From NCBI RefSeq assembly GCF_025506355.1, contig NZ_JANZYP010000006.1, positions 62,001 to 126,000 of the forward strand: 64,000 bases of DNA, in the 5' to 3' direction. This DNA is from Sphaerisporangium corydalis. Its GTDB lineage: Bacteria; Actinomycetota; Actinomycetes; Streptosporangiales; Streptosporangiaceae. The notes below the pieces were generated by a model. The model ran no database searches and had not been told where the DNA came from. It saw only the letters and a list, made by a program, of their open reading frames with translations. This document shows positions 1 to 64,000 of this stretch, piece after piece (position 1 is the first letter of the stretch; every line of letters starts with the position of its first letter). The translations under genes were made by a program, and so were the position numbers.

Positions 1-132
1 TCGATCGTGGTCACCCGCGCCCGCGCCCTGCTGTCCACCGTCCCGCGCGGCCAGCGCCGCACGCCCGCCGCGCGACATTTACACGACCTTCTGGCGGAGG
101 CGGGTCCGCAACTCGCGCTGGAACGCCCATGA
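1..132 (+). CDS. C-terminal 43 codons of an unidentified protein (5' truncated by window edge)
   Basis: The first reading frame is open from base 1 to a TGA at 130-132. It ends in an Arg/Leu/Ala-rich helical tail (RHLHDLLAEAGPQLALERP). Similar tails close many actinobacterial XRE regulators that carry a TPR-like C-terminal domain, but 43 residues cannot prove this. The stop overlaps the next start as ATGA at 129-132, so the two genes are probably translationally coupled. The function is inferred weakly. Confidence 0.5.
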   Translation, partial: SIVVTRARALLSTVPRGQRRTPAARHLHDLLAEAGPQLALERP

Positions 133-1025
133 GCATGCTGGCGGACGAGGCCGCCGCGATCTTGGTGGAAGTGTGCGACAGCGTCGGCCTCGACGCCAGG
201 GACGCCCAGCTGCTCCGGGTCAGGAGCAACGCGGTCTTCAAGCTCCGCGACGAGATCGTGGTCCGCATCGCCACCGCGCCCGACGCCCTCACCCGGCTGC
301 CGGTCGTGCTGGCCGTGGCCAGGTGGCTGGCCGACCAGGGCTTCCCGACGGTGCGCCCGGCCGACGAGCTGTGCGAGCAGCCCCTGGTGTTCGACGGGCG
401 CGTGGTGACGTTCTGGCACTACGTGCCCGCCAGCGGGCGGCCCACGACCACCCAGCTCGGGAACATCCTGCGCAGCCTGCACCTTCTGCCGGTGCCGCCG
501 TTCCCGCTGAAGCGGCTCGCCGACCCGCTGGCCGAGGTCCGTGACTCGGTCGAGCACCGCAAGGAGGTGCTCACCCCCTGCCAGCGGGCCTGGCTGCGCG
601 ACAGGGTGGCCGAGCTGACCGCGCGCTGGGCCGAGTTGGAGACCGAGGGACCCTCGGTGCTGCTGCACGGGGACGCCTGGATCGACAACCTGCTGCGCTG
701 CCAGGACGGCCACGCCGTGCTCTGCGACTGGGACGGGGTCGCCGTCGGCCCCCGCGAGTGGGACCTGGTCCACACCTACCACGGGCAGCGCCGGTTCGGC
801 CTGACCGCCTCCGACGTCGACGCCTTCGCCGGGGCGTACGGCTCGGACCTGCGCCGCTGGCACGGCTACCCGACGCTCATGGAGATCAGGGACATGTACG
901 CGGTCGGCATCCACATCCGCAACGCGGCCCGCGACCCGTTCTCCCGCAAGGAGCTGCCCCGCCGCCTCGACTCGCTCACCCGCGGCGACGGCCAGGCCCG
1001 CTGGTACCTCGCCGAACCCGCCTGA
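129..1025 (+). CDS. APH-family phosphotransferase
   Basis: This is a 298-residue cytosolic protein of the aminoglycoside phosphotransferase / choline kinase-like fold. The catalytic loop reads LLHGDAWIDNLL (HGDxxxxN), and the Mg-binding motif follows in LCDWDGVAVGPREWDLV, where D replaces the usual DFD/DWE arrangement. A typical N-lobe (VRSNAVFKLRDEIVVRIA) precedes them, and the length is normal for the family. Family members phosphorylate small hydroxyl substrates or act as fructosamine-kinase-like enzymes; the substrate cannot be read from the sequence. The start ATG overlaps the stop of the upstream gene, which points to coupling with that probable regulator. It need not be a resistance gene. 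Confidence 0.88.
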   Translation: MSMLADEAAAILVEVCDSVGLDARDAQLLRVRSNAVFKLRDEIVVRIATAPDALTRLPVVLAVARWLADQGFPTVRPADELCEQPLVFDGRVVTFWHYVPASGRPTTTQLGNILRSLHLLPVPPFPLKRLADPLAEVRDSVEHRKEVLTPCQRAWLRDRVAELTARWAELETEGPSVLLHGDAWIDNLLRCQDGHAVLCDWDGVAVGPREWDLVHTYHGQRRFGLTASDVDAFAGAYGSDLRRWHGYPTLMEIRDMYAVGIHIRNAARDPFSRKELPRRLDSLTRGDGQARWYLAEPA

Positions 1026-1254
1026 CCCTCCCGCTTGCCCTTTCCGACCGGTCGCGGCCCGTGGCCGCCTGAGCGGACGGGCGTGGCAGACTGCTTTGTC
1101 ATGATCGTCCGGCGGTCGTGAGCGGCCGGTCGCGGGGCCACGCGTGCGACAAACCAGGCTGAGTGGGCATGGGTCAGACAATGGACTCCGCGCCCGGCGG
1201 CCCCCGCCTCCGGCCGCGCCTGTGCGAAGCCGCTCGTGAGAAGGGGAGACGAGA

Positions 1255-2412
1255 ATGATCTTCGAAGGTTCCCCCCTGGACGCCGGGCTCCTCTCGCCCG
1301 TACGGGCCGGCACGACGGTCGCGGCGCTGACCTGCGACGAGGCGTTCCTGCGGGGAATGCTCGACGCCGAGGCCGCGCTCGCCCGCGCCCAGGCGCGCTT
1401 CGGCATCGTGCCCACCTCGGCCGCCGAGGCCGTCACGGCGCTGTGCGAGAAGATCGAGATCGACGTGGCCGAGCTGGCCCGCCGCGCCCGGGAGGCGGGC
1501 AACCCCGTGGTCCCCCTGCTGGCCGAGCTCCGCGCCGCCGAGGGCTCGCTGGGCGGGTTCCTGCACCACGGGGCGACCAGCCAGGACATCGTGGACACCG
1601 CGCTGATGCTGATGGCGAAACGGGCGCGCGAGGTGATCCTCGCCGACCTCGGCCGCACGCTGTACGCCCTGGCCCGGCTCGCCGACGGGCACCGCGACAC
1701 GCCGATGGCCGGGCGCACCCTCGGGCAGCACGCCGTACCGATCACATTCGGCCTGAAGGCGGCCGGCTGGCTGACGCTGGTCGCCGAGGCCAGGGCCGCC
1801 CTGCGGGAGGCGCGGCTGCCCGCCCAGCTCGGCGGCGCCGCGGGCACCCTGGAAGGGCTCGGCCCCGCCGAGCTGACCGACGTGTTCGCCGACGAGCTCG
1901 GCCTGGCACGGGCCACACTGCCCTGGCACACACGCAGGACCGCCGTCGCCGGGCTCGGCGCGGCGCTCGCGACCACGGCAGGGGCGCTCGGGAAGATCGC
2001 GGGGGACGTGGTGCTGCTGGCCCAGAACGAGGTCGGGGAGGTCGCCGAGCCGGCCGCCCCCGGCAGGGGCGGCTCCTCGGCGATGCCCCACAAGCGCAAC
2101 CCGGTGCTGTCGGTCCTGATCGGGTCCGCGGCGGCGCAGGTGCCGGCCCTGGCCCAGATCCTCCAGTCCTCGATGGTCGCCGAGCACGAACGGCCCACCG
2201 GCGCCTGGCACGCCGAGTGGATGCCGCTGCGGGAGTGCCTGCGCCTTACCGGGGGCGCGGCGGAGATCGCCGCCGAGCTGTGCGCGGGCCTGCGGGTCTT
2301 CCCCGAGCGGATGCGGGCGAACCTCGACGCCACCGGCGACCTGACCGGCGGCCTCGGCGCCTCGGGGGACCTGGTCACCCGCGCCCTGGAGGCGTACGAG
2401 GAGGGCGGCTGA
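1255..2412 (+). CDS. pcaB: 3-carboxy-cis,cis-muconate cycloisomerase
   Basis: This 385-residue enzyme belongs to the fumarase/argininosuccinate lyase superfamily. It carries the superfamily signature GGSSAMPHKRNPV around residues 272-284 (Ser274/Ser275 and Lys of the MPHKRN loop), plus the TSQDIVDTA substrate loop. PcaB converts 3-carboxy-cis,cis-muconate to 4-carboxymuconolactone in the protocatechuate branch of the beta-ketoadipate pathway. The next gene, a PcaD-PcaC fusion, supports this assignment over adenylosuccinate lyase. The ATG at 1255 has the ribosome site AAGGGGAGA about 6 bases upstream. Its last codons and stop are copied again downstream (see the repeat at 2388-2493). pcaHG, pcaIJ and pcaR are not in the window. 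Confidence 0.92.
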   Translation: MIFEGSPLDAGLLSPVRAGTTVAALTCDEAFLRGMLDAEAALARAQARFGIVPTSAAEAVTALCEKIEIDVAELARRAREAGNPVVPLLAELRAAEGSLGGFLHHGATSQDIVDTALMLMAKRAREVILADLGRTLYALARLADGHRDTPMAGRTLGQHAVPITFGLKAAGWLTLVAEARAALREARLPAQLGGAAGTLEGLGPAELTDVFADELGLARATLPWHTRRTAVAGLGAALATTAGALGKIAGDVVLLAQNEVGEVAEPAAPGRGGSSAMPHKRNPVLSVLIGSAAAQVPALAQILQSSMVAEHERPTGAWHAEWMPLRECLRLTGGAAEIAAELCAGLRVFPERMRANLDATGDLTGGLGASGDLVTRALEAYEEGG

Positions 2413-2493
2413 CCGGCTTCGTGCCGGAGGGGGGCGTCGGACCCGCTTCGTGCCGGAGGCGTACGAGGAAGCGATCGACCGGCTTCGTGCCGG
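2388..2493 (+). repeat. Duplicated pcaB 3' end (two copies of about 40 bp, 67-bp offset)
   Basis: Bases 2388-2427 (the end of pcaB plus its stop and 17 bases beyond) recur at 2455-2493. Shared blocks are GGAGGCGTACGAGGA and GACCGGCTTCGTGCCGG; the stop TGA has become CGA in the second copy. A third, partial copy (CCCGCTTCGTGCCGGA) lies between them. CCGGCTTCGTGCCGG is itself a short hairpin (5-bp arms). The repeat fills the pcaB-pcaL gap. Confidence 0.85.
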
Positions 2494-2541
2494 GGGCGTC
2501 GGGAGATGGCCGGTGAGCCGGCCGTGATGAGGGGAGGCAGC

Positions 2542-3636
2542 GTGGAGCTGCGATATCGGTTGTCCGGACCGCAGGACGGGCCGCTGCTGGTGCTGGGGCC
2601 GTCCCTCGGCACCACGACGCATGTGTGGGACCCGCAGATGGCCGAGCTGAGCCGTTCGTGGCGGGTGCTCCGCTACGACCTGCCGGGGCACGGCGCCTCG
2701 CCCGCCGTCAAGGACGCGTTCTCCGTCGACGACCTGGCCAGGGAGGTCCTCGCGTTCACCGGCACCGAGCGCTTCGCGATCGGCGGGGTGTCCCTCGGCG
2801 GCGCGGTCGCGCTGGCCGTCGCGCTCCTCGCCCCCGAGCGGGTCTCGGACCTGGTGCTGTGCTGCACCTCGGCCTGTTTCGGCGTGCCGGAGCCCTGGCG
2901 GGAACGGGCCGCGCGGGTGCGCGCCGAGGGGACGAGCTGGCTGGCCGGCCTGGTGACCGCCCGGTGGTTCACCCTCGGCGTCGCCCCCGAGCTGGCCGAA
3001 CCGGTCCAGACGAGCCTGCTCGGCACCGACGCGGAGTCGTACGCCCTGGCCTGCGACGCGATCGCGGCCTTCGACCTGCGTGACCGGCTGGCCGGTGTGA
3101 CGGCGCGCACGCTGGTGATCGCGGGCGACCAGGACCCGGCGACCCCCCTGGAGCACGCCGAGACCCTCGCCGAGGGCATCCCCGGCGCGCGGCTGGCGGT
3201 GGTCGCCGAGGCGGCCCACCTGGCCAACCTGGAGCGCGCGCGGGCGGTGTCCGGCCTCATGTCGCGCTTCCTCGGGCACGGCCAGGGCATGAAGGCGCGC
3301 CGCGAGGTGCTCGGCGACGCCCACGTGGACCGGGCCCTGGCCTCGGTCACCGACTTCACGGCCGACTTCCAGGACTTCATCACCCGGTACGCGTGGGGGG
3401 AGATCTGGACCCGCCCCGGCCTCGATCGCAGGACGCGGAGCTGCGTCACGCTCACCGCCCTGGTCGCCCGGGGACATCTCGACGAGCTCGCGATGCACGT
3501 GCGGGCCGCGCTGCGCAACGGGCTCACCCCCGACGAGATCAAGGAAGTGCTGCTCCAGACCGCCGTCTACTGCGGGGTTCCCGCTGCCAACGCCGCCTTC
3601 GGCGTGGCCCAGCGGGTGCTTCAGGAGGAGAACTGA
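2542..3636 (+). CDS. pcaL: 3-oxoadipate enol-lactonase / 4-carboxymuconolactone decarboxylase fusion
   Basis: This two-domain enzyme performs the two steps after PcaB. The N-terminal alpha/beta hydrolase (about residues 1-250) is PcaD, with nucleophile Ser84 in GVSLGG and catalytic His226 in EAAHLANLE. The C-terminal part (about 258-364) is the carboxymuconolactone decarboxylase domain PcaC, with TRYAWGEIWTRPGLDRRTRS and ALRNGLTPDEIKEVLLQTAVYCG. Such PcaD-PcaC fusions are called PcaL in actinobacteria. GTG 2542 is preferred because GGGGAGG sits 5 bases upstream; in-frame ATGs at 2506 and 2527 would only add residues unlike the usual PcaD N terminus. It is probably co-transcribed with pcaB. 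Confidence 0.9.
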   Translation: MELRYRLSGPQDGPLLVLGPSLGTTTHVWDPQMAELSRSWRVLRYDLPGHGASPAVKDAFSVDDLAREVLAFTGTERFAIGGVSLGGAVALAVALLAPERVSDLVLCCTSACFGVPEPWRERAARVRAEGTSWLAGLVTARWFTLGVAPELAEPVQTSLLGTDAESYALACDAIAAFDLRDRLAGVTARTLVIAGDQDPATPLEHAETLAEGIPGARLAVVAEAAHLANLERARAVSGLMSRFLGHGQGMKARREVLGDAHVDRALASVTDFTADFQDFITRYAWGEIWTRPGLDRRTRSCVTLTALVARGHLDELAMHVRAALRNGLTPDEIKEVLLQTAVYCGVPAANAAFGVAQRVLQEEN

Positions 3637-3746
3637 CCATATGCCGGAACACGGGCGTCCTGTCACGCTATGTAGCGACAAATCAGGGCCCGTCGGGTTC
3701 ACTCGGGGTACGGCGACCAGCGGCCTTCGCGACACGCGTGATTCGT

Positions 3747-3775
3747 TTGTGATTCGGTCAGACAGCCGGTAGGGT
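3747..3775 (+). promoter_or_regulatory. Probable cold-shock gene promoter
   Basis: A -35-like TTGTGA (3747-3752) and a -10-like TAGGGT (3770-3775) are separated by 17 bases. Transcription from about 3782 would give a leader of roughly 175 bases before the cold-shock ORF. Long structured leaders are typical of cspA-type mRNAs. The 3637-3955 stretch otherwise holds no gene. Confidence 0.45.
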
Positions 3776-3955
3776 CGACCGTGTTGCAGTCGTAGTTTCC
3801 TCGAACGTCTTTTTCAAAAGCGCCCGCGGGAAGTTTCCTGACAGCGGTCGTTCTGCTTCTTCAGCGGTTTCCGCGGATGCAGGGTCTGGTCCGCTACGCA
3901 GCCCCGAGCAGCCGACTTGGCGGCCCGGTGAAGCTCCTAACAAGGAGAAGCAGAG

Positions 3956-4159
3956 TTGTCTGAAGGCACCGTAAAGTGGTTCAACGCCGAAAAGGGCTTT
4001 GGGTTCATCGCTCCGGACGACGGTAGTGCCGACGTGTTCGTGCACTACTCGGCGATCACCTCCGGTGGCTACCGCAGCCTGGATGAGAACCAGCGAGTCA
4101 CGTACGTGACCGTTCAGGGGGCCAAGGGCCCGCAGGCCGAGCAGGTTACCGTCATCTGA
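3956..4159 (+). CDS. Cold-shock protein, CspA family
   Basis: This 67-residue single CSD protein is an RNA/ssDNA chaperone. Both RNP motifs are present: KGFGFIAP (RNP1) and VFVHYSAI (RNP2), after the canonical start [17 protein letters not shown]. The start is TTG at 3956, preceded at the right distance by AAGGAGAAG (3942-3950); no in-frame ATG exists upstream of the conserved N terminus. It is a monocistronic unit with its own promoter, long leader and hairpin terminator. The length is standard for actinobacterial Csp. Confidence 0.95.
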
Positions 4160-4176
4160 CGCAGCCATTCTCATCT

Positions 4177-4214
4177 GGGCCCGTACCGCTCCGCCGGTAC
4201 GGGCCCTTAGATTT
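4177..4214 (+). terminator. Rho-independent terminator of the cold-shock gene
   Basis: Perfect 11-bp arms GGGCCCGTACC (4177-4187) and GGTACGGGCCC (4196-4206) surround an 8-base loop. A short T-rich tail (TTAGATTTT) follows, 17 bases after the cold-shock stop codon. Confidence 0.85.
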
Positions 4215-4276
4215 TCCGGCCGGATCCGGCCACGCTTGCCAGATATTTTGCCGTCCGCGGGGGTAGAGGCGGGCGA

Positions 4277-6280
4277 GTGAGACTCACCTTTACCTCAGAC
4301 CTGTGGTGGAAGAACGCCGTCGTCTACTGCCTCGACGTGGAGACCTACGCCGACGGCAACGGCGACGGCATCGGCGATTTCCGCGGCGCCACCGAGCATA
4401 TCGATCATCTCGAACGGCTCGGGGTGACCTGTATCTGGCTGATGCCGTTCTTCCCGACGCCCGACCGCGACGATGGATACGACATATCGGACTTTTACGG
4501 TATAGATCCACGACTCGGGACGCTCGGGGAGTTCGTCGAGTTCATGCGCACGGCGCGTGACCGGGGCATCCGGGTGATCGCCGACCTCGTGGTCAACCAC
4601 ACCTCCGACCAGCACCCCTGGTTCAAGGAGGCGCGGTCGACCAAGGACTCGCGCTACCGCGACTGGTACATCTGGTCCGACACCCCCGAACCCGACGACC
4701 CCAAGGGCGTGGTCTTCCCCGACAAGGAGAAGAGCCTCTGGGAGTACGACAAGGGCAGCGGCCAGTACTACTACCACCGTTTCTACCGGTTCCAGCCGGA
4801 CCTCAACGTCGCCAACCCCGACGTTCGCGATGAGATCGCCCGCATCCTCGGCTTCTGGATGGAGCTCGGGCTCTCGGGGTTCCGCGTCGACGCCGTCCCC
4901 TTCCTGGTCGAGGACGTCTCCATCAAGGAGGAGACCGCGAAGGAGGAGTCCGCGGGCGATCGGGCCGGCAAACCCGCCAAGGGCAAGGGCGCCAAGGCCA
5001 AGCCCGCCGGGGGCAAGGAGGTCGCGCTGCCGGACGTGCACGAGTTCATGCGCGACATGCGCGCCTTCATGAACCGCAGGGACGGCAGCGCCGTCCTCCT
5101 CGGCGAGGTCAACCTGGAGTACCCGGACCTGCTCAAGTTCTTCGGCAACGACCTCGGCGACGAGGTCACGATGTGCTTCGACTTCATCGGCATGCAGCGG
5201 ATGTACCTGGCGCTCGCCCGGGAGGACGCCAGACCGCTGGCCCAGTCGCTCAAGGACCGCCCGGCGCCGCCCAGGGACAGCCACTGGGCCACCTTCGTCC
5301 GCAACCACGACGAGCTGACGCTGGACAAGCTGACCGAGAAGGAGCGCCAGGAGGTCTTCGCGGCGTTCGGCCCCGACAAGGACATGCAGCTGTACGACCG
5401 TGGACTGCGCCGGCGCCTGCCGCCCATGCTGGACGGCGACCTGCGGAAGATCAAGATGGTCTACAGCCTGCTGTTCTCCCTGCCGGGCACGCCCGTGCTC
5501 TTCTACGGCGAGGAGATCGGCATGGGGGAGAACCTCAAGGTCGAGGGCCGCGAGTCCGTGCGGACGCCGATGCAGTGGACGCCCCACCGCAACGGCGGCT
5601 TCTCCACCGCCGACCCCGAGACGTTCCGCAACCCCATGGTCGAGGGGGAGTACGGCCCGGAGAACGTCAACGTCAGCGCCCAGCGGCGCGACCCCGACTC
5701 CCTGCTCATGTGGATCACCAAGCTGGTCGAGCAGTACCGGGGATGCCCCGAGCTGGCCTGGGGCGAGTACCAGGTGCTCGACACCGGGGAGCCCGCCGTC
5801 CTCGCGCACCGCGCGGACATCGACGGCACCACCGTCCTCGCCCTGCACAACTTCTCCGGCGAGAAGGTGTCCGTCGAGCTCGACCTCGGCGACCTCGGCG
5901 ACGGCCAGGTGCTGACCGACCTGCTGCTCGACGGCACCACCGAGCTCTCCGCCAAGGGCCTGGCGTCGGTCGACCTCGACCCGTACGGCTGCCGCTGGAT
6001 GCGGGCCTCCGAGCCCGAGCTCGCGCCGGCCGACAAGGCGGACGGCCCCCAGCGCGGCAAGGTCGGCGGCGCCAGGGCCGCCAAGAGCCCCGCCAAGGGC
6101 GGCACCAAAGCCCGGAGTGGCGCCGCCGCCAAGGGTGGTACCGCCGCCGCCAAGAGCGGCGCCGCGTCCAAGGGCGCCACGACGGCCAAGGGCGGTGCGT
6201 CCGGCAAGGGTGGCTCGTCCGGCAAGGGTGGCTCGTCCGGGAAGGGCGGTTCGTCGGGGAAGGCGGCCAAGAGCGGCTGA
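4277..6280 (+). CDS. GH13 alpha-glucanotransferase, trehalose-synthase-like, with low-complexity tail
   Basis: This 667-residue cytosolic GH13 enzyme has the triad Asp205 (GFRVDAVPF), Glu277 (LLGEVNLEYPD) and Asp345 (VRNHDELTLD). An (alpha/beta)8 start (WWKNAVVYCLDVETYADGNG) and a C-terminal beta domain are also present. The profile best fits maltose alpha-D-glucosyltransferase (trehalose synthase), although typical members are about 570-600 residues. Two Lys/Gly/Ala-rich low-complexity stretches are odd: an insert at about residues 218-252 and a tail from about residue 590 ending in repeats of GKGGSS. Translation appears to begin at GTG 4277. An alternative is another GH13_16-like glucosyltransferase. 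No glg or treZ partner lies nearby. Confidence 0.85.
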   Translation: MRLTFTSDLWWKNAVVYCLDVETYADGNGDGIGDFRGATEHIDHLERLGVTCIWLMPFFPTPDRDDGYDISDFYGIDPRLGTLGEFVEFMRTARDRGIRVIADLVVNHTSDQHPWFKEARSTKDSRYRDWYIWSDTPEPDDPKGVVFPDKEKSLWEYDKGSGQYYYHRFYRFQPDLNVANPDVRDEIARILGFWMELGLSGFRVDAVPFLVEDVSIKEETAKEESAGDRAGKPAKGKGAKAKPAGGKEVALPDVHEFMRDMRAFMNRRDGSAVLLGEVNLEYPDLLKFFGNDLGDEVTMCFDFIGMQRMYLALAREDARPLAQSLKDRPAPPRDSHWATFVRNHDELTLDKLTEKERQEVFAAFGPDKDMQLYDRGLRRRLPPMLDGDLRKIKMVYSLLFSLPGTPVLFYGEEIGMGENLKVEGRESVRTPMQWTPHRNGGFSTADPETFRNPMVEGEYGPENVNVSAQRRDPDSLLMWITKLVEQYRGCPELAWGEYQVLDTGEPAVLAHRADIDGTTVLALHNFSGEKVSVELDLGDLGDGQVLTDLLLDGTTELSAKGLASVDLDPYGCRWMRASEPELAPADKADGPQRGKVGGARAAKSPAKGGTKARSGAAAKGGTAAAKSGAASKGATTAKGGASGKGGSSGKGGSSGKGGSSGKAAKSG

Positions 6281-6441
6281 CCCGGTTCCTCGGGTCGTTC
6301 CCCCTGGTGAACGCGGCCTCACCCTGATCTGAGGCCGCGTCCGGGCGCGGCGGGGTCGGGGTCGGCTCGGGGGCGCTCCAGGGCACGCTTCCGGCTGATC
6401 TCCGATGCCCGCGAGGGGGGCCTGCGGCCACAGTCGAAGGC

Positions 6442-7389
6442 ATGAAGAGTCGTCTGACGGCCGGTGGGTTCGCCGCCCTCACCGGAGGGGCCACCACGAT
6501 GGCCACGCTGCACGTGACCTCTGACCTGGACCCCCTCCGGGGCATGATCAGTGAGTACGCCTACCACCCGCACGGCTGGTTGCTGGCGACCTCGCTGACC
6601 TTGTTCGCCGTCGGGGCGGCTCTGCTCGCCGTGGACCTGTCGCGGCGGGGGAGCGGGCGCCCCACGGCGCTGCTGCTCGGCGCGTGGGGCTGTTGCATGT
6701 TGCTGATCGCGGCGTTCCCCACCGACCAGCCGGGGATGTCGTTGTCGATGTCGGGGGGGATCCACCGCTACGCAGCCTTTGTCGCGTTCGTTTGCATGCC
6801 GGTCGCGGGCCTGGTCGTCGCGGCCCGCGAGGGCAGGCACGCCCGGGCGCTGCGCGGGCTGAGCCTCGCCGCCACCGGGTTCCTCCTGCTGGTGCTGCTG
6901 CCCTATGCCGTCCGCATGTTCGGCGTCGACCCCGGTGCCGTGCCCGCCGGGCTGACCCAGCGCCTGGTGGTGGTCACCGAGGTCGTCGTCCTGGTCCTGA
7001 TCGGGCTGTCAGCCGCCGCAGGCCGCGAAGGTGAACGCGTTCTTGATCTTGTAGGAGTCGCGGACCTTGACCGCGCCGGTGCCGGTGTCGATGCGCAGGA
7101 CGGTCATGGTGGTCGACGTCTCGCCGTGCAGGACGTGCGCCGTCACCTCGTGGGCCCCCGTCCAGTCGAGCATCTCGGGAGTGGTGCCGCCGCCGGGCAG
7201 CTTGACACGGACCCCGCCCACGACGGTGTCCGACTCCAGGTCGTAGAACTTCAGGGTGCGGGTGCCGGGAGAGTAGAACGCGACCGTGCGGCCGTCGGCG
7301 CTCAGCGTGGCGGGCGTGTTGGACGCCACGACCTGCGGTGGCACCCGGCTGGTCAGCTCGTTCCCCTCGAGGTCGTAGGTGACCAGTAG
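6442..7389 (+). CDS. DUF998 membrane protein whose frame runs on into an antisense gene
   Basis: The first about 190 residues form a DUF998-type integral membrane protein with about six hydrophobic helices (for example WLLATSLTLFAVGAALLAV and GFLLLVLLPYAVRMF). They include the family-like end GLTQRLVVVTEVVVLVLIGL. A normal DUF998 protein would stop here. Instead the frame stays open for about 126 more residues, exactly opposite the 3' part of the minus-strand gene 7009-8073. Those residues are Arg/Gly/Val-rich antisense sequence without family character. The junction (about 7008) coincides with the neighbour's stop codon. Function unknown. Confidence 0.6.
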   Translation: MKSRLTAGGFAALTGGATTMATLHVTSDLDPLRGMISEYAYHPHGWLLATSLTLFAVGAALLAVDLSRRGSGRPTALLLGAWGCCMLLIAAFPTDQPGMSLSMSGGIHRYAAFVAFVCMPVAGLVVAAREGRHARALRGLSLAATGFLLLVLLPYAVRMFGVDPGAVPAGLTQRLVVVTEVVVLVLIGLSAAAGREGERVLDLVGVADLDRAGAGVDAQDGHGGRRLAVQDVRRHLVGPRPVEHLGSGAAAGQLDTDPAHDGVRLQVVELQGAGAGRVERDRAAVGAQRGGRVGRHDLRWHPAGQLVPLEVVGDQ

Positions 7390-8073
7390 CGTGGTGTTCT
7401 CGTCGGAGCCCATGGTGGCGAGCACCTCGTCCTCGTCCCCGCTGAAACCGGCGAAGGCGTGGTGTGCGGGCAGGGTGCCGAGCGCCTTGCCCGCCGCGAC
7501 GTCGAACAGGCGGACCCACTTCTCGTCGCCGTCCTCCACCGCGAGGACGCCGCCGGTCAGCGACAGGTCGAACGTCAGGCCGTCCGTGGCCTTGGGAAGC
7601 GCGCTCCCCGGCATGGTGTGGACCTTCCCGGTGAGCTCCCGTACCACCAGGCGGTCGTCACGATCGCGGATGTAGGCGATGGACCGGCCGTCCCCGCTGA
7701 CCGCGATCGGAGCGGGCACGTCCTTGAGTACCTTGCCGTGCGCGTCGCGGGCGTGGACCCTGGCGCCGGGCAGGGTGGACCGCGTGCCGTCGTGCAGGTT
7801 GAGCCGCCACGGGCCGCACGGGGCCGTCTCCTTCTTGACCGTGCAACTCCTGAGCGAGGCGTACCGGACCGCGCCGGCGTGCGTCTCGTGACCGGCGAGC
7901 GTCTTGTGCGCGGTGTGCGCGGTGTGCGCGGCCGGGACGGTCGTGGCGCTGTGGCCGAGTCGGGTGAGCTGGGCGAGTTGGGTGGTGCGCGGGGTGGTCG
8001 TGGTGCCCGACGCCGGCAGGGCCGTCGTCACGCCCAGGACCAGCACCAGCGCACCCACTGCTGTGAACCTCAT
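7009..8073 (-). CDS. Exported beta-propeller (WD40/TolB-like) protein
   Basis: This 354-residue protein has a clear N-terminal signal peptide (MRFTAVGALVLVLGVTTALPASG). A Thr/His/Ala-rich linker follows, then four to five blade-like repeats with the pattern S-x-DGRxxAxxxxxxxRxLxxxxL (GDGRSIAYIRDRDDRLVVREL; ADGRTVAFYSPGTRTLKFYDLE). Predicted location is extracellular or cell-surface; binding partner unknown. The start ATG 8073 has AAGGAG seven bases upstream. It converges on the DUF998 gene with no intergenic space. Confidence 0.8.
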   Translation of the reverse strand: MRFTAVGALVLVLGVTTALPASGTTTTPRTTQLAQLTRLGHSATTVPAAHTAHTAHKTLAGHETHAGAVRYASLRSCTVKKETAPCGPWRLNLHDGTRSTLPGARVHARDAHGKVLKDVPAPIAVSGDGRSIAYIRDRDDRLVVRELTGKVHTMPGSALPKATDGLTFDLSLTGGVLAVEDGDEKWVRLFDVAAGKALGTLPAHHAFAGFSGDEDEVLATMGSDENTTLLVTYDLEGNELTSRVPPQVVASNTPATLSADGRTVAFYSPGTRTLKFYDLESDTVVGGVRVKLPGGGTTPEMLDWTGAHEVTAHVLHGETSTTMTVLRIDTGTGAVKVRDSYKIKNAFTFAACGG

Positions 8074-8167
8074 GATTTCTCCTTTCGCCGGTTAGACCGC
8101 CGAAGAGGGCAAGAGGTTCGCGCCGCAGGCCAGGAGATCGAGCCCGGCCGGGAAGACCGTGGCCGGG

Positions 8168-8204
8168 GCCCCCGGGTGCCCTGGAAAACGGCACCCTGGG
8201 CCCT
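8168..8204 (-). terminator. Hairpin downstream of mdh
   Basis: GGGTGCC (8174-8180) pairs with GGCACCC (8190-8196) around a 9-base loop, extended by flanking C/G pairs. It lies about 20 bases past the mdh stop on the minus strand, with no clear U-tract. Confidence 0.45.
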
Positions 8205-8220
8205 CGGCTCCGGTCGTGGA

Positions 8221-9216
<996 letters not shown>

Positions 9217-9382
9217 CTACGTGGGCGGTTGACGGTATTCCGAACAGCCGAAGGGTATCCGCTCGAATCGCCGCCGTCCGAACGCAGGCCCCCTCCCCGG
9301 CGCGACGCGGGTCCCCTCCCCGGCGCTCGCCGGGACCCGGGGACCGCCGCTCACCACCGCGTGAAGCCGTTCGTGAGGGTCG

Positions 9383-9411
9383 TTGACGCGCGGCTCACAC
9401 GGATCTACGGT
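9383..9411 (+). promoter_or_regulatory. Sigma-70-type promoter for the phosphotriesterase-like gene
   Basis: TTGACG (9383-9388) and TACGGT (9406-9411) are separated by exactly 17 bases, 42 bases before the ATG at 9453. The fit to the housekeeping consensus is good. Confidence 0.6.
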
Positions 9412-9452
9412 ACGGGGATCGTTCTGAGAGAGGGACGCCCCGGGAGGTCCGC

Positions 9453-10430
9453 ATGCCCACGGTGGAAACGGTTCGCGGAAGCGTGGACGTCGGCGCCCTC
9501 GGCCAGACGCTGATGCACGAGCACGTCTTCGTCCTCGCCACCGAACACGTCGACAACTACGGGACCGGCGCCTGGTGGGACGAGGAACACCGGGTGGCCG
9601 ACGCGATCTCCAAGCTTCGCGCGCTCGCCGCCACGGGCGTCGCGACCATCGTCGATCCCACGGTCTGGGGGCTCGGCAGGTACATCCCGCGCGTCCAGCG
9701 CATCGCCGCCGAGGTGCCTGAGCTCAACGTGATCGTGGCCACCGGCCTGTACTGCTTCGACGACGTCCCCCACCAGTACGAGCACCGCGGCCCGGGACTG
9801 GTGATGGACATGCCCGAGCCCATGGTCGACGACTTCGTCCGCGACATCACTGAAGGCATCGCCGGCACCGGGGTCAAGGCGGCGTTCCTCAAGTGCGTGG
9901 TGGAGCACAAGGGCGTGACGCCGGGGGTCGAGCGCATCTGCCAGGCCGTGGCCCAGGCCCACCTCAGGACCGGGGTGCCGATCACCGTCCACACCAACGC
10001 GTACACCCAGGCGGGCCTGGCCGCCGCCGACCTGTTCGCCAAGGCGGGCGTGGACCTCACCAAGGTCGTCCTCGGGCACTCCGGCGACAGCAACGACCTC
10101 GACTACCTCATGCGGCTCGCCGACACCGGCGCCACGCTGGGCATGGACCGGTTCGGGCTGGAGCTCTACAACCCCACCGAGTCGCGGGTCGCCACGATCG
10201 CCGCCCTGTGCGAACGCGGCTACGCCGACCGCATGGTCCTCAGCCACGACAGCGCCTGCTTCATGGACTACTTCGGCGGCGCCTGGGACACCATGCTGGA
10301 GCAGACCGCGCCCAACTGGCGCTACGGCCACATCCACGAGAACGTCCTCCCCGCCCTCCGCGAAAAAGGCGTGACCGACGCCCAGCTCCACCAGATGCTC
10401 ATCACCAACCCCCGCCGCTACTTCTCCTGA
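9453..10430 (+). CDS. Phosphotriesterase-family metal-dependent hydrolase
   Basis: This 325-residue amidohydrolase-superfamily TIM barrel has the full binuclear metal site of the PTE/PHP/lactonase family: His22 and His24 (LMHEHVF), bridging Lys147 (AAFLKCVV), His180 (TVHTNA), His209 (GHSGD) and Asp266 (LSHDSA). The length matches PTE-like lactonases and PHP homologues. Natural substrates of this group are usually lactones; true phosphotriesterase activity is uncertain. The ATG follows GGGAGG at proper spacing, and a good promoter sits at 9383-9411. It appears monocistronic. Confidence 0.9.
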   Translation: MPTVETVRGSVDVGALGQTLMHEHVFVLATEHVDNYGTGAWWDEEHRVADAISKLRALAATGVATIVDPTVWGLGRYIPRVQRIAAEVPELNVIVATGLYCFDDVPHQYEHRGPGLVMDMPEPMVDDFVRDITEGIAGTGVKAAFLKCVVEHKGVTPGVERICQAVAQAHLRTGVPITVHTNAYTQAGLAAADLFAKAGVDLTKVVLGHSGDSNDLDYLMRLADTGATLGMDRFGLELYNPTESRVATIAALCERGYADRMVLSHDSACFMDYFGGAWDTMLEQTAPNWRYGHIHENVLPALREKGVTDAQLHQMLITNPRRYFS

Positions 10431-10540
10431 CCACGCGCGGCCACGAACGGCGCACCCCCGTGCGGCCACGAGCGGTGGGCTCGTCCTGAGACCGGAAGCC
10501 GGACAGCTCGGATCGTCCTGTCGTGGACCCTGGGCTGGAC

Positions 10541-10571
10541 TTGACCTGGAGTCAAGTCCAGGTTCTAGGGT
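10541..10571 (+). promoter_or_regulatory. MerR-family-type promoter with 19-bp spacer and dyad
   Basis: TTGACC (10541-10546) and TAGGGT (10566-10571) are 19 bases apart, the elongated spacing typical of promoters activated by MerR/SoxR-type regulators. Inside the spacer is a perfect inverted repeat, ACCTGGA (10544-10550) and TCCAGGT (10557-10563), with a 6-base centre. It drives the aldo/keto reductase gene. No MerR-family gene is in the window. Confidence 0.75.
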
Positions 10572-10578
10572 TCGGCGG

Positions 10579-10653
10579 GTGAACGACCTACCCGACATGA
10601 AGATCATCGGCTCCTTCGCGACCGTGATCCGGCCGACCCACAAGGGAGCGTGA
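10579..10653 (+). CDS. Possible 24-codon leader ORF
   Basis: A GTG at 10579 opens a 24-codon frame (starting VNDLPDMKII, ending THKGA) that stops at TGA 10651-10653, three bases before the ATG of the reductase. It begins about 8 bases after the -10 of the MerR-type promoter, so it could be translated leaderless. There is no family recognition and no separate ribosome site; it may be chance. Confidence 0.2.
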   Translation: MNDLPDMKIIGSFATVIRPTHKGA

Positions 10654-10655
10654 CC

Positions 10656-11705
10656 ATGCGCTATCGCGTTCTCGGCGGCACCGGCATCGAAGTGAGCGTC
10701 CACTGTCTCGGCACCATGATGTTCGGCGCCGTCGGCAACTCCGACCACGACGACTGCGCCCGCATCGTGCACACCGCCCTCGACCACGGGATCAACTTCG
10801 TCGACACCGCGGACATGTACTCCGCGGGCGAGTCCGAGGAGATCGTGGGCAAGGCGCTCAAGGGCCGCCGCGACGACGTCGTCCTCGCCACCAAGGTGCA
10901 CTTCCCGATGGGCGAAGGCCGCAACCAGGGCGGCAACTCGCGGCGCTGGATCCTCAAGGAGGTCGAGGACAGCCTGCGCCGCCTCCAGACCGACTGGATC
11001 GACCTCTACCAGGTCCACCGCCCCGACCACACGACCGACATCGAGGAGACGCTCTCGGTCCTGACCGACCTCGTGAGCCAGGGGAAGATCCGCGCCTTCG
11101 GGTGCTCGACCTTCCCGGCCGAGGACATCGTCGAGGCGTACCACGTCGCCGACCGTCGTGGCCTGCAACGCTTCAGGACCGAGCAGCCGCCGTACTCGCT
11201 CCTGGCCCGCGGAATCGAGACCTCCCTGCTGCCGACCTGCTTGCGCCTCGGCATGGGGGTGCTCACCTGGAGCCCGCTCGCCTCCGGCTTCCTGTCCGGC
11301 AAGTACCGCAAGGGCCGGCCCGTCGACCTCTCCAGCGGGCGCGCGTCGCTCATGCCGTCGCGCTTCGACCCGTCGATCCCCGAGAACGTGGCCAAGCTGG
11401 AGCTCGTCGAGAAGCTGGCCGAGGTCGCGGACGGGCTCGGCTGCTCGCTGCCCGAACTCTCCGTGGCCTTCACCCTCGTGCACCCCGCCGTCACCTCGGT
11501 GATCACCGGGCCGAGGACCATGGAACAGCTCGGCGAACTGTTGAAGGGCGCCTCGCTCGTCCTCACCGACGAGGTCCTCGACCGCCTCGACGAGATCGTG
11601 CCCCCCGGCACCAACGCCTACCACCCCGACGGCGCCTGGCTCCCCCCCTCCCTCACCACCCCCACAACCCGCCGCCGCCCCACCCCCGACCGCCCCGCCA
11701 CCTAA
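10656..11705 (+). CDS. Aldo/keto reductase
   Basis: This 349-residue NADPH-dependent TIM-barrel oxidoreductase has the AKR tetrad Asp50, Tyr55, Lys80 and His121 (NFVDTADMYSAGE, LATKVHF, YQVHRPD). The C-terminal cofactor segment (VITGPRTMEQLGELL) is also present. The tail after residue about 330 is Pro/Thr/Arg-rich and probably disordered. ATG 10656 is chosen over GTG 10650 because AAGGGAG lies 7 bases upstream of it. The MerR-type promoter suggests induction by a small molecule or oxidative signal, as seen for AKRs adjacent to MerR regulators in actinomycetes. The natural substrate is unknown. Confidence 0.92.
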   Translation: MRYRVLGGTGIEVSVHCLGTMMFGAVGNSDHDDCARIVHTALDHGINFVDTADMYSAGESEEIVGKALKGRRDDVVLATKVHFPMGEGRNQGGNSRRWILKEVEDSLRRLQTDWIDLYQVHRPDHTTDIEETLSVLTDLVSQGKIRAFGCSTFPAEDIVEAYHVADRRGLQRFRTEQPPYSLLARGIETSLLPTCLRLGMGVLTWSPLASGFLSGKYRKGRPVDLSSGRASLMPSRFDPSIPENVAKLELVEKLAEVADGLGCSLPELSVAFTLVHPAVTSVITGPRTMEQLGELLKGASLVLTDEVLDRLDEIVPPGTNAYHPDGAWLPPSLTTPTTRRRPTPDRPAT

Positions 11706-12101
11706 CCCCCACCCCCCCGCCGCCACACACTCCCTTCCGCTGTCCCGTGTCGCGATACGGGCGCCGAGGCGGCGGGAGGGGGTACGGCGAGGTCGGCGCC
11801 CTGTGTGGCGCCGGGCTCGGGGGAGAAGGTCCTCGCCTCCGGCTCGGGGGAGAAGGTCCTCGCCTCCGGCTCGGGCAGTCTTCCCAAGGCCTACCGGCCC
11901 TGCCGCCATTCCCGCGCCCGACCGACCCCCGGACCCCCCCGACCCCGCGATCCCGACCCGCGACCATCTCCTCGCACACTGGCACGTAGTGGGGCCGACG
12001 CGGTGGGACGGGGTACGGCCAGGCCGGCGCCCTGTACGGCGGCCCCGCCGGTAGCGGTGGGTTACTGTCTGGACCCGCGAAGGGTTCGTGGGGTCCGTGC
12101 T
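11706..12101. repeat. Intergenic region with tandem and dispersed repeats
   Basis: No gene was recognised here. Bases 11815-11880 hold about two and a half tandem copies of a 27-bp unit containing GAGAAGGTCCTCGCCTCCGG. A second element with core GGCGCCCTGT is present at 11776-11815 and again at 11985-12042. Related copies of both elements occur at 19.86-19.99 kb, and the tandem unit resembles the pair at 18717-18761. This points to a small dispersed non-coding repeat family. Confidence 0.7.
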
Positions 12102-12854
12102 CTAGATGGTGAAGCCGCCGTCGACGTTGATGGTCGCGCCGGTGATGTACCGGCCGCCGTCGCCGGCGAGGTGCGCGACGGTGGCGGCGATCTCGTCGGG
12201 GGTGGCGTAGCGGCCCAGGGCGGTGAAGCTCCTGATCGCGTCGGCGTTCGGGTTGTCGGCGGGATTGGCGTCGGTGTCGGTAGGACCAGGGTTGACCAGG
12301 TTGGCGGTGATGCCACGCGGGCCCAGGTCGCGGGCCAGTCCCTTGGTCATGCCGATGAGCGCCGTCTTGCTCAGCGCGTACAACGTGAACCCCGGAAAGA
12401 CCGTCCGTTCGCCCACGTTGCTGCCGACACTGATGATCCGCCCACCCTCCGTCATATGACGCGCCGCCGCACGCGACGCCATGAAGGGCGCCCGGACGTT
12501 GACGGCGACGGTCCGGTCGAACTCGGCCGGGCCGAGGTCCTCGATCGGACCGACGACGAAGACGCCGGCGTTGTTGACCAGGATGTCGAGCCGCCCGAAC
12601 GTCGCGGCGGCCTCGTCCACGGCGGCCGTGACCGCCGCGACGTCGGCGCTGTCGGCCTGGACGGCCACCGCACGCCGTCCGATCTCCTTGATCTGGTCGA
12701 CCACCGCGGCGGCCCGTTCGGTCTCGTGCTCGTAGGTCAGCACCACGTCGGCGCCGTCCTCGGCCAGTCGCAGTGCGACGGCCCTGCCGATGCCCCGGCT
12801 CCCGCCGGTGACCAGCGCCGTCCTGCCTTCGATCTTGTTCATGGCCACGAGCAT
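12102..12854 (-). CDS. Short-chain dehydrogenase/reductase (FabG-like)
   Basis: This 250-residue classical SDR has the cofactor motif TGGSRGIGRA, NNAGVF (structural), SVGSN serine, YALSK (YxxxK) catalytic pair, and the NPGPTDTDANP loop. FabG-like 3-ketoacyl reductases and sugar or steroid dehydrogenases share this profile; no neighbour reveals the substrate. ATG 12854 has a GAGGG upstream; an internal ATG at 12842 is possible but lacks a clear ribosome site. It is monocistronic on the minus strand. Confidence 0.9.
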   Translation of the reverse strand: MLVAMNKIEGRTALVTGGSRGIGRAVALRLAEDGADVVLTYEHETERAAAVVDQIKEIGRRAVAVQADSADVAAVTAAVDEAAATFGRLDILVNNAGVFVVGPIEDLGPAEFDRTVAVNVRAPFMASRAAARHMTEGGRIISVGSNVGERTVFPGFTLYALSKTALIGMTKGLARDLGPRGITANLVNPGPTDTDANPADNPNADAIRSFTALGRYATPDEIAATVAHLAGDGGRYITGATINVDGGFTI

Positions 12855-12989
12855 GTCGCCCTCGTGAGCACCCGGTCTGGCGCTAATCCGACCTCGCGTT
12901 CCCAGTTCCAGGTCCGATTCCGGGAAGGGCCGAGAGGGCTACATGCGGGTTGCTCGCGGAAGCCGGGCCAGGTGTGCCGGCCCGACGGG

Positions 12990-14102
12990 CTACATGAGCG
13001 GGTTGCCGGGCGAGTCGAGCCAGATGTGCTGGCCCGCGGGGGTGACGGTCATCCCGAACCGGTCGCGGTCGGGAGCCCCCCAGGAGACCCAGCGCAGGTA
13101 GGCGGCCTCCACCTCCGCCCACAGGTCGCGGGGCCCCCGGTGGAAGACCGAGGACTGCTTGTACCCGGGTGCGCGATGCACCTGCGCCTCGGAGTCGCCC
13201 GACCAGAGCCACAGCCGGAATCCGCCGTCCTCCTCGCCGGCGTGCGTGCCGTACACGTCCGGCAGCGACCCGGCGACGGCGACGTCCGCCCCGGCCGAGG
13301 ACCGCACCACCCTGCGCGGGTCGAGATGGGTGGCCGACCGGCGGTACGGCCCCTCGACCTGGGCGGGGACCAGCCGTTGCGACCGCATCGGCATGGCGGC
13401 CACCCCTCGGTGGAACCTGCCCACGGCGGTGCCGTCCCCGGCGGCGGTCAGCCTGAGCAGGTGGCCGCCCTCCCACCGGGGTGTCCAGGGGAGCACGATC
13501 AGCCCGCCGGGGCGGGTCTGCTCCACCCACGGATGCGGCACCTCACGCACGCCGCGGGTGACGTGGACCCGGTCGTACAGCGCCCCGTCCGGCCAGCCCC
13601 TGGCGCCGTCCCCGAGGAGCAGCCGGGGCGAGAGCCCGGACCGCTTCAGGTTCCCTGCGGCCTCGGCGAACACGAGCCGGTCGGTTTCGATGCTGGTGAC
13701 GTTCTCGTCCCCGAGGCGCCGCGCCAGCAGCCCGGCCGTCCACCCCGTGCCCGTGCCGATCTCCAGGACCTCGTCCCCGTCGAAGGGGTCGAGCAGGGAC
13801 AGGGCCGCCGCGACGATGCCCGGCGCGGACACCGAGGAGGCGAAGGCGCCGATGGGCTGTCTCATGTCGCCCATGCCGTCGTCGATCCGCGTGACGATCA
13901 CGGCGTCGGAGTACGCGGCGGCCAGCCACATTCCCGGGTCGGCCGCTCGGTCGATCAGGTAGCCGGGGCCGTCGTCGGGGTGGCACCAGGCCCGGTCGGG
14001 AATGAACAGATGGCGGGGTACGGAACGCATGGCACCCTGCCATCGATCGTCGAGATCCGTCAGCCGATCAGTGAGGGCGGAATTATGCTCACTGATGGTC
14101 AT
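12990..14102 (-). CDS. PCMT-like SAM-dependent methyltransferase
   Basis: This 370-residue protein resembles protein-L-isoaspartate O-methyltransferase. It has an N-terminal VPRHLFIP segment, the substrate loop YSDAVIVTRIDDG, SSVSAPGIVAA, and SAM motif I VLEIGTGTGWTAGLLA followed by VTSIE. It is longer than PCMT (about 210 residues), with about 160 extra C-terminal residues containing WLWSGDSEAQVH. In actinomycetes such extended PCMT homologues occur as repair enzymes or as modifiers in lanthipeptide and graspetide clusters. No RiPP precursor or ATP-grasp gene is adjacent here, so that role is not supported. Confidence 0.85.
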   Translation of the reverse strand: MTISEHNSALTDRLTDLDDRWQGAMRSVPRHLFIPDRAWCHPDDGPGYLIDRAADPGMWLAAAYSDAVIVTRIDDGMGDMRQPIGAFASSVSAPGIVAAALSLLDPFDGDEVLEIGTGTGWTAGLLARRLGDENVTSIETDRLVFAEAAGNLKRSGLSPRLLLGDGARGWPDGALYDRVHVTRGVREVPHPWVEQTRPGGLIVLPWTPRWEGGHLLRLTAAGDGTAVGRFHRGVAAMPMRSQRLVPAQVEGPYRRSATHLDPRRVVRSSAGADVAVAGSLPDVYGTHAGEEDGGFRLWLWSGDSEAQVHRAPGYKQSSVFHRGPRDLWAEVEAAYLRWVSWGAPDRDRFGMTVTPAGQHIWLDSPGNPLM

Positions 14103-14659
14103 CTGCCCTCCACTGACCTCTTTTCTCCCCTGTTCATCGCATTCCCTGGAACCGGCCGTCTGGCTCCATCACGCCGGTTCGCTTTCGCCCCGGCTTTCTG
14201 CCGATCGTAACCCGCTCTGCTCGGCGCGGAGGACTCTTTGGCCAAAGACCGAGGGGCCGAGGTCTACCTGGTCGCGGATCTCCAGGAACGCCTTATCCGG
14301 CGTTATTCTGGATTTTCATCCACCTTCGCCATGCAGGGGCATCTTGCAGGCATAATGCCCTTATGTCACCCGATCTCGTACGTCCACCATGGTGTACAGA
14401 CATGCCTGCCGTAATCGGCTGAACAACGCTATTTCTAGGTAAACCAGACCTGATTGCCGAAGGGCCAAGGCGGCAATGGGGATAAAAAGGTGGGCGATCC
14501 TGGTGTCGCAAGGGCTTTTCCGGCTTCAAGGCGAACGCATTGACCTTTGTTAGGGCGTTAGCGCGTTCGGCATGTCGAATATTGAGCATACCGTGGTTAC
14601 CGCCACAAATGTGGTACAAAAATCTCGATTCCCTGGAATCGTTGACGACATGGAACGCA
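14103..14659. other. Gene-free region upstream of the collagen-like gene
   Basis: This stretch of about 557 bases is visibly richer in A/T than its flanks, as expected for a divergent regulatory region between the PCMT-like gene and the collagen-like gene. A TTGACC at 14540-14545 has no convincing -10 partner. Short frames here lack ribosome sites and family resemblance. No RNA gene was recognised. Confidence 0.5.
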
Positions 14660-16303
14660 ATGACCTTCGATCACGACATATGCACATCAGCCAGTAAATC
14701 GCGCATACGACGGCGTACCTTGACGATTACCACCACGGCGGTGGGCGCCTTTCTGGCCTTGTCCTGCCAGACGGCCGGCTCCGCCGCGCAGAACCCGGTG
14801 ACCGGCCGCCCCGGCCCGGCCGCAGGCGAGGGCGACGCCCGCACCGCCCGCCACGCCGGCATGATCCTGGGCCGGGTGGTGTCCCGGCCTGGGAAGCGAG
14901 CCGCCACCGGGCCGTGCCGATGCCACCACCGCCACAAGCACTGCCCCTGCCCGCCCCCCGGCCCGCAGGGAGAGCCGGGCCCGCCTGGTCCTGCGGGCCC
15001 ACCGGGACCGCCCGGCCCGGCCGGGGAGGCACTCCCAGGTCCTGCGGGACCTCCCGGTCCGGCGGGCCCGGCTGGACTCACCGGTCCCGCGGGGGCCGAT
15101 GGCGCGATCGGTCTCACGGGCCCGACGGGCTTGCCAGGCGCGATAGGCCTGACGGGGGCCGCGGGTGCGGCCGGGGCCGACGGGGCGATCGGCCCCGTAG
15201 GTCCCGTGGGCCCCGCAGGCGCAGCAGGTCTGACGGGGGCGGCAGGTCCGGCCGGGGCTGACGGGGCGATCGGTCCCGTGGGCCCCGCCGGTCCTACGGG
15301 TCTGACGGGGGCGGCAGGTCCGGCCGGGGCCGATGGGGCGATCGGTCCTGTGGGACCGGCGGGTCCTGCGGGTCCGACCGGCTTGACGGGGGCCGCCGGT
15401 CCGACGGGTCTGACGGGGGCCGCGGGTGCGGCGGGGGCTGACGGGGCGGTCGGTCCTGTGGGACCGGCGGGCCCTGCGGGTGCGACCGGCCTGACAGGTG
15501 CCGCCGGTCCGACCGGCCTGACGGGGGCGGTAGGTCCGGCCGGGGCTGACGGGGCGATCGGCCCTGCGGGACCGGCTGGTCCCGCGGGTCCTGCGGGGGC
15601 TGATGGTGCGGTCGGTCCTGCGGGACCTGCTGGTCCCGCGGGCACTGATGGGGCGGTCGGTCCTGCGGGTCCTGCGGGTCCTGCTGGCCCTGCGGGCCCT
15701 GCGGGGGCCGATGGCGCGACCGGTGCTACGGGACCGGCAGGACCCACGGGACCCCAGGGTCCTCCGGGACCGGCGGGCGTGACGGCGCTGGGCGCCGGGG
15801 CGACGGGCCCGGAAGGCCCACCAGGACCGGTCGGCCCGGCGGGCTCGAACGGGGTACGTGGTCCCGCCGGACCGGCAGGACCACGGGGACCCGCCGGACC
15901 GCAGGGGCCCATCGGACCTCCCGGACCCGCAGGCTCGGGCTCGGGTCAGGCGGCCGGGGTCGGCGGCGCGCCGGCCGGTCTCAGCTCCCTGGTCGTGGTG
16001 CGTCCCACAGGCATCCACACGTTCACGGCGTTCGTGCGGGCCGACGGCGCGACGTTCGTCCGGGATCCGTTCACGAAGACCGGACTGATCTGGCATGACG
16101 TCTCGACGTTGGCGGGCTACCCCGCCGACGTGAACGACGTGTCCATCGCCATGCTGCAGCCGTTCTCGGACAGCCTGTACCTCACCGTGCGGACGTCCAC
16201 CGGGCACGTGGCCCAGACCCGGTGCAGCGCGTGCGACGCGGGCACCGAGGTCTGGCCGAACAACTGCACGCCCTTCGTCGACATCACACCGCCGAACCTG
16301 TAG
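14660..16303 (+). CDS. Secreted collagen-like repeat protein
   Basis: The protein is about 547 residues. It has a basic N terminus and hydrophobic signal segment ([21 protein letters not shown]), then a spacer with a Cys/His cluster at residues 86-97 ([12 protein letters not shown]). About 108 uninterrupted Gly-X-Y triplets follow (residues about 101-424), then a 120-residue globular C domain with three Cys ([17 protein letters not shown]). The triplets form higher-order blocks of the type [22 protein letters not shown]. Collagen triplets imply a trimeric rod, and the C domain may trimerise or bind. ATG 14660 is preferred over 14540 because it puts the signal sequence near the N terminus. Function is probably cell-surface or spore/hyphal coat; this is inference. 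Confidence 0.85.
14960..15931 (+). repeat. Collagen Gly-X-Y coding repeat, about 108 triplets
   Basis: This is a near-continuous 9-bp periodicity with larger repeat blocks of about 54-81 bases around GGGGCNGACGGGGCGATCGG. It encodes the collagen-like stalk. The blocks are prone to slippage, so length variation between strains is expected. Confidence 0.9.
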
Positions 16304-16316
16304 AGGCGAGATGACG

Positions 16317-16355
16317 GCGGGTGCCGTACTGGGACCACCCTGGTACGGCACCCGC
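16317..16355 (+). terminator. Hairpin terminator of the collagen-like gene
   Basis: A perfect 13-bp stem, GCGGGTGCCGTAC (16317-16329) and GTACGGCACCCGC (16343-16355), lies 14 bases after the stop. No U-run follows, as is common for actinobacterial terminators. Confidence 0.7.
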
Positions 16356-16481
16356 CGCGTGTGGTGCCCGTCCTCCGGATCGGAGGACGAGATGACGGCA
16401 CATGTCGATTCGCCCGCCGGCCGTTCGTGTAGGAGGTGAGGGGCCGGCACGGTGCCGCCCCCGTTCGCGGAAGGATCAGGC

Positions 16482-17063
16482 ATGGGCGAGGTGGTCGTCA
16501 CCATGAACGTGACGCTGGACGGTGTGACGCAGTCACCGGGACGTGCCGGGGAGGACGTCCGGGGCGGATTCGAGCACGGCGGCTGGGCGGCGCCGTACGA
16601 CGACGAGGTCAAGGGCAGGGCGATGGCCCAGGGGATGGCCAAGACGGGCGCGATGCTGTTCGGCAGGCGGACCTACGAGGACTTCTTCAGCGTGTGGCCC
16701 AACCGCACCGACAACCCGTTCACCGGGTTCCTCGACAATGTCCAGAAGTACGTCGCGTCCACGACGCTGCGCGGGCCGCTTCCGTGGCGGAACTCCACGC
16801 TGCTCGACGGCGACGCGGCGGACGCGGTGGCCGGGCTCAAGGAGGGGGACGGCCCAGATCTCGCGGTGATCGGCAGCGTGGAGCTGGTGCGGTCGCTGGC
16901 GCGCCGCGGGCTGGTGGACGAGTATGTGCTCCTCATCCACCCGCTGGTCCTCGGCTCGGGACGGCGTCTGTTCGCCGACGGCGATCCGACGGCGCACCTG
17001 CGGCTCGTCGACAGCCTGACGACCGGCGCCGGGGTCGTCATCGCGACGTACCAGCCCAAATGA
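16482..17063 (+). CDS. Dihydrofolate reductase-like / RibD C-terminal domain protein
   Basis: This 193-residue protein of the RibD_C/DHFR-like fold has the N-terminal strand VVVTMNVTLDGVTQ, the pocket AMLFGRRTYEDFFSVWP, the segment VIGSVELVRSLARRGLVDEYVLLIHPLVLG, and LRLVDSLTTGAGVVIATYQP. This is the standalone actinobacterial family of NADPH-binding reductases of unknown substrate. ATG 16482 has GGAAGG upstream. It lies 34 bases before the DGPF gene and likely heads an operon with it and the ECF sigma factor. Confidence 0.88.
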   Translation: MGEVVVTMNVTLDGVTQSPGRAGEDVRGGFEHGGWAAPYDDEVKGRAMAQGMAKTGAMLFGRRTYEDFFSVWPNRTDNPFTGFLDNVQKYVASTTLRGPLPWRNSTLLDGDAADAVAGLKEGDGPDLAVIGSVELVRSLARRGLVDEYVLLIHPLVLGSGRRLFADGDPTAHLRLVDSLTTGAGVVIATYQPK

Positions 17064-17097
17064 GCGGCGAGGAAGATCTGATCGGAAGGACGCGGCC

Positions 17098-17451
17098 ATG
17101 ACGAGGTATCTGCTCAGCATCTACCAGCCCGACGGCCCCCCTCCAGGGCCGGAGATCATGGACCAGGTGGACAGGGACCTGCGCGAGCTGAACGGCCAGA
17201 TGAAGGCCGCCGGGGCATGGGTCTTCACCGGGCCGCTGCACCCCGCGGACTCGGCGACCGTGGTCCAGCGGCGCGGCGGCGAGGTCGTCATGACCGACGG
17301 CCCCTACCTCGAGGGCAAGGAGCACGTCGGCGGGTTCTGGATCATCGACGCGGTCGACCTGGACGAGGCCCTGGAATGGGGCACCAAGGCGAACCGCGCC
17401 ATCGGCCTCCCCATCGAGGTCCGCCCCTTCGCCGGCCCACCCACCTCCTGA
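17098..17451 (+). CDS. DGPF/YCII-domain protein
   Basis: This 117-residue protein carries the eponymous motif ([22 protein letters not shown]) of DGPF proteins, in a YCII-like ferredoxin fold. DGPF proteins are the conserved genomic partners of ECF42-type sigma factors, and here the sigma gene follows by 10 bases. The exact role of DGPF proteins is unknown; signal perception or enzymatic modification upstream of the sigma factor has been suggested. Confidence 0.9.
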
Positions 17452-17461
17452 CCTGGCGTCT

Positions 17462-18694
17462 GTGAGCGTCGTTCCCGTCGCCGAGATCGAGCGGGTGTTC
17501 CGGGCCGAGTACGGGCGCGCGGTCGCCGTCCTGACCCGCGTCCTCGGCGGGATCGACCTCGCCGAGGACGCGGTCCAGGAGGCGTTCACCGCCGCCACGC
17601 TCCACTGGCCGTCGGACGGGCTGCCGCCCAGCCCGGCGGGCTGGATCATCACCACGGCCCGGAACCGCGCGATCGACCATCTCCGACGCGAGGCCTCCCG
17701 GGACGACCGGCACGCCCAGGCCGCGCTCATCCACGTCCGCGACGAGCCGATCGAGGAGGGCCCCGTGCGGGACGAGCGCCTGCGACTGATCTTCACCTGC
17801 TGCCATCCCGCGCTGTCCCGCCCCGCCCAGGTGGCCCTGACGCTGCGGCTCCTCGGCGGGCTCACGACCACGGAGATCGCCCGCGCGTTCCTCGTCCCCG
17901 AGCCGACCATGGCGCAGCGCCTCGTCCGCGCGAAGAGCAAGATCCGTGACGCGAACATCCCGTACCACGTCCCCCGCGAGGCCGAGCTGCCTGACCGGCT
18001 CCGCGCCGTGCTGGCCGTCGTTTACTTGATCTTCAACGAGGGGTACACCGCCAGCTCGGGGGAGCGGCTGATCCGCGAGGACCTCTGCGCCGAGGCCGTC
18101 CGGCTGGGACGGCTGCTCGCCGAGCTCATGCCGGACGAGCCCGAGGTGCTCGGCCTGCTCGCCCTCATGCTGCTGGCCGAGTCACGGCGCGGCGCCCGTA
18201 CGACCGCCGGGGGTGACCTGGTCCGCCTGGCCGACCAGGACCGGGGCCGCTGGGATCGGGACCTGGTCCGCGAGGGCCAGGCCATCGTCCGGGACTGCCT
18301 CCGCCGCGACCGGCCCGGGCCGTACCAGATCCAGGCGGCGATCAACGCCGTACACAGCGACGCCGCGACTGCGGAATCGACCGACTGGACCCAGATCGTG
18401 CAGCTCTACGATCAGTTGCTCGTGTACGACCCCAACCCGGTCGTCGCCCTCCACCGGGCCGTCGCGGTCGCCGAGGTCGACGGCCCCGAGACCGCCCTCG
18501 CCCTCGTCGACTCCCTCGCCGGCGACCTCGACTCCTACCACCTGCTGCACGCCATCCGCGGCGAACTCCTCCACCGCCTGGGCCGCGACCCCGAGGCGGC
18601 CACCGCCTACCAGTCGGCCCTGACCCGCACCACCAACACCGCCGAACGCTCCCACTTGACCCGAACCCTCACCTCCCTCCCCGCCCCCAACTGA
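17462..18694 (+). CDS. ECF42-type RNA polymerase sigma factor with C-terminal extension
   Basis: This 410-residue ECF sigma has sigma-2 at about 5-75 ([27 protein letters not shown]), sigma-4 at about 105-165 ([33 protein letters not shown]), and a long helical, TPR-like extension from about 180 ([34 protein letters not shown]). The long extension with an adjacent DGPF gene and no anti-sigma gene is diagnostic of ECF42. The extension is thought to control activity in cis. GTG 17462 is the start; no other in-frame start fits the sigma-2 beginning. Target promoters may include its own operon at 16.4 kb. Confidence 0.93.
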
Positions 18695-18716
18695 CCCGCC
18701 CACCGCCGCTACTCCT

Positions 18717-18761
18717 CGAAAAGGGTCTCGCTTCGCCCGCAAAGGGTCTCGCTTCGCTCGA
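18717..18761. repeat. Two tandem copies of a 22-bp unit
   Basis: AAAGGGTCTCGCTTCGC occurs twice in a row with short linkers. It resembles the GAGAAGGTCCTCGCCTCCGG unit at 11815-11880, suggesting one repeat family. Confidence 0.7.
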
Positions 18762-18910
18762 ACAGTGTTTCCTGAGAGCTTCGCCCCTGCCGCAATGGCC
18801 AACGCACCCGAGGTTCGCGACCTCACCCACCGCGTTCAGGACCAGCCGCGCTTCGGATGGGACCGGGTGCGAAAGCACCACCCACCCCTCTACCTCAGCC
18901 CTTGCTTCAC

Positions 18911-18948
18911 CTATCGATATTCGATAGATTCTCATCGTAACTCGATGA
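18911..18948 (+). promoter_or_regulatory. Twin palindromic operator upstream of the DUF2975-XRE pair
   Basis: CTATCGATATTCGATAG (18911-18927) is a perfect palindrome with a 3-base centre. TCATCG/CGATGA (18932-18937 and 18943-18948) forms a second dyad of related sequence just before the ribosome site GGAAGG (18951-18956). Autoregulation by the small XRE protein encoded at 19446 is likely. Confidence 0.65.
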
Positions 18949-18960
18949 AAGGAAGGGTGC

Positions 18961-19446
18961 ATGGGAAAGCTGGCAGTGCGTGCGCTTCGCGCCGTGCTCG
19001 CGGTGGTGCTAACCGGCACCGTGTTGGTACAGGTATTGACGGTGTGGTCGTTGGGCCACGACCCGGAGGACGGGTCGCTTCCGCTGACCCCGCTGCGGGT
19101 GATCACGATCCTCGGCATGGTGGCGGCCCAGGTCGCCCTGGTGAGCGTTTGGCGGCTGCTGACAATGGTGCGACGCGGAACCGTGTTCTCGCACTCCGCC
19201 TTCCGGTACGTGGAAGCGGTGATCGGCGCGATCGTGGCGGCCGCCCTCCTGTGGTTCGCGGTCACGGCCATCAACGCGCCCGGCCAGCGGGAGGACCCGG
19301 GCGTCACCGTCATCATGGGCGGGGTCGGCCTGGCCATCCTGGGAGTCGCGCTCATCGTGCTCGTCCTGCGGATGCTGCTCGCCCAGGCCGTCGCGCGTGA
19401 CGTCGAAGCGGCGCAGATGAAGGCCGAGCTGGACGAGGTGATCTGA
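18961..19446 (+). CDS. DUF2975 membrane protein
   Basis: This 161-residue integral membrane protein has four hydrophobic helices (about residues 8-30, 47-65, 83-105, 115-140) and a short charged C terminus. It matches the DUF2975 family, which is regularly paired with a small YozG-like XRE regulator. The stop overlaps the next ATG (TGATG at 19444-19448), so the two are coupled. The family may act as a membrane sensor or partner of the HTH protein; the biochemical role is unknown. Confidence 0.88.
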   Translation: MGKLAVRALRAVLAVVLTGTVLVQVLTVWSLGHDPEDGSLPLTPLRVITILGMVAAQVALVSVWRLLTMVRRGTVFSHSAFRYVEAVIGAIVAAALLWFAVTAINAPGQREDPGVTVIMGGVGLAILGVALIVLVLRMLLAQAVARDVEAAQMKAELDEVI

Positions 19447-19667
19447 TGCCGATCGTCGTCGACATCGACGTGATGCTGGCCAGGCGGAAGATGTCCGTGG
19501 GCGACCTCGCGGGCCGCGTAGGGATCACCCCCGCCAACCTGGCGGTACTCAAGAACGGCCGCGCCAAGGCAGTACGCTTCGCGACACTCGCCGCGCTCTG
19601 CGAGGTCCTCAAATGCCAGCCAGGCGACCTCCTACGCTGGGAAGCCGAAGACGCCGCAACCGGCTGA
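19446..19667 (+). CDS. Small XRE/Cro-type HTH regulator (YozG-like)
   Basis: This 73-residue protein is essentially one HTH domain: MLARRKMSVGDLAGRVGITPANLAVLKNGRAKAVRFATLAALCEVLKCQPGDLL. It lacks a C-terminal sensor domain. It is co-translated with the DUF2975 protein and probably binds the dyads at 18911-18948. Confidence 0.92.
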   Translation: MPIVVDIDVMLARRKMSVGDLAGRVGITPANLAVLKNGRAKAVRFATLAALCEVLKCQPGDLLRWEAEDAATG

Positions 19668-20004
19668 CGCCCCCGAGAACATGAAGACCCCCGGCCCACC
19701 GACCTGACACAGCGCGACCCACACGGCATACGGCACCCCCCGCTCGCCGTATCCCCACTGACCACGTACGCCCTCCCAGGCGAAGCCACCTCCCCACCCC
19801 CACCCCCGCCACGCCGACGCCCTACCCCCACCCCCATTCGCTCACTGCGGCGCTTTTGTCAGGCGCCGACGCGGGGGGGTGGGTCGCGGTGAATTCGGCG
19901 CCCTGTGCGGTGGGTGACCGGTGCACGTGGTGGAAGCCTAGGTAGGCCGCCAGGCTCGGGAAAACGCCCGAGCCGGAGGCGAGGGCCGCTGGACAGTGCG
20001 CTGG
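19668..20004. repeat. Intergenic region with dispersed repeat copy
   Basis: No gene was recognised. Bases 19860-19915 resemble 11985-12042 and 11776-11815 (GCCGACGCGG then GGCGCCCTGT). Bases 19945-19990 read on the minus strand resemble 11835-11905 (CTCGCCTCCGGCTCGGGC and GGCCTACC). The two modules are inverted relative to each other here but co-oriented at 11.8 kb. Confidence 0.6.
19953..19974 (-). terminator. Hairpin downstream of the ATP-binding protein gene
   Basis: GGCTCGGG (19953-19960) and CCCGAGCC (19967-19974) form a perfect 8-bp stem with a 6-base loop, about 30 bases after the minus-strand stop at 20005. It overlaps the dispersed repeat. Confidence 0.4.
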
Positions 20005-20499
20005 TCAGCCCGTGATTTCGAACCAGACGGTCCGGCCGGCCGGTGCTTCCTTGTAGCCCCAGGCGGAGGACAGTTCCTGGACCAGCCACAGGCCGCGGCC
20101 GCTTTCGCTGAGTGGGTCCACCGGCATGGGAATCGATGGGACGGTGTCTCCCGACCCGCCGTCGAGAACTTCGACGCGCAGTGAGCGGCCGTCGCCCGCC
20201 ACGACCAGGCGCACCACTCCGCGAACGCCCCACCCGAGAGCCCCGGGCGCGCCGAGCTCGTACCGGGTCGCATCGGTCGGCACCTCGGGTACGGCGTGGC
20301 CGTACCCGAGGGCATCGGTCGGCTCCTCGGGTGCGCCGTGGCCGTAGCGGACGGCATTGGTCAGGACCTCGCTGACCAGGAGCTCTATCTGGTCGAAAGT
20401 CGCATATTCCGGGGCGTCCAGGAGCCCCCGTACGAACGCCCGAGCCGTCGCGACCGACCGTGCCCGTGCAGGAAGATCGACGGCGCCGAGAAGCTCCAT
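20005..20499 (-). CDS. ATP-binding protein, HATPase_c anti-sigma-factor-like
   Basis: This 164-residue GHKL ATPase domain of the RsbW/SpoIIAB-like type has an N-box (LLVSEVLTNAVRYGHG), a G1 box (EVLDGGSGDTV) and a G2 box (SGRGLWLVQELS). Such proteins in actinomycetes are usually encoded next to XRE-DUF5753 and DUF397 genes, as here. ATG 20499 is chosen over the upstream 20541 because GGAGGA stands at ideal spacing. Directly after the N-box the protein has two tandem 14-residue repeats (xYGHxxPExPTDAx) from a 42-bp DNA duplication, an unusual insertion in the ATP-lid region. Confidence 0.9.
   Translation of the reverse strand: MELLGAVDLPARARSVATARAFVRGLLDAPEYATFDQIELLVSEVLTNAVRYGHGAPEEPTDALGYGHAVPEVPTDATRYELGAPGALGWGVRGVVRLVVAGDGRSLRVEVLDGGSGDTVPSIPMPVDPLSESGRGLWLVQELSSAWGYKEAPAGRTVWFEITG
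20260..20362 (-). repeat. In-frame 42-bp tandem repeat inside the ATP-binding protein gene
   Basis: Bases 20260-20301 and 20302-20343 are near-identical 42-bp units (shared GCATCGGTCGG and CTCGGGT), and a partial third copy runs to 20362. Each encodes 14 residues, so the frame is kept. Confidence 0.85.
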
Positions 20500-20637
20500 G
20501 GGTAATCCTCCGGTCTCGCCAGCTCGCGATGCCTGTGACACCAGATATTTGGCGTCCTATCCGGCACCGCCGTGCCTCTCATCTGATGGAATTCGCTACC
20601 TAGATTGCTGGCGAAGGAACGAGTTAGAGAGAGGAAT

Positions 20638-20701
20638 GGTCTCACGGTCTCACCACAATGCAGGTGAGTCCGTTGACATATTAGTGAGATGGCGTGAGAC
20701 C
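20638..20701. promoter_or_regulatory. Operator array between divergent ATPase and XRE genes
   Basis: GGTCTCAC occurs twice in tandem (20638-20645, 20646-20653). The perfect inverse GTGAGACC occurs at 20694-20701, with a weaker half-site GTGAGAT at 20684-20690. A TTGACA lies at 20673-20678. The array sits between the divergent ATP-binding and XRE genes and immediately before the XRE ribosome site (GGAGGAG, 20702-20708). It is a likely binding site of the XRE-DUF5753 protein. Confidence 0.65.
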
Positions 20702-20717
20702 GGAGGAGAAATAAGAC

Positions 20718-21539
20718 ATGCCCAACCCAATCGAAATCAACGCCGAGGAATCCCCCCAAGCCCGGTTCGCGTACGAGCTACGTCAGCAACGGCAGCAAGC
20801 GGGAATGACCCAATTGCAACTGTCGCGCAGGCTCACCGTGTCCGTGAGCAGCGTCGGCATGCTGGAGACCCTCAAGCGCCGCCCCGACCGCAGATTCGCC
20901 GAAGCCTGCGACAGGGTGTTCAGACTGGACGGCGTCTTCCGCGAACTGTGGAAGCAGACGAGATGGGAGATGGCCCCCGAGCACTACCGAGACTTCATGG
21001 CGCTGGAAGCACAAGCATCCGCGCTACAGAGCTGGGACCCTATGCTGGTCCCCGGCTTCTTCCAGATCGACTCCTACGCCAGGCGGATCTTCGAGGACGA
21101 GCCAGGAATCACGCCGGAACTGGTAGAGGAGCGAGTCGCTCAGCGCATCCAGCGACAGTCCATCTTGTCTCGCGAGGCCGCACCAATGATCTGGAGCATC
21201 ATAGATGAAGGGGTGCTCCACCGGCCCATGGGCGACGCCGACTTGATGCACGATCAATTGGAGCGGCTCATTGAGGTGGCCGGCCATCCGCGAGTGACAA
21301 TCCAAATCATCCCCCACGCCGCACGGTCTGCGGTCGGTCTGCAGGCGGCTTTCACCATCGCCGAGCTTCGCGGCGTACCGTATAGCGTGTACATCGAGAG
21401 CGCACCGCGCGGCCTCACGATGGGGGACCGCGAGACGATAGCGGCCATGGTTGGACGCTACGACGCCCTAAGGGCCGCGGCGCTCCCGCAGAACCTGTCG
21501 CTCGGCATTATCAAAGAAATGGTGGGGAAATGGACCTGA
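20718..21539 (+). CDS. XRE-family regulator with DUF5753 domain
   Basis: This 273-residue protein has an N-terminal HTH (residues about 15-75: FAYELRQQRQQAGMTQLQLSRRL) and a DUF5753 sensor domain (SWDPMLVPGFFQIDSYAR; VEERVAQRIQRQSIL; MHDQLERLIEVAGHPRVTIQIIPHAA; YDALRAAALP). It is of the WhiJ-like class that works with DUF397 proteins and ATP-binding partners in actinomycete development and antibiotic control. ATG 20718 follows GGAGGAG. Its last 10 bases overlap the DUF397 start. Confidence 0.94.
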   Translation: MPNPIEINAEESPQARFAYELRQQRQQAGMTQLQLSRRLTVSVSSVGMLETLKRRPDRRFAEACDRVFRLDGVFRELWKQTRWEMAPEHYRDFMALEAQASALQSWDPMLVPGFFQIDSYARRIFEDEPGITPELVEERVAQRIQRQSILSREAAPMIWSIIDEGVLHRPMGDADLMHDQLERLIEVAGHPRVTIQIIPHAARSAVGLQAAFTIAELRGVPYSVYIESAPRGLTMGDRETIAAMVGRYDALRAAALPQNLSLGIIKEMVGKWT

Positions 21540-21730
21540 GCAACGCGGAGTGGCGCAAGTCTTCCTGGTCTAGCGGCGACGGCGGACAGTGTGTGGAGGT
21601 GGCCACCAACATTCCCGGCCTCGTCGCCATTCGTGACAGCAAAGTCCCTCACGGGTCCGCTCTGGTCGTTCTCCCTGCTCAATGGGGTGCTTTTCTCCAG
21701 CGAATCAGAACAGGCGATCGCGACTACTGA
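21530..21730 (+). CDS. DUF397 protein
   Basis: This 66-residue DUF397 protein has the typical WRKSSWSSGDGGQCVEVA opening and VAIRDSKVPHG core. It overlaps the XRE gene by 10 bases, so it is translationally coupled. DUF397 proteins act with their cognate XRE-DUF5753 regulators, plausibly as antagonists or partners. Confidence 0.95.
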   Translation: MDLSNAEWRKSSWSSGDGGQCVEVATNIPGLVAIRDSKVPHGSALVVLPAQWGAFLQRIRTGDRDY

Positions 21731-21908
21731 CCGCACAACCCCCGGTCCTTCCCACACGAGTCTCCCGCCGCAGCCGTCTCCGCGCCGACGGTGGAGGGCA
21801 GGCGTGGACGGCGCGTGATGTGGATGTGCAGTGGGCGTGAATGTCGGGGGGGTTTCATCGGGATGTGGGCGGAACGACCGCTCGCAGATGGCTCAAAGGG
21901 GAGTCCCG

Positions 21909-22853
21909 ATGACTGACAAGAAGATCATCGCAGTGGTCGGTGCGACCGGTCAGCAGGGTGGGGGGCTGGTCCGTGCCATCCTCGAGGACCCGGCGCAGCG
22001 GTTCGCCGTCCGTGCGATCACCCGGCGGCCCGGCTCGGACGGCGCGAAGGCGCTCGCCGACCTCGGCGCCGAGGTCGTGGCGGGGGATCTGGACGACGTG
22101 GCGAGCCTGACGACGGCGCTCCAGGGCGCGTACGGCGCCTTCTTCGTCACCGCGTTCTGGGAGTACAACTCGGTCGAGCGCGAGCAGGCCCAGGCCCGCG
22201 CCCTGGCGTCGGCCGCCAAGGCCGCCGGGCTGAAGCACGTCATCTGGTCGACGCTGCCGGACACCCGCAAGCACATCCCGCACGACGACGACCGCGTCTC
22301 GACGTTCCCCGGCGGCTACCGGGTGCCGCACTTCGACAGCAAGGGCGAGGCCGACGCGTTCTTCACCGACGCCGGCGTGCCGACCACCTTCCTGTCCACC
22401 ACGTTCTACTTCGACGCGTTCATCGACTTCTTCCGCCCCGCCCGCGACAAGGACGGCACGCTCGCGATCCACCTCCCGATGGGCGGTCACAAGCTCCCCG
22501 GGATCGCGTCCGAGGACATCGGCCGTACCGCGTTCGGCATCTTCGAGCGGGGCACCGAACTGGTCGGGCGGACGATCAACATCTCCGGTGAGAACCTGAC
22601 CGGCGAGGAGTACGCCGCCGCGCTCGGCAAGGCGCTCGGCGAGACCGTCGTCTACCGGCCGATGAGCCTCGACGAGGCGCGCGCCCAGCCGTTCCCGGGC
22701 GCCGACGATCTCGCGAACATGTTCTTCTTCTACGCCGAGCACGAGGACGCCTTCGCCGGTGTCCGCGACCCCGCCGAGGTGCGGACGCTGAACCCCCGGC
22801 TCAAGGACTTCGCCACCTGGCTCGCCGCCAACCGCGAGAAGTTCACCGACTGA
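21909..22853 (+). CDS. NmrA-family NAD(P)-binding protein
   Basis: This 314-residue atypical SDR of the NmrA/HSCARG type has the N-terminal dinucleotide motif VVGATGQQGGGLVRAIL, AGDLDDVASLTTAL, FVTAFWEY, and STLPDTRKH without a catalytic Tyr-Lys pair. Such proteins bind NADP and sense redox or act as reductases of small metabolites. ATG 21909 is chosen because AAAGGGGA lies upstream and the Rossmann motif begins at residue 8; an upstream in-frame start at 21831 would add a non-conserved stretch. It precedes the AfsR-like regulator. Confidence 0.9.
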   Translation: MTDKKIIAVVGATGQQGGGLVRAILEDPAQRFAVRAITRRPGSDGAKALADLGAEVVAGDLDDVASLTTALQGAYGAFFVTAFWEYNSVEREQAQARALASAAKAAGLKHVIWSTLPDTRKHIPHDDDRVSTFPGGYRVPHFDSKGEADAFFTDAGVPTTFLSTTFYFDAFIDFFRPARDKDGTLAIHLPMGGHKLPGIASEDIGRTAFGIFERGTELVGRTINISGENLTGEEYAAALGKALGETVVYRPMSLDEARAQPFPGADDLANMFFFYAEHEDAFAGVRDPAEVRTLNPRLKDFATWLAANREKFTD

Positions 22854-22997
22854 ACCTGTCCGATGATCGGCTGGTCACGTCCTTGCGCGAGGATTCAGTC
22901 GGCGATCTCGTCAGGATTGGCAGCCGGCTGGGCGGATCCCATTCTGGAGCTCCTCGGCAGGGGCTGACCTGGAATACCGGCCTGACCCCGGCTGTTG

Positions 22998-23025
22998 CCG
23001 GAACTGACCGATCGGTCGGTTCCGG
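22998..23025. promoter_or_regulatory. 28-bp near-perfect palindrome before the AfsR-like gene
   Basis: CCGGAACTGACCGA is followed by TCGGTCGGTTCCGG, with one mismatch between arms and the centre at 23011/23012. The ACTGACCGATCGGT core is the style of TetR-family operators. It ends 12 bases before the GTG start at 23038, so a bound repressor would block initiation. No TetR gene is adjacent. Confidence 0.55.
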
Positions 23026-23037
23026 AGGGGGTCCCTG

Positions 23038-24867
23038 GTGGGCGAACGGCTGAGGTTCGAGGTGCTCGGTCCCGTGCGTGCCTGGCGGGGCGAGGACGAG
23101 ATCGACCTCGGTTCCCCGCAGCAGCGTGCGATCTTCGCGATCCTGCTGCTCCAGGCCGGCCTGCCGGTCTCGCCCGACCAGCTCATCTCCGCGATCTGGG
23201 GCGCCACCGCGCCGCGCGCCGCGGTCGGCGTGGTCCGCTCGTACGTGTCCCGGCTGCGCCGCGCGCTGGACCCCGGCCACCCGGCGGCGGTGATCGAGTC
23301 GGTCGGCGGCGGCTACGCGCTGCGTACCGAGCATCTGGACCTCGCCGAGTTCCAGCGGCGGCTCGGCGCCGCCAGGGAGGCCCGCCGCGCCGGTGACCCG
23401 CCCGCGGCGGCGGTGGCGCTGCGTGCCGCGCTCGGTCTGTGGCACGGCACCCCGCTCTCCGGCGTCAACGGAGACTACGCCGAGTCCGAACGCGTACGGC
23501 TCGGGCAGCTCAGGCTGACGGCGATCGAGGACCTGGCGTCGGCCGACATCGAGTCGGGGCGGCACGCCGAAGCCGCCGCCGGGCTCGTGGAGGTGATCGC
23601 CGAGCAGTCGTTGCGGGAACGGCCGCGCGAGCTGCTGATGCTGGCCCTGTACCGGTCCGGCCGGCAGGCCGACGCGCTCGCCGTGTTCGGGGAGGCGCGG
23701 CGGCTGCTCGCCGACGAACTGGGCCTGGACCCCGGCCCCGAGCTGCGGGAGATGCAGCGGCGGATCCTCGCCGCCGACCCCGCCCTGCTCGCTCCCGACG
23801 CGCCGACCCCCGCCCGGCCCGCCATGTCGCCCGGCCCCTCCCAGTTGCCGCCGGACCTGCCGGACTTCGTGGGCCGCGACGAGGAACGGGCCCGCCTGTC
23901 CGCCGCCCTCACCCCGTCCCACGCGAGCGTGCCGGTGGTCGGCGTCGAAGGGCTCGCCGGCGTCGGCAAGACCACCCTCGCCGTGCGCCTCGGCCACACG
24001 GTCGCCGCGGACTACCCCGACGGGCAGTTTTTCGTCGATCTCGGCACGACCGGCGAGCCGCTGGCCGAACTGCTGCGCGGCGTCGGCGTACCAAGCACTG
24101 GTCTGCCCGATTCGTCCAGCGAGCGCACGGCGTTGTGGCGGACGCTGACCGCCGGACGGCGGCTGCTCGTCGTGCTGGACGACGCCCGCGACGCCGAGCA
24201 GGTACGAGGGCTGCTGCCCGGCTCCGGCGGGTCCGCGGTCGTCGTCACCGCGCGGCAACGCCTGTACGGTCTGGCGTACGCCCACTGGCTGAAGCTGGGC
24301 GGGCTGGGCGAGGACGACTCGATCGCGCTGCTGGAAGGGCTCGTCGGCGCGGGCCGGGTGCGCCAGGGAATCGCGGACGCCCGCGAGCTGGTACGGCGCA
24401 GCGCCGGCCTGCCGCAGGTGCTGCGGGCCCTCGGCGAGCGGATCGCCTCGCGGCCGGCCTGGAGCATGGCCGAGGCGACACGACGGCTCGGCCGGCCCGA
24501 TCCCTCCTCGCCGGTGCTCCCGCTGGAGTGCGGGGCCATCGAGCGGCCGTACCTGTCGGTGCTTGAGCAGCTCACGGGCGCCCAGGCGCGGGCGTTCCGG
24601 CTGCTGTCCCTCGCCGACGAGCCGGACATCTCACTTGATCTCGCCTCGGCCCTGCTGGACCTGCCGCTCGGCGACGCCGGCGCGCTGCTGGAGTCCCTCG
24701 TGGACATCCACCTGCTGGAGGCCGGTGGCCTGGACCGGTACTTCTACCACGAGCCGCTGCGGAAGTTCGCGGCCAGCCGCGCGTACATCGACGAGGGGCC
24801 GGAGGCGTGCGCGGCGGCGATGGACAGGCTCGCCCGCTTCCACGGCGCCATCCCCATCGGCGCCTGA
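23038..24867 (+). CDS. AfsR/SARP-type transcriptional regulator with NB-ARC domain
   Basis: The protein is 609 residues. It has an OmpR-type winged helix (about 5-95: SPQQRAIFAILLLQAGLPVS, VRSYVSRLRRAL), a bacterial transcriptional activation domain (about 100-245: LAEFQRRLGAAREARRAGD, ELGLDPGPELREMQRRIL), and an NB-ARC ATPase with Walker A GLAGVGKTTLA (Lys311) and VVLDDARDAEQV. The C-terminal TPR array of full-length AfsR is missing. SARP/AfsR proteins activate secondary-metabolite genes by binding direct repeats. Start GTG 23038 follows GGAGGGGG. Its final codons and stop are repeated twice downstream. Confidence 0.93.
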   Translation: MGERLRFEVLGPVRAWRGEDEIDLGSPQQRAIFAILLLQAGLPVSPDQLISAIWGATAPRAAVGVVRSYVSRLRRALDPGHPAAVIESVGGGYALRTEHLDLAEFQRRLGAAREARRAGDPPAAAVALRAALGLWHGTPLSGVNGDYAESERVRLGQLRLTAIEDLASADIESGRHAEAAAGLVEVIAEQSLRERPRELLMLALYRSGRQADALAVFGEARRLLADELGLDPGPELREMQRRILAADPALLAPDAPTPARPAMSPGPSQLPPDLPDFVGRDEERARLSAALTPSHASVPVVGVEGLAGVGKTTLAVRLGHTVAADYPDGQFFVDLGTTGEPLAELLRGVGVPSTGLPDSSSERTALWRTLTAGRRLLVVLDDARDAEQVRGLLPGSGGSAVVVTARQRLYGLAYAHWLKLGGLGEDDSIALLEGLVGAGRVRQGIADARELVRRSAGLPQVLRALGERIASRPAWSMAEATRRLGRPDPSSPVLPLECGAIERPYLSVLEQLTGAQARAFRLLSLADEPDISLDLASALLDLPLGDAGALLESLVDIHLLEAGGLDRYFYHEPLRKFAASRAYIDEGPEACAAAMDRLARFHGAIPIGA

Positions 24868-24934
24868 CCGGCACCCTCTCCACGGCCATCCCATCGGCGC
24901 CCGACCCCCAGCTTCTCCCCATCGGCGCCTGACC
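24847..24934 (+). repeat. Triplicated 3' end of the AfsR-like gene
   Basis: Three copies of CCATC(C)CCATCGGCGCCTGACC-like sequence lie at 24847-24869 (the gene end with its TGA), 24885-24906 (TGA changed to CGA) and 24916-24934 (TGA retained). Confidence 0.8.
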
Positions 24935-25033
24935 CACACCCCCACCCCGCGACCTTGTGCGCCGCGTGAACTTTTCCCGTGGCACGTGGATCCAAGGGGC
25001 AGGTGGTCGTGACCCTGGAGGGGTGGGGAGCCG

Positions 25034-25612
25034 GTGGATATCCGGGACATGCCGACCGTCGCGGGCGGGCGGCCACCGGTCACGCCGCCGCCCGGGCGAG
25101 GGCACGCGCGGCACGGGCGGTGGGTCGTGCCCGCGGTCGTGACGCTGGTACTGGCCTGCGGGGCGGGGTTCGTGGTGTTCTGGACGGGCGGGTCGACGGC
25201 CGGCGGGTCCCGGGCCGTCGCTCCCGTGCTGGTGACAGGTATCGGCGGGCGTATCCCCCTGGGTACCGGGTTCGACTCGCCGTGGACGATGGTGCAGACC
25301 GCCGGTTGCGGGTACCCGAGCCACACAGAGAGAGGCGTCGACCCCACGCGGCAGACCTGCCGCGTGTTCGTGGTCCTCGGCAACCCGAGCCCCGAGCCGG
25401 TGCGGATGGCCGACCACTTCCCTGATCTCGTCGACGACCGTGGCGGCACCCACCCCGCCGTACGTGAGCCTCCGGGGCGGGCGCCGGTCGTCCAGCCCGG
25501 GCAGCGGCTCACCTCCGTCGTCTTCACGTACGAGATGGCGAGGGAGCGTCGCCCGGTCCGGCTGGAGGGCCGGCTCATCCAGGCCGGCCCGATCGTGCGG
25601 GTGCCGCTGTGA
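25034..25612 (+). CDS. Membrane-anchored extracytoplasmic protein of unknown function
   Basis: This 192-residue protein has a short cytosolic Pro/Gly/Arg-rich N terminus, one transmembrane anchor (VVPAVVTLVLACGAGFVVFW, about residues 31-50), and an exported domain. Two Cys (AGCGYPS and TCRVFVV) could form a disulfide. The domain looks like a DUF4352-type immunoglobulin fold (CRVFVVLGNPSPEPV; QPGQRLTSVVFTYEM). The start GTG 25034 follows a purine-rich GGAGGGG; ATG 25049 is an alternative. It is followed by a perfect duplication of its last 27 bases and then the FG-GAP gene. Confidence 0.7.
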   Translation: MDIRDMPTVAGGRPPVTPPPGRGHARHGRWVVPAVVTLVLACGAGFVVFWTGGSTAGGSRAVAPVLVTGIGGRIPLGTGFDSPWTMVQTAGCGYPSHTERGVDPTRQTCRVFVVLGNPSPEPVRMADHFPDLVDDRGGTHPAVREPPGRAPVVQPGQRLTSVVFTYEMARERRPVRLEGRLIQAGPIVRVPL

Positions 25613-25699
25613 GACCCGATCGTGCGGGTGCCGCTGTGAGAACCGCCCGGCCCGGTCGTGTAGGTGCTGACGTGCGGGTCGCCGCGGAGGTGCCGCTGT
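25588..25699 (+). repeat. Perfect 27-bp tandem duplication of a gene end, plus a third diverged copy
   Basis: Bases 25588-25614 (last codons, TGA stop and two more bases) recur without change at 25615-25641. A third diverged copy ends at about 25699 with the same GTGCCGCTGTGAG, in which the GTG at 25698 is used as the start codon of the next gene. Confidence 0.9.
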
Positions 25700-27068
25700 G
25701 AGGTTCGTCAGGGTCGCCGTCGCGGGTGTGCTGCTCGCGTGCCTGACCTCCGTCCCGGTCGCCGCTCACGCGGGCCCCGCCGCTCGTGGCGGGGACTGCG
25801 CGCCGGAGTTCGTGATCGCCGACCCGAACGCCCGGCAGTACGAGCAGGCCGCACTCGGCGCGGTGTACACCCTCCGGATCGAGGAGGAGGGGCCGCCGCG
25901 TGTGCGGGCCCGGTTGATGCGGCCCTGGATGCCCCCGACGCCGGAGGGGCCGATCGCCAGGGCCGATATCGACGGGGACGGCTGCGACGACCTGGTGGTC
26001 GGTTCTCCCCATTTGAGCGCCGGCGACCACCCCGGCACCCCCGACCTCGGCTACCTGCCAGGTGAGGACGGGTACGTCCAGATCATCTGGGGTGGCACAC
26101 CAGCGCGGGGGCAGATGGACGCCACGACCGTCCTCCGGCCGCCCGTCCGGGGCCGGCACGGGCATTTCGGCTGGTCGGTGGCGGCAGCGGCGGGCGTCGT
26201 CGCGGTGGGCGCGCCGCACGAGGACGCGCCGGGCGTGCCGGACGCGGGCGCCGTCCACCTGTTCGCCCTGGCGGACCGCCGTGTGCGCGGGGCACCCCGG
26301 CGGCTCGCCCAGGACACTCCCGGCGTTCCGGGCGACAGCGAGGACGGCGACCTGTTCGGCTGGTCGCTGGCCATGGCGGACCTGGCGGGGGCCGCCGGAG
26401 TACCGGACCTGGTGGTCGGCGCGCCGTACGAGGACGACGACGGGGGCGGGCGGCAGCCGGACGGGCAGGGGGTGACGCACGCGGGGGCGGTGACGCTGCT
26501 GCGCGACGTCGCGCTGCCGAGGACGCCGGCCGGCACGCAGTTCCGGTTGCCCTCAGCGGAGGGCCTGTTCGGGTACGCGCTGGCCGCGAGCAGGTCGGCG
26601 GGAGTCGCCAACCTGGCCGCGGGGGCGCCGGGCGCCGGCGCCGTACAGCTGTTCCGGGGGACGCCGGGCGGGGACCCGAGCCCGCTCCGGGTGCTGCGCG
26701 GGCCCAGGTCGTACGGGTTCTCGCTGGCGCTGGCCGGCGACGACCTGGCCATCGGAGCGCCCGACGAGGGCGGCGGGACCGTCACGGTCGTCCCGCTGGA
26801 CGGGCCGGCGGAGCCGTTCGTCGTCGGGGGCGGTCCCGGGGATCGGTTCGGCTGGTCGGTGGCCGGGGCGGGGTACGGCCGGCTGCTGGTGGGCGCGCCG
26901 GACCGGGGGAGGACGGGGGCCGTGGCGCTGGTCCCGATCGGGGGCGACGAGATCGTCTGGTTCGCCCCCGGGGACGGAACGATCCCCGAGCCGCCCTCTG
27001 TGTACGGCGAGCCCCGGTGGCCGCACGAACGCGGCGTCGCGGTCGACTTCGGGTCGTCGGTGGGCTGA
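25698..27068 (+). CDS. Exported FG-GAP (integrin-alpha-like) beta-propeller protein
   Basis: This 456-residue protein has a signal peptide (MRFVRVAVAGVLLACLTSVPVAAHA) and about six FG-GAP-like blades. Examples are ARADIDGDGCDDLVVGSP (calcium-binding DxDxDGxxD), HFGWSVAAAAGVVAVGAP, LFGWSLAMADLAG...DLVVGAP, LFGYALAAS, YGFSLALAGDDLAIGAP and RFGWSVAGAGYGRLLVGAP. Predicted role is adhesion or ligand binding outside the cell. Its GTG start derives from a copy of the preceding gene's 3' end, so the ribosome site is poor; an operon with the 25034 gene is likely. Confidence 0.88.
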   Translation: MRFVRVAVAGVLLACLTSVPVAAHAGPAARGGDCAPEFVIADPNARQYEQAALGAVYTLRIEEEGPPRVRARLMRPWMPPTPEGPIARADIDGDGCDDLVVGSPHLSAGDHPGTPDLGYLPGEDGYVQIIWGGTPARGQMDATTVLRPPVRGRHGHFGWSVAAAAGVVAVGAPHEDAPGVPDAGAVHLFALADRRVRGAPRRLAQDTPGVPGDSEDGDLFGWSLAMADLAGAAGVPDLVVGAPYEDDDGGGRQPDGQGVTHAGAVTLLRDVALPRTPAGTQFRLPSAEGLFGYALAASRSAGVANLAAGAPGAGAVQLFRGTPGGDPSPLRVLRGPRSYGFSLALAGDDLAIGAPDEGGGTVTVVPLDGPAEPFVVGGGPGDRFGWSVAGAGYGRLLVGAPDRGRTGAVALVPIGGDEIVWFAPGDGTIPEPPSVYGEPRWPHERGVAVDFGSSVG

Positions 27069-27160
27069 GCGGGGGAGAGGAGCCTTGCTGAGCCGTTCAT
27101 GGGATTGCCCGCCGTGACCCGCCTTCAAGGAATCACGGCTGGCGACGTGTGGTGGTGGGT

Positions 27161-27186
27161 GCCCGCCGCGAATCGTGACGGCGGGC
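27161..27186. terminator. Hairpin between convergent FG-GAP and tex genes
   Basis: GCCCGCCG (27161-27168) pairs with CGGCGGGC (27179-27186) around a 10-base loop. It lies between two convergent stops and could serve both strands. Confidence 0.5.
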
Positions 27187-27199
27187 GATTCGCACCGCG

Positions 27200-29725
27200 T
27201 TACTTCAGGCCCTTGTCGAGGCCGGCCTTGCGGAGGGCCTCGGCCAGGGCGCCGCCGCCGGGCGAGCCGCCCTGGCCCTGCCTCGGCTGGGACCCGCCGC
27301 GCCCGCCGCCCTGGCCCGAGCCGCGACCGCCGCCCGTGCCACGCCCGCCGCCCTGGCCGGCGTCACGCCCACCGCCTTGCCCAGCGCCTCGTCCGTCCTG
27401 CCCCGAGCCGCGTCCGCCACCGCCCTGGCCGCCACCGCCCTGGCCCGCACCCGCGCCGCCCTGGCCGCCGCCGCGTCCGCCGTCCTGTCCTCCGGGACGG
27501 CCGCCGCGCTGGCCGCGTCCCTGGCCCTGGCCGTCGGGGCCTGAGGACGGGAGCTCGTCGTCCAGGCGCAGGGTGAGGGAGATGCGCTTGCGCGGGATGT
27601 CGATCTCAAGGACCTTCACGCGGACGATGTCGCCCGGCTTGACGACCTCGCGCGGGTCCTTGACGAAGTTCCTGGACATCGCCGAGACGTGCACCAGCCC
27701 GTCCTGGTGTACGCCGACGTCGACGAACGCGCCGAACGCGGCGACGTTGGTCACGACGCCCTCCAGCAGCATGCCCGGCTCCAGGTCGGAGAGCTTCTCC
27801 ACGCCCTCCTTGAACGTGGCCGCCTTGAACGCGGGCCTCGGGTCGCGTCCCGGCTTCTCCAGTTCCTTGAGGATGTCGGAGACGGTCGGCAGGCCGAAGG
27901 TGTCGTCGGCGAAGTCGGCCGGCTTCAGGGAGCGCAGCACGGCGCCGTTGCCGATCAGCGTCTTCAGGTCGCCGCTGGTGGCGTTGATGATGCGCCGGAC
28001 GACGGGGTAGGCCTCGGGGTGCACGCTGGAGGCGTCCAGGGGATCGTCCCCGCCGGGGATGCGCAGGAAGCCGGCGCACTGCTCGAACGCCTTCGGCCCG
28101 AGCCGGGCGACGTCCTTGAGCGCGCGGCGCGACCGGAACGGCCCGTTGGCGTCGCGGTGCAGCACGATGTTCTCCGCGAGCCCGGAGCCGATGCCCGACA
28201 CCCGGGTCAGCAGGGGCGCCGACGCGGTGTTGACGTCCACGCCGACGCCGTTCACGCAGTCCTCGACCACGGCGTCCAGGGACCGGGAGAGCTTGGTCTC
28301 CGACAGGTCGTGCTGGTACTGCCCGACGCCGATCGACTTGGGGTCGATCTTGACCAGCTCGGCCAGCGGGTCCTGGAGCCGGCGGGCGATGGACACCGCG
28401 CCGCGCAGCGAGACGTCCAGCTCGGGCAGCTCCTGCGAGGCGTAGGCCGACGCGGAGTAGACCGAGGCGCCGGCCTCGGAGACGACGACCTTGGTGAGCG
28501 GCAGGTCGGGGTGCAGCTTGATCAGGTCGCCGGCGAGCTTGTCGGTCTCGCGCGAGGCGGTGCCGTTGCCGATCGCGACCAGCTCGACGTGGTGCTCGCG
28601 GGCGAGCCGCGCGAGCACGGCGATCGACTCATCCCAGCGGCGCCTCGGTTCGTGCGGGTAGATCGTGTCGGTGGCGACGACCTTGCCGGTCGTGTCCACG
28701 ATGGCCACCTTCACGCCCGTGCGCAGGCCGGGGTCCAGGCCCATGGTCGGGCGGCTGCCGGCGGGGGCGGCGAGCAGCAGGTCGCGCAGGTTGGTGGCGA
28801 ACACGCGCACGGCCTCCTCCTCGGCGGCCTGCCACAGGCGCATGCGCAGGTCGATGCCGAGGTGGACCAGGATGCGCGTGCGCCAGGACCAGCGGACCGT
28901 GTCGGACAGCCAGCGGTCGGCGGGCCGGCCACGGTCGGACACCCCGAAGCGCCGCGCGATGCGGACCTCGTAGGAGTTCGGGCCGTCCTCGGCGGGGGCC
29001 TCCTCGGGCTCAAGGGTGAGCGAGAGGACCTCCTCCTTCTCGCCCCTGAACATCGCGAGGATCCGGTGGGAGGGCAGCTTGGTGAACGGCTCGGCGAAGT
29101 CGAAGTAGTCGGAGAACTTCGCGCCCGCCTCCTGCTTGTCGTCGCGCACGCGGGCCACCAGCCGGCCGCGCGACCACATCTGCTCGCGCAGGCCGCCGAT
29201 GAGGTCGGCGTCCTCGGCGAAGCGCTCGATCAGGATGGCGCGGGCGCCCTCCAGCGCGGCGGCGGCGTCCGCGACGCCCTTCTCGGCGTCCACGAAGACC
29301 GCGGCGGCGGCCGTGGGGTCGCGGGTCGGGTCGGCGAGCAGTCCGTCGGCGAGCGGCTCCAGCCCCGCCTCCCGGGCGATCTGCGCCTTGGTGCGGCGCT
29401 TGGGCTTGTACGGGAGGTAGATGTCCTCCAGGCGGGCCTTGGAGTCGGCCGCCATGATCTGCGCTTCGAGCGCGTCGTCGAGCTTGCCCTGGGAGCGGAT
29501 CGACTCCAGGATCGCCGTGCGCCGTTCGTCCAGCTCGCGAAGGTACCGCAGCCGATCTTCGAGCGTGCGCAGTTGCGCGTCGTCGAGCAGCTCGGTCGCC
29601 TCCTTGCGGTAGCGGGCGATGAACGGCACCGTGGCGCCGCCGTCGAGCAGCTCGACGGCCGCCTTAACCTGCCGCTCACGCACGCCGAGCTCTTCGGCGA
29701 TCTGCTGATGAATGGAGATCGTCAC
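27200..29725 (-). CDS. tex: Tex-family S1 RNA-binding transcription accessory protein
   Basis: This protein is about 841 residues. It has the Tex N-terminal helical region ([41 protein letters not shown]), a YqgF-like RNase H fold ([18 protein letters not shown]), helix-hairpin-helix motifs ([16 protein letters not shown]), and an S1 domain ([21 protein letters not shown]). Tex/Spt6-like proteins associate with RNA polymerase and RNA. GTG 29725 is chosen because homology begins there; upstream codons look non-coding. The C-terminal about 110 residues are a Gly/Gln/Arg-rich low-complexity tail (GQGGG and RGG-like), longer than usual, followed by a short conserved helix ([16 protein letters not shown]). 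Confidence 0.93.
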
Positions 29726-30013
29726 GATCCTGGTCCGCCTTCGGTTGAGGGTCGGGGACGATTGTGCATGCTCCGCACCCCGATTGTCGCGCCGAGCCGC
29801 CGAGGACAGAAGCCCGTCCGGCCATTCACCCGCCGCCACCGGCCTTCTCGCGCCGGCCGGGGCGCTCCTGCTTCTTGATTGAACTCTCAAGTATTACTAA
29901 ACGTCCCAGGAGCTGCGAGACTGGGAGTGCGTGACCTGGGCATGTGGCGTGCGTCGCCCCGCGCGCCGGCAGGCCGCCACGGCCGCGCGGTCCGCGGGAA
30001 CTGGAGGCTGGCG

Positions 30014-30214
30014 TTGAAGATAATTCTGTTTCTCTTCGCATTGATCATCGTTGTTTCGTGCCTGCTCATGCTGATACGCACCTGGACGCCCCCGAAGCCG
30101 AAGGAGCTGCCCGGCGACAGCGCGAAGGCGATACTCAAGCGACGCTACGCCGCCGGAGAGATCGACGAGGACGAGTACCTCCGGCGGATGTCCGGGATCT
30201 CCCAGGACTGGTAG
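30014..30214 (+). CDS. Small SHOCT-domain membrane protein
   Basis: This 66-residue protein has one N-terminal transmembrane helix (IILFLFALIIVVSCLLMLI) and a C-terminal SHOCT motif (AKAILKRRYAAGEIDEDEYLRRM). The start is TTG 30014, with GGAGG six bases upstream. SHOCT motifs often occur at protein termini and may mediate oligomerisation. No functional partner is evident. Confidence 0.82.
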   Translation: MKIILFLFALIIVVSCLLMLIRTWTPPKPKELPGDSAKAILKRRYAAGEIDEDEYLRRMSGISQDW

Positions 30215-30262
30215 CGCCCCAGGGTCTCCCGGACCGGCGTGGCCACCACGGGCCGTGTCGCC

Positions 30263-33200
30263 TCAGCCCGCACGGACGGGCTCGGGCGCCTTCCGGCCGT
30301 CGATGCGGCCGCGCAGCGCCTCGTACCCCACCAGGTCGTCGGGCGCGGCGTCCGGGACGTCGGCGTCGAAGCGGGCCAGAGACCGGAACCGCAAGGCGAC
30401 GAGCACGAGCACGACCATCGCGAGGGCGAACAGGACGTACATCAGCCCGACGCCCCGCCCCGCGCCCACGCCGATGACCGCGCCCACGCTGCCCGCCAGC
30501 GGCCCGCCCTCGGCGACCAGCGGGTCGAACAACCTGCTCCCGTACGGCGCGACCAGGCCGAACCCGATCGGCAGCGTCGACCAGGCGATCAGCGTGTTGA
30601 GGGCGAACACCCGCCCGTGGAACCTCGGCGGCACCTTGACCTGCACGATCGTGGTGTAGATGCCGTTGACCAGGGTGAGCCACAGGGCCATGCCGAACGC
30701 GCCCGCCGCGATCGTCACCAGGCTCGGCCGCAGGCCGGTGACCAGGCAGAACGCCGCGAGCCCGAGGACGCTGAGCATCATCCCGTACAGGCGCCGCCTC
30801 CTCGGCCCGCCCCACACGGTCATGACGAGCCCGCCGAGCAGCACGCCCGCGCCCGAGACGAACGCGATCCTGCCCGCGTCGGCGAGCGTGCCGAACGACA
30901 GCACCAGCGGTGAGATCAGCAGGAACAGCGGGGACAGGAAGATGTTGAGCGCGGCGAAGAACAGCAGCATCGACCGGATCGAGGAGTTGCCCCAGCTGTA
31001 GCGGAAGCCGTTCACGATCTCGGCCAGCACGGGCTCCTTGCGCTGCCAGGCCATGCTCGCGGGGAACCGGGTGAACAGCAGGACGGTGACGGCGAAGGCG
31101 TAGCTGACGACGTCGATGAGCACGATGCCCCCGAGGCCGATCGAGGCCATCAGCCCCACCGCGATCAGGGGGACCAGGAGCTGGGTCACGCCGTTGGCCA
31201 TCTGCGCGACCCCGTTGGCGTGGCCCAGGTACTGCTTGGGCACGAGCTGGGGGATCGAGGAGCCGTAGGCGAGCCGCTGGAACTGCAGGGCGACCGACAG
31301 GCTGACGATCAGTACGTAGATGTGCCAGGACGCCAGGTTCCCCGTCCACAGCAGCACGCCGAGCAGGAGCTGGACCCCGCCGGCCGCGACGTCGCCCGCC
31401 AGCATGACCCGCCGCCGGTTCGACCGGTCGACGACCGCGCCCGCCAGCGGGGCGACCAGCATGCCCGGCACCAGCCCGAGTACGGCGAACAGCGCGAAGC
31501 GGACGAGCGAGCCGGTCTGCAGGTAGATCCAGATCGGGATGGCGAACTCGGTGAGCGCCGAGCCGGTCATCGACACCATCTGGCTCGCGGCCACGGTGAC
31601 GAACCTGGCCATGCTCGGCTCGGGGCCGGTCGCCGTCACCGGCTCGCCGGCCCGGGAGACGTCGTGCAGCCACCATTCGGCGTCGCGCCCGCCGCGCGCC
31701 TCCTGGGTGAGCGTCTCGGGCGCGTCCAGCGTGCGGTGGACGGTCGTAACGATCTCCGACAGCTCCTTCGCCCGATATTTCAGGAAGAAGTGCCCCGCCT
31801 CGGCCAGGACCACCACCGCCGAGGTGTCCGCGATGAAGTGCCACTCGCGGAAACGCTCCTGGTAGTAGTCGGTGCTCGGGTCGCGCTCGCCCGCGATGGT
31901 GACGATGGGCGCGCGCAGCCGCTCGACCCCCTCGCGCAGCAGCCGCGTGTAGTGGGCCTCGGCCTCCTCGGAGTCCCTGCGCATGTTGCGGATGATGTGC
32001 CGCGCCTGGCCGGGGTCCAGGTCGTTGAGCTCCAGCCCCCAGGACAGCAGCCAGTTGGCGTACGCCTGGTCCGAGCGCAGCGCCTCCATCCGGGCGAACC
32101 TGGACAGGGCGTTCATCACGCGGTTCTCCGGCCGGGCGAACGGGAAGATCGCGCCGATGTGCACGGCGTCCAGCTCACGCCCGGCCGCCTCCAGCCGGCG
32201 CGCGATCTCCACGATCATCGCCGAGCCGACGCCGCAGTGGCCGTACAGGGCCAGCGGGCCCTCCACCTTCGCGAGGATCTCGGCCACGCACCTGCTCGCG
32301 AGCTCGTCGAACGAGAGCCGGTCCTCGTCCACGCCGAGGTCGTGACCGGGGATCGCCACCGAGAACAGCCGGTACCCGCGCGGCAGCGCGTCGGCCAGCG
32401 GCTGGTACACCACCGCGCTCCCGCCGCCGTACGGCACACAGACATAGGAGAGCACCCGCTCGCCCGCCGGCACCGGCCGCGTCAGCTCGTACAGCAGACC
32501 GCGCGGGCCGCGTTCGCCGGCGGGGACGTCGGCGAGCGCGGCGAGCCCGCGGACCGTGGGGTTCTGGAACAGGTCCATCACCGACACGCCCGCGCCGTGG
32601 TTCGCGCGCATCCCGGCGATCACCTGGGTGGCCAGCAGCGAATGCCCGCCGAGGTCGAAGAAGTCGTCATCGATCCCGATGCGTTCGACGCCGAGCACCG
32701 CGCGCCAGACCGCGGCGACCGACTCCTGCGTGGCGGTCTCCGGCGGGACGAACTCCGTCCCCTCCTCGCGGACCGGCGCCGGTTCGGGCAGGGCGCGGCG
32801 GTCGAGCTTCCCGTTCGGCGACAGCGGCAGCCCCTCCAGCGGGACCAGCGCGGACGGCACCATGTAGTCGGGCAGCCGCAGCTTGAGCGCCGCGCGCACC
32901 TCGCCCGCCTGGGCGTCGCCGGCCAGGTACGCGACGATGCGCTTGTCCCCCGGCCGGTCCTCCCGGACGATCACCGCGGCGTCCCGCACGCCCGGCTGGT
33001 CGCGCAGGGCGGCCTCGATCTCGCCCAGCTCGATGCGCAACCCCCTGACCTTGACCTGGGTGTCCAGGCGGCCGAGGAAGTCGACGGTCCCGTCCGCCCG
33101 CCAGCGCGCCAGGTCGCCCGTCCGGTACAGGCGCGAGCCCGGCGGCCCGTACGGGTCGGGGACGAACCGCTCGGCCGTCAGCGCCGGCCTGCCGTGGTAG

Positions 33201-35833
33201 CCGTACGCCAGGCCGGCGCCGCCGATGTGCAGCTCGCCCGGCACCCCGATCGGGACGGGCCGGAGCCGGGGGTCCAGCACGTAAAGGCGGACGTTCTGGA
33301 TGGGCGCCCCGATGGGCACGCGGGCCCGTCCCGCGAGCTCCCCGGGCTCGCAGGCCCACGCCGACACGTCGACGGCCGCCTCGGTGGGGCCGTACAGGTT
33401 GTGCAGCTCGGCGGGCAGCGTCTCCCGGCAGCGGATCGCCAGGCCGGCGGGCAGCTCCTCGCCGCTGCAGATGACGCGCCTCAGCGACGTACACGACCGG
33501 GCGTCCTCGTCGGCGAGGAACACGGCGAGCATCGAGGGCACGAAGTGCAGGGTCGTCACGCCCTCCGTGCGGATCAGGCCCGCCAGGTATGCGGCGTCCT
33601 TGTGCCCGCCAGGGCGGGCCAGCACGAGCCGGGCGCCGGCCAGCAGCGGCCAGAAGAACTCCCACACCGAGACGTCGAAGCTCGCGGGGGTCTTCTGCAG
33701 GACGGTGTCGCCCGCGTCGAGGGGGAACCGCTTCCGCATCCAGTCGAGCCGGTTGACGATGCCGCGATGGGAGTTGGGCACGCCTTTCGGCCGGCCGGTG
33801 GAACCCGAGGTGTAGATCATGTAAGCCACGTCCCCGGCCTCGGCGCCCCGCCCTGCCGTGGTCTCCGGGGGCCGTTCCGCTTCGGTCTGCTTCGTGTCGG
33901 TCCGCTTGGCTTCGGTCCGCGTGGGCCGGTCCGCCGGGTCGTCCAGCGTCAGCAGGCGGGCCGTCTTCAGCGTTGCCGGGAGCGTCTCGCGCAGGCGCCG
34001 CTGGGTGAGGACGATCGTCGCGCCGGAGTCGGCGAGCATGAACTCCAGCCGCTCGGCCGGGTACTCGGGGTCCAGCGGCACGTACGCGGCGCCCGCCTTG
34101 AGGACGCCCAGCAGCCCGGCGACCAGGTCGAGCGACCGCTCCGCGCAGACCGCCACGCGCGTCCCCGGCCCTGCGCCGAGGGCGCGGAGCCGCCGTGCGA
34201 CCCGATCGGCCCGTTCGCCCAGCTCGGCGTAGGTGAGCGAGGCCCCCTCGAAGGTGACGGCGGTACGGCCGGGGGTGCGGGCGATCTGCTCCTCGACCAG
34301 GCCGTGCAGGGTGGCACCGTCGGGGAAGGGGGCGTCCGTCGCGTTGAACCCGGCCGTGACCAGCGCCCGCTCGGCCTCGCCGAGGATGGCGGCGTCCGAG
34401 ACGCGCGTGTCGGGGCGGGCGGTGACCTCCGCCAGGAACATGGTGAGGTGCGTCGCCATGCGCTCGACGGTGTCCGCCGCGAACAGGTCGGTGTTGTAGA
34501 TCAGCAGCAGGCCCAGCCCGCCGGCGTCCTCGCTCGCGTACAGCTCCAGGTCGAACCGGGTGGAGATCGTCTCCACCGCGAACGGCTCGACGGCGAGCCC
34601 CTCCACCGGGCGGGCCGGCGCGCCGCCGTAGTTCTGCATGGCGAAGATGGTCTGGAACAGCGGCGGCCGGGACACGTCACGCGCCACGTTCAGCTCTTGG
34701 ACCAGCCGTTCGAACGGCAGCTCCTGGTGCGCGAACGCGTCCAGCGCGGACTCCCTGGTCCGCGACAGCAGCTCGCGGAACGTCGGGTCGCCCGACAGGT
34801 CGGCGCGCATGGTCAGCATGTTGAGGAAGCAGCCGATCATGCCTTCCAGCTCCGGCCGCGATCGGCCGGCGATGGGGGACCCGACGGCGAAGTCCTCCTG
34901 GCCCGAGTACCGGCCGAGCAGCGCCTGCCACGCCGACAGCACGATCATGTACATCGTCACGCCGAGGTCGGCGGCCATCGCGCGCAGGCCGGCCGCCTCC
35001 CCGGCGCCGAGCCGGAAGCCGTGCGCGGCGCCCGCGAACGTCTGCCGCGCCGGCCTTGGGTGGTCGGTGAACACGTCCAGCGGCGGCAGCCCGGCCAGCC
35101 GCCCGCTCCAGTACGCGAGGTCGCCCCCGGCCTCCTGCTCCCGCCGCTGCCAGACGGCGAAGTCCCCGTAGTCGAGCGCCCCCCGCTCGCCGGTGACGGC
35201 CTCGGCCCCCTCGCCGCGCATGGCGGTCTCGTAGCGAGTGAGGATCTCCGAGGTCAGCAGGTCGCATGACCAGCCGTCGCAGGCGATGTGGTGCACCGCG
35301 AGCGCCAGCACGTGGTCCTCCGCGTCCAGCCTCACCAGCAGCGGCCGCAGCAGCGGGCCCGCCGCCAGGTCGAACGGCTCGGCCGCCAGCGCCGCGACCA
35401 GCTCCCGCGCCTCCTGTTCCGAGCCCGCCTTGGCGCGCGCCGGCCGTACCCCGGCGGAGTCCTCGACCACGGCGGCGGGACGGCCGTCGTCCCCGGCGGG
35501 GAAGCGCGTGCGCAGGGCCTCGTGCCGGTCGGCGACCTGGACGACCGCCGCCTCCAGCGCGTCTGCGTCCAGCGGGCCGCGCAGCCGGAGCGTGAGCACG
35601 ATGGTGTACGCGGCGGCGCCGGGGACGAGCTGGTCCATGAACCACAGCCGCTCCTGCGCGTACGACAGGGGCGGGGCCAGGCCGGGCGCGCGGCGCGGGA
35701 TGAGGTGCTCGGCGCGCGCCTGCGGACGGCGTCTCAGCCGCTGGGCGAGGAGTGCCTGTTTGCCGGCGCTGAGCGGTTCGCCGGAGCCGGGGCGCTGCGG
35801 CCCGAGTTCTGTCACGGGATCGGCCATCGACAT
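30263..35833 (-). CDS. Single-module NRPS C-A(Ser)-T-TE fused to an MFS transporter
   Basis: This 1,856-residue fusion has C (about 50-480, active HHIACDG with His181/His182/Asp186), A (about 520-1040; YMIYTSGSTGRPKG, core A8 RTGDLARW), T (Ser1065 in DLGGHSLLA), TE (about 1150-1390) and a 12-helix-type MFS domain (1408-1830; AVVDRSNRRRVMLAGD). Aligning by eye to GrsA positions gives the specificity code D-V-W-H-I-S-L-V-D-K, essentially the serine code of EntF-type modules. The TE nucleophile elbow reads YGHCGVG, so Cys1200 replaces Ser. No MbtH, PPTase or other biosynthetic gene is adjacent. The likely product is a seryl compound that is released and exported by the same polypeptide; the acyl donor is unknown. 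Confidence 0.93.
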   Translation of the reverse strand: MSMADPVTELGPQRPGSGEPLSAGKQALLAQRLRRRPQARAEHLIPRRAPGLAPPLSYAQERLWFMDQLVPGAAAYTIVLTLRLRGPLDADALEAAVVQVADRHEALRTRFPAGDDGRPAAVVEDSAGVRPARAKAGSEQEARELVAALAAEPFDLAAGPLLRPLLVRLDAEDHVLALAVHHIACDGWSCDLLTSEILTRYETAMRGEGAEAVTGERGALDYGDFAVWQRREQEAGGDLAYWSGRLAGLPPLDVFTDHPRPARQTFAGAAHGFRLGAGEAAGLRAMAADLGVTMYMIVLSAWQALLGRYSGQEDFAVGSPIAGRSRPELEGMIGCFLNMLTMRADLSGDPTFRELLSRTRESALDAFAHQELPFERLVQELNVARDVSRPPLFQTIFAMQNYGGAPARPVEGLAVEPFAVETISTRFDLELYASEDAGGLGLLLIYNTDLFAADTVERMATHLTMFLAEVTARPDTRVSDAAILGEAERALVTAGFNATDAPFPDGATLHGLVEEQIARTPGRTAVTFEGASLTYAELGERADRVARRLRALGAGPGTRVAVCAERSLDLVAGLLGVLKAGAAYVPLDPEYPAERLEFMLADSGATIVLTQRRLRETLPATLKTARLLTLDDPADRPTRTEAKRTDTKQTEAERPPETTAGRGAEAGDVAYMIYTSGSTGRPKGVPNSHRGIVNRLDWMRKRFPLDAGDTVLQKTPASFDVSVWEFFWPLLAGARLVLARPGGHKDAAYLAGLIRTEGVTTLHFVPSMLAVFLADEDARSCTSLRRVICSGEELPAGLAIRCRETLPAELHNLYGPTEAAVDVSAWACEPGELAGRARVPIGAPIQNVRLYVLDPRLRPVPIGVPGELHIGGAGLAYGYHGRPALTAERFVPDPYGPPGSRLYRTGDLARWRADGTVDFLGRLDTQVKVRGLRIELGEIEAALRDQPGVRDAAVIVREDRPGDKRIVAYLAGDAQAGEVRAALKLRLPDYMVPSALVPLEGLPLSPNGKLDRRALPEPAPVREEGTEFVPPETATQESVAAVWRAVLGVERIGIDDDFFDLGGHSLLATQVIAGMRANHGAGVSVMDLFQNPTVRGLAALADVPAGERGPRGLLYELTRPVPAGERVLSYVCVPYGGGSAVVYQPLADALPRGYRLFSVAIPGHDLGVDEDRLSFDELASRCVAEILAKVEGPLALYGHCGVGSAMIVEIARRLEAAGRELDAVHIGAIFPFARPENRVMNALSRFARMEALRSDQAYANWLLSWGLELNDLDPGQARHIIRNMRRDSEEAEAHYTRLLREGVERLRAPIVTIAGERDPSTDYYQERFREWHFIADTSAVVVLAEAGHFFLKYRAKELSEIVTTVHRTLDAPETLTQEARGGRDAEWWLHDVSRAGEPVTATGPEPSMARFVTVAASQMVSMTGSALTEFAIPIWIYLQTGSLVRFALFAVLGLVPGMLVAPLAGAVVDRSNRRRVMLAGDVAAGGVQLLLGVLLWTGNLASWHIYVLIVSLSVALQFQRLAYGSSIPQLVPKQYLGHANGVAQMANGVTQLLVPLIAVGLMASIGLGGIVLIDVVSYAFAVTVLLFTRFPASMAWQRKEPVLAEIVNGFRYSWGNSSIRSMLLFFAALNIFLSPLFLLISPLVLSFGTLADAGRIAFVSGAGVLLGGLVMTVWGGPRRRRLYGMMLSVLGLAAFCLVTGLRPSLVTIAAGAFGMALWLTLVNGIYTTIVQVKVPPRFHGRVFALNTLIAWSTLPIGFGLVAPYGSRLFDPLVAEGGPLAGSVGAVIGVGAGRGVGLMYVLFALAMVVLVLVALRFRSLARFDADVPDAAPDDLVGYEALRGRIDGRKAPEPVRAG

Positions 35834-36058
35834 CCGGGACCCGCGCCGCCGGCCGGAGCCATGGGGACGGGCCCCTTCCCCCTTCGATCATCGGTGCGTG
35901 GTGCCGTGCCCTCCCGGCCGGACCGCGGATCGCCTCCGAGGCTCGCGGATCACGAGAGTGCCCCCAGTTTCCCGGTAATTTGGGGTCCCGTGGTGCTTTT
36001 TTTCAGTCACAGCTTGAGAAAATCCATTGCAATCCACCCTTCTTGCAGTCCAGGACAC

Positions 36059-36092
36059 AAAAAGGGGAGCCGGGCGGTCGCCCGGCTCCCCG
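36059..36092 (-). terminator. Strong intrinsic terminator of the chitinase gene
   Basis: Perfect 12-bp arms GGGGAGCCGGGC (36064-36075) and GCCCGGCTCCCC (36080-36091) surround a 4-base loop. On the minus strand they are followed by five T residues (36059-36063). The hairpin lies 16 bases past the chitinase stop. Confidence 0.95.
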
Positions 36093-36107
36093 ATGGTGCC
36101 GCTGTCG

Positions 36108-38081
<1,974 letters not shown>

Positions 38082-38264
38082 GCAGTGCTCCACGTCCATC
38101 GGGCGGATGCGAAAAGGGGGGTCGATCTGGACGTATTTCGAAAGACGGGCACGCCATTGGCAGGGAGGAGACACCGGCGGGCGCGTCCCGACAGGGGAGT
38201 CAAGACAGTGGCGGGGATCTTGGCATGGAGGGAGCCTCCCGACCTGGCGGTTACGGCCTAACTT

Positions 38265-38277
38265 TAAAGAAGCTTTA
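38265..38277 (-). promoter_or_regulatory. Palindrome TAAAG-AAG-CTTTA upstream of chitinase
   Basis: This perfect 5-bp dyad with a 3-base centre sits in an A/T-rich patch, 184 bases before the chitinase start. It could be an operator; the regulator is unknown. Confidence 0.35.
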
Positions 38278-38689
38278 CTGTTAATTAGCTGCGAACCTAC
38301 CCGCCCCCGCAACCCCCGTCAATGTCCCCCGACAGCCACCCCCATCCACCCGCCCTCGGACGCGGCACCCCCTCCCCCCACGCCTCTCCGGGCGGCCGGG
38401 CGACGACCTTCCGCCACGCCCCGCCCTGGTGCCGCTCTTAGGCGGCCGCGTTTCCCGCACGACCGATGTGCCGAAAAAGGTCGGGAAGAATCAGTAGAGG
38501 TCATGGGTGATGGTCACTGTGGAGGTAAAGTGAGATTCCGCTTTCCGGGGTGCAAAAACGAAACCTGGGTAGTAATGTCAAAAATGTCAGTCGATCTGGA
38601 AGCCCCATGATCGGCTTAATGGCACGCACGCGGAGAGGTGACATCCGTGGCGTACGCCTCCCGCGTGACAGTGCCATCGCCGGTCAAGG

Positions 38690-38718
38690 TGTTTCGATGA
38701 AGCTCGCTCGCGGATAAT
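38690..38718 (+). promoter_or_regulatory. Possible fxs operon promoter
   Basis: GATAAT (38713-38718) is a near-consensus -10. A weak -35-like TGTTTC (38690-38695) lies 17 bases upstream. It is 50 bases before fxsA and is the best candidate in the interval. Confidence 0.35.
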
Positions 38719-38768
38719 TCCCGGCCCCCAAGCGGAACGGTCACGGCATGAGGAACTCTGGAGACAGC

Positions 38769-38921
38769 ATGGTGATACTTCGCTCCGAGATCACAGACCT
38801 GCGAGACGTCCCTTTGTCCGAGGTGAGTGAGTTGGGCATGGGCGCCGAGGTGAGGCGTATCGTGCCCGCATCGGAGGACGTCCGACGAGTACCGGTGGCG
38901 GCTTTCAACTCCGCCATCTGA
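38769..38921 (+). CDS. fxsA: FxSxx-COOH cyclophane RiPP precursor
   Basis: This is a 50-residue precursor with an N-terminal leader (MVILRSEITDLRDVPLSEV...) rich in Asp, Glu, Arg and Leu. It ends in AAFNSAI at the stop, so Phe46-Asn47-Ser48-Ala49-Ile50 gives the diagnostic F-x-S-x-x-COOH terminus. The family is modified by FxsB-type radical SAM/SPASM enzymes, which form a three-residue cyclophane linking the Phe ring to a carbon of the third residue. The ATG has GGAG five bases upstream, and the maturase gene begins 32 bases after the stop. The ORF is too short for common length cut-offs, but composition, ribosome site, terminus and position all agree. Confidence 0.93.
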   Translation: MVILRSEITDLRDVPLSEVSELGMGAEVRRIVPASEDVRRVPVAAFNSAI

Positions 38922-38953
38922 CCGGCGAACGGGAGCTTCGAGGGGCTCGCATC

Positions 38954-41302
38954 GTGCCTTTCCGACAGTTCGTACTCAAGGTCACGAGCAGATGTGACCT
39001 CGCCTGTGATCACTGTTATGTATACGAACACGCGGACCAGAGCTGGCGCCGTCGTCCCAAGGTGATGGCGCGGGAAACCGTGGCGATGGCGGCCGACCGC
39101 ATGGCCGAGCACGCGCGGGCCCACGCTCTGCGGACAATTCACGTGATCCTGCACGGCGGAGAACCTTTGCTGGCGGGTCACGAACGCCTCGAAGAAACGA
39201 TCGTCCGGCTTCGCGACGCGGTCCGGGGGATCTGCGAACTGGATTTACGTGTCCACACCAACGGAGTGTCGCTCGACGAGCGCTTCTGCCGGATGTTCGC
39301 CGACCACGATGTGCGGGTCGGCGTCTCTCTGGACGGCGGTCGTCGGGCGAACGATCTCCATCGCCGGTACGCCGACGGCCGAAGTAGTTATGACCGCGTG
39401 GTCCGGGCGGTCGACCGGCTCGGGAGGGAGTTCCCGGACATCTACGCCGGGCTCCTCTGCACGATCGACATAGGCAACGACCCGGTGCCCGTGTACGAGG
39501 CCCTCGTCGCCCTGCGACCTCCGGTGGTCGACTTTCTGCTGCCGCACGCGACCTGGGACCATCCGCCGCCTCGCCCGGCCGGCGTGGCCACCCCCTATGC
39601 CGACTGGCTCATCGCCATCCACGACCGGTGGCGCAAGGACGGCGAGCCGGTCCGGGTGCGGATGTTCGAGTCCATCATCCGCACCACCCAGGGCCAGGGC
39701 AGCCTGACCGAGTCCCTCGGCCTGGACGAATGCGATCTCGCCGTCATCGAGACCGACGGGGAGTACGAGCAGGCGGACTCCCTCAAGACGTCGTTCTCCG
39801 GCGCGCCCGCCACGGGGTGCGACGTCTTCTCCCACACGCTCGACGACGTCGCGCGCTCGCCCGCGATCGCAGCGCGGCTCGGCGGGCTGGAGGGCCTCTG
39901 CGACACCTGCAGGGCGTGCCCGGTGGTGGAGAGCTGCGGCGGAGGGCTGTACGCGCACCGGCACCGCGTCGGGACCGGCTTCCAGAACCCCAGCGTCTTC
40001 TGCGACGACCTCATGAAGCTCATCACGCACGTCCGCTCGCAGGCCGAGGTCCGCCCGCGGGCCGGGATCCGCGTACGGGCCGGGGTCCGCGCGGAAAGGG
40101 GCCGGGAGGGGGCCGCCCCGGCCGCGCACACCATCCCCGGCCCCGATCTGGCGGCGCTGGCGGCCGGGTACGGGGACGCGGCCACGATGACCCACCTCGC
40201 CGCGTCGCAGACCAGTGCGCGCCGGTTGCTGATCTCCTCGGTGTACAAGCTCGCCGGACCCGGCGTGGCGGACGCGTGGAAGCTGCTGACCGAGCTCGAC
40301 CGCGGACATCCGGACGCGGTGCGCGAGGTCTTCGACCACCCCTACGTCCGGGTGTGGGCGGCCCGGTGCATCGCCCGAGGCCAGTGGGCGCACCCGGAGA
40401 CGCGCTACCTCTCCAACATCGCCGCCGCCGCGGCGCTCAGAGCCGGAGTGGCGGCCCGGCTGGCGGTCGCGACCCGCGGGGGGTCGGTGCCGCTGCCGGC
40501 CATGGGCTCGATCCCGGCCGGCCGGGCTCAGGAGGCGATCATCGAGACCGGGCCGGGCGTGTTCGCCGTGGCCACCGAGGACCGGCGGTGGGAGGTCCGC
40601 CTGGACGAGCCCGCGGCGGCCGGAGACTGGCGGCCGATCTCCCGGCTGACCGCGGACGGCGTCTCGATGGCCCTGGACGACGTCGATCCCTATCGGGACT
40701 GCTACGACCACGCCGTCGCCCCGCGCCTGTCGCCGGAGCGGCTGGCCCGCTGGCAGGCGATGTTCGCGGAGGCGTGGGAGGTCGTGAAGCGCGACCATTC
40801 CCGCTATGCCCCCGCGCTCGCCGCCGGGCTCAGGGTGCTGACCCCGCTGGTGGCCCCGGGGGGCGACGTCCAGGCGAGCGCGACCGCGAGGCACGCGTTC
40901 GGCGCGATCGGCGTCGCGCTGCCCGGCCGTCCCGACGACCTGGCGATGCTGATGATCCACGAATTCCAGCACGTCAAACTCGGGGCCGTGCTCGACCTCA
41001 CCGATCTTTTCGACGGGACCGACGAAGAGCTTTATCACGTGTCCTGGCGGCAGGATCCGCGCCCGCTGGAAGGCGTGTTCCAGGGAACGTACGCGCACAT
41101 GGCCGTTACCGAAGTATGGAAGGCGCGCACACGGCCCGGAATGGGACATATCCCCGAAAAAGCGACAGAGAATTACCTCCGCTGGCGTGACGGCACCCTC
41201 GAGGCCGTGGACACTCTGGCCAGGTCGGGATCGCTGACCGAGGTCGGCAGGCAATTCGTCGCGGGAATGCGCGCGGCGGCCCGATCATGGCTCGATGACT
41301 GA
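38954..41302 (+). CDS. fxsB: FxsB-family radical SAM/SPASM cyclophane maturase fused to an HExxH domain
   Basis: The protein is 782 residues. The radical SAM cluster site is Cys14-x3-Cys18-x2-Cys21 (SRCDLACDHCY). The SPASM region carries Cys316, Cys319, Cys322, Cys328 and Cys350 (CDTCRACPVVESCGGG; NPSVFCDD). Homology to FxsB ends near residue 375. After a linker, a second domain (about 400-780) contains His669-Glu-Phe-Gln-His673, the HExxH motif of a peptide-modifying family often fused to or encoded beside FxsB, recently linked to 2-oxoglutarate-dependent beta-hydroxylation. Predicted action: crosslink Phe46 and Ser48 of FxsA, then a second modification. GTG 38954 follows GAGGGG. Confidence 0.93.
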   Translation: MPFRQFVLKVTSRCDLACDHCYVYEHADQSWRRRPKVMARETVAMAADRMAEHARAHALRTIHVILHGGEPLLAGHERLEETIVRLRDAVRGICELDLRVHTNGVSLDERFCRMFADHDVRVGVSLDGGRRANDLHRRYADGRSSYDRVVRAVDRLGREFPDIYAGLLCTIDIGNDPVPVYEALVALRPPVVDFLLPHATWDHPPPRPAGVATPYADWLIAIHDRWRKDGEPVRVRMFESIIRTTQGQGSLTESLGLDECDLAVIETDGEYEQADSLKTSFSGAPATGCDVFSHTLDDVARSPAIAARLGGLEGLCDTCRACPVVESCGGGLYAHRHRVGTGFQNPSVFCDDLMKLITHVRSQAEVRPRAGIRVRAGVRAERGREGAAPAAHTIPGPDLAALAAGYGDAATMTHLAASQTSARRLLISSVYKLAGPGVADAWKLLTELDRGHPDAVREVFDHPYVRVWAARCIARGQWAHPETRYLSNIAAAAALRAGVAARLAVATRGGSVPLPAMGSIPAGRAQEAIIETGPGVFAVATEDRRWEVRLDEPAAAGDWRPISRLTADGVSMALDDVDPYRDCYDHAVAPRLSPERLARWQAMFAEAWEVVKRDHSRYAPALAAGLRVLTPLVAPGGDVQASATARHAFGAIGVALPGRPDDLAMLMIHEFQHVKLGAVLDLTDLFDGTDEELYHVSWRQDPRPLEGVFQGTYAHMAVTEVWKARTRPGMGHIPEKATENYLRWRDGTLEAVDTLARSGSLTEVGRQFVAGMRAAARSWLDD

Positions 41303-41331
41303 CTTCGCGATCAATATGATCAGGCGATGAC

Positions 41332-41345
41332 AGCGGATATCCGCT
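41332..41345. promoter_or_regulatory. 14-bp perfect palindrome in the fxsB-fxsC gap
   Basis: AGCGGATATCCGCT is fully self-complementary. It lies 7 bases before a possible promoter (TTGACC at 41352-41357, 17 bases, TTGCAT at 41375-41380), which would allow separate expression of the TIR/STAND part of the locus. The promoter match is weak at the -10. Confidence 0.4.
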
Positions 41346-41469
41346 TCCCGCTTGACCCGTCCCGAGAAATCGCGTTGCATTGTTTCTCACGACGCGCGCC
41401 TCGACCTCGGGTGTGGTGTCGGTTCCCTTCGGGGGTGCGACCGCGCACGGGAGGGGCCTGGAGAGTTAT

Positions 41470-42114
41470 ATGTCAGACGGATCGTTCTCCGGTGACGGAG
41501 CGGACGCGCCGTACTTTTTCCTTAGCTACTGCCACATCGAGCCGGTGCGGCCACGGGAAGATCCTGATCACTATGTTCTGGAGTTCTTCCAGGACCTGTG
41601 CCGCCACATCATGCAGCTCACGGATCATCCCGGGGGAGTGCACGCCGGATTCATGGACCGTCAGATGCGGCCCGGCACGCGATGGAACGACGACATCAGG
41701 CACGCTCTCGCCACCTGCCGGGTGTTCATTCCACTCTACCAGCCCAAATATTTCAGAAGCGAGTTCTGCGGTATGGAGTGGGACGCCTTCGCCCGCCGTG
41801 AGGAGTTACACCGGGCGAAACGGTACAGCCCGTACAGTGCGATCATGCCGGTGCTCTGGACCCCGGTGGATTTCGAGGGCATACCGAAGGTCGCCAGTGA
41901 ACTTCAGGCATCCCACACCGCGCTGGGCGAGGACTACAAGAGGGACGGCCTCTACTCGCTGGCCGTCCGCAAGAACTTCCACAACGGCTACATCAGCGCG
42001 ACCCTGGAACTGGCGACGGCCATCGTCGACATCGCCCGCAGCACACGGCTGCAGCCCTGCGACGTGGCCGAGTTCTCCAACCTGAGGAACGTCTTCGAAG
42101 GCGGTGTGACATGA
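41470..42114 (+). CDS. TIR-like protein of the FxSxx system (FxsC-type, short)
   Basis: This 214-residue TIR-like protein of the FxsC type has the first strand PYFFLSYCH, GFMDRQMRPGTRWNDDIRHALATCRVFIPLYQPKYF (BB loop and box 2 region), and SEFCGMEWDAF. In the last, Cys100 and Glu103 occupy the positions of the CxxE catalytic glutamate of TIR NADases. It lacks the long C-terminal domain of the next gene. ATG 41470 follows GGAGAG. The stop overlaps the next start (ATGA). The NADase activity is inference; the family is known only as FxSxx-associated. Confidence 0.87.
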   Translation: MSDGSFSGDGADAPYFFLSYCHIEPVRPREDPDHYVLEFFQDLCRHIMQLTDHPGGVHAGFMDRQMRPGTRWNDDIRHALATCRVFIPLYQPKYFRSEFCGMEWDAFARREELHRAKRYSPYSAIMPVLWTPVDFEGIPKVASELQASHTALGEDYKRDGLYSLAVRKNFHNGYISATLELATAIVDIARSTRLQPCDVAEFSNLRNVFEGGVT

Positions 42115-43361
42115 GAACGCCAGCGGATCCTCCGCCTGCCGGCCGTCCGTACTTCTTTCTCAGCTATGAGCCGACGCCCCGGTTCGGGCCGGACGACATG
42201 AGCGATCCCGACAGGTGGGTCGCCGCGTTCTTCGAGCGGCTCTCGGCGGTGGTGAGCGAGTCGGCCGATCTGCCGCTGGACGCCGAGGCCGGGTACATGG
42301 ACCGCGAGCGGTCGAGGAACGGCTGGTCGGCCCGTACCGCACTCGCCCTGCGGACCTGCAGGGTTTTCGTGCCGCTGTACGCGTCGCGCTACTTCGCCAG
42401 CGAGCGATGCGGGCGGGAGTGGGCGGTGTTCAACCGCAGAGTGGAGCGCTCGGTGGGCGAGTTCGAGCCGACGGAGGCGATCATCCCGGCGCTGTGGGTG
42501 CCGACCCCGCTGTCGAAGTTCCCCGCCGCCACCGAGCCGGTGAAGTTCGACGCGTCGGCCCTCGGCGACGCGTACCAGCGGCTGGGCTTCTACGGGATCA
42601 TGCGCACCGGCCTGCAGATCGACTACGAGCTGTCGGTGCACAGCCTGGCGGAGCGCATCGTCCGCGCGGCCGAGTCCGCTCAGGTCCTCCCCGGCACCGA
42701 GGCGGCCTACCAGTCGGCGCGCAATGCCTTCGTAGGATATCCGTATCGGAAACTGCAGATCATTCTCGCGCCCGCCCGGCTGGATTCCACTTCCCGGCGC
42801 GACGCGGCCTACTACGGCGACCAGGACGCGGAGTGGAATCCCTATTACCCGGGTGAGACGCCGCTGGCGGAGTACGCCACCGATCTCGCCAGGAACCTGG
42901 AGTACACCCCCGAGGTCGTGACACTGCGCGAGAACGCCGACCAGGTGCTGAGCGCCACGTCACCCGCCGAACCCGGCGTGCTGGTCCTCGATCCGTGGGC
43001 GGCGCGGGATCCCGAACTGCTCGACCGGCTGCGCAGGTTCGACCGCCTCGAGAAACCGTGGATCGACGTCATAATCCCGTGGAATCAACAGGACCGTCAG
43101 ACGATCGACGCCGAGGCGGAACTCGAGGAGAAGTTGGAGTCGGCCCTTCCTCGCAGGCTTCTGGAAGGCCGGATGACCTCTAGGATTTCCGCACGCGACA
43201 CCTCCACCATCGAGGAGTTCGGGCGGACTCTGCGTGCCGTGGTACATCGCGTCGGCAACCAGTATCTCAAGTACGGGACTGCCCATCCTCCTGCCGGACG
43301 CCAGGACAAACGTCTGAGGCTGCGCGGTCCGGGGGAGACGGAGGATCGGAGTAAATCGTGA
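42111..43361 (+). CDS. fxsC: TIR-like protein FxsC with C-terminal FxsC domain
   Basis: This 416-residue protein has an N-terminal TIR-like domain (PYFFLSYEPTPRFG; ARTALALRTCRVFVPLYASRYFASERCGREW) with Cys100 and Glu103 at exactly the same numbers as in the upstream paralogue. A C-terminal FxsC domain (about 200-400: YPYRKLQIILAPARLD, VLVLDPWAARDPELLDRL, WIDVIIPWNQQD) follows. It is ATGA-coupled to the short TIR gene and GTGA-coupled to the STAND gene, so stoichiometric production of all three is expected. Function in the FxSxx system is unknown. Confidence 0.92.
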   Translation: MRTPADPPPAGRPYFFLSYEPTPRFGPDDMSDPDRWVAAFFERLSAVVSESADLPLDAEAGYMDRERSRNGWSARTALALRTCRVFVPLYASRYFASERCGREWAVFNRRVERSVGEFEPTEAIIPALWVPTPLSKFPAATEPVKFDASALGDAYQRLGFYGIMRTGLQIDYELSVHSLAERIVRAAESAQVLPGTEAAYQSARNAFVGYPYRKLQIILAPARLDSTSRRDAAYYGDQDAEWNPYYPGETPLAEYATDLARNLEYTPEVVTLRENADQVLSATSPAEPGVLVLDPWAARDPELLDRLRRFDRLEKPWIDVIIPWNQQDRQTIDAEAELEEKLESALPRRLLEGRMTSRISARDTSTIEEFGRTLRAVVHRVGNQYLKYGTAHPPAGRQDKRLRLRGPGETEDRSKS

Positions 43362-46300
43362 GGACAGGGATGAGCGGCTCTAAAGAAGGTCAGATAATCA
43401 CCTTCTACTCATTCAAGGGTGGAACCGGGCGCACCATGGCGCTGGCGAACACGGCATGGATCCTCGCGAGCAACGGCTGGAAAGTCCTGACCATCGACTG
43501 GGATCTCGAGTCTCCCGGCTTGCACAAGTTCTTCCATCCTTTCCTGGACCCCCGGGTCGGCGAAATGCGCGGCGTCATCGAGCTGATCCAGGACTACGCG
43601 TGGGCCGCCATGCTGGACGAACCGCGTCCCGACGACTGGTACAAGGAGTTCTGCCAGGTCGCCGGGTACGTCACTCCGCTGGAGTGGAATGAGTTCCCCG
43701 GGGAAGGGCGGCTCGACTTCATGTCCGCGGGACGGCAGAATCGCGACTACTCCTCGCTGATCGCCTCCTTCGACTGGGACCACTTCTACGAACGGCTGCG
43801 CGGCGGCCTGTTCTTCGACGCCCTTCGCGCCCACGTGAAGCAGAACTACGACTACGTCCTGATCGACAGCCGCACCGGCCTCAGCGACATCGCCGACATC
43901 TGCACCATGCACCTCCCTGACACCCTCGTCGACTGTTTCACCCTCAGCGACCAGAGCATCGAGGGAGCCGCCCACGTCGCGCGCGACGTGAGCGAGGCGA
44001 GCAGCGGCCGGAAGATCCAGATCTTCCCGGTGCCCATGCGGATCGAAGAAGGCGAGAAGGAGAAGCTCGACGCTGGACGTGCCTTCGCGCGCAGCAGGTT
44101 CGACCGGTTCCTCACCGAGATGGGCAAGGCCGAGGCCGACCGCTACTGGGCCGCGGTGGAGATCCCCTACCGGCCGTACTACGCGTTCGAGGAGACCCTC
44201 GCCGCGTTCGGCGACGTCCCCGGGTCGCCCCGTTCGATGCTGGCGGCGTACGAAAGCCTCACCGAGGTGATCACGGGGGGCAGGGCCGGGTCCTCGCCGT
44301 CGATCGAGGAGAAGATCCGGTTGCGCTATCGCGACCACTTCACCCGGGTACGGCCCGTCGCTCCCGGCCACGTCCTGGTCAGCTATGTCCCGGAAGATCG
44401 CATGTGGGCCGACTGGGTGCAGTCGCTTCTCACCCGCATCGGGTTCAAGGTGCGCACCCGGTCGGTGACCGAGGCGGAGCCGCCAGAGCCGGACCCCACG
44501 GCCACCAAGGTGACCGAGCACATCGTCGCCATCATCTCGCCCGCGTACGTAAGTTCGGCCCGGGCCCGCGAGCTCTGGACGACCACCACCACCGGCCAGG
44601 GGTCCGCGGCCGACCACGTGCTGGTGCCGGTACGCGTGGCCCCGACACAGTTGCAGCACCCCTTCACCGTCCCGCCGATCGTCGACCTCGTGCGGACCGA
44701 CGAGGACGAGGCGACCACGGCGATCATGCGTGCCCTCGGCCAGTCGCCGCGCGAGCTCCAGCATCTCGCCGCGACCGCGACGCCCGGGCCGCGCTTCCCC
44801 AGGAGCAGGCCGGCCATCACCAACGTGCCGAGCCGCAACGCCGTCTTCACCGGCCGGGGCGAGCTGCTCGAGAAGCTGCGGGACCAGCTCATGAGCGGCG
44901 AGACCACGGCCGTGCTGCCGCAGGCGCTGCACGGGCTCGGTGGCATCGGGAAGAGCCAGGTCGCGCTGGAGTACGCGCACCGGTTCATGGCCGACTACGA
45001 CGTGGTCTGGTACGTACCGGCCGCGCAGTCCGCCCTGGCGATTCCCGCGCTCGTCGAGCTGGCCAGGCATCTGGACATCCCGGAAGGCGAGAACATCGAG
45101 GATGTCATCCAGGCGCTGCGCCGCCTGCTGCGCAGGAACGAGGACCAACTCCGCTGGCTGCTGATATTCGACAACGCCCACGAACCGGCCGACATCACCC
45201 ACCTGCTCCCCGGGGGTTCCGGCCACATCGTCGTCACCTCACGCAGCCAGGTGTGGTCCCAGGTGGCCACGCCTCTGGAGGTCGACGTCTTCACGCGAGC
45301 CGAGAGCGTGCAGCATCTCGTGCAACGCGTCAACGCGCTCAGCGCCGAGGACGCCGACATGGTGGCCGAATCCCTCGGCGACCTGCCGCTCGCGATCGAG
45401 CAGGCCGCGGCCTGGCTCCGTGAGACCGGCATGCCGCCGGCGGACTATGTCGCCCAGCTCCAGACGAAGCTGTCGCAGGTGCTCTCGCTGAACAAGCCGG
45501 CCGACTACCCCACCCCGGTGGCGGCGGCGTGGGAGGTGTCCTTCGAGGAACTGCGGCAGCGGTCGCGGGCCGGCACGAGGCTTCTCCAACTGTGCGCGTT
45601 CTTCGCCCCCGAGGCCATTTCCATCAAGATGCTGTACAGCGACGAGACCGTGAAGGCGCTGGTGCCGTACGACCCGGCGCTACGCGAGAACGTCGTCATG
45701 GGACGGGTCATCCAGGAGATCAGCCGGTTCGGTCTGGCCAAGCTCGACCAGCGCACGAAGTCCGTGGCCGTCCACCGGCTGGTCCAGGGCATGGTGCGCC
45801 ACCGGATGACGGAGCAGGAGAAGATCGAGGCCTCCAGGGACGTCCACAACATTCTCGTCGGTGCCCGGCCCAGGCCCGCCGAGGTCGACGACTCAGAGAA
45901 CTGGCAGGCCTACGACGCGATCTGGCCTCATCTGGATCCCTCGGGGGCGATCGAGTGGGGGGGAGAGGCGACCCGCAGCCTCCTGATCGAGCGAGTGCGT
46001 TACCTCTGGCGGCGTGGCCAGTTCGATGCCGCCATGGAGCTGGGGGAGGAACTGGAGAACAAGTGGAAAAGCTGGGTCTCCGCCGAGACGGAGCGGCCGC
46101 CGGCGGAGGACGGCGAGACCGGATCCTTCGAACAGGAGACGGTCGAGCGGCAGATCCTCCACCTGCGCTTCCAGCTCGCCAACGTCATGCGGTCCCAGGG
46201 CAGGTACAAGGCGGCGCGCGACACCGACACCGTCGTACTGGGGCGGCAGCAACTGCTGCTGGGTGAGAACCACCCGCACACCCTGATGACCGCCGGAGGC

Positions 46301-47347
46301 CTCGGAGCCGACCTTCGCGCCCTCGGGGACTACTCCGCCGCGCTGAAGATGGCGACCGACACCTTCGACCGCCTGAAGAACGAGTACGGGGAGGACCATC
46401 CCCGGACCCTGATGGCCGCCAACAACAAGGCCGTCTCCTTGCGCCTGGTCGGCGAGTTCCTCGAAGCGCGCGACGTGGACCAGGACACCTACGACCGCCG
46501 TCTCACCGTCCTCGGCGAGAAGCACCCGTACACCCTGTTCTCCGGCGCCAACATCGGCGGCGACCTGCGGGACGCCGGTCAGTTCGCCCGATCGGTCGAG
46601 GTGCTGACACAGTTCTACGACGAGCACCGCTCGCTGCTCGGCGAGGACTACCCCGACACGTTGCGAGCCGCCAAGAGCCTGGGCGTGTCGCTGCGGAAGG
46701 CCGGGGAGTACCGCGAGGCCTTCCGGGTGACCGAGCAGACCACCAAACTGTTCGAGAGAGTGCACGGGGACACCAGCCCCGACACGCTGGTGTGCCGGAT
46801 CAATCTCGCCTCCGACCTCGCAGCGCTGGGCAGGAAGTCCGAGGCCCGGGAGATCGTGGGGCAGGTGTGGGAGGCGTTCACCGTCTCACTCGGCGCGGAC
46901 CACCCCTACACGCTGATCGCGGCCAACAACCTCTCCATCTACATCCGAGGTTCCCACTCCGTGGAGAAGGCCAGGCGGCTGGCCGAGAGCACTCTCGGCC
47001 TCATGGTCGAGAAGCTGGGTGAGAAACACCCCTTCACCCTGTGCGCCGCGGTCAATTTCGCGAACTGCCTGGCCGACCTCGGCGAGTGGGACCGCGCGCT
47101 GGAACTGGAGACCGCGACCTTCCAGTCCCTCGAGGACACGCTCGGCCGCGAACACCCGGACACACTCGCCTGCTCGGCCAATCTCGCGGTCACGTTGCGT
47201 GAGGCCGGCACCATCCACCAGGCCCAGCAGATACGCGACGAGACGCTGAAGGCTTTCCGCGAGGTATTGGGCGAGAGCCATCCGCTGCTGACATTCCTCG
47301 ACAGCGGGCAGCGGATGACGCTGGACCTGGAGGCGCTGCCGGTCTGA
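43358..47347 (+). CDS. FxSxx-system ParA-variant / TIR-like / NB-ARC / TPR protein
   Basis: The protein is 1,329 residues with four regions. (1) A ParA/MinD-like ATPase (about 10-300) has the variant P-loop FKGGTGRT, with Arg25 where the P-loop lysine normally is, and LTIDWDLESPG. (2) A TIR-like domain (about 335-470) contains HVLVSYVPEDRMWADWVQSLL. (3) An NB-ARC ATPase (about 490-800) has Walker A GLGGIGKSQVA (Lys532) and LLIFDNAHEPADI. (4) Kinesin-light-chain-type TPRs span about 880-1320 (LGENHPHTL, GEDHPRTLMAANNKAVSLR). This is an NLR-like STAND architecture. GTG 43358 overlaps the fxsC stop; ATG 43370 is an alternative. It is probably the sensor or scaffold of the FxSxx system. Confidence 0.92.
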   Translation: MRTGMSGSKEGQIITFYSFKGGTGRTMALANTAWILASNGWKVLTIDWDLESPGLHKFFHPFLDPRVGEMRGVIELIQDYAWAAMLDEPRPDDWYKEFCQVAGYVTPLEWNEFPGEGRLDFMSAGRQNRDYSSLIASFDWDHFYERLRGGLFFDALRAHVKQNYDYVLIDSRTGLSDIADICTMHLPDTLVDCFTLSDQSIEGAAHVARDVSEASSGRKIQIFPVPMRIEEGEKEKLDAGRAFARSRFDRFLTEMGKAEADRYWAAVEIPYRPYYAFEETLAAFGDVPGSPRSMLAAYESLTEVITGGRAGSSPSIEEKIRLRYRDHFTRVRPVAPGHVLVSYVPEDRMWADWVQSLLTRIGFKVRTRSVTEAEPPEPDPTATKVTEHIVAIISPAYVSSARARELWTTTTTGQGSAADHVLVPVRVAPTQLQHPFTVPPIVDLVRTDEDEATTAIMRALGQSPRELQHLAATATPGPRFPRSRPAITNVPSRNAVFTGRGELLEKLRDQLMSGETTAVLPQALHGLGGIGKSQVALEYAHRFMADYDVVWYVPAAQSALAIPALVELARHLDIPEGENIEDVIQALRRLLRRNEDQLRWLLIFDNAHEPADITHLLPGGSGHIVVTSRSQVWSQVATPLEVDVFTRAESVQHLVQRVNALSAEDADMVAESLGDLPLAIEQAAAWLRETGMPPADYVAQLQTKLSQVLSLNKPADYPTPVAAAWEVSFEELRQRSRAGTRLLQLCAFFAPEAISIKMLYSDETVKALVPYDPALRENVVMGRVIQEISRFGLAKLDQRTKSVAVHRLVQGMVRHRMTEQEKIEASRDVHNILVGARPRPAEVDDSENWQAYDAIWPHLDPSGAIEWGGEATRSLLIERVRYLWRRGQFDAAMELGEELENKWKSWVSAETERPPAEDGETGSFEQETVERQILHLRFQLANVMRSQGRYKAARDTDTVVLGRQQLLLGENHPHTLMTAGGLGADLRALGDYSAALKMATDTFDRLKNEYGEDHPRTLMAANNKAVSLRLVGEFLEARDVDQDTYDRRLTVLGEKHPYTLFSGANIGGDLRDAGQFARSVEVLTQFYDEHRSLLGEDYPDTLRAAKSLGVSLRKAGEYREAFRVTEQTTKLFERVHGDTSPDTLVCRINLASDLAALGRKSEAREIVGQVWEAFTVSLGADHPYTLIAANNLSIYIRGSHSVEKARRLAESTLGLMVEKLGEKHPFTLCAAVNFANCLADLGEWDRALELETATFQSLEDTLGREHPDTLACSANLAVTLREAGTIHQAQQIRDETLKAFREVLGESHPLLTFLDSGQRMTLDLEALPV

Positions 47348-47348
47348 T

Positions 47349-48371
47349 TCAGCGGGTGGACGGGTCTTTTCTGGCGAGCCAGGTGAGTATGCCGGGCAGG
47401 GCGTCGATGGCCGCGAAATGGCCGGCGCTGTCCTGGATGACGGCATCCGCGCCGGGAATGTGGTCCGCGAGCCATTTCGTGTGGGTCACCGGGGAGAAGA
47501 CGTCTTCCGCACCATGCCAGAGCCGGACCGGCACCTTGATGTCCGCAGGGTCGAATCCCCAGCTCGACCGGTAGGCCACCGAGTCGTCGATCCATCCCCA
47601 GGCCGATTCTCGCAGCGCCTCAGCATAACCATTCGTTAAGCTGTCACGAATGACCTTGTTGGCCACGATTCGCCGATCCGAATCCGGGAGTTCGTGAAAA
47701 AAACTCTGGATAAGGCGGCCCGGATCCCTACGGATGTTGGCGACGGCCGGCTTGAGATAATCGGCCAGCCGGTCCGCACCTGATTCGGCGGTCTGGTATT
47801 CCTCGATATTGTGCTTCGACATTCCCTCGTACCAGTCGAGCTTTTCGGCATCGGGTGGTGCCAGCGTCACCAGGGCCGCGGCACCGGTGACGCGCTGTGG
47901 CAGGAGGGCGGCACACGCCAGCGCGTGCGGCCCGCCGCCCGAGCGCCCGGCGACGGCGAATCGCTCGATGCCGAGAGCGTCGGCGATGGTTTCCACATCG
48001 GTCACGCCGTCGGCGACGGAACGGCCCTCGACACGACTGGACATGCCGTAACCGGGCCGGTCGAAGGAGATCAGGCGAATGGCGTGGTTGTAGAGGTATT
48101 GCCCTCTGGGCAGGGGGCCGACCCGGCAGCCAGGCGTGCCATGCAGGAAGAAGACCGGTCGGCCTGAGGGATGGCCCAACTCGGTGATGGCAAGCTCGCC
48201 CCCGCGCCGGTTCTCGCCCCCGCGCCGGTTGTCGATGAACCTCGGTGCATCGATCTGCGTAGCAGCGTTGCGATTAGGTTTTTTCGACATGTCGCGTGCC
48301 AGTGCGCTGCTTTTGGGCACCTCGCGTGCCGACGGATCGCTTGCCGCCAACACATTGCGCGTGACCAACAC
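47349..48371 (-). CDS. Alpha/beta hydrolase
   Basis: This 340-residue hydrolase has FFLHGTPGCR (oxyanion region), nucleophile elbow VAGRSGGGPHA, VRLWHGAEDVFSPV with the acid residue, and DSAGHFAAID with the catalytic His. GTG 48371 is chosen because AGGGAG lies four bases upstream; it leaves about 60 variable N-terminal residues, including RRGGENRRGGE from an 18-bp direct repeat. Its stop is one base from the stop of the STAND gene, in convergent orientation. It could hydrolyse peptides, esters or amides; whether it belongs to the FxSxx system is open. Confidence 0.85.
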   Translation of the reverse strand: MLVTRNVLAASDPSAREVPKSSALARDMSKKPNRNAATQIDAPRFIDNRRGGENRRGGELAITELGHPSGRPVFFLHGTPGCRVGPLPRGQYLYNHAIRLISFDRPGYGMSSRVEGRSVADGVTDVETIADALGIERFAVAGRSGGGPHALACAALLPQRVTGAAALVTLAPPDAEKLDWYEGMSKHNIEEYQTAESGADRLADYLKPAVANIRRDPGRLIQSFFHELPDSDRRIVANKVIRDSLTNGYAEALRESAWGWIDDSVAYRSSWGFDPADIKVPVRLWHGAEDVFSPVTHTKWLADHIPGADAVIQDSAGHFAAIDALPGILTWLARKDPSTR

Positions 48372-48864
48372 ATCTCTCCCTGGCGTTACGGTGTCACTGC
48401 TGTCGTCTCAATACGCCGAGGGGTACTCCGGACACGGCCTGTAGATCCTGCCGCGAACTGAGCGCCTCGCGCTCTCTCGCGTGCAAGATCGTACTGGATG
48501 TCTGACAAAGCCCGCTCATGGGCCATGTGAGAGTCGAGCGCGGCACTTTTGAGACGAGTCAGAGACGCCTCCTCGAGCGATAAAGCGACATCCTCCAACC
48601 CTAACGCAAATCAACGAGGCGATCTCGGAGCTGACTGAAATCTGCCTCAAGCTGGGGGGCCCCCTTACGCCTTACTTGCTTTCCTCCACTTGGTCCGCGG
48701 CGTTCGGACAACGTTCCCATGCTGTGAAGTGCGATTCGGCCGGATCTACTTCACTGTTCCACGCCGAGCGATTGGGCGCGCGTATCTGGAGCGCCAGGCT
48801 CGTGTGTACCAGGTCTCTGGGGCGGCGCGTGAACGGTCCGCACCGCCGCGAGGCCGGTTCCGGG
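48372..48864. other. Gene-poor region between hydrolase and pirin
   Basis: About 490 bases with lower GC than average. It probably carries the hydrolase promoter. A minus-strand frame at 48386-48598 (70 codons from TTG, with a charged helical N-terminal half) has no ribosome site or family and is not called. Confidence 0.5.
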
Positions 48865-49638
48865 TCAGGAAGCGATGGTGGCGTGCATTTCCCAGACGAG
48901 GATTTCTGCTGGGGTGGTGGCGGTGACGCGGTGGCCGGAGGTGGAGGTGAAGCGGGCGGCGTCGCCTTGGGTCAGGGGGCCGGCGTCTTCCAGGGTGACG
49001 TCGCCCTGGGGGACGAAGAGGTGCAGGAAGGGGGCGTCGGGGAGTTGGACGCTGTCGCCGGTCTTGAGGCGGGCGACGTGGAGGGCCGCGTACTTGTTCT
49101 TGATGCGGATGGCGGACCGGCCGTCGTGCTGGGGCATTCCTGAGGCGACAGGGACGAGGCCGCCGCGCAGGAGTTCGTCGTCGATTTCGAGCTGTTCGTA
49201 CCCAGGGGCGATGCCGGGCTCGTCGGGGACCACCCACATCTGGACGAAGTGCACGGGCTCGTTGTGGTCGGCGCCGCCGTCGAGGCGCCAGGAGTCGTTC
49301 TTCTCGGAGTGCAGGATGCCGGTGCCGGCGCTCATGCGCTGCGCCAGGCCGGGGTAGATGATCCCGGAGTGACCCTCGGAGTCCTGGTGGACCAGCGAGC
49401 CGCGCAGCACCCAGGTCACGATCTCCATGTCGCGGTGCGGGTGGGTCTCGAACCCGCTCCCGGGCGTGACGATGTCGTCGTTGTTGACCAGCAGGACGCC
49501 GTGGTGGGTGTTGCGGCGGTCCTGGTGGTGGCCGAACGAGAAGGAGTGCTTGGAGTCCAGCCAGTCGATCTTCGTGGCGAACCGTTCGCTCGCCCTGCGG
49601 ATGTCGACGCCGGGCCGCTTGATCGTCGGGGTGCTCAT
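48865..49638 (-). CDS. Pirin-family bicupin
   Basis: This 257-residue pirin has FSFGHHQDRR, the metal site HPHRDMEIVTWVLRGSLVHQDSEGH, GIIYPGLAQRMSAGTGILHSE in the first cupin, and a conserved QMWV segment. Pirins bind a metal; some have quercetinase activity, others act as redox-sensitive regulators. ATG 49638 is the start. The MarR-style dyad at 49675-49688 lies in its upstream region. Confidence 0.95.
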   Translation of the reverse strand: MSTPTIKRPGVDIRRASERFATKIDWLDSKHSFSFGHHQDRRNTHHGVLLVNNDDIVTPGSGFETHPHRDMEIVTWVLRGSLVHQDSEGHSGIIYPGLAQRMSAGTGILHSEKNDSWRLDGGADHNEPVHFVQMWVVPDEPGIAPGYEQLEIDDELLRGGLVPVASGMPQHDGRSAIRIKNKYAALHVARLKTGDSVQLPDAPFLHLFVPQGDVTLEDAGPLTQGDAARFTSTSGHRVTATTPAEILVWEMHATIAS

Positions 49639-49674
49639 GTCCTGCCCTTCGAGTTTTCCTACCCTGGCAAGGTG

Positions 49675-49688
49675 GTTGAAAGTTTAAC
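49675..49688. promoter_or_regulatory. MarR-like dyad between pirin and DinB-like gene
   Basis: GTTGAAAGTTTAAC is an imperfect palindrome in a local A/T-rich spot, 37 bases before pirin. It resembles MarR-family operators common in front of actinobacterial pirin genes. No MarR gene is nearby. Confidence 0.4.
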
Positions 49689-49740
49689 AACATTGCGGGA
49701 CGGGTGCCTCCCCGCAGCTCTCGGTCTACGCTCGGGCGTT

Positions 49741-50529
49741 ATGACGGTGGAGAGTCGGGGTTCCTTGACGCATGAAGATCACTGCTCGGCGCTGGAGGCC
49801 GAGGTGGCCCTGTTCGCCGAGGTGGTGACGGACGTCGATCCGGCGACGGCGGTGCCCACGTGCCCGGGGTGGACCGTCGCCAAGCTGCTGAAGCACGTCG
49901 GCATCACCCAGCGGTGGGCCGAGCACATCGTGCGCCATCGCGTCGACCGTCCCATGACGACCCGCGAGGTGCCGGTCACGCTGCCGGAGGACGACAAGGG
50001 GTATCCGGCGTGGCTGGCGGCGGGCGGCAGGTCCCTGGTCGCCACGCTGAGGCAGGAGGGCGGCGACGTCCCGATGTGGTCGTGGGGCGCCGAGCAGCGC
50101 TCGGGGTTCTGGTCGCGGCGCATGTTCCACGAGTGCGTGATCCACCGCGCGGACGCCGAGCTGGCCCTCGGCCGGGTACCGGACATCGACGTCAGGAGCG
50201 CCTCGGACGGTGTCGACGAGCTGCTGAGCAACCTGGCGGCGGCGTCCTGGGTCTCCGGTGGGCTGAAGGAGCTGAAGGGCGACGGCGAGAGCCTGCACTT
50301 CCACGCCACCGACGTGGAGGCGGGTGGCGGGGGCGAGTGGATGGTGACCCTGGATCCGGACGGATTCTCCTGGGGGCACGGCCACGGCAAGGGTGACGTC
50401 GCCGTCCGGGGTGTCACGAGCGATCTTCTGCTGCTTCTTTACGGGCGCTACAAGCCCCTCGGCGACCGTTACGAGCTGTTCGGCGACAGGGACCTCCTCA
50501 CCCGCTGGCTGAGCAGGACCTCCTTCTGA
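49741..50529 (+). CDS. Maleylpyruvate isomerase-family (DinB-like) protein
   Basis: This 262-residue member of the actinobacterial TIGR03083/DinB-like group has CPGWTVAKLLKHVGITQRWAEH near the N terminus and SRRMFHECVIHRADAEL; conserved His residues suggest a metal site. MSMEG_5817/MDMPI C-terminal-like strands follow (VRGVTSDLLLLLYGR). Family members may be mycothiol-dependent enzymes. No ribosome site precedes ATG 49741, and a TACGCT (49727-49732) lies eight bases upstream, so the mRNA may be leaderless. A paralogue lies at 59101-59856. Confidence 0.9.
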   Translation: MTVESRGSLTHEDHCSALEAEVALFAEVVTDVDPATAVPTCPGWTVAKLLKHVGITQRWAEHIVRHRVDRPMTTREVPVTLPEDDKGYPAWLAAGGRSLVATLRQEGGDVPMWSWGAEQRSGFWSRRMFHECVIHRADAELALGRVPDIDVRSASDGVDELLSNLAAASWVSGGLKELKGDGESLHFHATDVEAGGGGEWMVTLDPDGFSWGHGHGKGDVAVRGVTSDLLLLLYGRYKPLGDRYELFGDRDLLTRWLSRTSF

Positions 50530-50658
50530 GATCTGGACTGGCGCTCACTTGGGAGAGCGGTGCTCTTGACGTGAGCGTGGTCGACCGTGTTCACTGATCT
50601 CGGCCGAGAGCGCTGCTCTCGGCCGATGTCGATGGGGATCGGTCGAGGAGGAAGCACG

Positions 50659-51468
50659 ATGGAAACCATAGAGCTGGCGGACGGGCGCATCGCGTACGAG
50701 CTGGCGGGACCGGCGGAGGGACGCCTGGCCGTGCTCGTGCACGGGATGGGGGACGACCGCACGACCTTCCGGTTCCTGAGCCGGCGGCTGGCCGAGGCGG
50801 GGTACCGGGTCGCGGCGATGGACGTGCGCGGGTACGGCGAGTCGAGCACCGGATGGCCGGACCACGAGGTGGCGTCGATCGGGGCGGACGTGCTGGCCCT
50901 GGTCCGGCATCTCGGCGGTCCCGCGACCGTGGTCGCGCACTCCATCGGCTGCGCGTCGGCCGTCTGGGCGGCGGCCGAGGCGCCCGCCGAGGTCACGGAG
51001 CTGGTGCTCATCGGCTCGTTCTCGGGGGACACACCGGTCAAGGCCTGGATGAAGCTCGCCTCGCGGGCGGTGGGGCGCAGCGCCCTGCTGTGGGGCATGT
51101 TCCTGCGCTCGTCCTACCCGACCGCCAAGCCCGCCGACTTCGGCGCCTACCTGGCGGGGATCACGGCCGGCCTGCGCGAGCCCGGACGGCTCGCGGCGCT
51201 GCGCGCGCAGATCGAGGTCTCGCTGGGCGGGGTCGTGTCCCGCTACCCCGAGGTGACCTGCCCGGCCGTCGTGGTCATGGGCACCAAGGACGCGGACTTC
51301 CCCGACCCGGCGGCCGAGGCGGGGCTCATCGCGGGGAAGATGGCCTCGGCCACCACGAGGACCGTGCTGGTCGAGGGGGCCGGGCACTACCCCCACGCGG
51401 AGATGCCGGACGCGACCGCGACCGCGATCCTGGCCGCCCTGGCGAAAGGTCCCGCTTTCCAGGGGTGA
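50659..51468 (+). CDS. Alpha/beta hydrolase
   Basis: This 269-residue single-domain hydrolase has LVHGMGDDRTTFRFL (oxyanion), Asp and Arg in MDVRGYGESS, the nucleophile serine in VVAHSIGCASAVW, acid in VMGTKDADFPDP, and His in VEGAGHYPHAEMP. It resembles small esterases and haloperoxidase-like hydrolases. ATG 50659 has GAGGAGGAAG upstream. The M20 peptidase gene follows after 19 bases, suggesting an operon. Confidence 0.92.
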   Translation: METIELADGRIAYELAGPAEGRLAVLVHGMGDDRTTFRFLSRRLAEAGYRVAAMDVRGYGESSTGWPDHEVASIGADVLALVRHLGGPATVVAHSIGCASAVWAAAEAPAEVTELVLIGSFSGDTPVKAWMKLASRAVGRSALLWGMFLRSSYPTAKPADFGAYLAGITAGLREPGRLAALRAQIEVSLGGVVSRYPEVTCPAVVVMGTKDADFPDPAAEAGLIAGKMASATTRTVLVEGAGHYPHAEMPDATATAILAALAKGPAFQG

Positions 51469-51487
51469 GGGGGGAGACGATGGGCCC

Positions 51488-52687
51488 ATGGATCCGGACC
51501 CGGGGAAGACGATGCGACCTACGGAACCTGAGACCGATCGCGGCGAGGGCCGGGCAGCGGCGAGGTCGCTGCTGGTGAAGGGCGAGGAGCCGTCCGAGGG
51601 GTTCATGGGTGTGGCCGAGGAGCTGCTCGCCGTGCGGTCGACGGCCGATCGTCCCGGTGACCTGCGCCGGGCGCTGGACCTGGTGCTGGACTTCGCCGGG
51701 CCCGGTTTCACGGTGGAGCGCTTCACCTCGGCGGGCAAGCCGAGCGCGCTGGTCTACCACGGAGCCCCACGCCCCCGCTTCCGGGTAATCCTGAACGCCC
51801 ACCTCGACGTGGTGCTGGCGCCGCCCGAGCAGTTCCGGCCCCGCCGCGCGCCCGGCCGCCTGTACGCCAGGGGCGCCCAGGACATGAAGGTGTCCGCCCT
51901 GGTGGAGGCGCTGGTGTTCCGCGAGCTGGCGGCCCGGCTGCCGTACCCGATCGCGTTGCAGCTCGTCACCGACGAGGAGGTCGGCGGGCGGGACGGCACG
52001 CTGCACCAGATCGAGCGGGGCGTCACGGGCGACTTCGTGATCATCGGTGAGCAGAGCGGCCTGCGCCTCGTGACCGACTCCAAGGGGATGGTCACGGTGA
52101 ACCTCAGGTCCGTCGGCCGCGGCGCGCACGGCGCCTATCCGTGGCTCGGCGACAACGCCCTGCTCAAGCTGCACCGCACCCTGGACGACATCCTGGCCCG
52201 CTACCCCGTCGCCACCGAGGAGGTCTGGCGCACCACCGTCAACGTGGCGCGCGTCGAGACGTTCGACGCGGCCCGTAACCAGGTGCCCGCGCTGGCGGAG
52301 GCGTGGCTGGACGTCCGCTACCCCCCGCAGGACGCGGACCTGAACGGCCGTACGGCCGAGGAGATCGCGGCGTACCTGGGGTCCTTCTGCGCGCCGGGGG
52401 TCACCCCCGTGGTCGAGCACGTCGACCCGCCCCACCACGCCGACCCCGGACGGCCCGAGGTGCTGGGGCTCCAGCGCGCGGCGCGGAACCAGGGGTACGA
52501 CGGCGGCTTCCTGCGCAAGCACGGCGCGGCCGACGGGCGCTTCTACTACCAGCGGGGGATCGACGCCGTCATCTTCGGTGTCGGCGGGGACGGTCAGCAC
52601 GGCCCCGATGAGTACGTCGACACCGCCACGATCACCCCGTACTACCTGGCCCTCACGGAGTTCCTGCTGGCCCTGTCCTCGCCGTGA
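51488..52687 (+). CDS. M20-family metallopeptidase (ArgE/DapE-like)
   Basis: This 399-residue zinc hydrolase has ligands in LNAHLDVV (His, with catalytic Asp), ARGAQDMKV (Asp), TDEEVGG (catalytic Glu and ligand), GEQSG and GDGQHGPDEYV (His), plus a dimerisation domain in the middle. M20 enzymes deacylate or cleave dipeptides and amino-acid derivatives (succinyl-diaminopimelate, acetylornithine). The substrate is undetermined, and no lysine or arginine gene is adjacent. Confidence 0.92.
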   Translation: MDPDPGKTMRPTEPETDRGEGRAAARSLLVKGEEPSEGFMGVAEELLAVRSTADRPGDLRRALDLVLDFAGPGFTVERFTSAGKPSALVYHGAPRPRFRVILNAHLDVVLAPPEQFRPRRAPGRLYARGAQDMKVSALVEALVFRELAARLPYPIALQLVTDEEVGGRDGTLHQIERGVTGDFVIIGEQSGLRLVTDSKGMVTVNLRSVGRGAHGAYPWLGDNALLKLHRTLDDILARYPVATEEVWRTTVNVARVETFDAARNQVPALAEAWLDVRYPPQDADLNGRTAEEIAAYLGSFCAPGVTPVVEHVDPPHHADPGRPEVLGLQRAARNQGYDGGFLRKHGAADGRFYYQRGIDAVIFGVGGDGQHGPDEYVDTATITPYYLALTEFLLALSSP

Positions 52688-52728
52688 CGAGAGGGGCCGA
52701 GGGGTCGGCCAGGTGGCAGGGGGTGATC

Positions 52729-53625
52729 TCAGGGGGTCTCGGGTGAGTGGATGAGGTGCTGCCAGCCGGGTCCGAGGGCGTCTACGTACGCGGCGCGCTC
52801 ATGGGCCAGCTCGGCCCAGCTCTCCGGCCGTTCCGCCACCGCCAGGCAGTCGCTGCCGTGCAGGCCCCACACCTCGGCCTCCACCCAGCACAGCCGCCGG
52901 TACTTGCGCGGGGACACGACCTGGGAGCCGAAGTCCCACCCCACCGCCGAGACGGGTTTGCCGGAGAACTGCCGCGCGGCCCGTTCGACGTACGCCCGCC
53001 GGGTGATCGTCTCCGGGTGCAGGAAGGACAGGTCGAACCCGTTGAGGCCGAGGCCGAAGGCGGCCAGCCCGTACAGGAACGTCGGCCGGACGCCGTGGCG
53101 CGCGCAGAAGGCGGCGATGCGCTCGGCCCCGCCCAGCGTGCCGGCGTACGACAGGACGTACAGCCGTTCCAGCGCGTGCGTGCGCAGGTACCGGCCGACG
53201 GCGGCGATGATCGTCTCCCCTGACGCGACGGTGTCCCCGATCAGCAGGGTCCCCGCCGGCGCCTCGAGCTGGGAGTACGCGACCTCGACGCGGGCAGAGG
53301 CCGGGGACACGGCGACGCGTGAGGTGGCGATCAGGTTCAGCGGCAGGTTCTGCCCGTTCTCCAGGGCGGCGGCTTCGCCGAGCTGATACACCAGCCCCTT
53401 GCTGAGGATCATCAGTTCGGCGGTGTCGCCGGTGCGGCACTCGTCGGTCAGGTGGCCGATGAAGTGCCGGCTCGACTCCAGGCACGCCCGCCGGAAGCCG
53501 GTCCCGACGAGGTTCCTGTCGAAGAGCATCCGTTCCAGGGCCCTGTTGCGCACCACGTACAGCCGGGACGAGCCCGTGCCGGGTCCGATCAGCTCGGCGG
53601 TGCTGCCTTCCGTTTCGAGGATCAC
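52729..53625 (-). CDS. Phosphoribosyltransferase-like protein
   Basis: This 298-residue protein has a type I PRTase-like core: LLIGDTVASGETI (Asp131) resembles the PRPP loop, although with one acidic residue instead of the usual pair, and VLSYAGTLGGAERIAAFC continues the fold. The N terminus holds an unusual segment (GHLTDECRTGDTAELMILSKGLVYQLGEAAAL) and the C terminus VSAVGWDFGSQVVSPRKYRRLCWVEAEVWG. Start GTG 53625 follows AAGGAGG. It is the last gene of a four-gene minus-strand set and probably acts on a nucleotide or nucleobase in that context; activity is inferred. Confidence 0.75.
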   Translation of the reverse strand: MILETEGSTAELIGPGTGSSRLYVVRNRALERMLFDRNLVGTGFRRACLESSRHFIGHLTDECRTGDTAELMILSKGLVYQLGEAAALENGQNLPLNLIATSRVAVSPASARVEVAYSQLEAPAGTLLIGDTVASGETIIAAVGRYLRTHALERLYVLSYAGTLGGAERIAAFCARHGVRPTFLYGLAAFGLGLNGFDLSFLHPETITRRAYVERAARQFSGKPVSAVGWDFGSQVVSPRKYRRLCWVEAEVWGLHGSDCLAVAERPESWAELAHERAAYVDALGPGWQHLIHSPETP

Positions 53626-53639
53626 ATGGTCCTCCTTGT

Positions 53640-53717
53640 CCGGTCATCCGGGATTCGGTCGAGGTCCGATCCCCCGGGGATCCGGTCGGGGTCCGGTCAT
53701 CCGGGGATCCGGTCGAG
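53640..53717 (-). repeat. Triplicated 3' end of the deoxyribosyltransferase-like gene
   Basis: Three 25-27-bp units, each containing GATCCGGTCG-type and CCGGTCATCC-type blocks on the plus strand, lie at 53640-53664, 53665-53691 and 53692-53717. The last includes the true stop (53697-53699). They fill most of the gap to the next gene. Confidence 0.85.
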
Positions 53718-54284
53718 CCGCCGCAACGCCGCGAGCATGGGGAGGTCGGCGCCGAGGACGTTGTCGCGGTACTCGTCGATGGCCGGCCCGAGCCAGCCGG
53801 GCACGTGCCGCGCGCGGGGCGGGGGACCGGCGTCCACGATGCGTGCCAGCGCCTCGCCGGCGGCGAGGAAGTCGTCGACGACGGCGGCGGCCAGCGCCGC
53901 GACGTGCGGGTGGACGTAGTCGTGGACCGTGACGCCGCGGTATTCGAGCCGGTCGGCCCGGTATTTGGTGTTCGGCGGCGCCACGACGAGCACCGGCGTG
54001 CCGAACGTGCCCGCGGCGGCCATCTCGACGCCGATGCCGAGGCCGCGCCGCTCGCGCGCGTCCACGATGACCGCTGTCGCGACCATGACCTGGTACATGT
54101 CCCGACCAAACTGCCCGAGGGTGTTACGGGGATCGGTGATGGGGTCGTCGGGGTTGAGGAAGACGACCTCGTGGGGGGCGGTTCCCTTGGCGACCTCCCT
54201 TCGCTCCACGTCGGACCAGGTGAGCTTCCCGGCGTCGGAAGCGCCTTTCGCGATCGATCCGGAGCAGTACACAGAAAGCTTCAT
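53697..54284 (-). CDS. Nucleoside 2-deoxyribosyltransferase-like protein (DRHyd/NDT superfamily)
   Basis: This 195-residue Rossmann-like protein has an N-terminal VYCSGSIAKG, a middle motif TLGQFGRDMYQVMVATAVIVDARERRG, and GIGVEMAAAGTFGTPVLVV, where Glu87 matches the catalytic glutamate of nucleoside deoxyribosyltransferases. NDT/DRHyd proteins cleave N-glycosidic bonds of (deoxy)nucleosides or related ligands and recur in nucleotide-based immunity and signalling loci. ATG 54284 has GAGGGA upstream. Confidence 0.85.
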   Translation of the reverse strand: MKLSVYCSGSIAKGASDAGKLTWSDVERREVAKGTAPHEVVFLNPDDPITDPRNTLGQFGRDMYQVMVATAVIVDARERRGLGIGVEMAAAGTFGTPVLVVAPPNTKYRADRLEYRGVTVHDYVHPHVAALAAAVVDDFLAAGEALARIVDAGPPPRARHVPGWLGPAIDEYRDNVLGADLPMLAALRRLDRIPG

Positions 54285-54346
54285 GGACGTTCCCTCGCCG
54301 TGGTCGTTCCGCCCGCGGCGGGCCACGCGCGGGAGACCGGGAACGG

Positions 54347-55576
54347 CTAGCCGGGCATCCGAGCCAGGTGGTCCGCGACGATCGCCACGTTGGACAGCGC
54401 ATCCCCACATGTGGCGGCGGGACCGAAATGTCGTGACCTACCGGCACTGATGATCGCGAGCCTGAACGCGTTCGCCGAGCCGTTCCCGAACAGCATCGAC
54501 GTAATCATGCCGAACTCAGGGCTGGATCTCAGAAGAACGAGCTCCTTCCAACTGGCCCCACGGTGGACGAAATGGTCGACCCGCAGCCATTGGAGCGCGA
54601 GGTCGAGGCGGCGTGACGACAGGATCCGTCCCCTCATGTCCCGCCCGGCCGTGCCCAGCTCGCAGGAGAGCGGGCCGATCGGCAGGTCGGTGAGTAGCGA
54701 GGTGTCCAGGTCACGCACGTAACAGCGCAGGTAGGCGGCGGACAGGAAGAGCCCGAGCAGGCTGCCGGCGTCGCCGGGCAGCGGGCCGGGCAACGTGCGC
54801 TCGACGAACCGCCGGACGAACGCCTGGCCCTGCAGCCGCTCGGGCGACTTGGCCATGGCCCGCTCCACCCGCCCGTACGGCCGGTGGAACGCCCGCACGA
54901 CCGAATGGACGACGCCGGAGAGATCGCCTTCCGGGGTGAGGGCCCGCGCCCACATTTCCGCGATTCCGATCGAGACCGGCTTACCGAAGTGCGGATACCA
55001 CACCAGATCGGGAAAGGCATGGACCCGATGCGCACCCGAATAGGGATTCCGCTCGTCCTGGCGGTACTCCAGGGCTTTCTTTTCCTGGTACGCCGTCAGC
55101 TCCGGGGTGGCCGAGGTGTGGCGCACGAGACCGTCGTGGACCAGCGGCGCGATACGTGCGAGGAATTCGTCGAACCACGGCAGCTCGAAAATGTAGGACG
55201 AGGGGAAAATCAGGTAGGCGTCGGTCAGGAGAACGGCCAGCCGGGTGGCGCTCAGCGCCTGCGTCATGATCTGACCGGCGTCGTCGCGGGTGGCGTCCAT
55301 TCCGTGGCAGGCGAGGATCTCCGGGTTGACGTACTGGATGAAAAGGGACCGCTCGCGGCGGTAGACGTCCGTGCCCTCCGGCGGGGCGGCGGGGCGTTCC
55401 ATCCGCACGTTGACGTGCAGGTCGCGCGCCGCCGTGAAGGCGTCCCGCCGCGCGACGATCCGCTGGCCGGGCCACTCGTTCGTCTCGCCCGGCCGCTCGG
55501 GGCGCGAGGGAACCGGCTCCTCGCGTGCCGTGACGGGCCGGCCGGGGTCCTCCCTGGGTGCGCGCTCAGAGGTCAT
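54347..55576 (-). CDS. Uncharacterised protein with TAARD-like motif, coupled to the upstream gene
   Basis: This 409-residue protein belongs to no family I recognise. The first about 40 residues are Pro/Arg/Glu-rich and disordered, followed by IVARRDAFTAARDLHVNV, a variant of the ITAGRDAYTAGRD motif of the preceding gene. The rest is a globular alpha/beta or helical domain with SSYIFELPWFDEFLARI, YQEKKALEYRQDERNPYSG, VWYPHFGKP, LLGLFLSAAYLRCYVRDL and IISAGRSRHFG. ATG 55576 overlaps the upstream gene by 11 bases. It may be the effector of this set, which is inference from gene order only. Confidence 0.8.
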   Translation of the reverse strand: MTSERAPREDPGRPVTAREEPVPSRPERPGETNEWPGQRIVARRDAFTAARDLHVNVRMERPAAPPEGTDVYRRERSLFIQYVNPEILACHGMDATRDDAGQIMTQALSATRLAVLLTDAYLIFPSSYIFELPWFDEFLARIAPLVHDGLVRHTSATPELTAYQEKKALEYRQDERNPYSGAHRVHAFPDLVWYPHFGKPVSIGIAEMWARALTPEGDLSGVVHSVVRAFHRPYGRVERAMAKSPERLQGQAFVRRFVERTLPGPLPGDAGSLLGLFLSAAYLRCYVRDLDTSLLTDLPIGPLSCELGTAGRDMRGRILSSRRLDLALQWLRVDHFVHRGASWKELVLLRSSPEFGMITSMLFGNGSANAFRLAIISAGRSRHFGPAATCGDALSNVAIVADHLARMPG

Positions 55577-56039
55577 CGTCGTCCAGGCGCCGGAGGCACT
55601 CCTCGTCGTCCACGCGCGAAGGGCCGTTGTCGCGCAGCGTCCTGAGCACGCACTGGTCGCGGCCGGCGGTGTAGGCGTCGCGCCCCGCGGTGATCTGCTG
55701 GACGACCGTGGTGGTGTCCTGCGGGGCGGGCTGCCGCAGGTCGTGCACGAATCCGCGCAGCTCGGGGGCCGCTTCGCCGTGCTGGGCGAGGAAGGCCGCC
55801 AGGAAGGCGGCCCAGCGCTGCCGCTCCTCGTCCGCCGCCGGTTCCAGGGATCCGGCCGGTGACCGCAGGCGTTGCTCGGTCGCGCCGAGCTCGCGTTCCA
55901 GGTCGGCCTCGTCGACCTCGCCATGGCGGCTGAAGATCGAGGCGAAGCGTGCTTTGGCGGCTTCCCAGCCGTCTCGGGTCATGGCCTGGACCAGGGCGGT
56001 TCCCGCGGCGGCGGCGAGACTGACCAGGGCGGGGTCCAT
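55566..56039 (-). CDS. Small adaptor-like protein with TAGRDAYTAGRD motif
   Basis: This 157-residue protein has an Ala-rich helical N terminus (VSLAAAAGTALVQAMTRDGWEAAKARF), a helical middle rich in Glu and Arg, then VVQQITAGRDAYTAGRDQ, and an acidic C terminus (RRLDDDDL). Similar GRDxYxAGRD strands occur in actinobacterial multi-domain proteins of conflict and signalling systems, where their role is unknown. ATG 56039 has AAGGAG seven bases upstream, making this the likely first gene of the minus-strand operon 56039 to 52729. Confidence 0.75.
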   Translation of the reverse strand: MDPALVSLAAAAGTALVQAMTRDGWEAAKARFASIFSRHGEVDEADLERELGATEQRLRSPAGSLEPAADEERQRWAAFLAAFLAQHGEAAPELRGFVHDLRQPAPQDTTTVVQQITAGRDAYTAGRDQCVLRTLRDNGPSRVDDEECLRRLDDDDL

Positions 56040-56217
56040 CGCGATACTCCTTCGGCTGCGATGCGTTCCCCACTGGACGGCTGATTGTCAGGCTAGTATG
56101 CCGCGCGTCGTGATGCTTTTCCAGGCCTTGCCGGACGGTATTCGCCGCGTTTCTTGATCTGCCGGCCGGAGCGGGGTTAGGGATGGCCGATAAGCAATTC
56201 CGCTAACGGGTCGGGCG

Positions 56218-57363
56218 TTATACCGCGCTAAATGGCCGCCAATCTCCCAGGTAGGCGGCGCGGGTTTGACCGGCGGCCTGCTCGCGGGTGAGCTGGGGCC
56301 GGTTCTCCGGCACCGGGATCGCGGCCCCCGGGCCGATATTCCGGTATTCGGCGAATCGCGCGTCCTGCCAGTGGTAGCCGGAGCTCATGTCCACGTACGG
56401 CGTGGTGGCGTCGACGCTCGGGCCGATCCAGGTCTCCCGCACGGTCAGCATCGGGACGGCGGTCAGGTCGCTGCTCGGCCGCCAGGGACGCGCCAGCCCG
56501 TACGTGCCGTCGGGGGACCCGCTGGTGATGGCGCACCGGACCGCCAGGTAGCCGTGCGGGTTGGCGACGGCCGTGCTGGGCGCGAAGACGTACCCGTACG
56601 GCGTGAACGTCACATCGCGCGGCAGTGTGCGCAGCTCGCACCGCTCGAAGACGGCGGTCGCCCGGCCGAAGACGAAGTCGACGTCGCCCTCGATGTGGCA
56701 GTCGCGGTAGTACTGCCGGGCGAAGACGTCCAGGGAGAGGGTGTCGGCGTACAGCGTGTCCTGGTGGCCGAGGAAGCGGCAGCGCTCGAAGTACGACCTG
56801 TCGCCCATGACCTTCACGGCGACCGCCTGGGTCGCGGTGATCTCCGGATGGGCGGCGCGCAGCCAGTCGTTGGCGAAGGTCACGTGCAGCGCCGTGAAAC
56901 GTTCGGCCTGGATCGTGGTCGTGGCGCTGCCGCTGGTGCCGTACGTGCCGCCGGTGGGCTTGGGCGTGCCGGAGGCGTTGTCGTAGACGATCACGACGTC
57001 CTCGGCTCGGGCGGTGGCGCCGACGAGCGTCAGGCCGGCCTTGGCGGCCGGGATCAGGACCGTCTCCCGGTAGGTGCCGGCGGCGATCACCAGGATCCAG
57101 CCCCGCTCGGGGAGGTCGGGCGTCGCGCTCACGGCCGCCTGGACCGTGACGTGGTCGCCCCGCCCCTGGGCGTCGACGTACAGGGTGCGCTCGTTCAGCC
57201 GGCGGGACGGCGACCCGTACGGACCGAACGGCCGCGGCCCGTACGGCGCTCCCGCCGTGCTCGCGGCGGCTCCGGCGGCGGGGGCGAGCGCGAGACCGAG
57301 GAGCGCGCCCGCGCCTCCGACCAGCAGCCGGCGCCGTCGGGGTGAGGGGACCAGGGGCGACAT
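56218..57363 (-). CDS. Secreted pectinesterase (pectin methylesterase)
   Basis: This 381-residue CE8 enzyme has a Tat-type signal (SPRRRRLLVGGAGALLGLALAPAAG), then a right-handed beta-helix with the family motifs GHQDTLYAD, GDVDFVFGRATAVFE (catalytic Asp pair region) and LARPWRP (catalytic Arg). It de-esterifies plant pectin outside the cell. ATG 57363 follows AGGAG. A palindrome at 57375-57390 overlaps its control region, fitting repression by a sugar-acid regulator. Confidence 0.93.
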   Translation of the reverse strand: MSPLVPSPRRRRLLVGGAGALLGLALAPAAGAAASTAGAPYGPRPFGPYGSPSRRLNERTLYVDAQGRGDHVTVQAAVSATPDLPERGWILVIAAGTYRETVLIPAAKAGLTLVGATARAEDVVIVYDNASGTPKPTGGTYGTSGSATTTIQAERFTALHVTFANDWLRAAHPEITATQAVAVKVMGDRSYFERCRFLGHQDTLYADTLSLDVFARQYYRDCHIEGDVDFVFGRATAVFERCELRTLPRDVTFTPYGYVFAPSTAVANPHGYLAVRCAITSGSPDGTYGLARPWRPSSDLTAVPMLTVRETWIGPSVDATTPYVDMSSGYHWQDARFAEYRNIGPGAAIPVPENRPQLTREQAAGQTRAAYLGDWRPFSAV

Positions 57364-57374
57364 GGCTTCTCCTA

Positions 57375-57390
57375 GTTCACATATATGAAC
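57375..57390. promoter_or_regulatory. GTTCA-N6-TGAAC operator-like palindrome before pectinesterase
   Basis: GTTCACATATATGAAC has perfect 5-bp arms. A related half (ATGTATAGGAAC) follows at 57398-57409, giving a direct repeat with the first right arm. The region is A/T-rich and starts 12 bases before the pectinesterase ATG. Confidence 0.5.
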
Positions 57391-57495
57391 GTCTTCCATG
57401 TATAGGAACACTTGGAAACTAGGTAGCCACGGCGGCGGTGTCAATAGCGGTAATATCCCGCGATTGTCGGGCCATACGATGATCGGGGAATCGGT

Positions 57496-58749
57496 ATGTT
57501 CACTCGCAGGGATTCGCTGCGGCTGCTCACGGGCGCCCTCACGGTAGGAGCCACGTCGATGGGTGCGTTTCCAGCGGGCGCGGCGAGCGCCGCGGGCCGC
57601 GTGTGGCGGGCCAACGGCGCCACCGCCACCGGGCTGGCGTCGTTCGACACCACCATGAAGACGTTCATGCAGGCGCGCACCATCCCGCACGCCTCGCTCG
57701 CCGTCGTGCGCAAGGGCAAGCTGGTGCTGGCCCGCGGCTACAGCTGGACGGCGGACACCGCGTACACCGCGCAGCCCACCTCGCTCTTCCGCCTCGCCAG
57801 CCTGAGCAAGCCGGTGACGGCCACGGCGATCATGAAGCTCGTCCAGGACGGGAAGCTGAGCCTGTCGGCCAAGGTCGCGCCGCTGCTCGGCCTCAGCACC
57901 GCCGCCGACGCCCGGCTCGGCGACGTCACCGTGCAACACCTGCTGTGGCACGTGGGCGGCTGGGACAGTTCGGTCACCCCCGACCCGATGTTCGCCGACC
58001 GCGCCGTCTCGGCGGAGTCCGGGCTGCCGCTGCCGGTGAGCCAGTCCCAGATCATCACGTACGTGACGCGGCGCCGGCTCGACTTCGCCCCCGGAACGAA
58101 GTACGCGTACTCGAACTTCGGCTACCTGCTGCTCGGGCGGATCGTCAGCAAGGTCAGCGGCCTGTCGTACGGCGAGTACGTGCGGCAGAAGGTGCTCGCC
58201 CCGGTCAAGATCGGGCGGATGGCGCTCGGCCGGTCCGCGAAGAGCCTCGGCCGGCCCGGGGAGGCGCCGTACTTCTCCGGCGGCACCGGGAAGACGGTGC
58301 TCGACACCACCGGCACCGTTGTCCCCTCGCCCTACGGCGCCTTCAACCTGGAGAACATGGACGCGCACGGCGGCTGGCTCGCCTCGGCCGTCGACCTGGC
58401 GAGGTTCAGCACCATCTACGACGGCGCGGGGGTGCTGACCGCCGCGTCCATCTCCAAGGTGTTCGCCAAGCCGCCGCTCGGTGTGAACGCCGACGGCTGG
58501 TACTACGGCCTGGGCTGGATGGTGCGCCCGGTCACCGGCGGGCGGAACACCTGGCACAACGGGTCACTGCCCGGCACCTCCACGCTCATGGTCCGCAGGT
58601 TCGACGGGCTGAACTGGGTGGTGCTGCTGGACCAGCGCGACGACCCGTCGGGGCTCGGCTACGGCGACATCGACGGGGCGCTCCACAAGGCGGCGGACGC
58701 CGTCACCACCTGGCCGACCACCGACCGCTTCCCCACCTACGGCCTCTGA
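57496..58749 (+). CDS. Exported serine beta-lactamase-fold hydrolase (class C-like)
   Basis: This 417-residue protein has a Tat-type signal (TRRDSLRLLTGALTVGATSMG) and a penicillin-binding-protein-like serine hydrolase fold. Its motifs are SLSK (SxxK nucleophile), YAYSNFG (YxN) and WHNGSLPG (HxG replacing KTG), as in EstB-type esterases and D-aminopeptidases. It is more likely an esterase or peptidase than a true beta-lactamase. It is divergent from pectinesterase. Its terminal codons are echoed in four degenerate 20-bp repeats downstream. Confidence 0.9.
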   Translation: MFTRRDSLRLLTGALTVGATSMGAFPAGAASAAGRVWRANGATATGLASFDTTMKTFMQARTIPHASLAVVRKGKLVLARGYSWTADTAYTAQPTSLFRLASLSKPVTATAIMKLVQDGKLSLSAKVAPLLGLSTAADARLGDVTVQHLLWHVGGWDSSVTPDPMFADRAVSAESGLPLPVSQSQIITYVTRRRLDFAPGTKYAYSNFGYLLLGRIVSKVSGLSYGEYVRQKVLAPVKIGRMALGRSAKSLGRPGEAPYFSGGTGKTVLDTTGTVVPSPYGAFNLENMDAHGGWLASAVDLARFSTIYDGAGVLTAASISKVFAKPPLGVNADGWYYGLGWMVRPVTGGRNTWHNGSLPGTSTLMVRRFDGLNWVVLLDQRDDPSGLGYGDIDGALHKAADAVTTWPTTDRFPTYGL

Positions 58750-58810
58750 CGCCGCCTTCGGAACTTCTGAGGGCGCCTGCGAACTCTGACGGGGGTTACG
58801 GACTCTGGCG
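58737..58810 (+). repeat. Degenerate ~20-bp repeats over a gene end
   Basis: Four units of the form TACGG(A)CTCTGACGSCGCC start in the last codons of the serine hydrolase gene and run to the stop of the convergent small membrane protein gene. Three retain a TGA (CTCTGA or TTCTGA). Confidence 0.6.
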
Positions 58811-59014
58811 GCGGCGTGTGGCGAGCACGGTCACACCGACCACCACGGCGGTCACGGCCAGCACCGCCGCCAGCAACCACGGCGACGACGCGCGCGCGAG
58901 CCCCACCATCGCGTTGATCAGCGGGACCGCGACCACCAGCCCGGTCGCCGCCAGCATGACGCCGTCGCCGCCTGGGCGGCGACGGCCGCGCCGGACCGGA
59001 CCTCGTCGGACCAT
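58796..59014 (-). CDS. Small membrane protein
   Basis: This 72-residue protein has an Arg-rich N terminus (VRRGPVRRGRRR) and two hydrophobic helices (VMLAATGLVVAVPLINAMVGLA; WLLAAVLAVTAVVVGVTVLA). ATG 59014 is preferred because AGGAGG lies seven bases upstream. There is no domain assignment. It lies downstream of the DinB-like gene at 59101-59856 by 86 bases. Confidence 0.65.
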   Translation of the reverse strand: MVRRGPVRRGRRRPGGDGVMLAATGLVVAVPLINAMVGLARASSPWLLAAVLAVTAVVVGVTVLATRRRQSP

Positions 59015-59100
59015 CGGGAACCTCCTAGGGATGAGGCGACCACACCGAAGAGTCTGAACCCGAGGACCGACAAAAATCGGTGCCCGCCCCTGGCCTGCGG

Positions 59101-59856
59101 TTACTGGGTCCCGGCGGTGCGCAGGGCGTGGAACTGGCCGAGCAGCTCCCGGTCCCCGGACAGGCGGACGGTCTCGTCGCCGGCGCGGTTGTACAGCCAC
59201 AGCAACAGGGGCGTGGCCTCACCGCTCACCAGGGCGTCGCCGCCGAAGCCCGTCGCGGCGTCGCTCACCTCGACCCCGGCCTTGGTGGCCGTGAGCGTCC
59301 ACGCGTGGTGGCTGGTGGAGACCGAGACGGGGCGCTCGTCCGGGGAGTCGAGCAGCGGGCCGAAGTCGTCGGCCCACTGGGTGCTGCCGTAGCCGACGAA
59401 GAGCTTGAGCATCTCGTCGATGCCGTCGATCGCGATGTCGGCGGGGATCGCGGACACCGGGAGGCCCGCGGCGAGCTGCGCGTCCACGCGGTGGATGACG
59501 GTCTCGTGGGCCATGCGGCGGATCCAGAACCCGACGGTCTGGTCGGGCTCGTGCCAGGTGTACGCGTGGTCGCCGGGGGAGTGCGCCGCGAACGTCGCGG
59601 TCAGCCGGGCGTAGGTGTCGGCCAGGGCGGTGACCGGGTCGGAGTCGAGCTTCTCCGACGGCCACGGGTCGGGGGCCACCCCGCGCCGGATCGACTCGGT
59701 CTTGTGCAGGTAGACATAGGCGACATGCTCGGCCAGGTCCCCGACCGTCCACTCAGGACAGGACGGCACGGTCGCGGCGGGATCGGTGGCGGCGACGGCG
59801 TCCCGCAACAGCGCGAACTCATCGGCAAGGCAGCCCAGAAGGCGAGAGGTATTCAT
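59101..59856 (-). CDS. Maleylpyruvate isomerase-family (DinB-like) protein
   Basis: This 251-residue paralogue of the 49741 gene has CPEWTVGDLAEHVAYVYLHKTE, IRRMAHETVIHRVDAQL, and a C-terminal VSGEATPLLLWLYNRAG. The conserved His residues fit a metal site and possibly mycothiol-dependent chemistry. ATG 59856 is chosen because homology begins there; the ribosome site is weak. Confidence 0.9.
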   Translation of the reverse strand: MNTSRLLGCLADEFALLRDAVAATDPAATVPSCPEWTVGDLAEHVAYVYLHKTESIRRGVAPDPWPSEKLDSDPVTALADTYARLTATFAAHSPGDHAYTWHEPDQTVGFWIRRMAHETVIHRVDAQLAAGLPVSAIPADIAIDGIDEMLKLFVGYGSTQWADDFGPLLDSPDERPVSVSTSHHAWTLTATKAGVEVSDAATGFGGDALVSGEATPLLLWLYNRAGDETVRLSGDRELLGQFHALRTAGTQ

Positions 59857-59989
59857 CCGGCCATCGAACCAGCCCTCGCCGACGTATTCACCTGGGTTTT
59901 CCAGCCCCACGGCACCGGCTCCGACGGTCCCACCCCAACGGAGGGCCCGCCCCCGACCGAACCCCGCCTCCCGGCGGCGGCGTCGTCGT

Positions 59990-60349
59990 TCAGGGTTGGG
60001 CGGACTCCTGGCGTGCCAGGTACTCCGCCGCGACCCCTTTGGGGACGGCCATGCGCCACGAGTCGACGACCAGCTCGCGCATCTCGGCCTCGTCGATCGC
60101 GGCCAGCCGTACCCGGACCCAGTTGTACCGCTCGTCCGACGGGATCGGCATCAGGAACTTCTCCGGCTCGGACGCGACCAGCGCCGCCCGCTCCTCCTTC
60201 GGATACCCGAACCCCATCAGCGTCTCGTCCGGCGAGAAGGCGAGGAACACGATGCTGCGCACCCGGAACTTCACCCGGTCGCGAATCAGCTTCTCCTCGG
60301 CCCGCGGCAACGTCCGCGCCAGCCGCCGCACATCGTCAACGGTGACCAT
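59990..60349 (-). CDS. MmcQ/YjbR family protein
   Basis: This 119-residue protein has the MmcQ/YjbR fold: VTVDDVRRLARTLPRAEEKLI, FRVRSIVFLAFSPDE, YNWVRVRLAAIDEAEMRELVVDSWRMAVPK. The family has a double-wing DNA-binding-like fold of unknown role. ATG 60349 is chosen because the conserved N terminus starts there. Confidence 0.9.
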   Translation of the reverse strand: MVTVDDVRRLARTLPRAEEKLIRDRVKFRVRSIVFLAFSPDETLMGFGYPKEERAALVASEPEKFLMPIPSDERYNWVRVRLAAIDEAEMRELVVDSWRMAVPKGVAAEYLARQESAQP

Positions 60350-60518
60350 CAGCCCACCCCACCGCGAGAACCACATCCAACCGAACACCAACCGGCCCCG
60401 CGCCGGCCACCCGAAGAACCATCACCCGCCGCATGCTAACCACCCCCACCGACATTCCCGCCGGGCGGAAGCGCTCAGGCGGCCGGTTCGGTCGCCGCGT
60501 GCATCTGGTGATCGAACC

Positions 60519-62324
60519 TCACGGTCCGCTCTGGAACACGCTGTCGCCCCGGAGGGTGGGGTGGGTGGTGCGGGTGAGGAGGAGGGCCACGTCGTCGTAT
60601 TGCTTGGGGAGGGCGCTGATGATGGCGTCGCAGGTGGATTCCAGGGTGCCGTGGGGGGAGCCGAGGGCTTCCTGGAGGGTGGCGATGCCGGTGTCGATGT
60701 CTTGTTCGCGGCTTTCGACGAGGCCGTCGGTGTAGAGGGCGAGGGTGCTGCCGACCGGGAACGTGACCTCGGTGGTGGTGAAGGCGCCGGAGAACGTGGG
60801 GTCGCCGAGGCCGAGGGCCAGTCCCGAGGGCAGGGACAGGACCGAGGCGGTGCCGTCGGGGTAGACCAGGATGGGCGGCGGATGGCCGGCGCGGGCGACG
60901 GCGCAGGTGCGGGTGTCGAGGTCGATGGTGGCGTACAGGCAGGTGGCGCACTGGATGGAGTCCATGTCCTCGGCCATCAGGTCGAGCCGCCGCAGCACCT
61001 GGTCGGGCGGCAGGTCGAACCCGGCGAGGGCCCGCACGGCCGCGCGGAGCTGGCCCATCGCCCCGGCGGCCACCGGGCCGTGCCCCATGGCGTCCCCGAT
61101 GACCACCGTGATGCGCGTCTCCGACAGCGGGATCACGTCGTACCAGTCGCCGCCGACCGTCATCGCGCTGGCGGGGAGGTAGCGGTGGGCCACCTCCAGG
61201 CCGGGCGGGACGGTGAGCGTGCGCGGGGCCAGGTCGTGCTGGATGGCCTGGGCGGTGCGGCGCTCCCGGCAGTACAGCCGGGCGTTGTCGATGCAGATGC
61301 CCGCCCGGGTGGCGAGGTCCTCGGCCAGGGTCTTGTCGTGCTCGTCGAAGCACGGCCGGTCGGGGCCTCGGCTGAAGGCGATGAAGCCCAGCACCATGCC
61401 CCGGGCGGTCAGCGGGGTGGCGAGGAAGGAGGACTTCTCCAGGAAGTCGACGGCGGACCCGCCCATCACCCCCGTGATCTTGTCGAGGTCCTTGATCTCC
61501 ATCTCGGCGGCGGTGTAGGCGATCGAGGTGTCGCCGGCCATGCACCGGTTCGCCGGGTGCCGCCCGCCGTACAGGACGATCTCGTTGGCGGGGAAGGCCG
61601 TGCGCCACGCGCGCTCGCTGGTGTGCCGCGCGCCGAGGCTGAGCGCGAGCCGCCGGACCATGATCGACCCGTCGGCGGTCAGGTCGGGGTACTCCTCGTC
61701 CCTCATCAGGCCCTCGACCACGTACAGGCCGGCCGTGTCGGCGAAGCGCGGCACGGCGACGTCCATGAAGTCCTCGGCGGCCTGCGCGGGGTCGAGCGTG
61801 GCGCCGACGCGGGCGCTGAGCTCGTTCAGCATGGCGAAGCGCTCGCACGGGGAGGCGTCCTCCGCCTCGGGCAGGTAGGTGTCCATGGCGGTCACCATCA
61901 CCGCGCCCCACGAGCCCGGCCTGGTCAGCGGCTCCAGGTTGAACGCCACGTCGTGGATCCGGCCGTCGGCGCACTCGGCGGAGAGCACCTCGCTCCACCG
62001 CGAGCCGGCGGCCACCTCGGCCAGGGCGCGCCTGACCGTCTCGCGGCGGGTGCCGCGCAGCAGCAGGTCGCAGATGTCGCGGCCCATGGCCCGTTCGGGC
62101 GGGCGGCCGAACAGCCGCATGGCGCCACCTCCCCAATGGGTGACGCACCCGTCACGGTCGAGCACCAGGGCGGCGTACTCCGCCAGGTGCGCCGTGCCCG
62201 GGTGTGAACGGCAGGTGCCGTCCGACGGTGACCCTGATCTCGCCGCACGCGCCACCAGACCCCCTGGGAAGAGATGCGACATCGTGTCCGGACCGCTCGG
62301 GTTGCTTCCCAGCCGGGTCTGCAC
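60519..62324 (-). CDS. PAS-GAF-SpoIIE (PP2C) phosphatase
   Basis: This protein is about 601 residues. A PAS domain (about 45-150: YAALVLDRDGCVTHWGGGAMRLFG) is followed by a GAF domain (about 165-340: LDPAQAAEDFMDVAVPRFADTAGLYV) and a SpoIIE PP2C phosphatase (about 365-585: SAMTVGGDWYDVIPL; VIGDAMGHGP; ALYTDGLVESRE). It would dephosphorylate anti-anti-sigma (STAS) proteins in a partner-switching cascade. GTG 62324 or ATG 62282 could be the start; neither has a good ribosome site. A 13-bp palindrome (AGTAG-CAT-CTACT) lies at 62348-62360 just upstream. Confidence 0.92.
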   Translation of the reverse strand: MQTRLGSNPSGPDTMSHLFPGGLVARAARSGSPSDGTCRSHPGTAHLAEYAALVLDRDGCVTHWGGGAMRLFGRPPERAMGRDICDLLLRGTRRETVRRALAEVAAGSRWSEVLSAECADGRIHDVAFNLEPLTRPGSWGAVMVTAMDTYLPEAEDASPCERFAMLNELSARVGATLDPAQAAEDFMDVAVPRFADTAGLYVVEGLMRDEEYPDLTADGSIMVRRLALSLGARHTSERAWRTAFPANEIVLYGGRHPANRCMAGDTSIAYTAAEMEIKDLDKITGVMGGSAVDFLEKSSFLATPLTARGMVLGFIAFSRGPDRPCFDEHDKTLAEDLATRAGICIDNARLYCRERRTAQAIQHDLAPRTLTVPPGLEVAHRYLPASAMTVGGDWYDVIPLSETRITVVIGDAMGHGPVAAGAMGQLRAAVRALAGFDLPPDQVLRRLDLMAEDMDSIQCATCLYATIDLDTRTCAVARAGHPPPILVYPDGTASVLSLPSGLALGLGDPTFSGAFTTTEVTFPVGSTLALYTDGLVESREQDIDTGIATLQEALGSPHGTLESTCDAIISALPKQYDDVALLLTRTTHPTLRGDSVFQSGP

Positions 62325-62347
62325 CTTTCTGCGGCTACCGTCAGTAA

Positions 62348-62360
62348 AGTAGCATCTACT
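62348..62360. promoter_or_regulatory. Palindrome AGTAG-CAT-CTACT upstream of the SpoIIE-type gene
   Basis: A perfect 5-bp dyad with a 3-base centre lies in an A/T-rich patch 24 bases before the GTG. It could be an operator or part of a promoter. Confidence 0.4.
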
Positions 62361-62486
62361 CTTAGCTGTCTATCGCGAAAACTCCTCAAAGTAAGCTCTC
62401 CGGCACTCCCGAGTCAGATCGGGGGCGTGACCAGGCCCGGAAGGCCACTGAACCATGCCCGCCGGCCGGGCGGAGGACCGCGGGAC

Positions 62487-63101
62487 CTAGGCGGGCCGGT
62501 CCTGGCGGAGGCCGTCGAAGGCGATCTTGCAAACGGTGTCGGCCAGGGCGTCCGCGCTCATCCCGCCGCGCGGCCGGTACCACTCGGTCAGCGAGTTCAC
62601 CAGGCCGAACAGCAGCCGGCTCGCGACGGCGGGGTCCACATCCGGACGTACGTCGCCCTCGTCCTGGGCGCGCTGGACCAGCTCGCTCACCAGGTGGTCG
62701 AACGCGCGGCGTCGGGCGAGAGCCTGGCGCTCCACCTTCGTGTTGCCGCGCACGCGGAGCAGGAGCGTGACGAAGGGCAGGCGGGCCACCAGCACGCGAA
62801 CGCTGCGCCGCATCAGGTGCTCCAGCTTGTCGATGGCGCGCCCGTCCATGGCCGAGGCCTCGTCCGCCGCCTCGAACAGGCCGTCGAGGGCGCGGTCGAC
62901 GGCCAGGCGGAGCAGTTCGTCCTTGCCGCTGATGTGGTGGTAGATGGCCGACTTGGTGATGCCGAGCCTGCGGGAGAGGTCCTCCATGCTGGTGGCCTCG
63001 TACCCCCGCTCGTTGAACACCTTGACCGCGACGGCGAGCAGCGACTCCAGGTCGTAGCCGGGGCGGCCTCGACGAGGAGGGGTGACGCGGGCGGTGGTCA
63101 T
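62487..63101 (-). CDS. TetR-family regulator (probable paa regulator)
   Basis: This 204-residue protein has an N-terminal HTH (LLAVAVKVFNERGYEATSMEDLSRRLGITKSAIYHHISGKDELL) and a C-terminal ligand domain with DPAVASRLLFGLVNSLTEWYRP. It sits 22 bases downstream of paaK in the same direction, so a PaaR-like role sensing phenylacetyl-CoA is plausible but inferred. Confidence 0.92.
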   Translation of the reverse strand: MTTARVTPPRRGRPGYDLESLLAVAVKVFNERGYEATSMEDLSRRLGITKSAIYHHISGKDELLRLAVDRALDGLFEAADEASAMDGRAIDKLEHLMRRSVRVLVARLPFVTLLLRVRGNTKVERQALARRRAFDHLVSELVQRAQDEGDVRPDVDPAVASRLLFGLVNSLTEWYRPRGGMSADALADTVCKIAFDGLRQDRPA

Positions 63102-63123
63102 CGCAGGATTATCCCAGCCCCTC

Positions 63124-64000
63124 TCAGGTCCCTCGGTGGTCGGCCAGGCGGCTCAGCTTGCCCGCCGAGCGCTCCAGGGTCTCGGGGTCCAGGACCGAGC
63201 ACGCCACGCTGACGCCGACGGTGTCCTTCACGGCGGCGGTCACCTCGGCCGCGGCGGGGTCGCGGCGCTCGGCCGGGCAGCCGGGGCGCGCCTCGACGCG
63301 CACGGTCAGGTGGTCCATGCGGCCCTCGCGGGTGAGCATGAGCTGGAAGTGCGGCGACAGCCCCGGCGTGCGCAGGACGATCTCCTCGATCTGGGTGGGG
63401 AAGACGTTCACCCCGCGCAGGATGATCATGTCGTCGCTGCGGCCGGTGACCTTCTCCATCCGCCGGTACGGCCGGGCCGCCGTGCCCGGGAGCAGCCGGG
63501 TCAGGTCGCGCGTGCGGTACCGGATGATCGGCTGGGCCTCCTTGGTCAGCGAGGTGAACAGCAGTTCCCCGCGCTCGCCCTCGGGCAGCACCTCGCCGGT
63601 GACCGGGTCGACCACCTCGGGGTAGAAGTGGTCCTCCCACACGTGCAGGCCGTCCTTGGTCTCGGCGCACTCCTGGGAGACGCCGGGGCCCATGACCTCC
63701 GACAGGCCGTACAGGTCCAGGGCGTCGATGCCGACGCGGTCCTCGATCTCCTCGCGCATCCCCTCGGTCCACGGCTCGGCGCCGAAGAGCCCGATCTTCA
63801 GGGACGTCGAGCGGGGGTCGACGCCCTGCCGTTCGAACTCGTCGACCAGGGCCAGCATGTAGCTGGGGGTCACCATGATGATGTCGGGCTCGAAGTCCAG
63901 GATGAGCCGCACCTGGCGGGACGTCATGCCGCCGGAGACCGGCACCACCGTGCAGCCCAGCCGCTCGGCCCCGTAGTGCGCGCCGAGGCCGCCGGTGAAC
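63124..64000 (-). CDS. paaK: Phenylacetate-CoA ligase (5' end beyond window)
   Basis: The C-terminal about 292 residues of an adenylate-forming ligase are present, open to the window edge. Features are VVPVSGGMTSRQVRLILDFEPDIIM, YGLSEVMGPGVSQEC, GELLFTSLTKEAQPIIRYRTRDLT, GRSDDMIILRGVNVFPTQIEE and the C-terminal SRLADHR. PaaK activates phenylacetate with ATP and CoA in the first step of aerobic phenylacetate catabolism. The remaining paa genes would lie beyond 64 kb. Confidence 0.93.
   Translation of the reverse strand, partial: FTGGLGAHYGAERLGCTVVPVSGGMTSRQVRLILDFEPDIIMVTPSYMLALVDEFERQGVDPRSTSLKIGLFGAEPWTEGMREEIEDRVGIDALDLYGLSEVMGPGVSQECAETKDGLHVWEDHFYPEVVDPVTGEVLPEGERGELLFTSLTKEAQPIIRYRTRDLTRLLPGTAARPYRRMEKVTGRSDDMIILRGVNVFPTQIEEIVLRTPGLSPHFQLMLTREGRMDHLTVRVEARPGCPAERRDPAAAEVTAAVKDTVGVSVACSVLDPETLERSAGKLSRLADHRGT

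What the first reader, a model, noticed from the sequence alone, without database searches (positions are those of the whole stretch)
38769..48371. FxSxx-COOH cyclophane RiPP locus coupled to an NLR-like TIR/STAND apparatus
A precursor ending FNSAI, a radical SAM/SPASM maturase fused to an HExxH domain, two TIR-like proteins and a ParA-variant/TIR/NB-ARC/TPR protein lie in one strand-consistent array. The last three genes overlap by 4 bases each. The family signatures (FxsA, FxsB, FxsC, FxSxx TPR protein) are established, but the biological purpose is not. The co-translation of TIR and STAND modules suggests that the peptide is a signal or trigger for an immune, killing or developmental switch (inference).
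Basis: partly seen in the sequence, partly recalled or inferred. Interest (0 to 1): 0.95.

Follow-up and report, generated by a model that had tools for sequence, protein, structure and literature searches.

The report
Modified-peptide gene cluster with NLR-like switch
This actinomycete gene cluster is predicted to make a small cross-linked peptide next to proteins built like an immune alarm; the core was already described, but relatives carry extra parts that suggest how the alarm might act.

Summary
In detail: FxsA, FxsB (rSAM+HExxH), FxsC1, FxsC2 and ParA/TIR/NB-ARC/TPR are there. The core architecture and a toxin-or-signal role for the peptide are in print (Kaur 2020, PMC7159879 section 24). 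The window locus lacks SLOG-SLATT; the genome's one SLATT_3 hit lies at a second FxsC-STAND locus without FxsA/FxsB. Best reading: a peptide-regulated STAND switch for TIR nucleotide signalling. Function, direction of peptide control and any anti-phage role are untested.

The parts
38769..38921 (+). FxsA precursor, 50 aa, C-terminus FNSAI (alternative upstream ATG at 38748)
   Evidence: TIGR04268 24.3 bits, below the cut-off of 28; F-x-S-x-x at the same place in relatives; background 4 of 1380 windows
38954..41302 (+). FxsB radical SAM/SPASM maturase fused to an alphaKG-HExxH domain (HEFQH about 40958-40972)
   Evidence: TIGR04269 569 bits, TIGR04267 159.5 bits; PDB relatives ChlB 9gm3 (E 2.8e-84), 22nu (E 1.8e-73, over the C-terminal domain), ChlH 8s5f (E 1.1e-5); HEFQH aligned
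41470..42114 (+). FxsC1, TIR-like domain only, Glu at the TIR catalytic position (SEFCGMEW); the ORF can start at 41380
   Evidence: NF040588 195.6 bits; Pfam TIR_2 39.8 bits over its cut-off of 28; Glu column
42111..43361 (+). FxsC2, TIR-like domain (Glu103) plus FxsC C-terminal domain
   Evidence: NF040588 161.9 bits, TIGR04276 162.7 bits; TIR_2 18.2 bits, below its cut-off; FxsC profile meets mostly plant TIR domains in the PDB, best E 0.0038
43358..47347 (+). STAND protein: KGGVGR ParA/MinD variant, TIR, NB-ARC, TPR
   Evidence: NF040586 982 bits, NF047398 139.8 bits; TIR_2, NB-ARC, TPR_10, TPR_12
47349..48371 (-). alpha/beta hydrolase convergent with STAND; start codon uncertain, as the well-conserved part begins near residue 52
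   Evidence: homologue at 15 of 17 fused-or-long FxsB loci of the survey and 77 of 80 named FxsC loci; Ser144, Asp290 and His318 kept in 92, 93 and 93 of 93 aligned rows, some of them the same gene twice; reading them as the catalytic triad is mine; PF00561

Best explanation
A peptide-regulated NLR-like switch that controls TIR enzymes. FxsB's radical SAM domain cross-links the Phe and Ser side chains of FNS in FxsA (-2 Da) and its intact HExxH domain adds a beta-hydroxyl (+16 Da) (inferred from the family). The modified FxsA stays in the cell and is sensed by the STAND protein, probably through its TPRs (inferred). When that state changes during infection or damage, NB-ARC oligomerises STAND, whose TIR gathers FxsC TIRs; these consume NAD+ or make a cyclic-ADPR-like signal (inferred from the kept Glu). 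In relatives that carry them, the signal would be read by a YpsA-like SLOG protein that opens the SLATT membrane protein, a Thoeris-like output; in this genome SLOG-SLATT lies at a second locus. The alpha/beta hydrolase is a recurrent extra part whose step is unknown.
For: Core genes and domains. STAND near 65 of 76 FxsB hits. Of 38 over-cut-off FxsA rows used, 27 lie within 1 kb of FxsB and 8 of the other 11 lie within 406 bases of STAND. TIR Glu: FxsC 103 of 104 distinct, STAND-borne TIR 40 of 109. The FxsC profile's PDB hits are mostly plant TIR domains, best E 0.0038 (none at 0.001 or better), and the two alignments shown cover the Cys-x-x-Glu segment. SLATT_3: 8 of 14 copies adjoin FxsC-bearing loci; 8 of 24 FxsC genomes against 6 of 252 others, Fisher p 2.1e-6, not corrected for phylogeny. 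SLOG partner: model pLDDT 88.5; Foldseek top hit YpsA E 4.4e-9, then DprA, with LOG and TRPM5 lower. Papers, passages only: SLATT predicted as an ADPr-derivative-regulated membrane effector, YpsA-like SLOGs linked to cADPr sensing (PMC9503650); SLOG of ThsA binds 3'cADPR (PMC11204291); Glu-less TIRs of sensor-type plant NLRs act through a partner (PMC7282519).
Against: The window's own STAND TIR does have Glu at the aligned column, though without the Cys-x-x-Glu-Trp context, so 'non-catalytic sensor TIR' is weaker here than for the family. SLOG-SLATT is absent from the window locus and found at 5 of 15 fused-type survey loci; 7 of the 8 fxs-linked SLATT_3 copies are from one genus (g32). The SLOG family is mostly elsewhere: 8 of 84 rows lie near fxs core genes. 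FxsC is near 27 of 76 FxsB hits, and 69 of 145 STAND rows have no FxsB within 25 kb. The FxsC2 model is poor (pLDDT 64.7); its Foldseek search had no match at E 0.001 or better, with a TIR (3ozi) at rank 36, E 0.05. In PADLOC, FxsC has no hit; STAND hits candidate PDC-M28B through its ParA part and FxsB weakly hits viperin (35.8 bits). No phage record matched FxsC2. Nothing shows whether modified FxsA activates or restrains STAND, or that it is not exported.
Confidence: 0.47

Rival explanations
1. FxsA is the toxin or a secreted signal: the modified peptide is itself the weapon or pheromone, and TIR/STAND proteins regulate or amplify its action, as Kaur et al. proposed.
For: Published suggestion (PMC7159879 section 24, read whole); small, variable precursor with a short conserved C-terminal motif.
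Against: Among the 14 loci compared, the gene families recurring across genera were the hydrolase, AAC(3)-like, SLATT and SLOG; no exporter or dedicated protease was seen among them, but I did not run family scans on all neighbours, and frames that look like transporters by eye recur in the syntenic trio C76/L188/L213. Characterised HExxH relatives are alphaKG hydroxylases (passages in PMC12636437), which weakens the proposed releasing peptidase; the same preprint reports HExxH enzymes that also cleave the backbone, so cleavage is not excluded.
Confidence: 0.18
2. A developmental or metabolic checkpoint of filamentous actinomycetes rather than immunity: modification needs SAM, an Fe-S cluster, O2 and alpha-ketoglutarate, so FxsA would report metabolic state to STAND, which limits growth or triggers programmed death.
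For: FxsB found in 55 of 276 class genomes, of 4.8 to 11 Mb; six genes checked near the window locus are not known defence genes.
Against: HExxH motif lost in 73 of 73 full-length named Streptomyces fusions while the rest of the locus stays, so an O2/alpha-ketoglutarate readout is not general; SLOG, SLATT and TIR modules are typical of conflict systems (passages); genomes carry several paralogues.
Confidence: 0.2
3. A biosynthetic gene cluster for an exported RiPP in which TIR/STAND proteins are only regulators (AfsR-like).
For: NB-ARC region overlaps the AfsR model (NF053617 58.3 bits, far below its cut-off); AAC(3)-like and hydrolase genes resemble tailoring genes.
Against: No DNA-binding family among the NCBIfam and Pfam hits of the STAND protein at E 0.01; FxsC keeps the TIR catalytic Glu.
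Confidence: 0.08

Closest known systems
Standalone FxSxx peptide-processing / AP-ATPase system (Kaur et al. 2020, PMC7159879; section 24 read whole; other passages)
   Different: Their text has the HExxH protein cleave the peptide; characterised relatives hydroxylate. In the passages seen, SLATT, SLOG and alpha/beta hydrolase are mentioned for other systems, not for FxSxx loci (figures and supplements not seen). TIR-only FxsC1 and the convergent hydrolase are not in section 24.
ChlB/ChlH and fused rSAM-alphaKG-HExxH cyclophane enzymes (Morishita 2024, not seen; known here only as cited in PMC12636437)
   Same: rSAM part matches ChlB (E 2.8e-84); C-terminal part matches solved 22nu (E 1.8e-73) and ChlH (E 1.1e-5).
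   Different: ChlH hydroxylates Asp and His of another precursor; which FxsA residue is hydroxylated is unknown.
Thoeris (TIR ThsB with SIR2-SLOG or TM-macro ThsA; passages of PMC11204291)
   Same: Predicted TIR enzyme paired, in some relatives, with a SLOG-fold protein and a membrane protein.
   Different: Beside a STAND protein and a modified peptide; the effector would be SLATT with a separate SLOG protein; the window locus has neither.
Plant TIR-NLR sensor/executor pairs (passages of PMC7282519)
   Same: In most relatives a Glu-less TIR on the sensor and a Glu-bearing TIR on the partner.
   Different: Bacterial, TPR sensor, executor a separate small protein; the window's own sensor TIR keeps a Glu. 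Analogy only.

Membership tests
FxSxx-COOH system (NCBIfam) | FxsA precursor over the TIGR04268 cut-off (28 bits) | tested here: not met
   24.3 bits; but FNSAI is the exact C-terminus, 32 bases before FxsB, and syntenic in relatives. One search found other FxsA of the fused type below the cut-off too, so the model, not the peptide, may be at fault
FxSxx-COOH system (NCBIfam) | C-terminal F-x-S-x-x motif | tested here: met
   FNSAI
FxSxx-COOH system (NCBIfam) | FxsB, TIGR04269 over 370 bits | tested here: met
   569 bits
FxSxx-COOH system (NCBIfam) | FxsC, NF040588 over 130 and TIGR04276 over 55 bits | tested here: met
   FxsC2 161.9 and 162.7 bits; FxsC1 195.6 bits for the N-terminal model only
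FxSxx-COOH system (NCBIfam) | TPR protein, NF040586 over 300 bits | tested here: met
   982 bits
FxSxx-COOH system (NCBIfam) | FxsA carries a cyclophane | not testable with these tools
   needs mass spectrometry
FxsBH, inactivated hydroxylase form (NF040587) | lost HExxH motif and score over 225 bits | tested here: not met
   177.7 bits; HEFQH intact, whereas 73 of 73 full-length named Streptomyces fusions lack HExxH
Standalone peptide-processing AP-ATPase system (Kaur 2020) | precursor + rSAM/SPASM + HExxH + AP-ATPase/TPR with MinD/ParA-like domain | tested here: met
   description
VMAP ternary system | vWA, MoxR and VMAP genes | not tested
   no search for these families was made
Catalytic TIR (NADase) | glutamate at the catalytic position | tested here: met
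   both FxsC proteins of the window; 103 of 104 distinct FxsC
Catalytic TIR (NADase) | TIR fold in a model | tested here: inconclusive
   poor model, no significant Foldseek match
Catalytic TIR (NADase) | NAD+ cleavage | not testable with these tools
   needs an enzyme assay
Thoeris | ThsA effector (SIR2-SLOG or TM-macro) beside the TIR gene | tested here: inconclusive
   no homologue of the relatives' SLOG or SLATT proteins in the window; no Thoeris name among PADLOC hits of the four locus proteins scanned; SIR2 and macro domains were not searched for in the window

The most novel reading that the evidence does not exclude
A STAND receptor guarded by a cyclophane-capped small protein: the modified FxsA C-terminus docks in the TPR groove, and its loss or change releases a two-tier TIR relay (STAND TIR recruiting catalytic FxsC) whose NAD-derived signal opens a SLOG-gated SLATT membrane protein. 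In this genome the pathway is split: C119 (window) holds FxsA, FxsB, FxsC, STAND and hydrolase; C76 holds SLOG, SLATT, FxsC and STAND, where syntenic Sphaerisporangium loci still have FxsA-FxsB, so one locus may signal to the other's effector.
Probability: 0.2. Interest if true: 0.9.

Novelty: new variant of a known kind. Interest (0 to 1): 0.62.

Why it matters
The chemistry of maturases of this kind is known, but my paper searches (open-licence library only) found no study of what the FxSxx peptides are for. Linking them to a catalytic-looking TIR, a STAND protein and, in some relatives, a SLOG-SLATT pair gives concrete read-outs (NAD+, ADPR isomers, membrane leakage) for that question. If right, a ribosomal peptide modification would be an input of a bacterial NLR-like receptor.

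Tried and rejected
Metallopeptidase reading of the HExxH domain: set aside because its solved relatives are 22nu and ChlH and the characterised family hydroxylates (passages); not excluded, since the same preprint reports cleavage by HExxH enzymes.

Lost-hydroxylase form for this locus: rejected, HEFQH intact and NF040587 below its cut-off.

Defence-island location: not supported by the six nearby genes checked. Phage-borne FxsC: no match. Plasmid-borne: 5 records, identity at most 41.3%.

FxsC structure: the AlphaFold model (35-sequence alignment, pLDDT 64.7) and its Foldseek search gave nothing usable; the fold of the FxsC C-terminal domain stays open.

SLOG assignment by family scans failed (0 families for the partner); the PDB profile search gave DprA at E 0.089 and one unrelated hit at 0.63. 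It rests on the model and Foldseek, made for the Sphaerisporangium fuscum homologue (L213), not for the C76 protein itself.

FxsA: the motif scan found an F/Y/W-x-S/T-x-x end upstream of 31 of 78 FxsB ORFs, some clearly by chance; in other loci FxsA lies beside STAND or has a C-terminal extension: 20 of 51 extracted FxsA rows end F-x-S-x-x. In one search I used 53 rows: 38 of 39 over-cut-off rows (G017:C171 dropped as a short stretch in a 1209-codon frame) plus 15 weaker rows chosen because they lie at fxs loci; the other weaker rows were dropped, so only the 38 are used in the counts.

Fused-type set: one search lists 17 fused or long FxsB ORFs; searches count accessory genes in 15 of them (window and L066-L079). 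The other two (G259:C57 in L090, G199:C37 in L120) were counted among the other 60 loci and have no hydrolase; hence 15 of 17.

Named loci are the best 80 of 427 FxsC relatives: 2 Sphaerisporangium, 78 Streptomyces or named [Kitasatospora] papulosa, so their counts are not independent, and FxsC is there by construction. One named FxsB ORF (L152) is only 460 codons and was left out of the HExxH count; one search had counted it as lacking HExxH (74 of 74).
Full report
What is there. One search gives the open frames; name them. In order on the + strand: FxsA (38769-38921, ends FNSAI), FxsB fused to an HExxH domain (38954-41302), a TIR-like-only FxsC1 (41470-42114), FxsC2 with TIR-like and FxsC C-terminal parts (42111-43361), and a 1329-residue STAND protein with KGGVGR ParA/MinD variant, TIR, NB-ARC and TPRs (43358-47347). 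The last three overlap by 4 bases each. FxsA scores below its model's cut-off (24.3 against 28 bits); its identity rests on the C-terminal motif, place and synteny. F-x-S-x-x-stop occurs upstream of FxsB in 76 of 76 named loci in which FxsB was found (of 80 fetched), against 4 of 1380 random windows.

Already known. Kaur et al. [quoted passage not shown] they suggest a peptide toxin or signal. My full-text searches found no functional study of the fxs genes (open-licence library only). The HExxH domain was thought a peptidase; work cited in PMC12636437 (passages) reports that a fused rSAM-HExxH enzyme's HExxH domain is an alphaKG-dependent beta-hydroxylase acting after cyclophane formation. 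The window's C-terminal domain matches the solved chain 22nu with HEFQH in register, and ChlH weakly.

Is it one system? In 276 genomes of the class, 55 hold FxsB (76 hits). Of the 76, 65 have NF040586 (STAND) within 25 kb, 27 have FxsC and 61 have HExxH. The STAND search scored at most 3 candidates per genome, so 65 is a lower bound. All 17 fused or long FxsB ORFs have STAND, 14 have FxsC. Conversely, 69 of 145 STAND rows have no FxsB within 25 kb. FxsA follows its partners: of 38 over-cut-off rows used (of 39), 27 lie within 1 kb of FxsB and 8 of the remaining 11 lie 45-406 bases from a STAND gene. In five loci of family f17 (G122, G142, G162, G251, G268) one FxsB region has two FxsA-like rows whose nearest STAND genes differ; at least one row of each pair is below the cut-off. 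This supports FxsA-STAND pairing; it does not show binding.

Division of labour between TIRs. In 104 distinct FxsC proteins the residue at the TIR catalytic Glu position is Glu in 103 and His in one; in 109 distinct STAND-borne TIRs it is Glu in 40, Asp in 34, other or gap in 35 (a protein with two TIR matches counts as Glu if either has it). An earlier, looser alignment gave 32 of 35 and 15 of 46. Against this reading, the window's own STAND TIR has Glu at the column, though not the Cys-x-x-Glu-Trp context of FxsC. The FxsC profile's PDB matches are mostly plant TIR domains, best E 0.0038, none at 0.001 or better. That Glu-less TIRs of sensor-type plant NLRs act through a signal-competent partner is from passages of PMC7282519. 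The AlphaFold model of FxsC2 was too poor to confirm the fold.

Extra parts. Among 14 loci compared, the neighbours recurring across genera, besides core genes and antisense frames, are an alpha/beta hydrolase, an AAC(3)-like protein, a SLATT protein and its roughly 190-residue partner; other families recur only within the syntenic trio C76/L188/L213 (among them frames that look like transporters by eye), between L071 and L075, or in single pairs (no family scan of every neighbour was made). The hydrolase, window 47349-48371 on the minus strand, is at 15 of the 17 fused-or-long survey loci: 15 of 15 in the set counted, none at the two others, which one search counts among 60 other loci; 1 of those 60 has it, and that stretch (L085) overlaps a fused-type locus. 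It is at 77 of 80 named FxsC loci. Ser144, Asp290 and His318 are kept in 92, 93 and 93 of 93 rows. The AAC(3)-like gene is at 7 of the 15, not in the window. The SLATT protein has SLATT_3 and SLATT_1 domains. In the class survey 14 genomes have one SLATT_3 match each; 8 of the 14 adjoin FxsC-bearing fxs loci (nearest core gene 124-2099 bases away) and all 8 have the partner gene 416-644 bases away; 8 of 24 FxsC genomes have SLATT_3 against 6 of 252 others. Seven of the 8 are in genus g32, so phylogeny weakens the p-value of 2.1e-6. In named loci with both SLATT and FxsB, SLATT is divergent upstream in 60 and beyond STAND in 15, and the hydrolase changes sides likewise in 16. The partner, unmatched in Pfam and NCBIfam, folds with pLDDT 88.5 and matches YpsA (E 4.4e-9), DprA, LOG and, weakly, TRPM5: a SLOG fold. 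The SLOG family has other contexts too: 76 of 84 rows are not within 10 kb of fxs core genes.

This genome. Three NF040586 genes score about 1000 bits (C76, C78, C119; the window is C119), and C100, C83 and C114 are also over the cut-off (not studied further). Two FxsB genes are over the cut-off (C119, C78). C78 has FxsB about 21.5 kb from FxsA and 18.6 kb from STAND. C76 has SLOG, SLATT, FxsC and STAND but no FxsA or FxsB found; I saw no F-x-S-x-x-stop in six frames of the gap of about 360 bases before FxsC. Its STAND and FxsC are 67-68% and 59-63% identical to Sphaerisporangium proteins, and flanking frames on both sides match Sphaerisporangium loci that do hold FxsA and FxsB (L188, L213). 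So C76 most likely lost FxsA and FxsB, and also lacks the hydrolase. The genome's one SLATT_3 match (E 1e-5 or better) is there.

Mechanism and its limits. Shown by sequence: the genes, the linkage, the Glu in FxsC, the intact HExxH motif, and by model the SLOG fold of the partner in relatives. Inferred: modification of FNS, intracellular action, sensing by STAND, TIR enzymology, nucleotide relay to SLOG-SLATT, role of the hydrolase. HExxH is lost in 73 of 73 full-length named Streptomyces fusions, but kept in two fused survey loci of genus g32 (L070, L078) and in both Sphaerisporangium loci, so hydroxylation is dispensable in many relatives. The six window neighbours checked are not defence genes and FxsC2 has no match in the phage collection. 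I hold the composite explanation at 0.47 (lowered from 0.48 after setting the window's own STAND Glu and the unscanned neighbours against it) and the bold split-pathway reading at 0.2.

Novelty. The core is published and its families are named. What I did not find in print (and the passages; figures and supplements unseen) is the linkage to SLOG-SLATT, the hydrolase and the AAC(3)-like gene, and the Glu difference between the TIRs. I rate the composite a new variant of a known kind; taken alone, the window locus is a new member of that kind.

Noticed in passing
L061 5586-12528 (G000:C76): Second fxs-type locus of the same genome: SLOG-type homologue, SLATT_3/SLATT_1 protein, FxsC and ParA-TIR-NB-ARC-TPR, but no FxsA or FxsB found; syntenic with Sphaerisporangium loci L188 and L213 that have them.
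   Followed up: partly
L068 6153-6932; also L069, L072, L073, L076, L077, L079: AAC(3)-like acetyltransferase family gene (PF02522, 237.8 bits in L068) between FxsB and FxsC; the L068 protein is far below NCBIfam cut-offs for aminoglycoside enzymes, so it may modify the peptide instead (inference).
   Followed up: partly
L222, L224, L226, L227, L228 (family f17 loci): One FxsB region with two FxsA-like rows; the one by the longer STAND gene is tail to tail with it at 45-111 bases. Weak rows are involved.
   Followed up: partly
51 FxsA rows extracted: Only 20 of 51 end exactly F-x-S-x-x; others carry C-terminal extensions, variants or repeats of the motif, so 'COOH' is not general.
   Followed up: no
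window 43391-43987: The KGGVGR ParA-like part of STAND matches PADLOC candidate PDC-M28B models (78 and 35 bits), a lead to other candidate defence proteins with this domain.
   Followed up: no
window 30263-35833, minus strand: 1856-codon frame with condensation, adenylation, carrier and thioesterase domains followed by an MFS transporter domain.
   Followed up: no
window 23038-24867, plus strand: SARP-type regulator with BTAD and NB-ARC domains.
   Followed up: no
plasmid records NZ_CP108204.1, NZ_CP109474.1, NZ_CP108290.1: FxsC annotated on plasmids of Streptomyces and Kitasatospora, so the gene can be plasmid-borne.
   Followed up: no
G000:C100, C83, C114: Three more NF040586 genes over the cut-off in this genome (460.7, 437.1 and 308.6 bits), not examined.
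   Followed up: no
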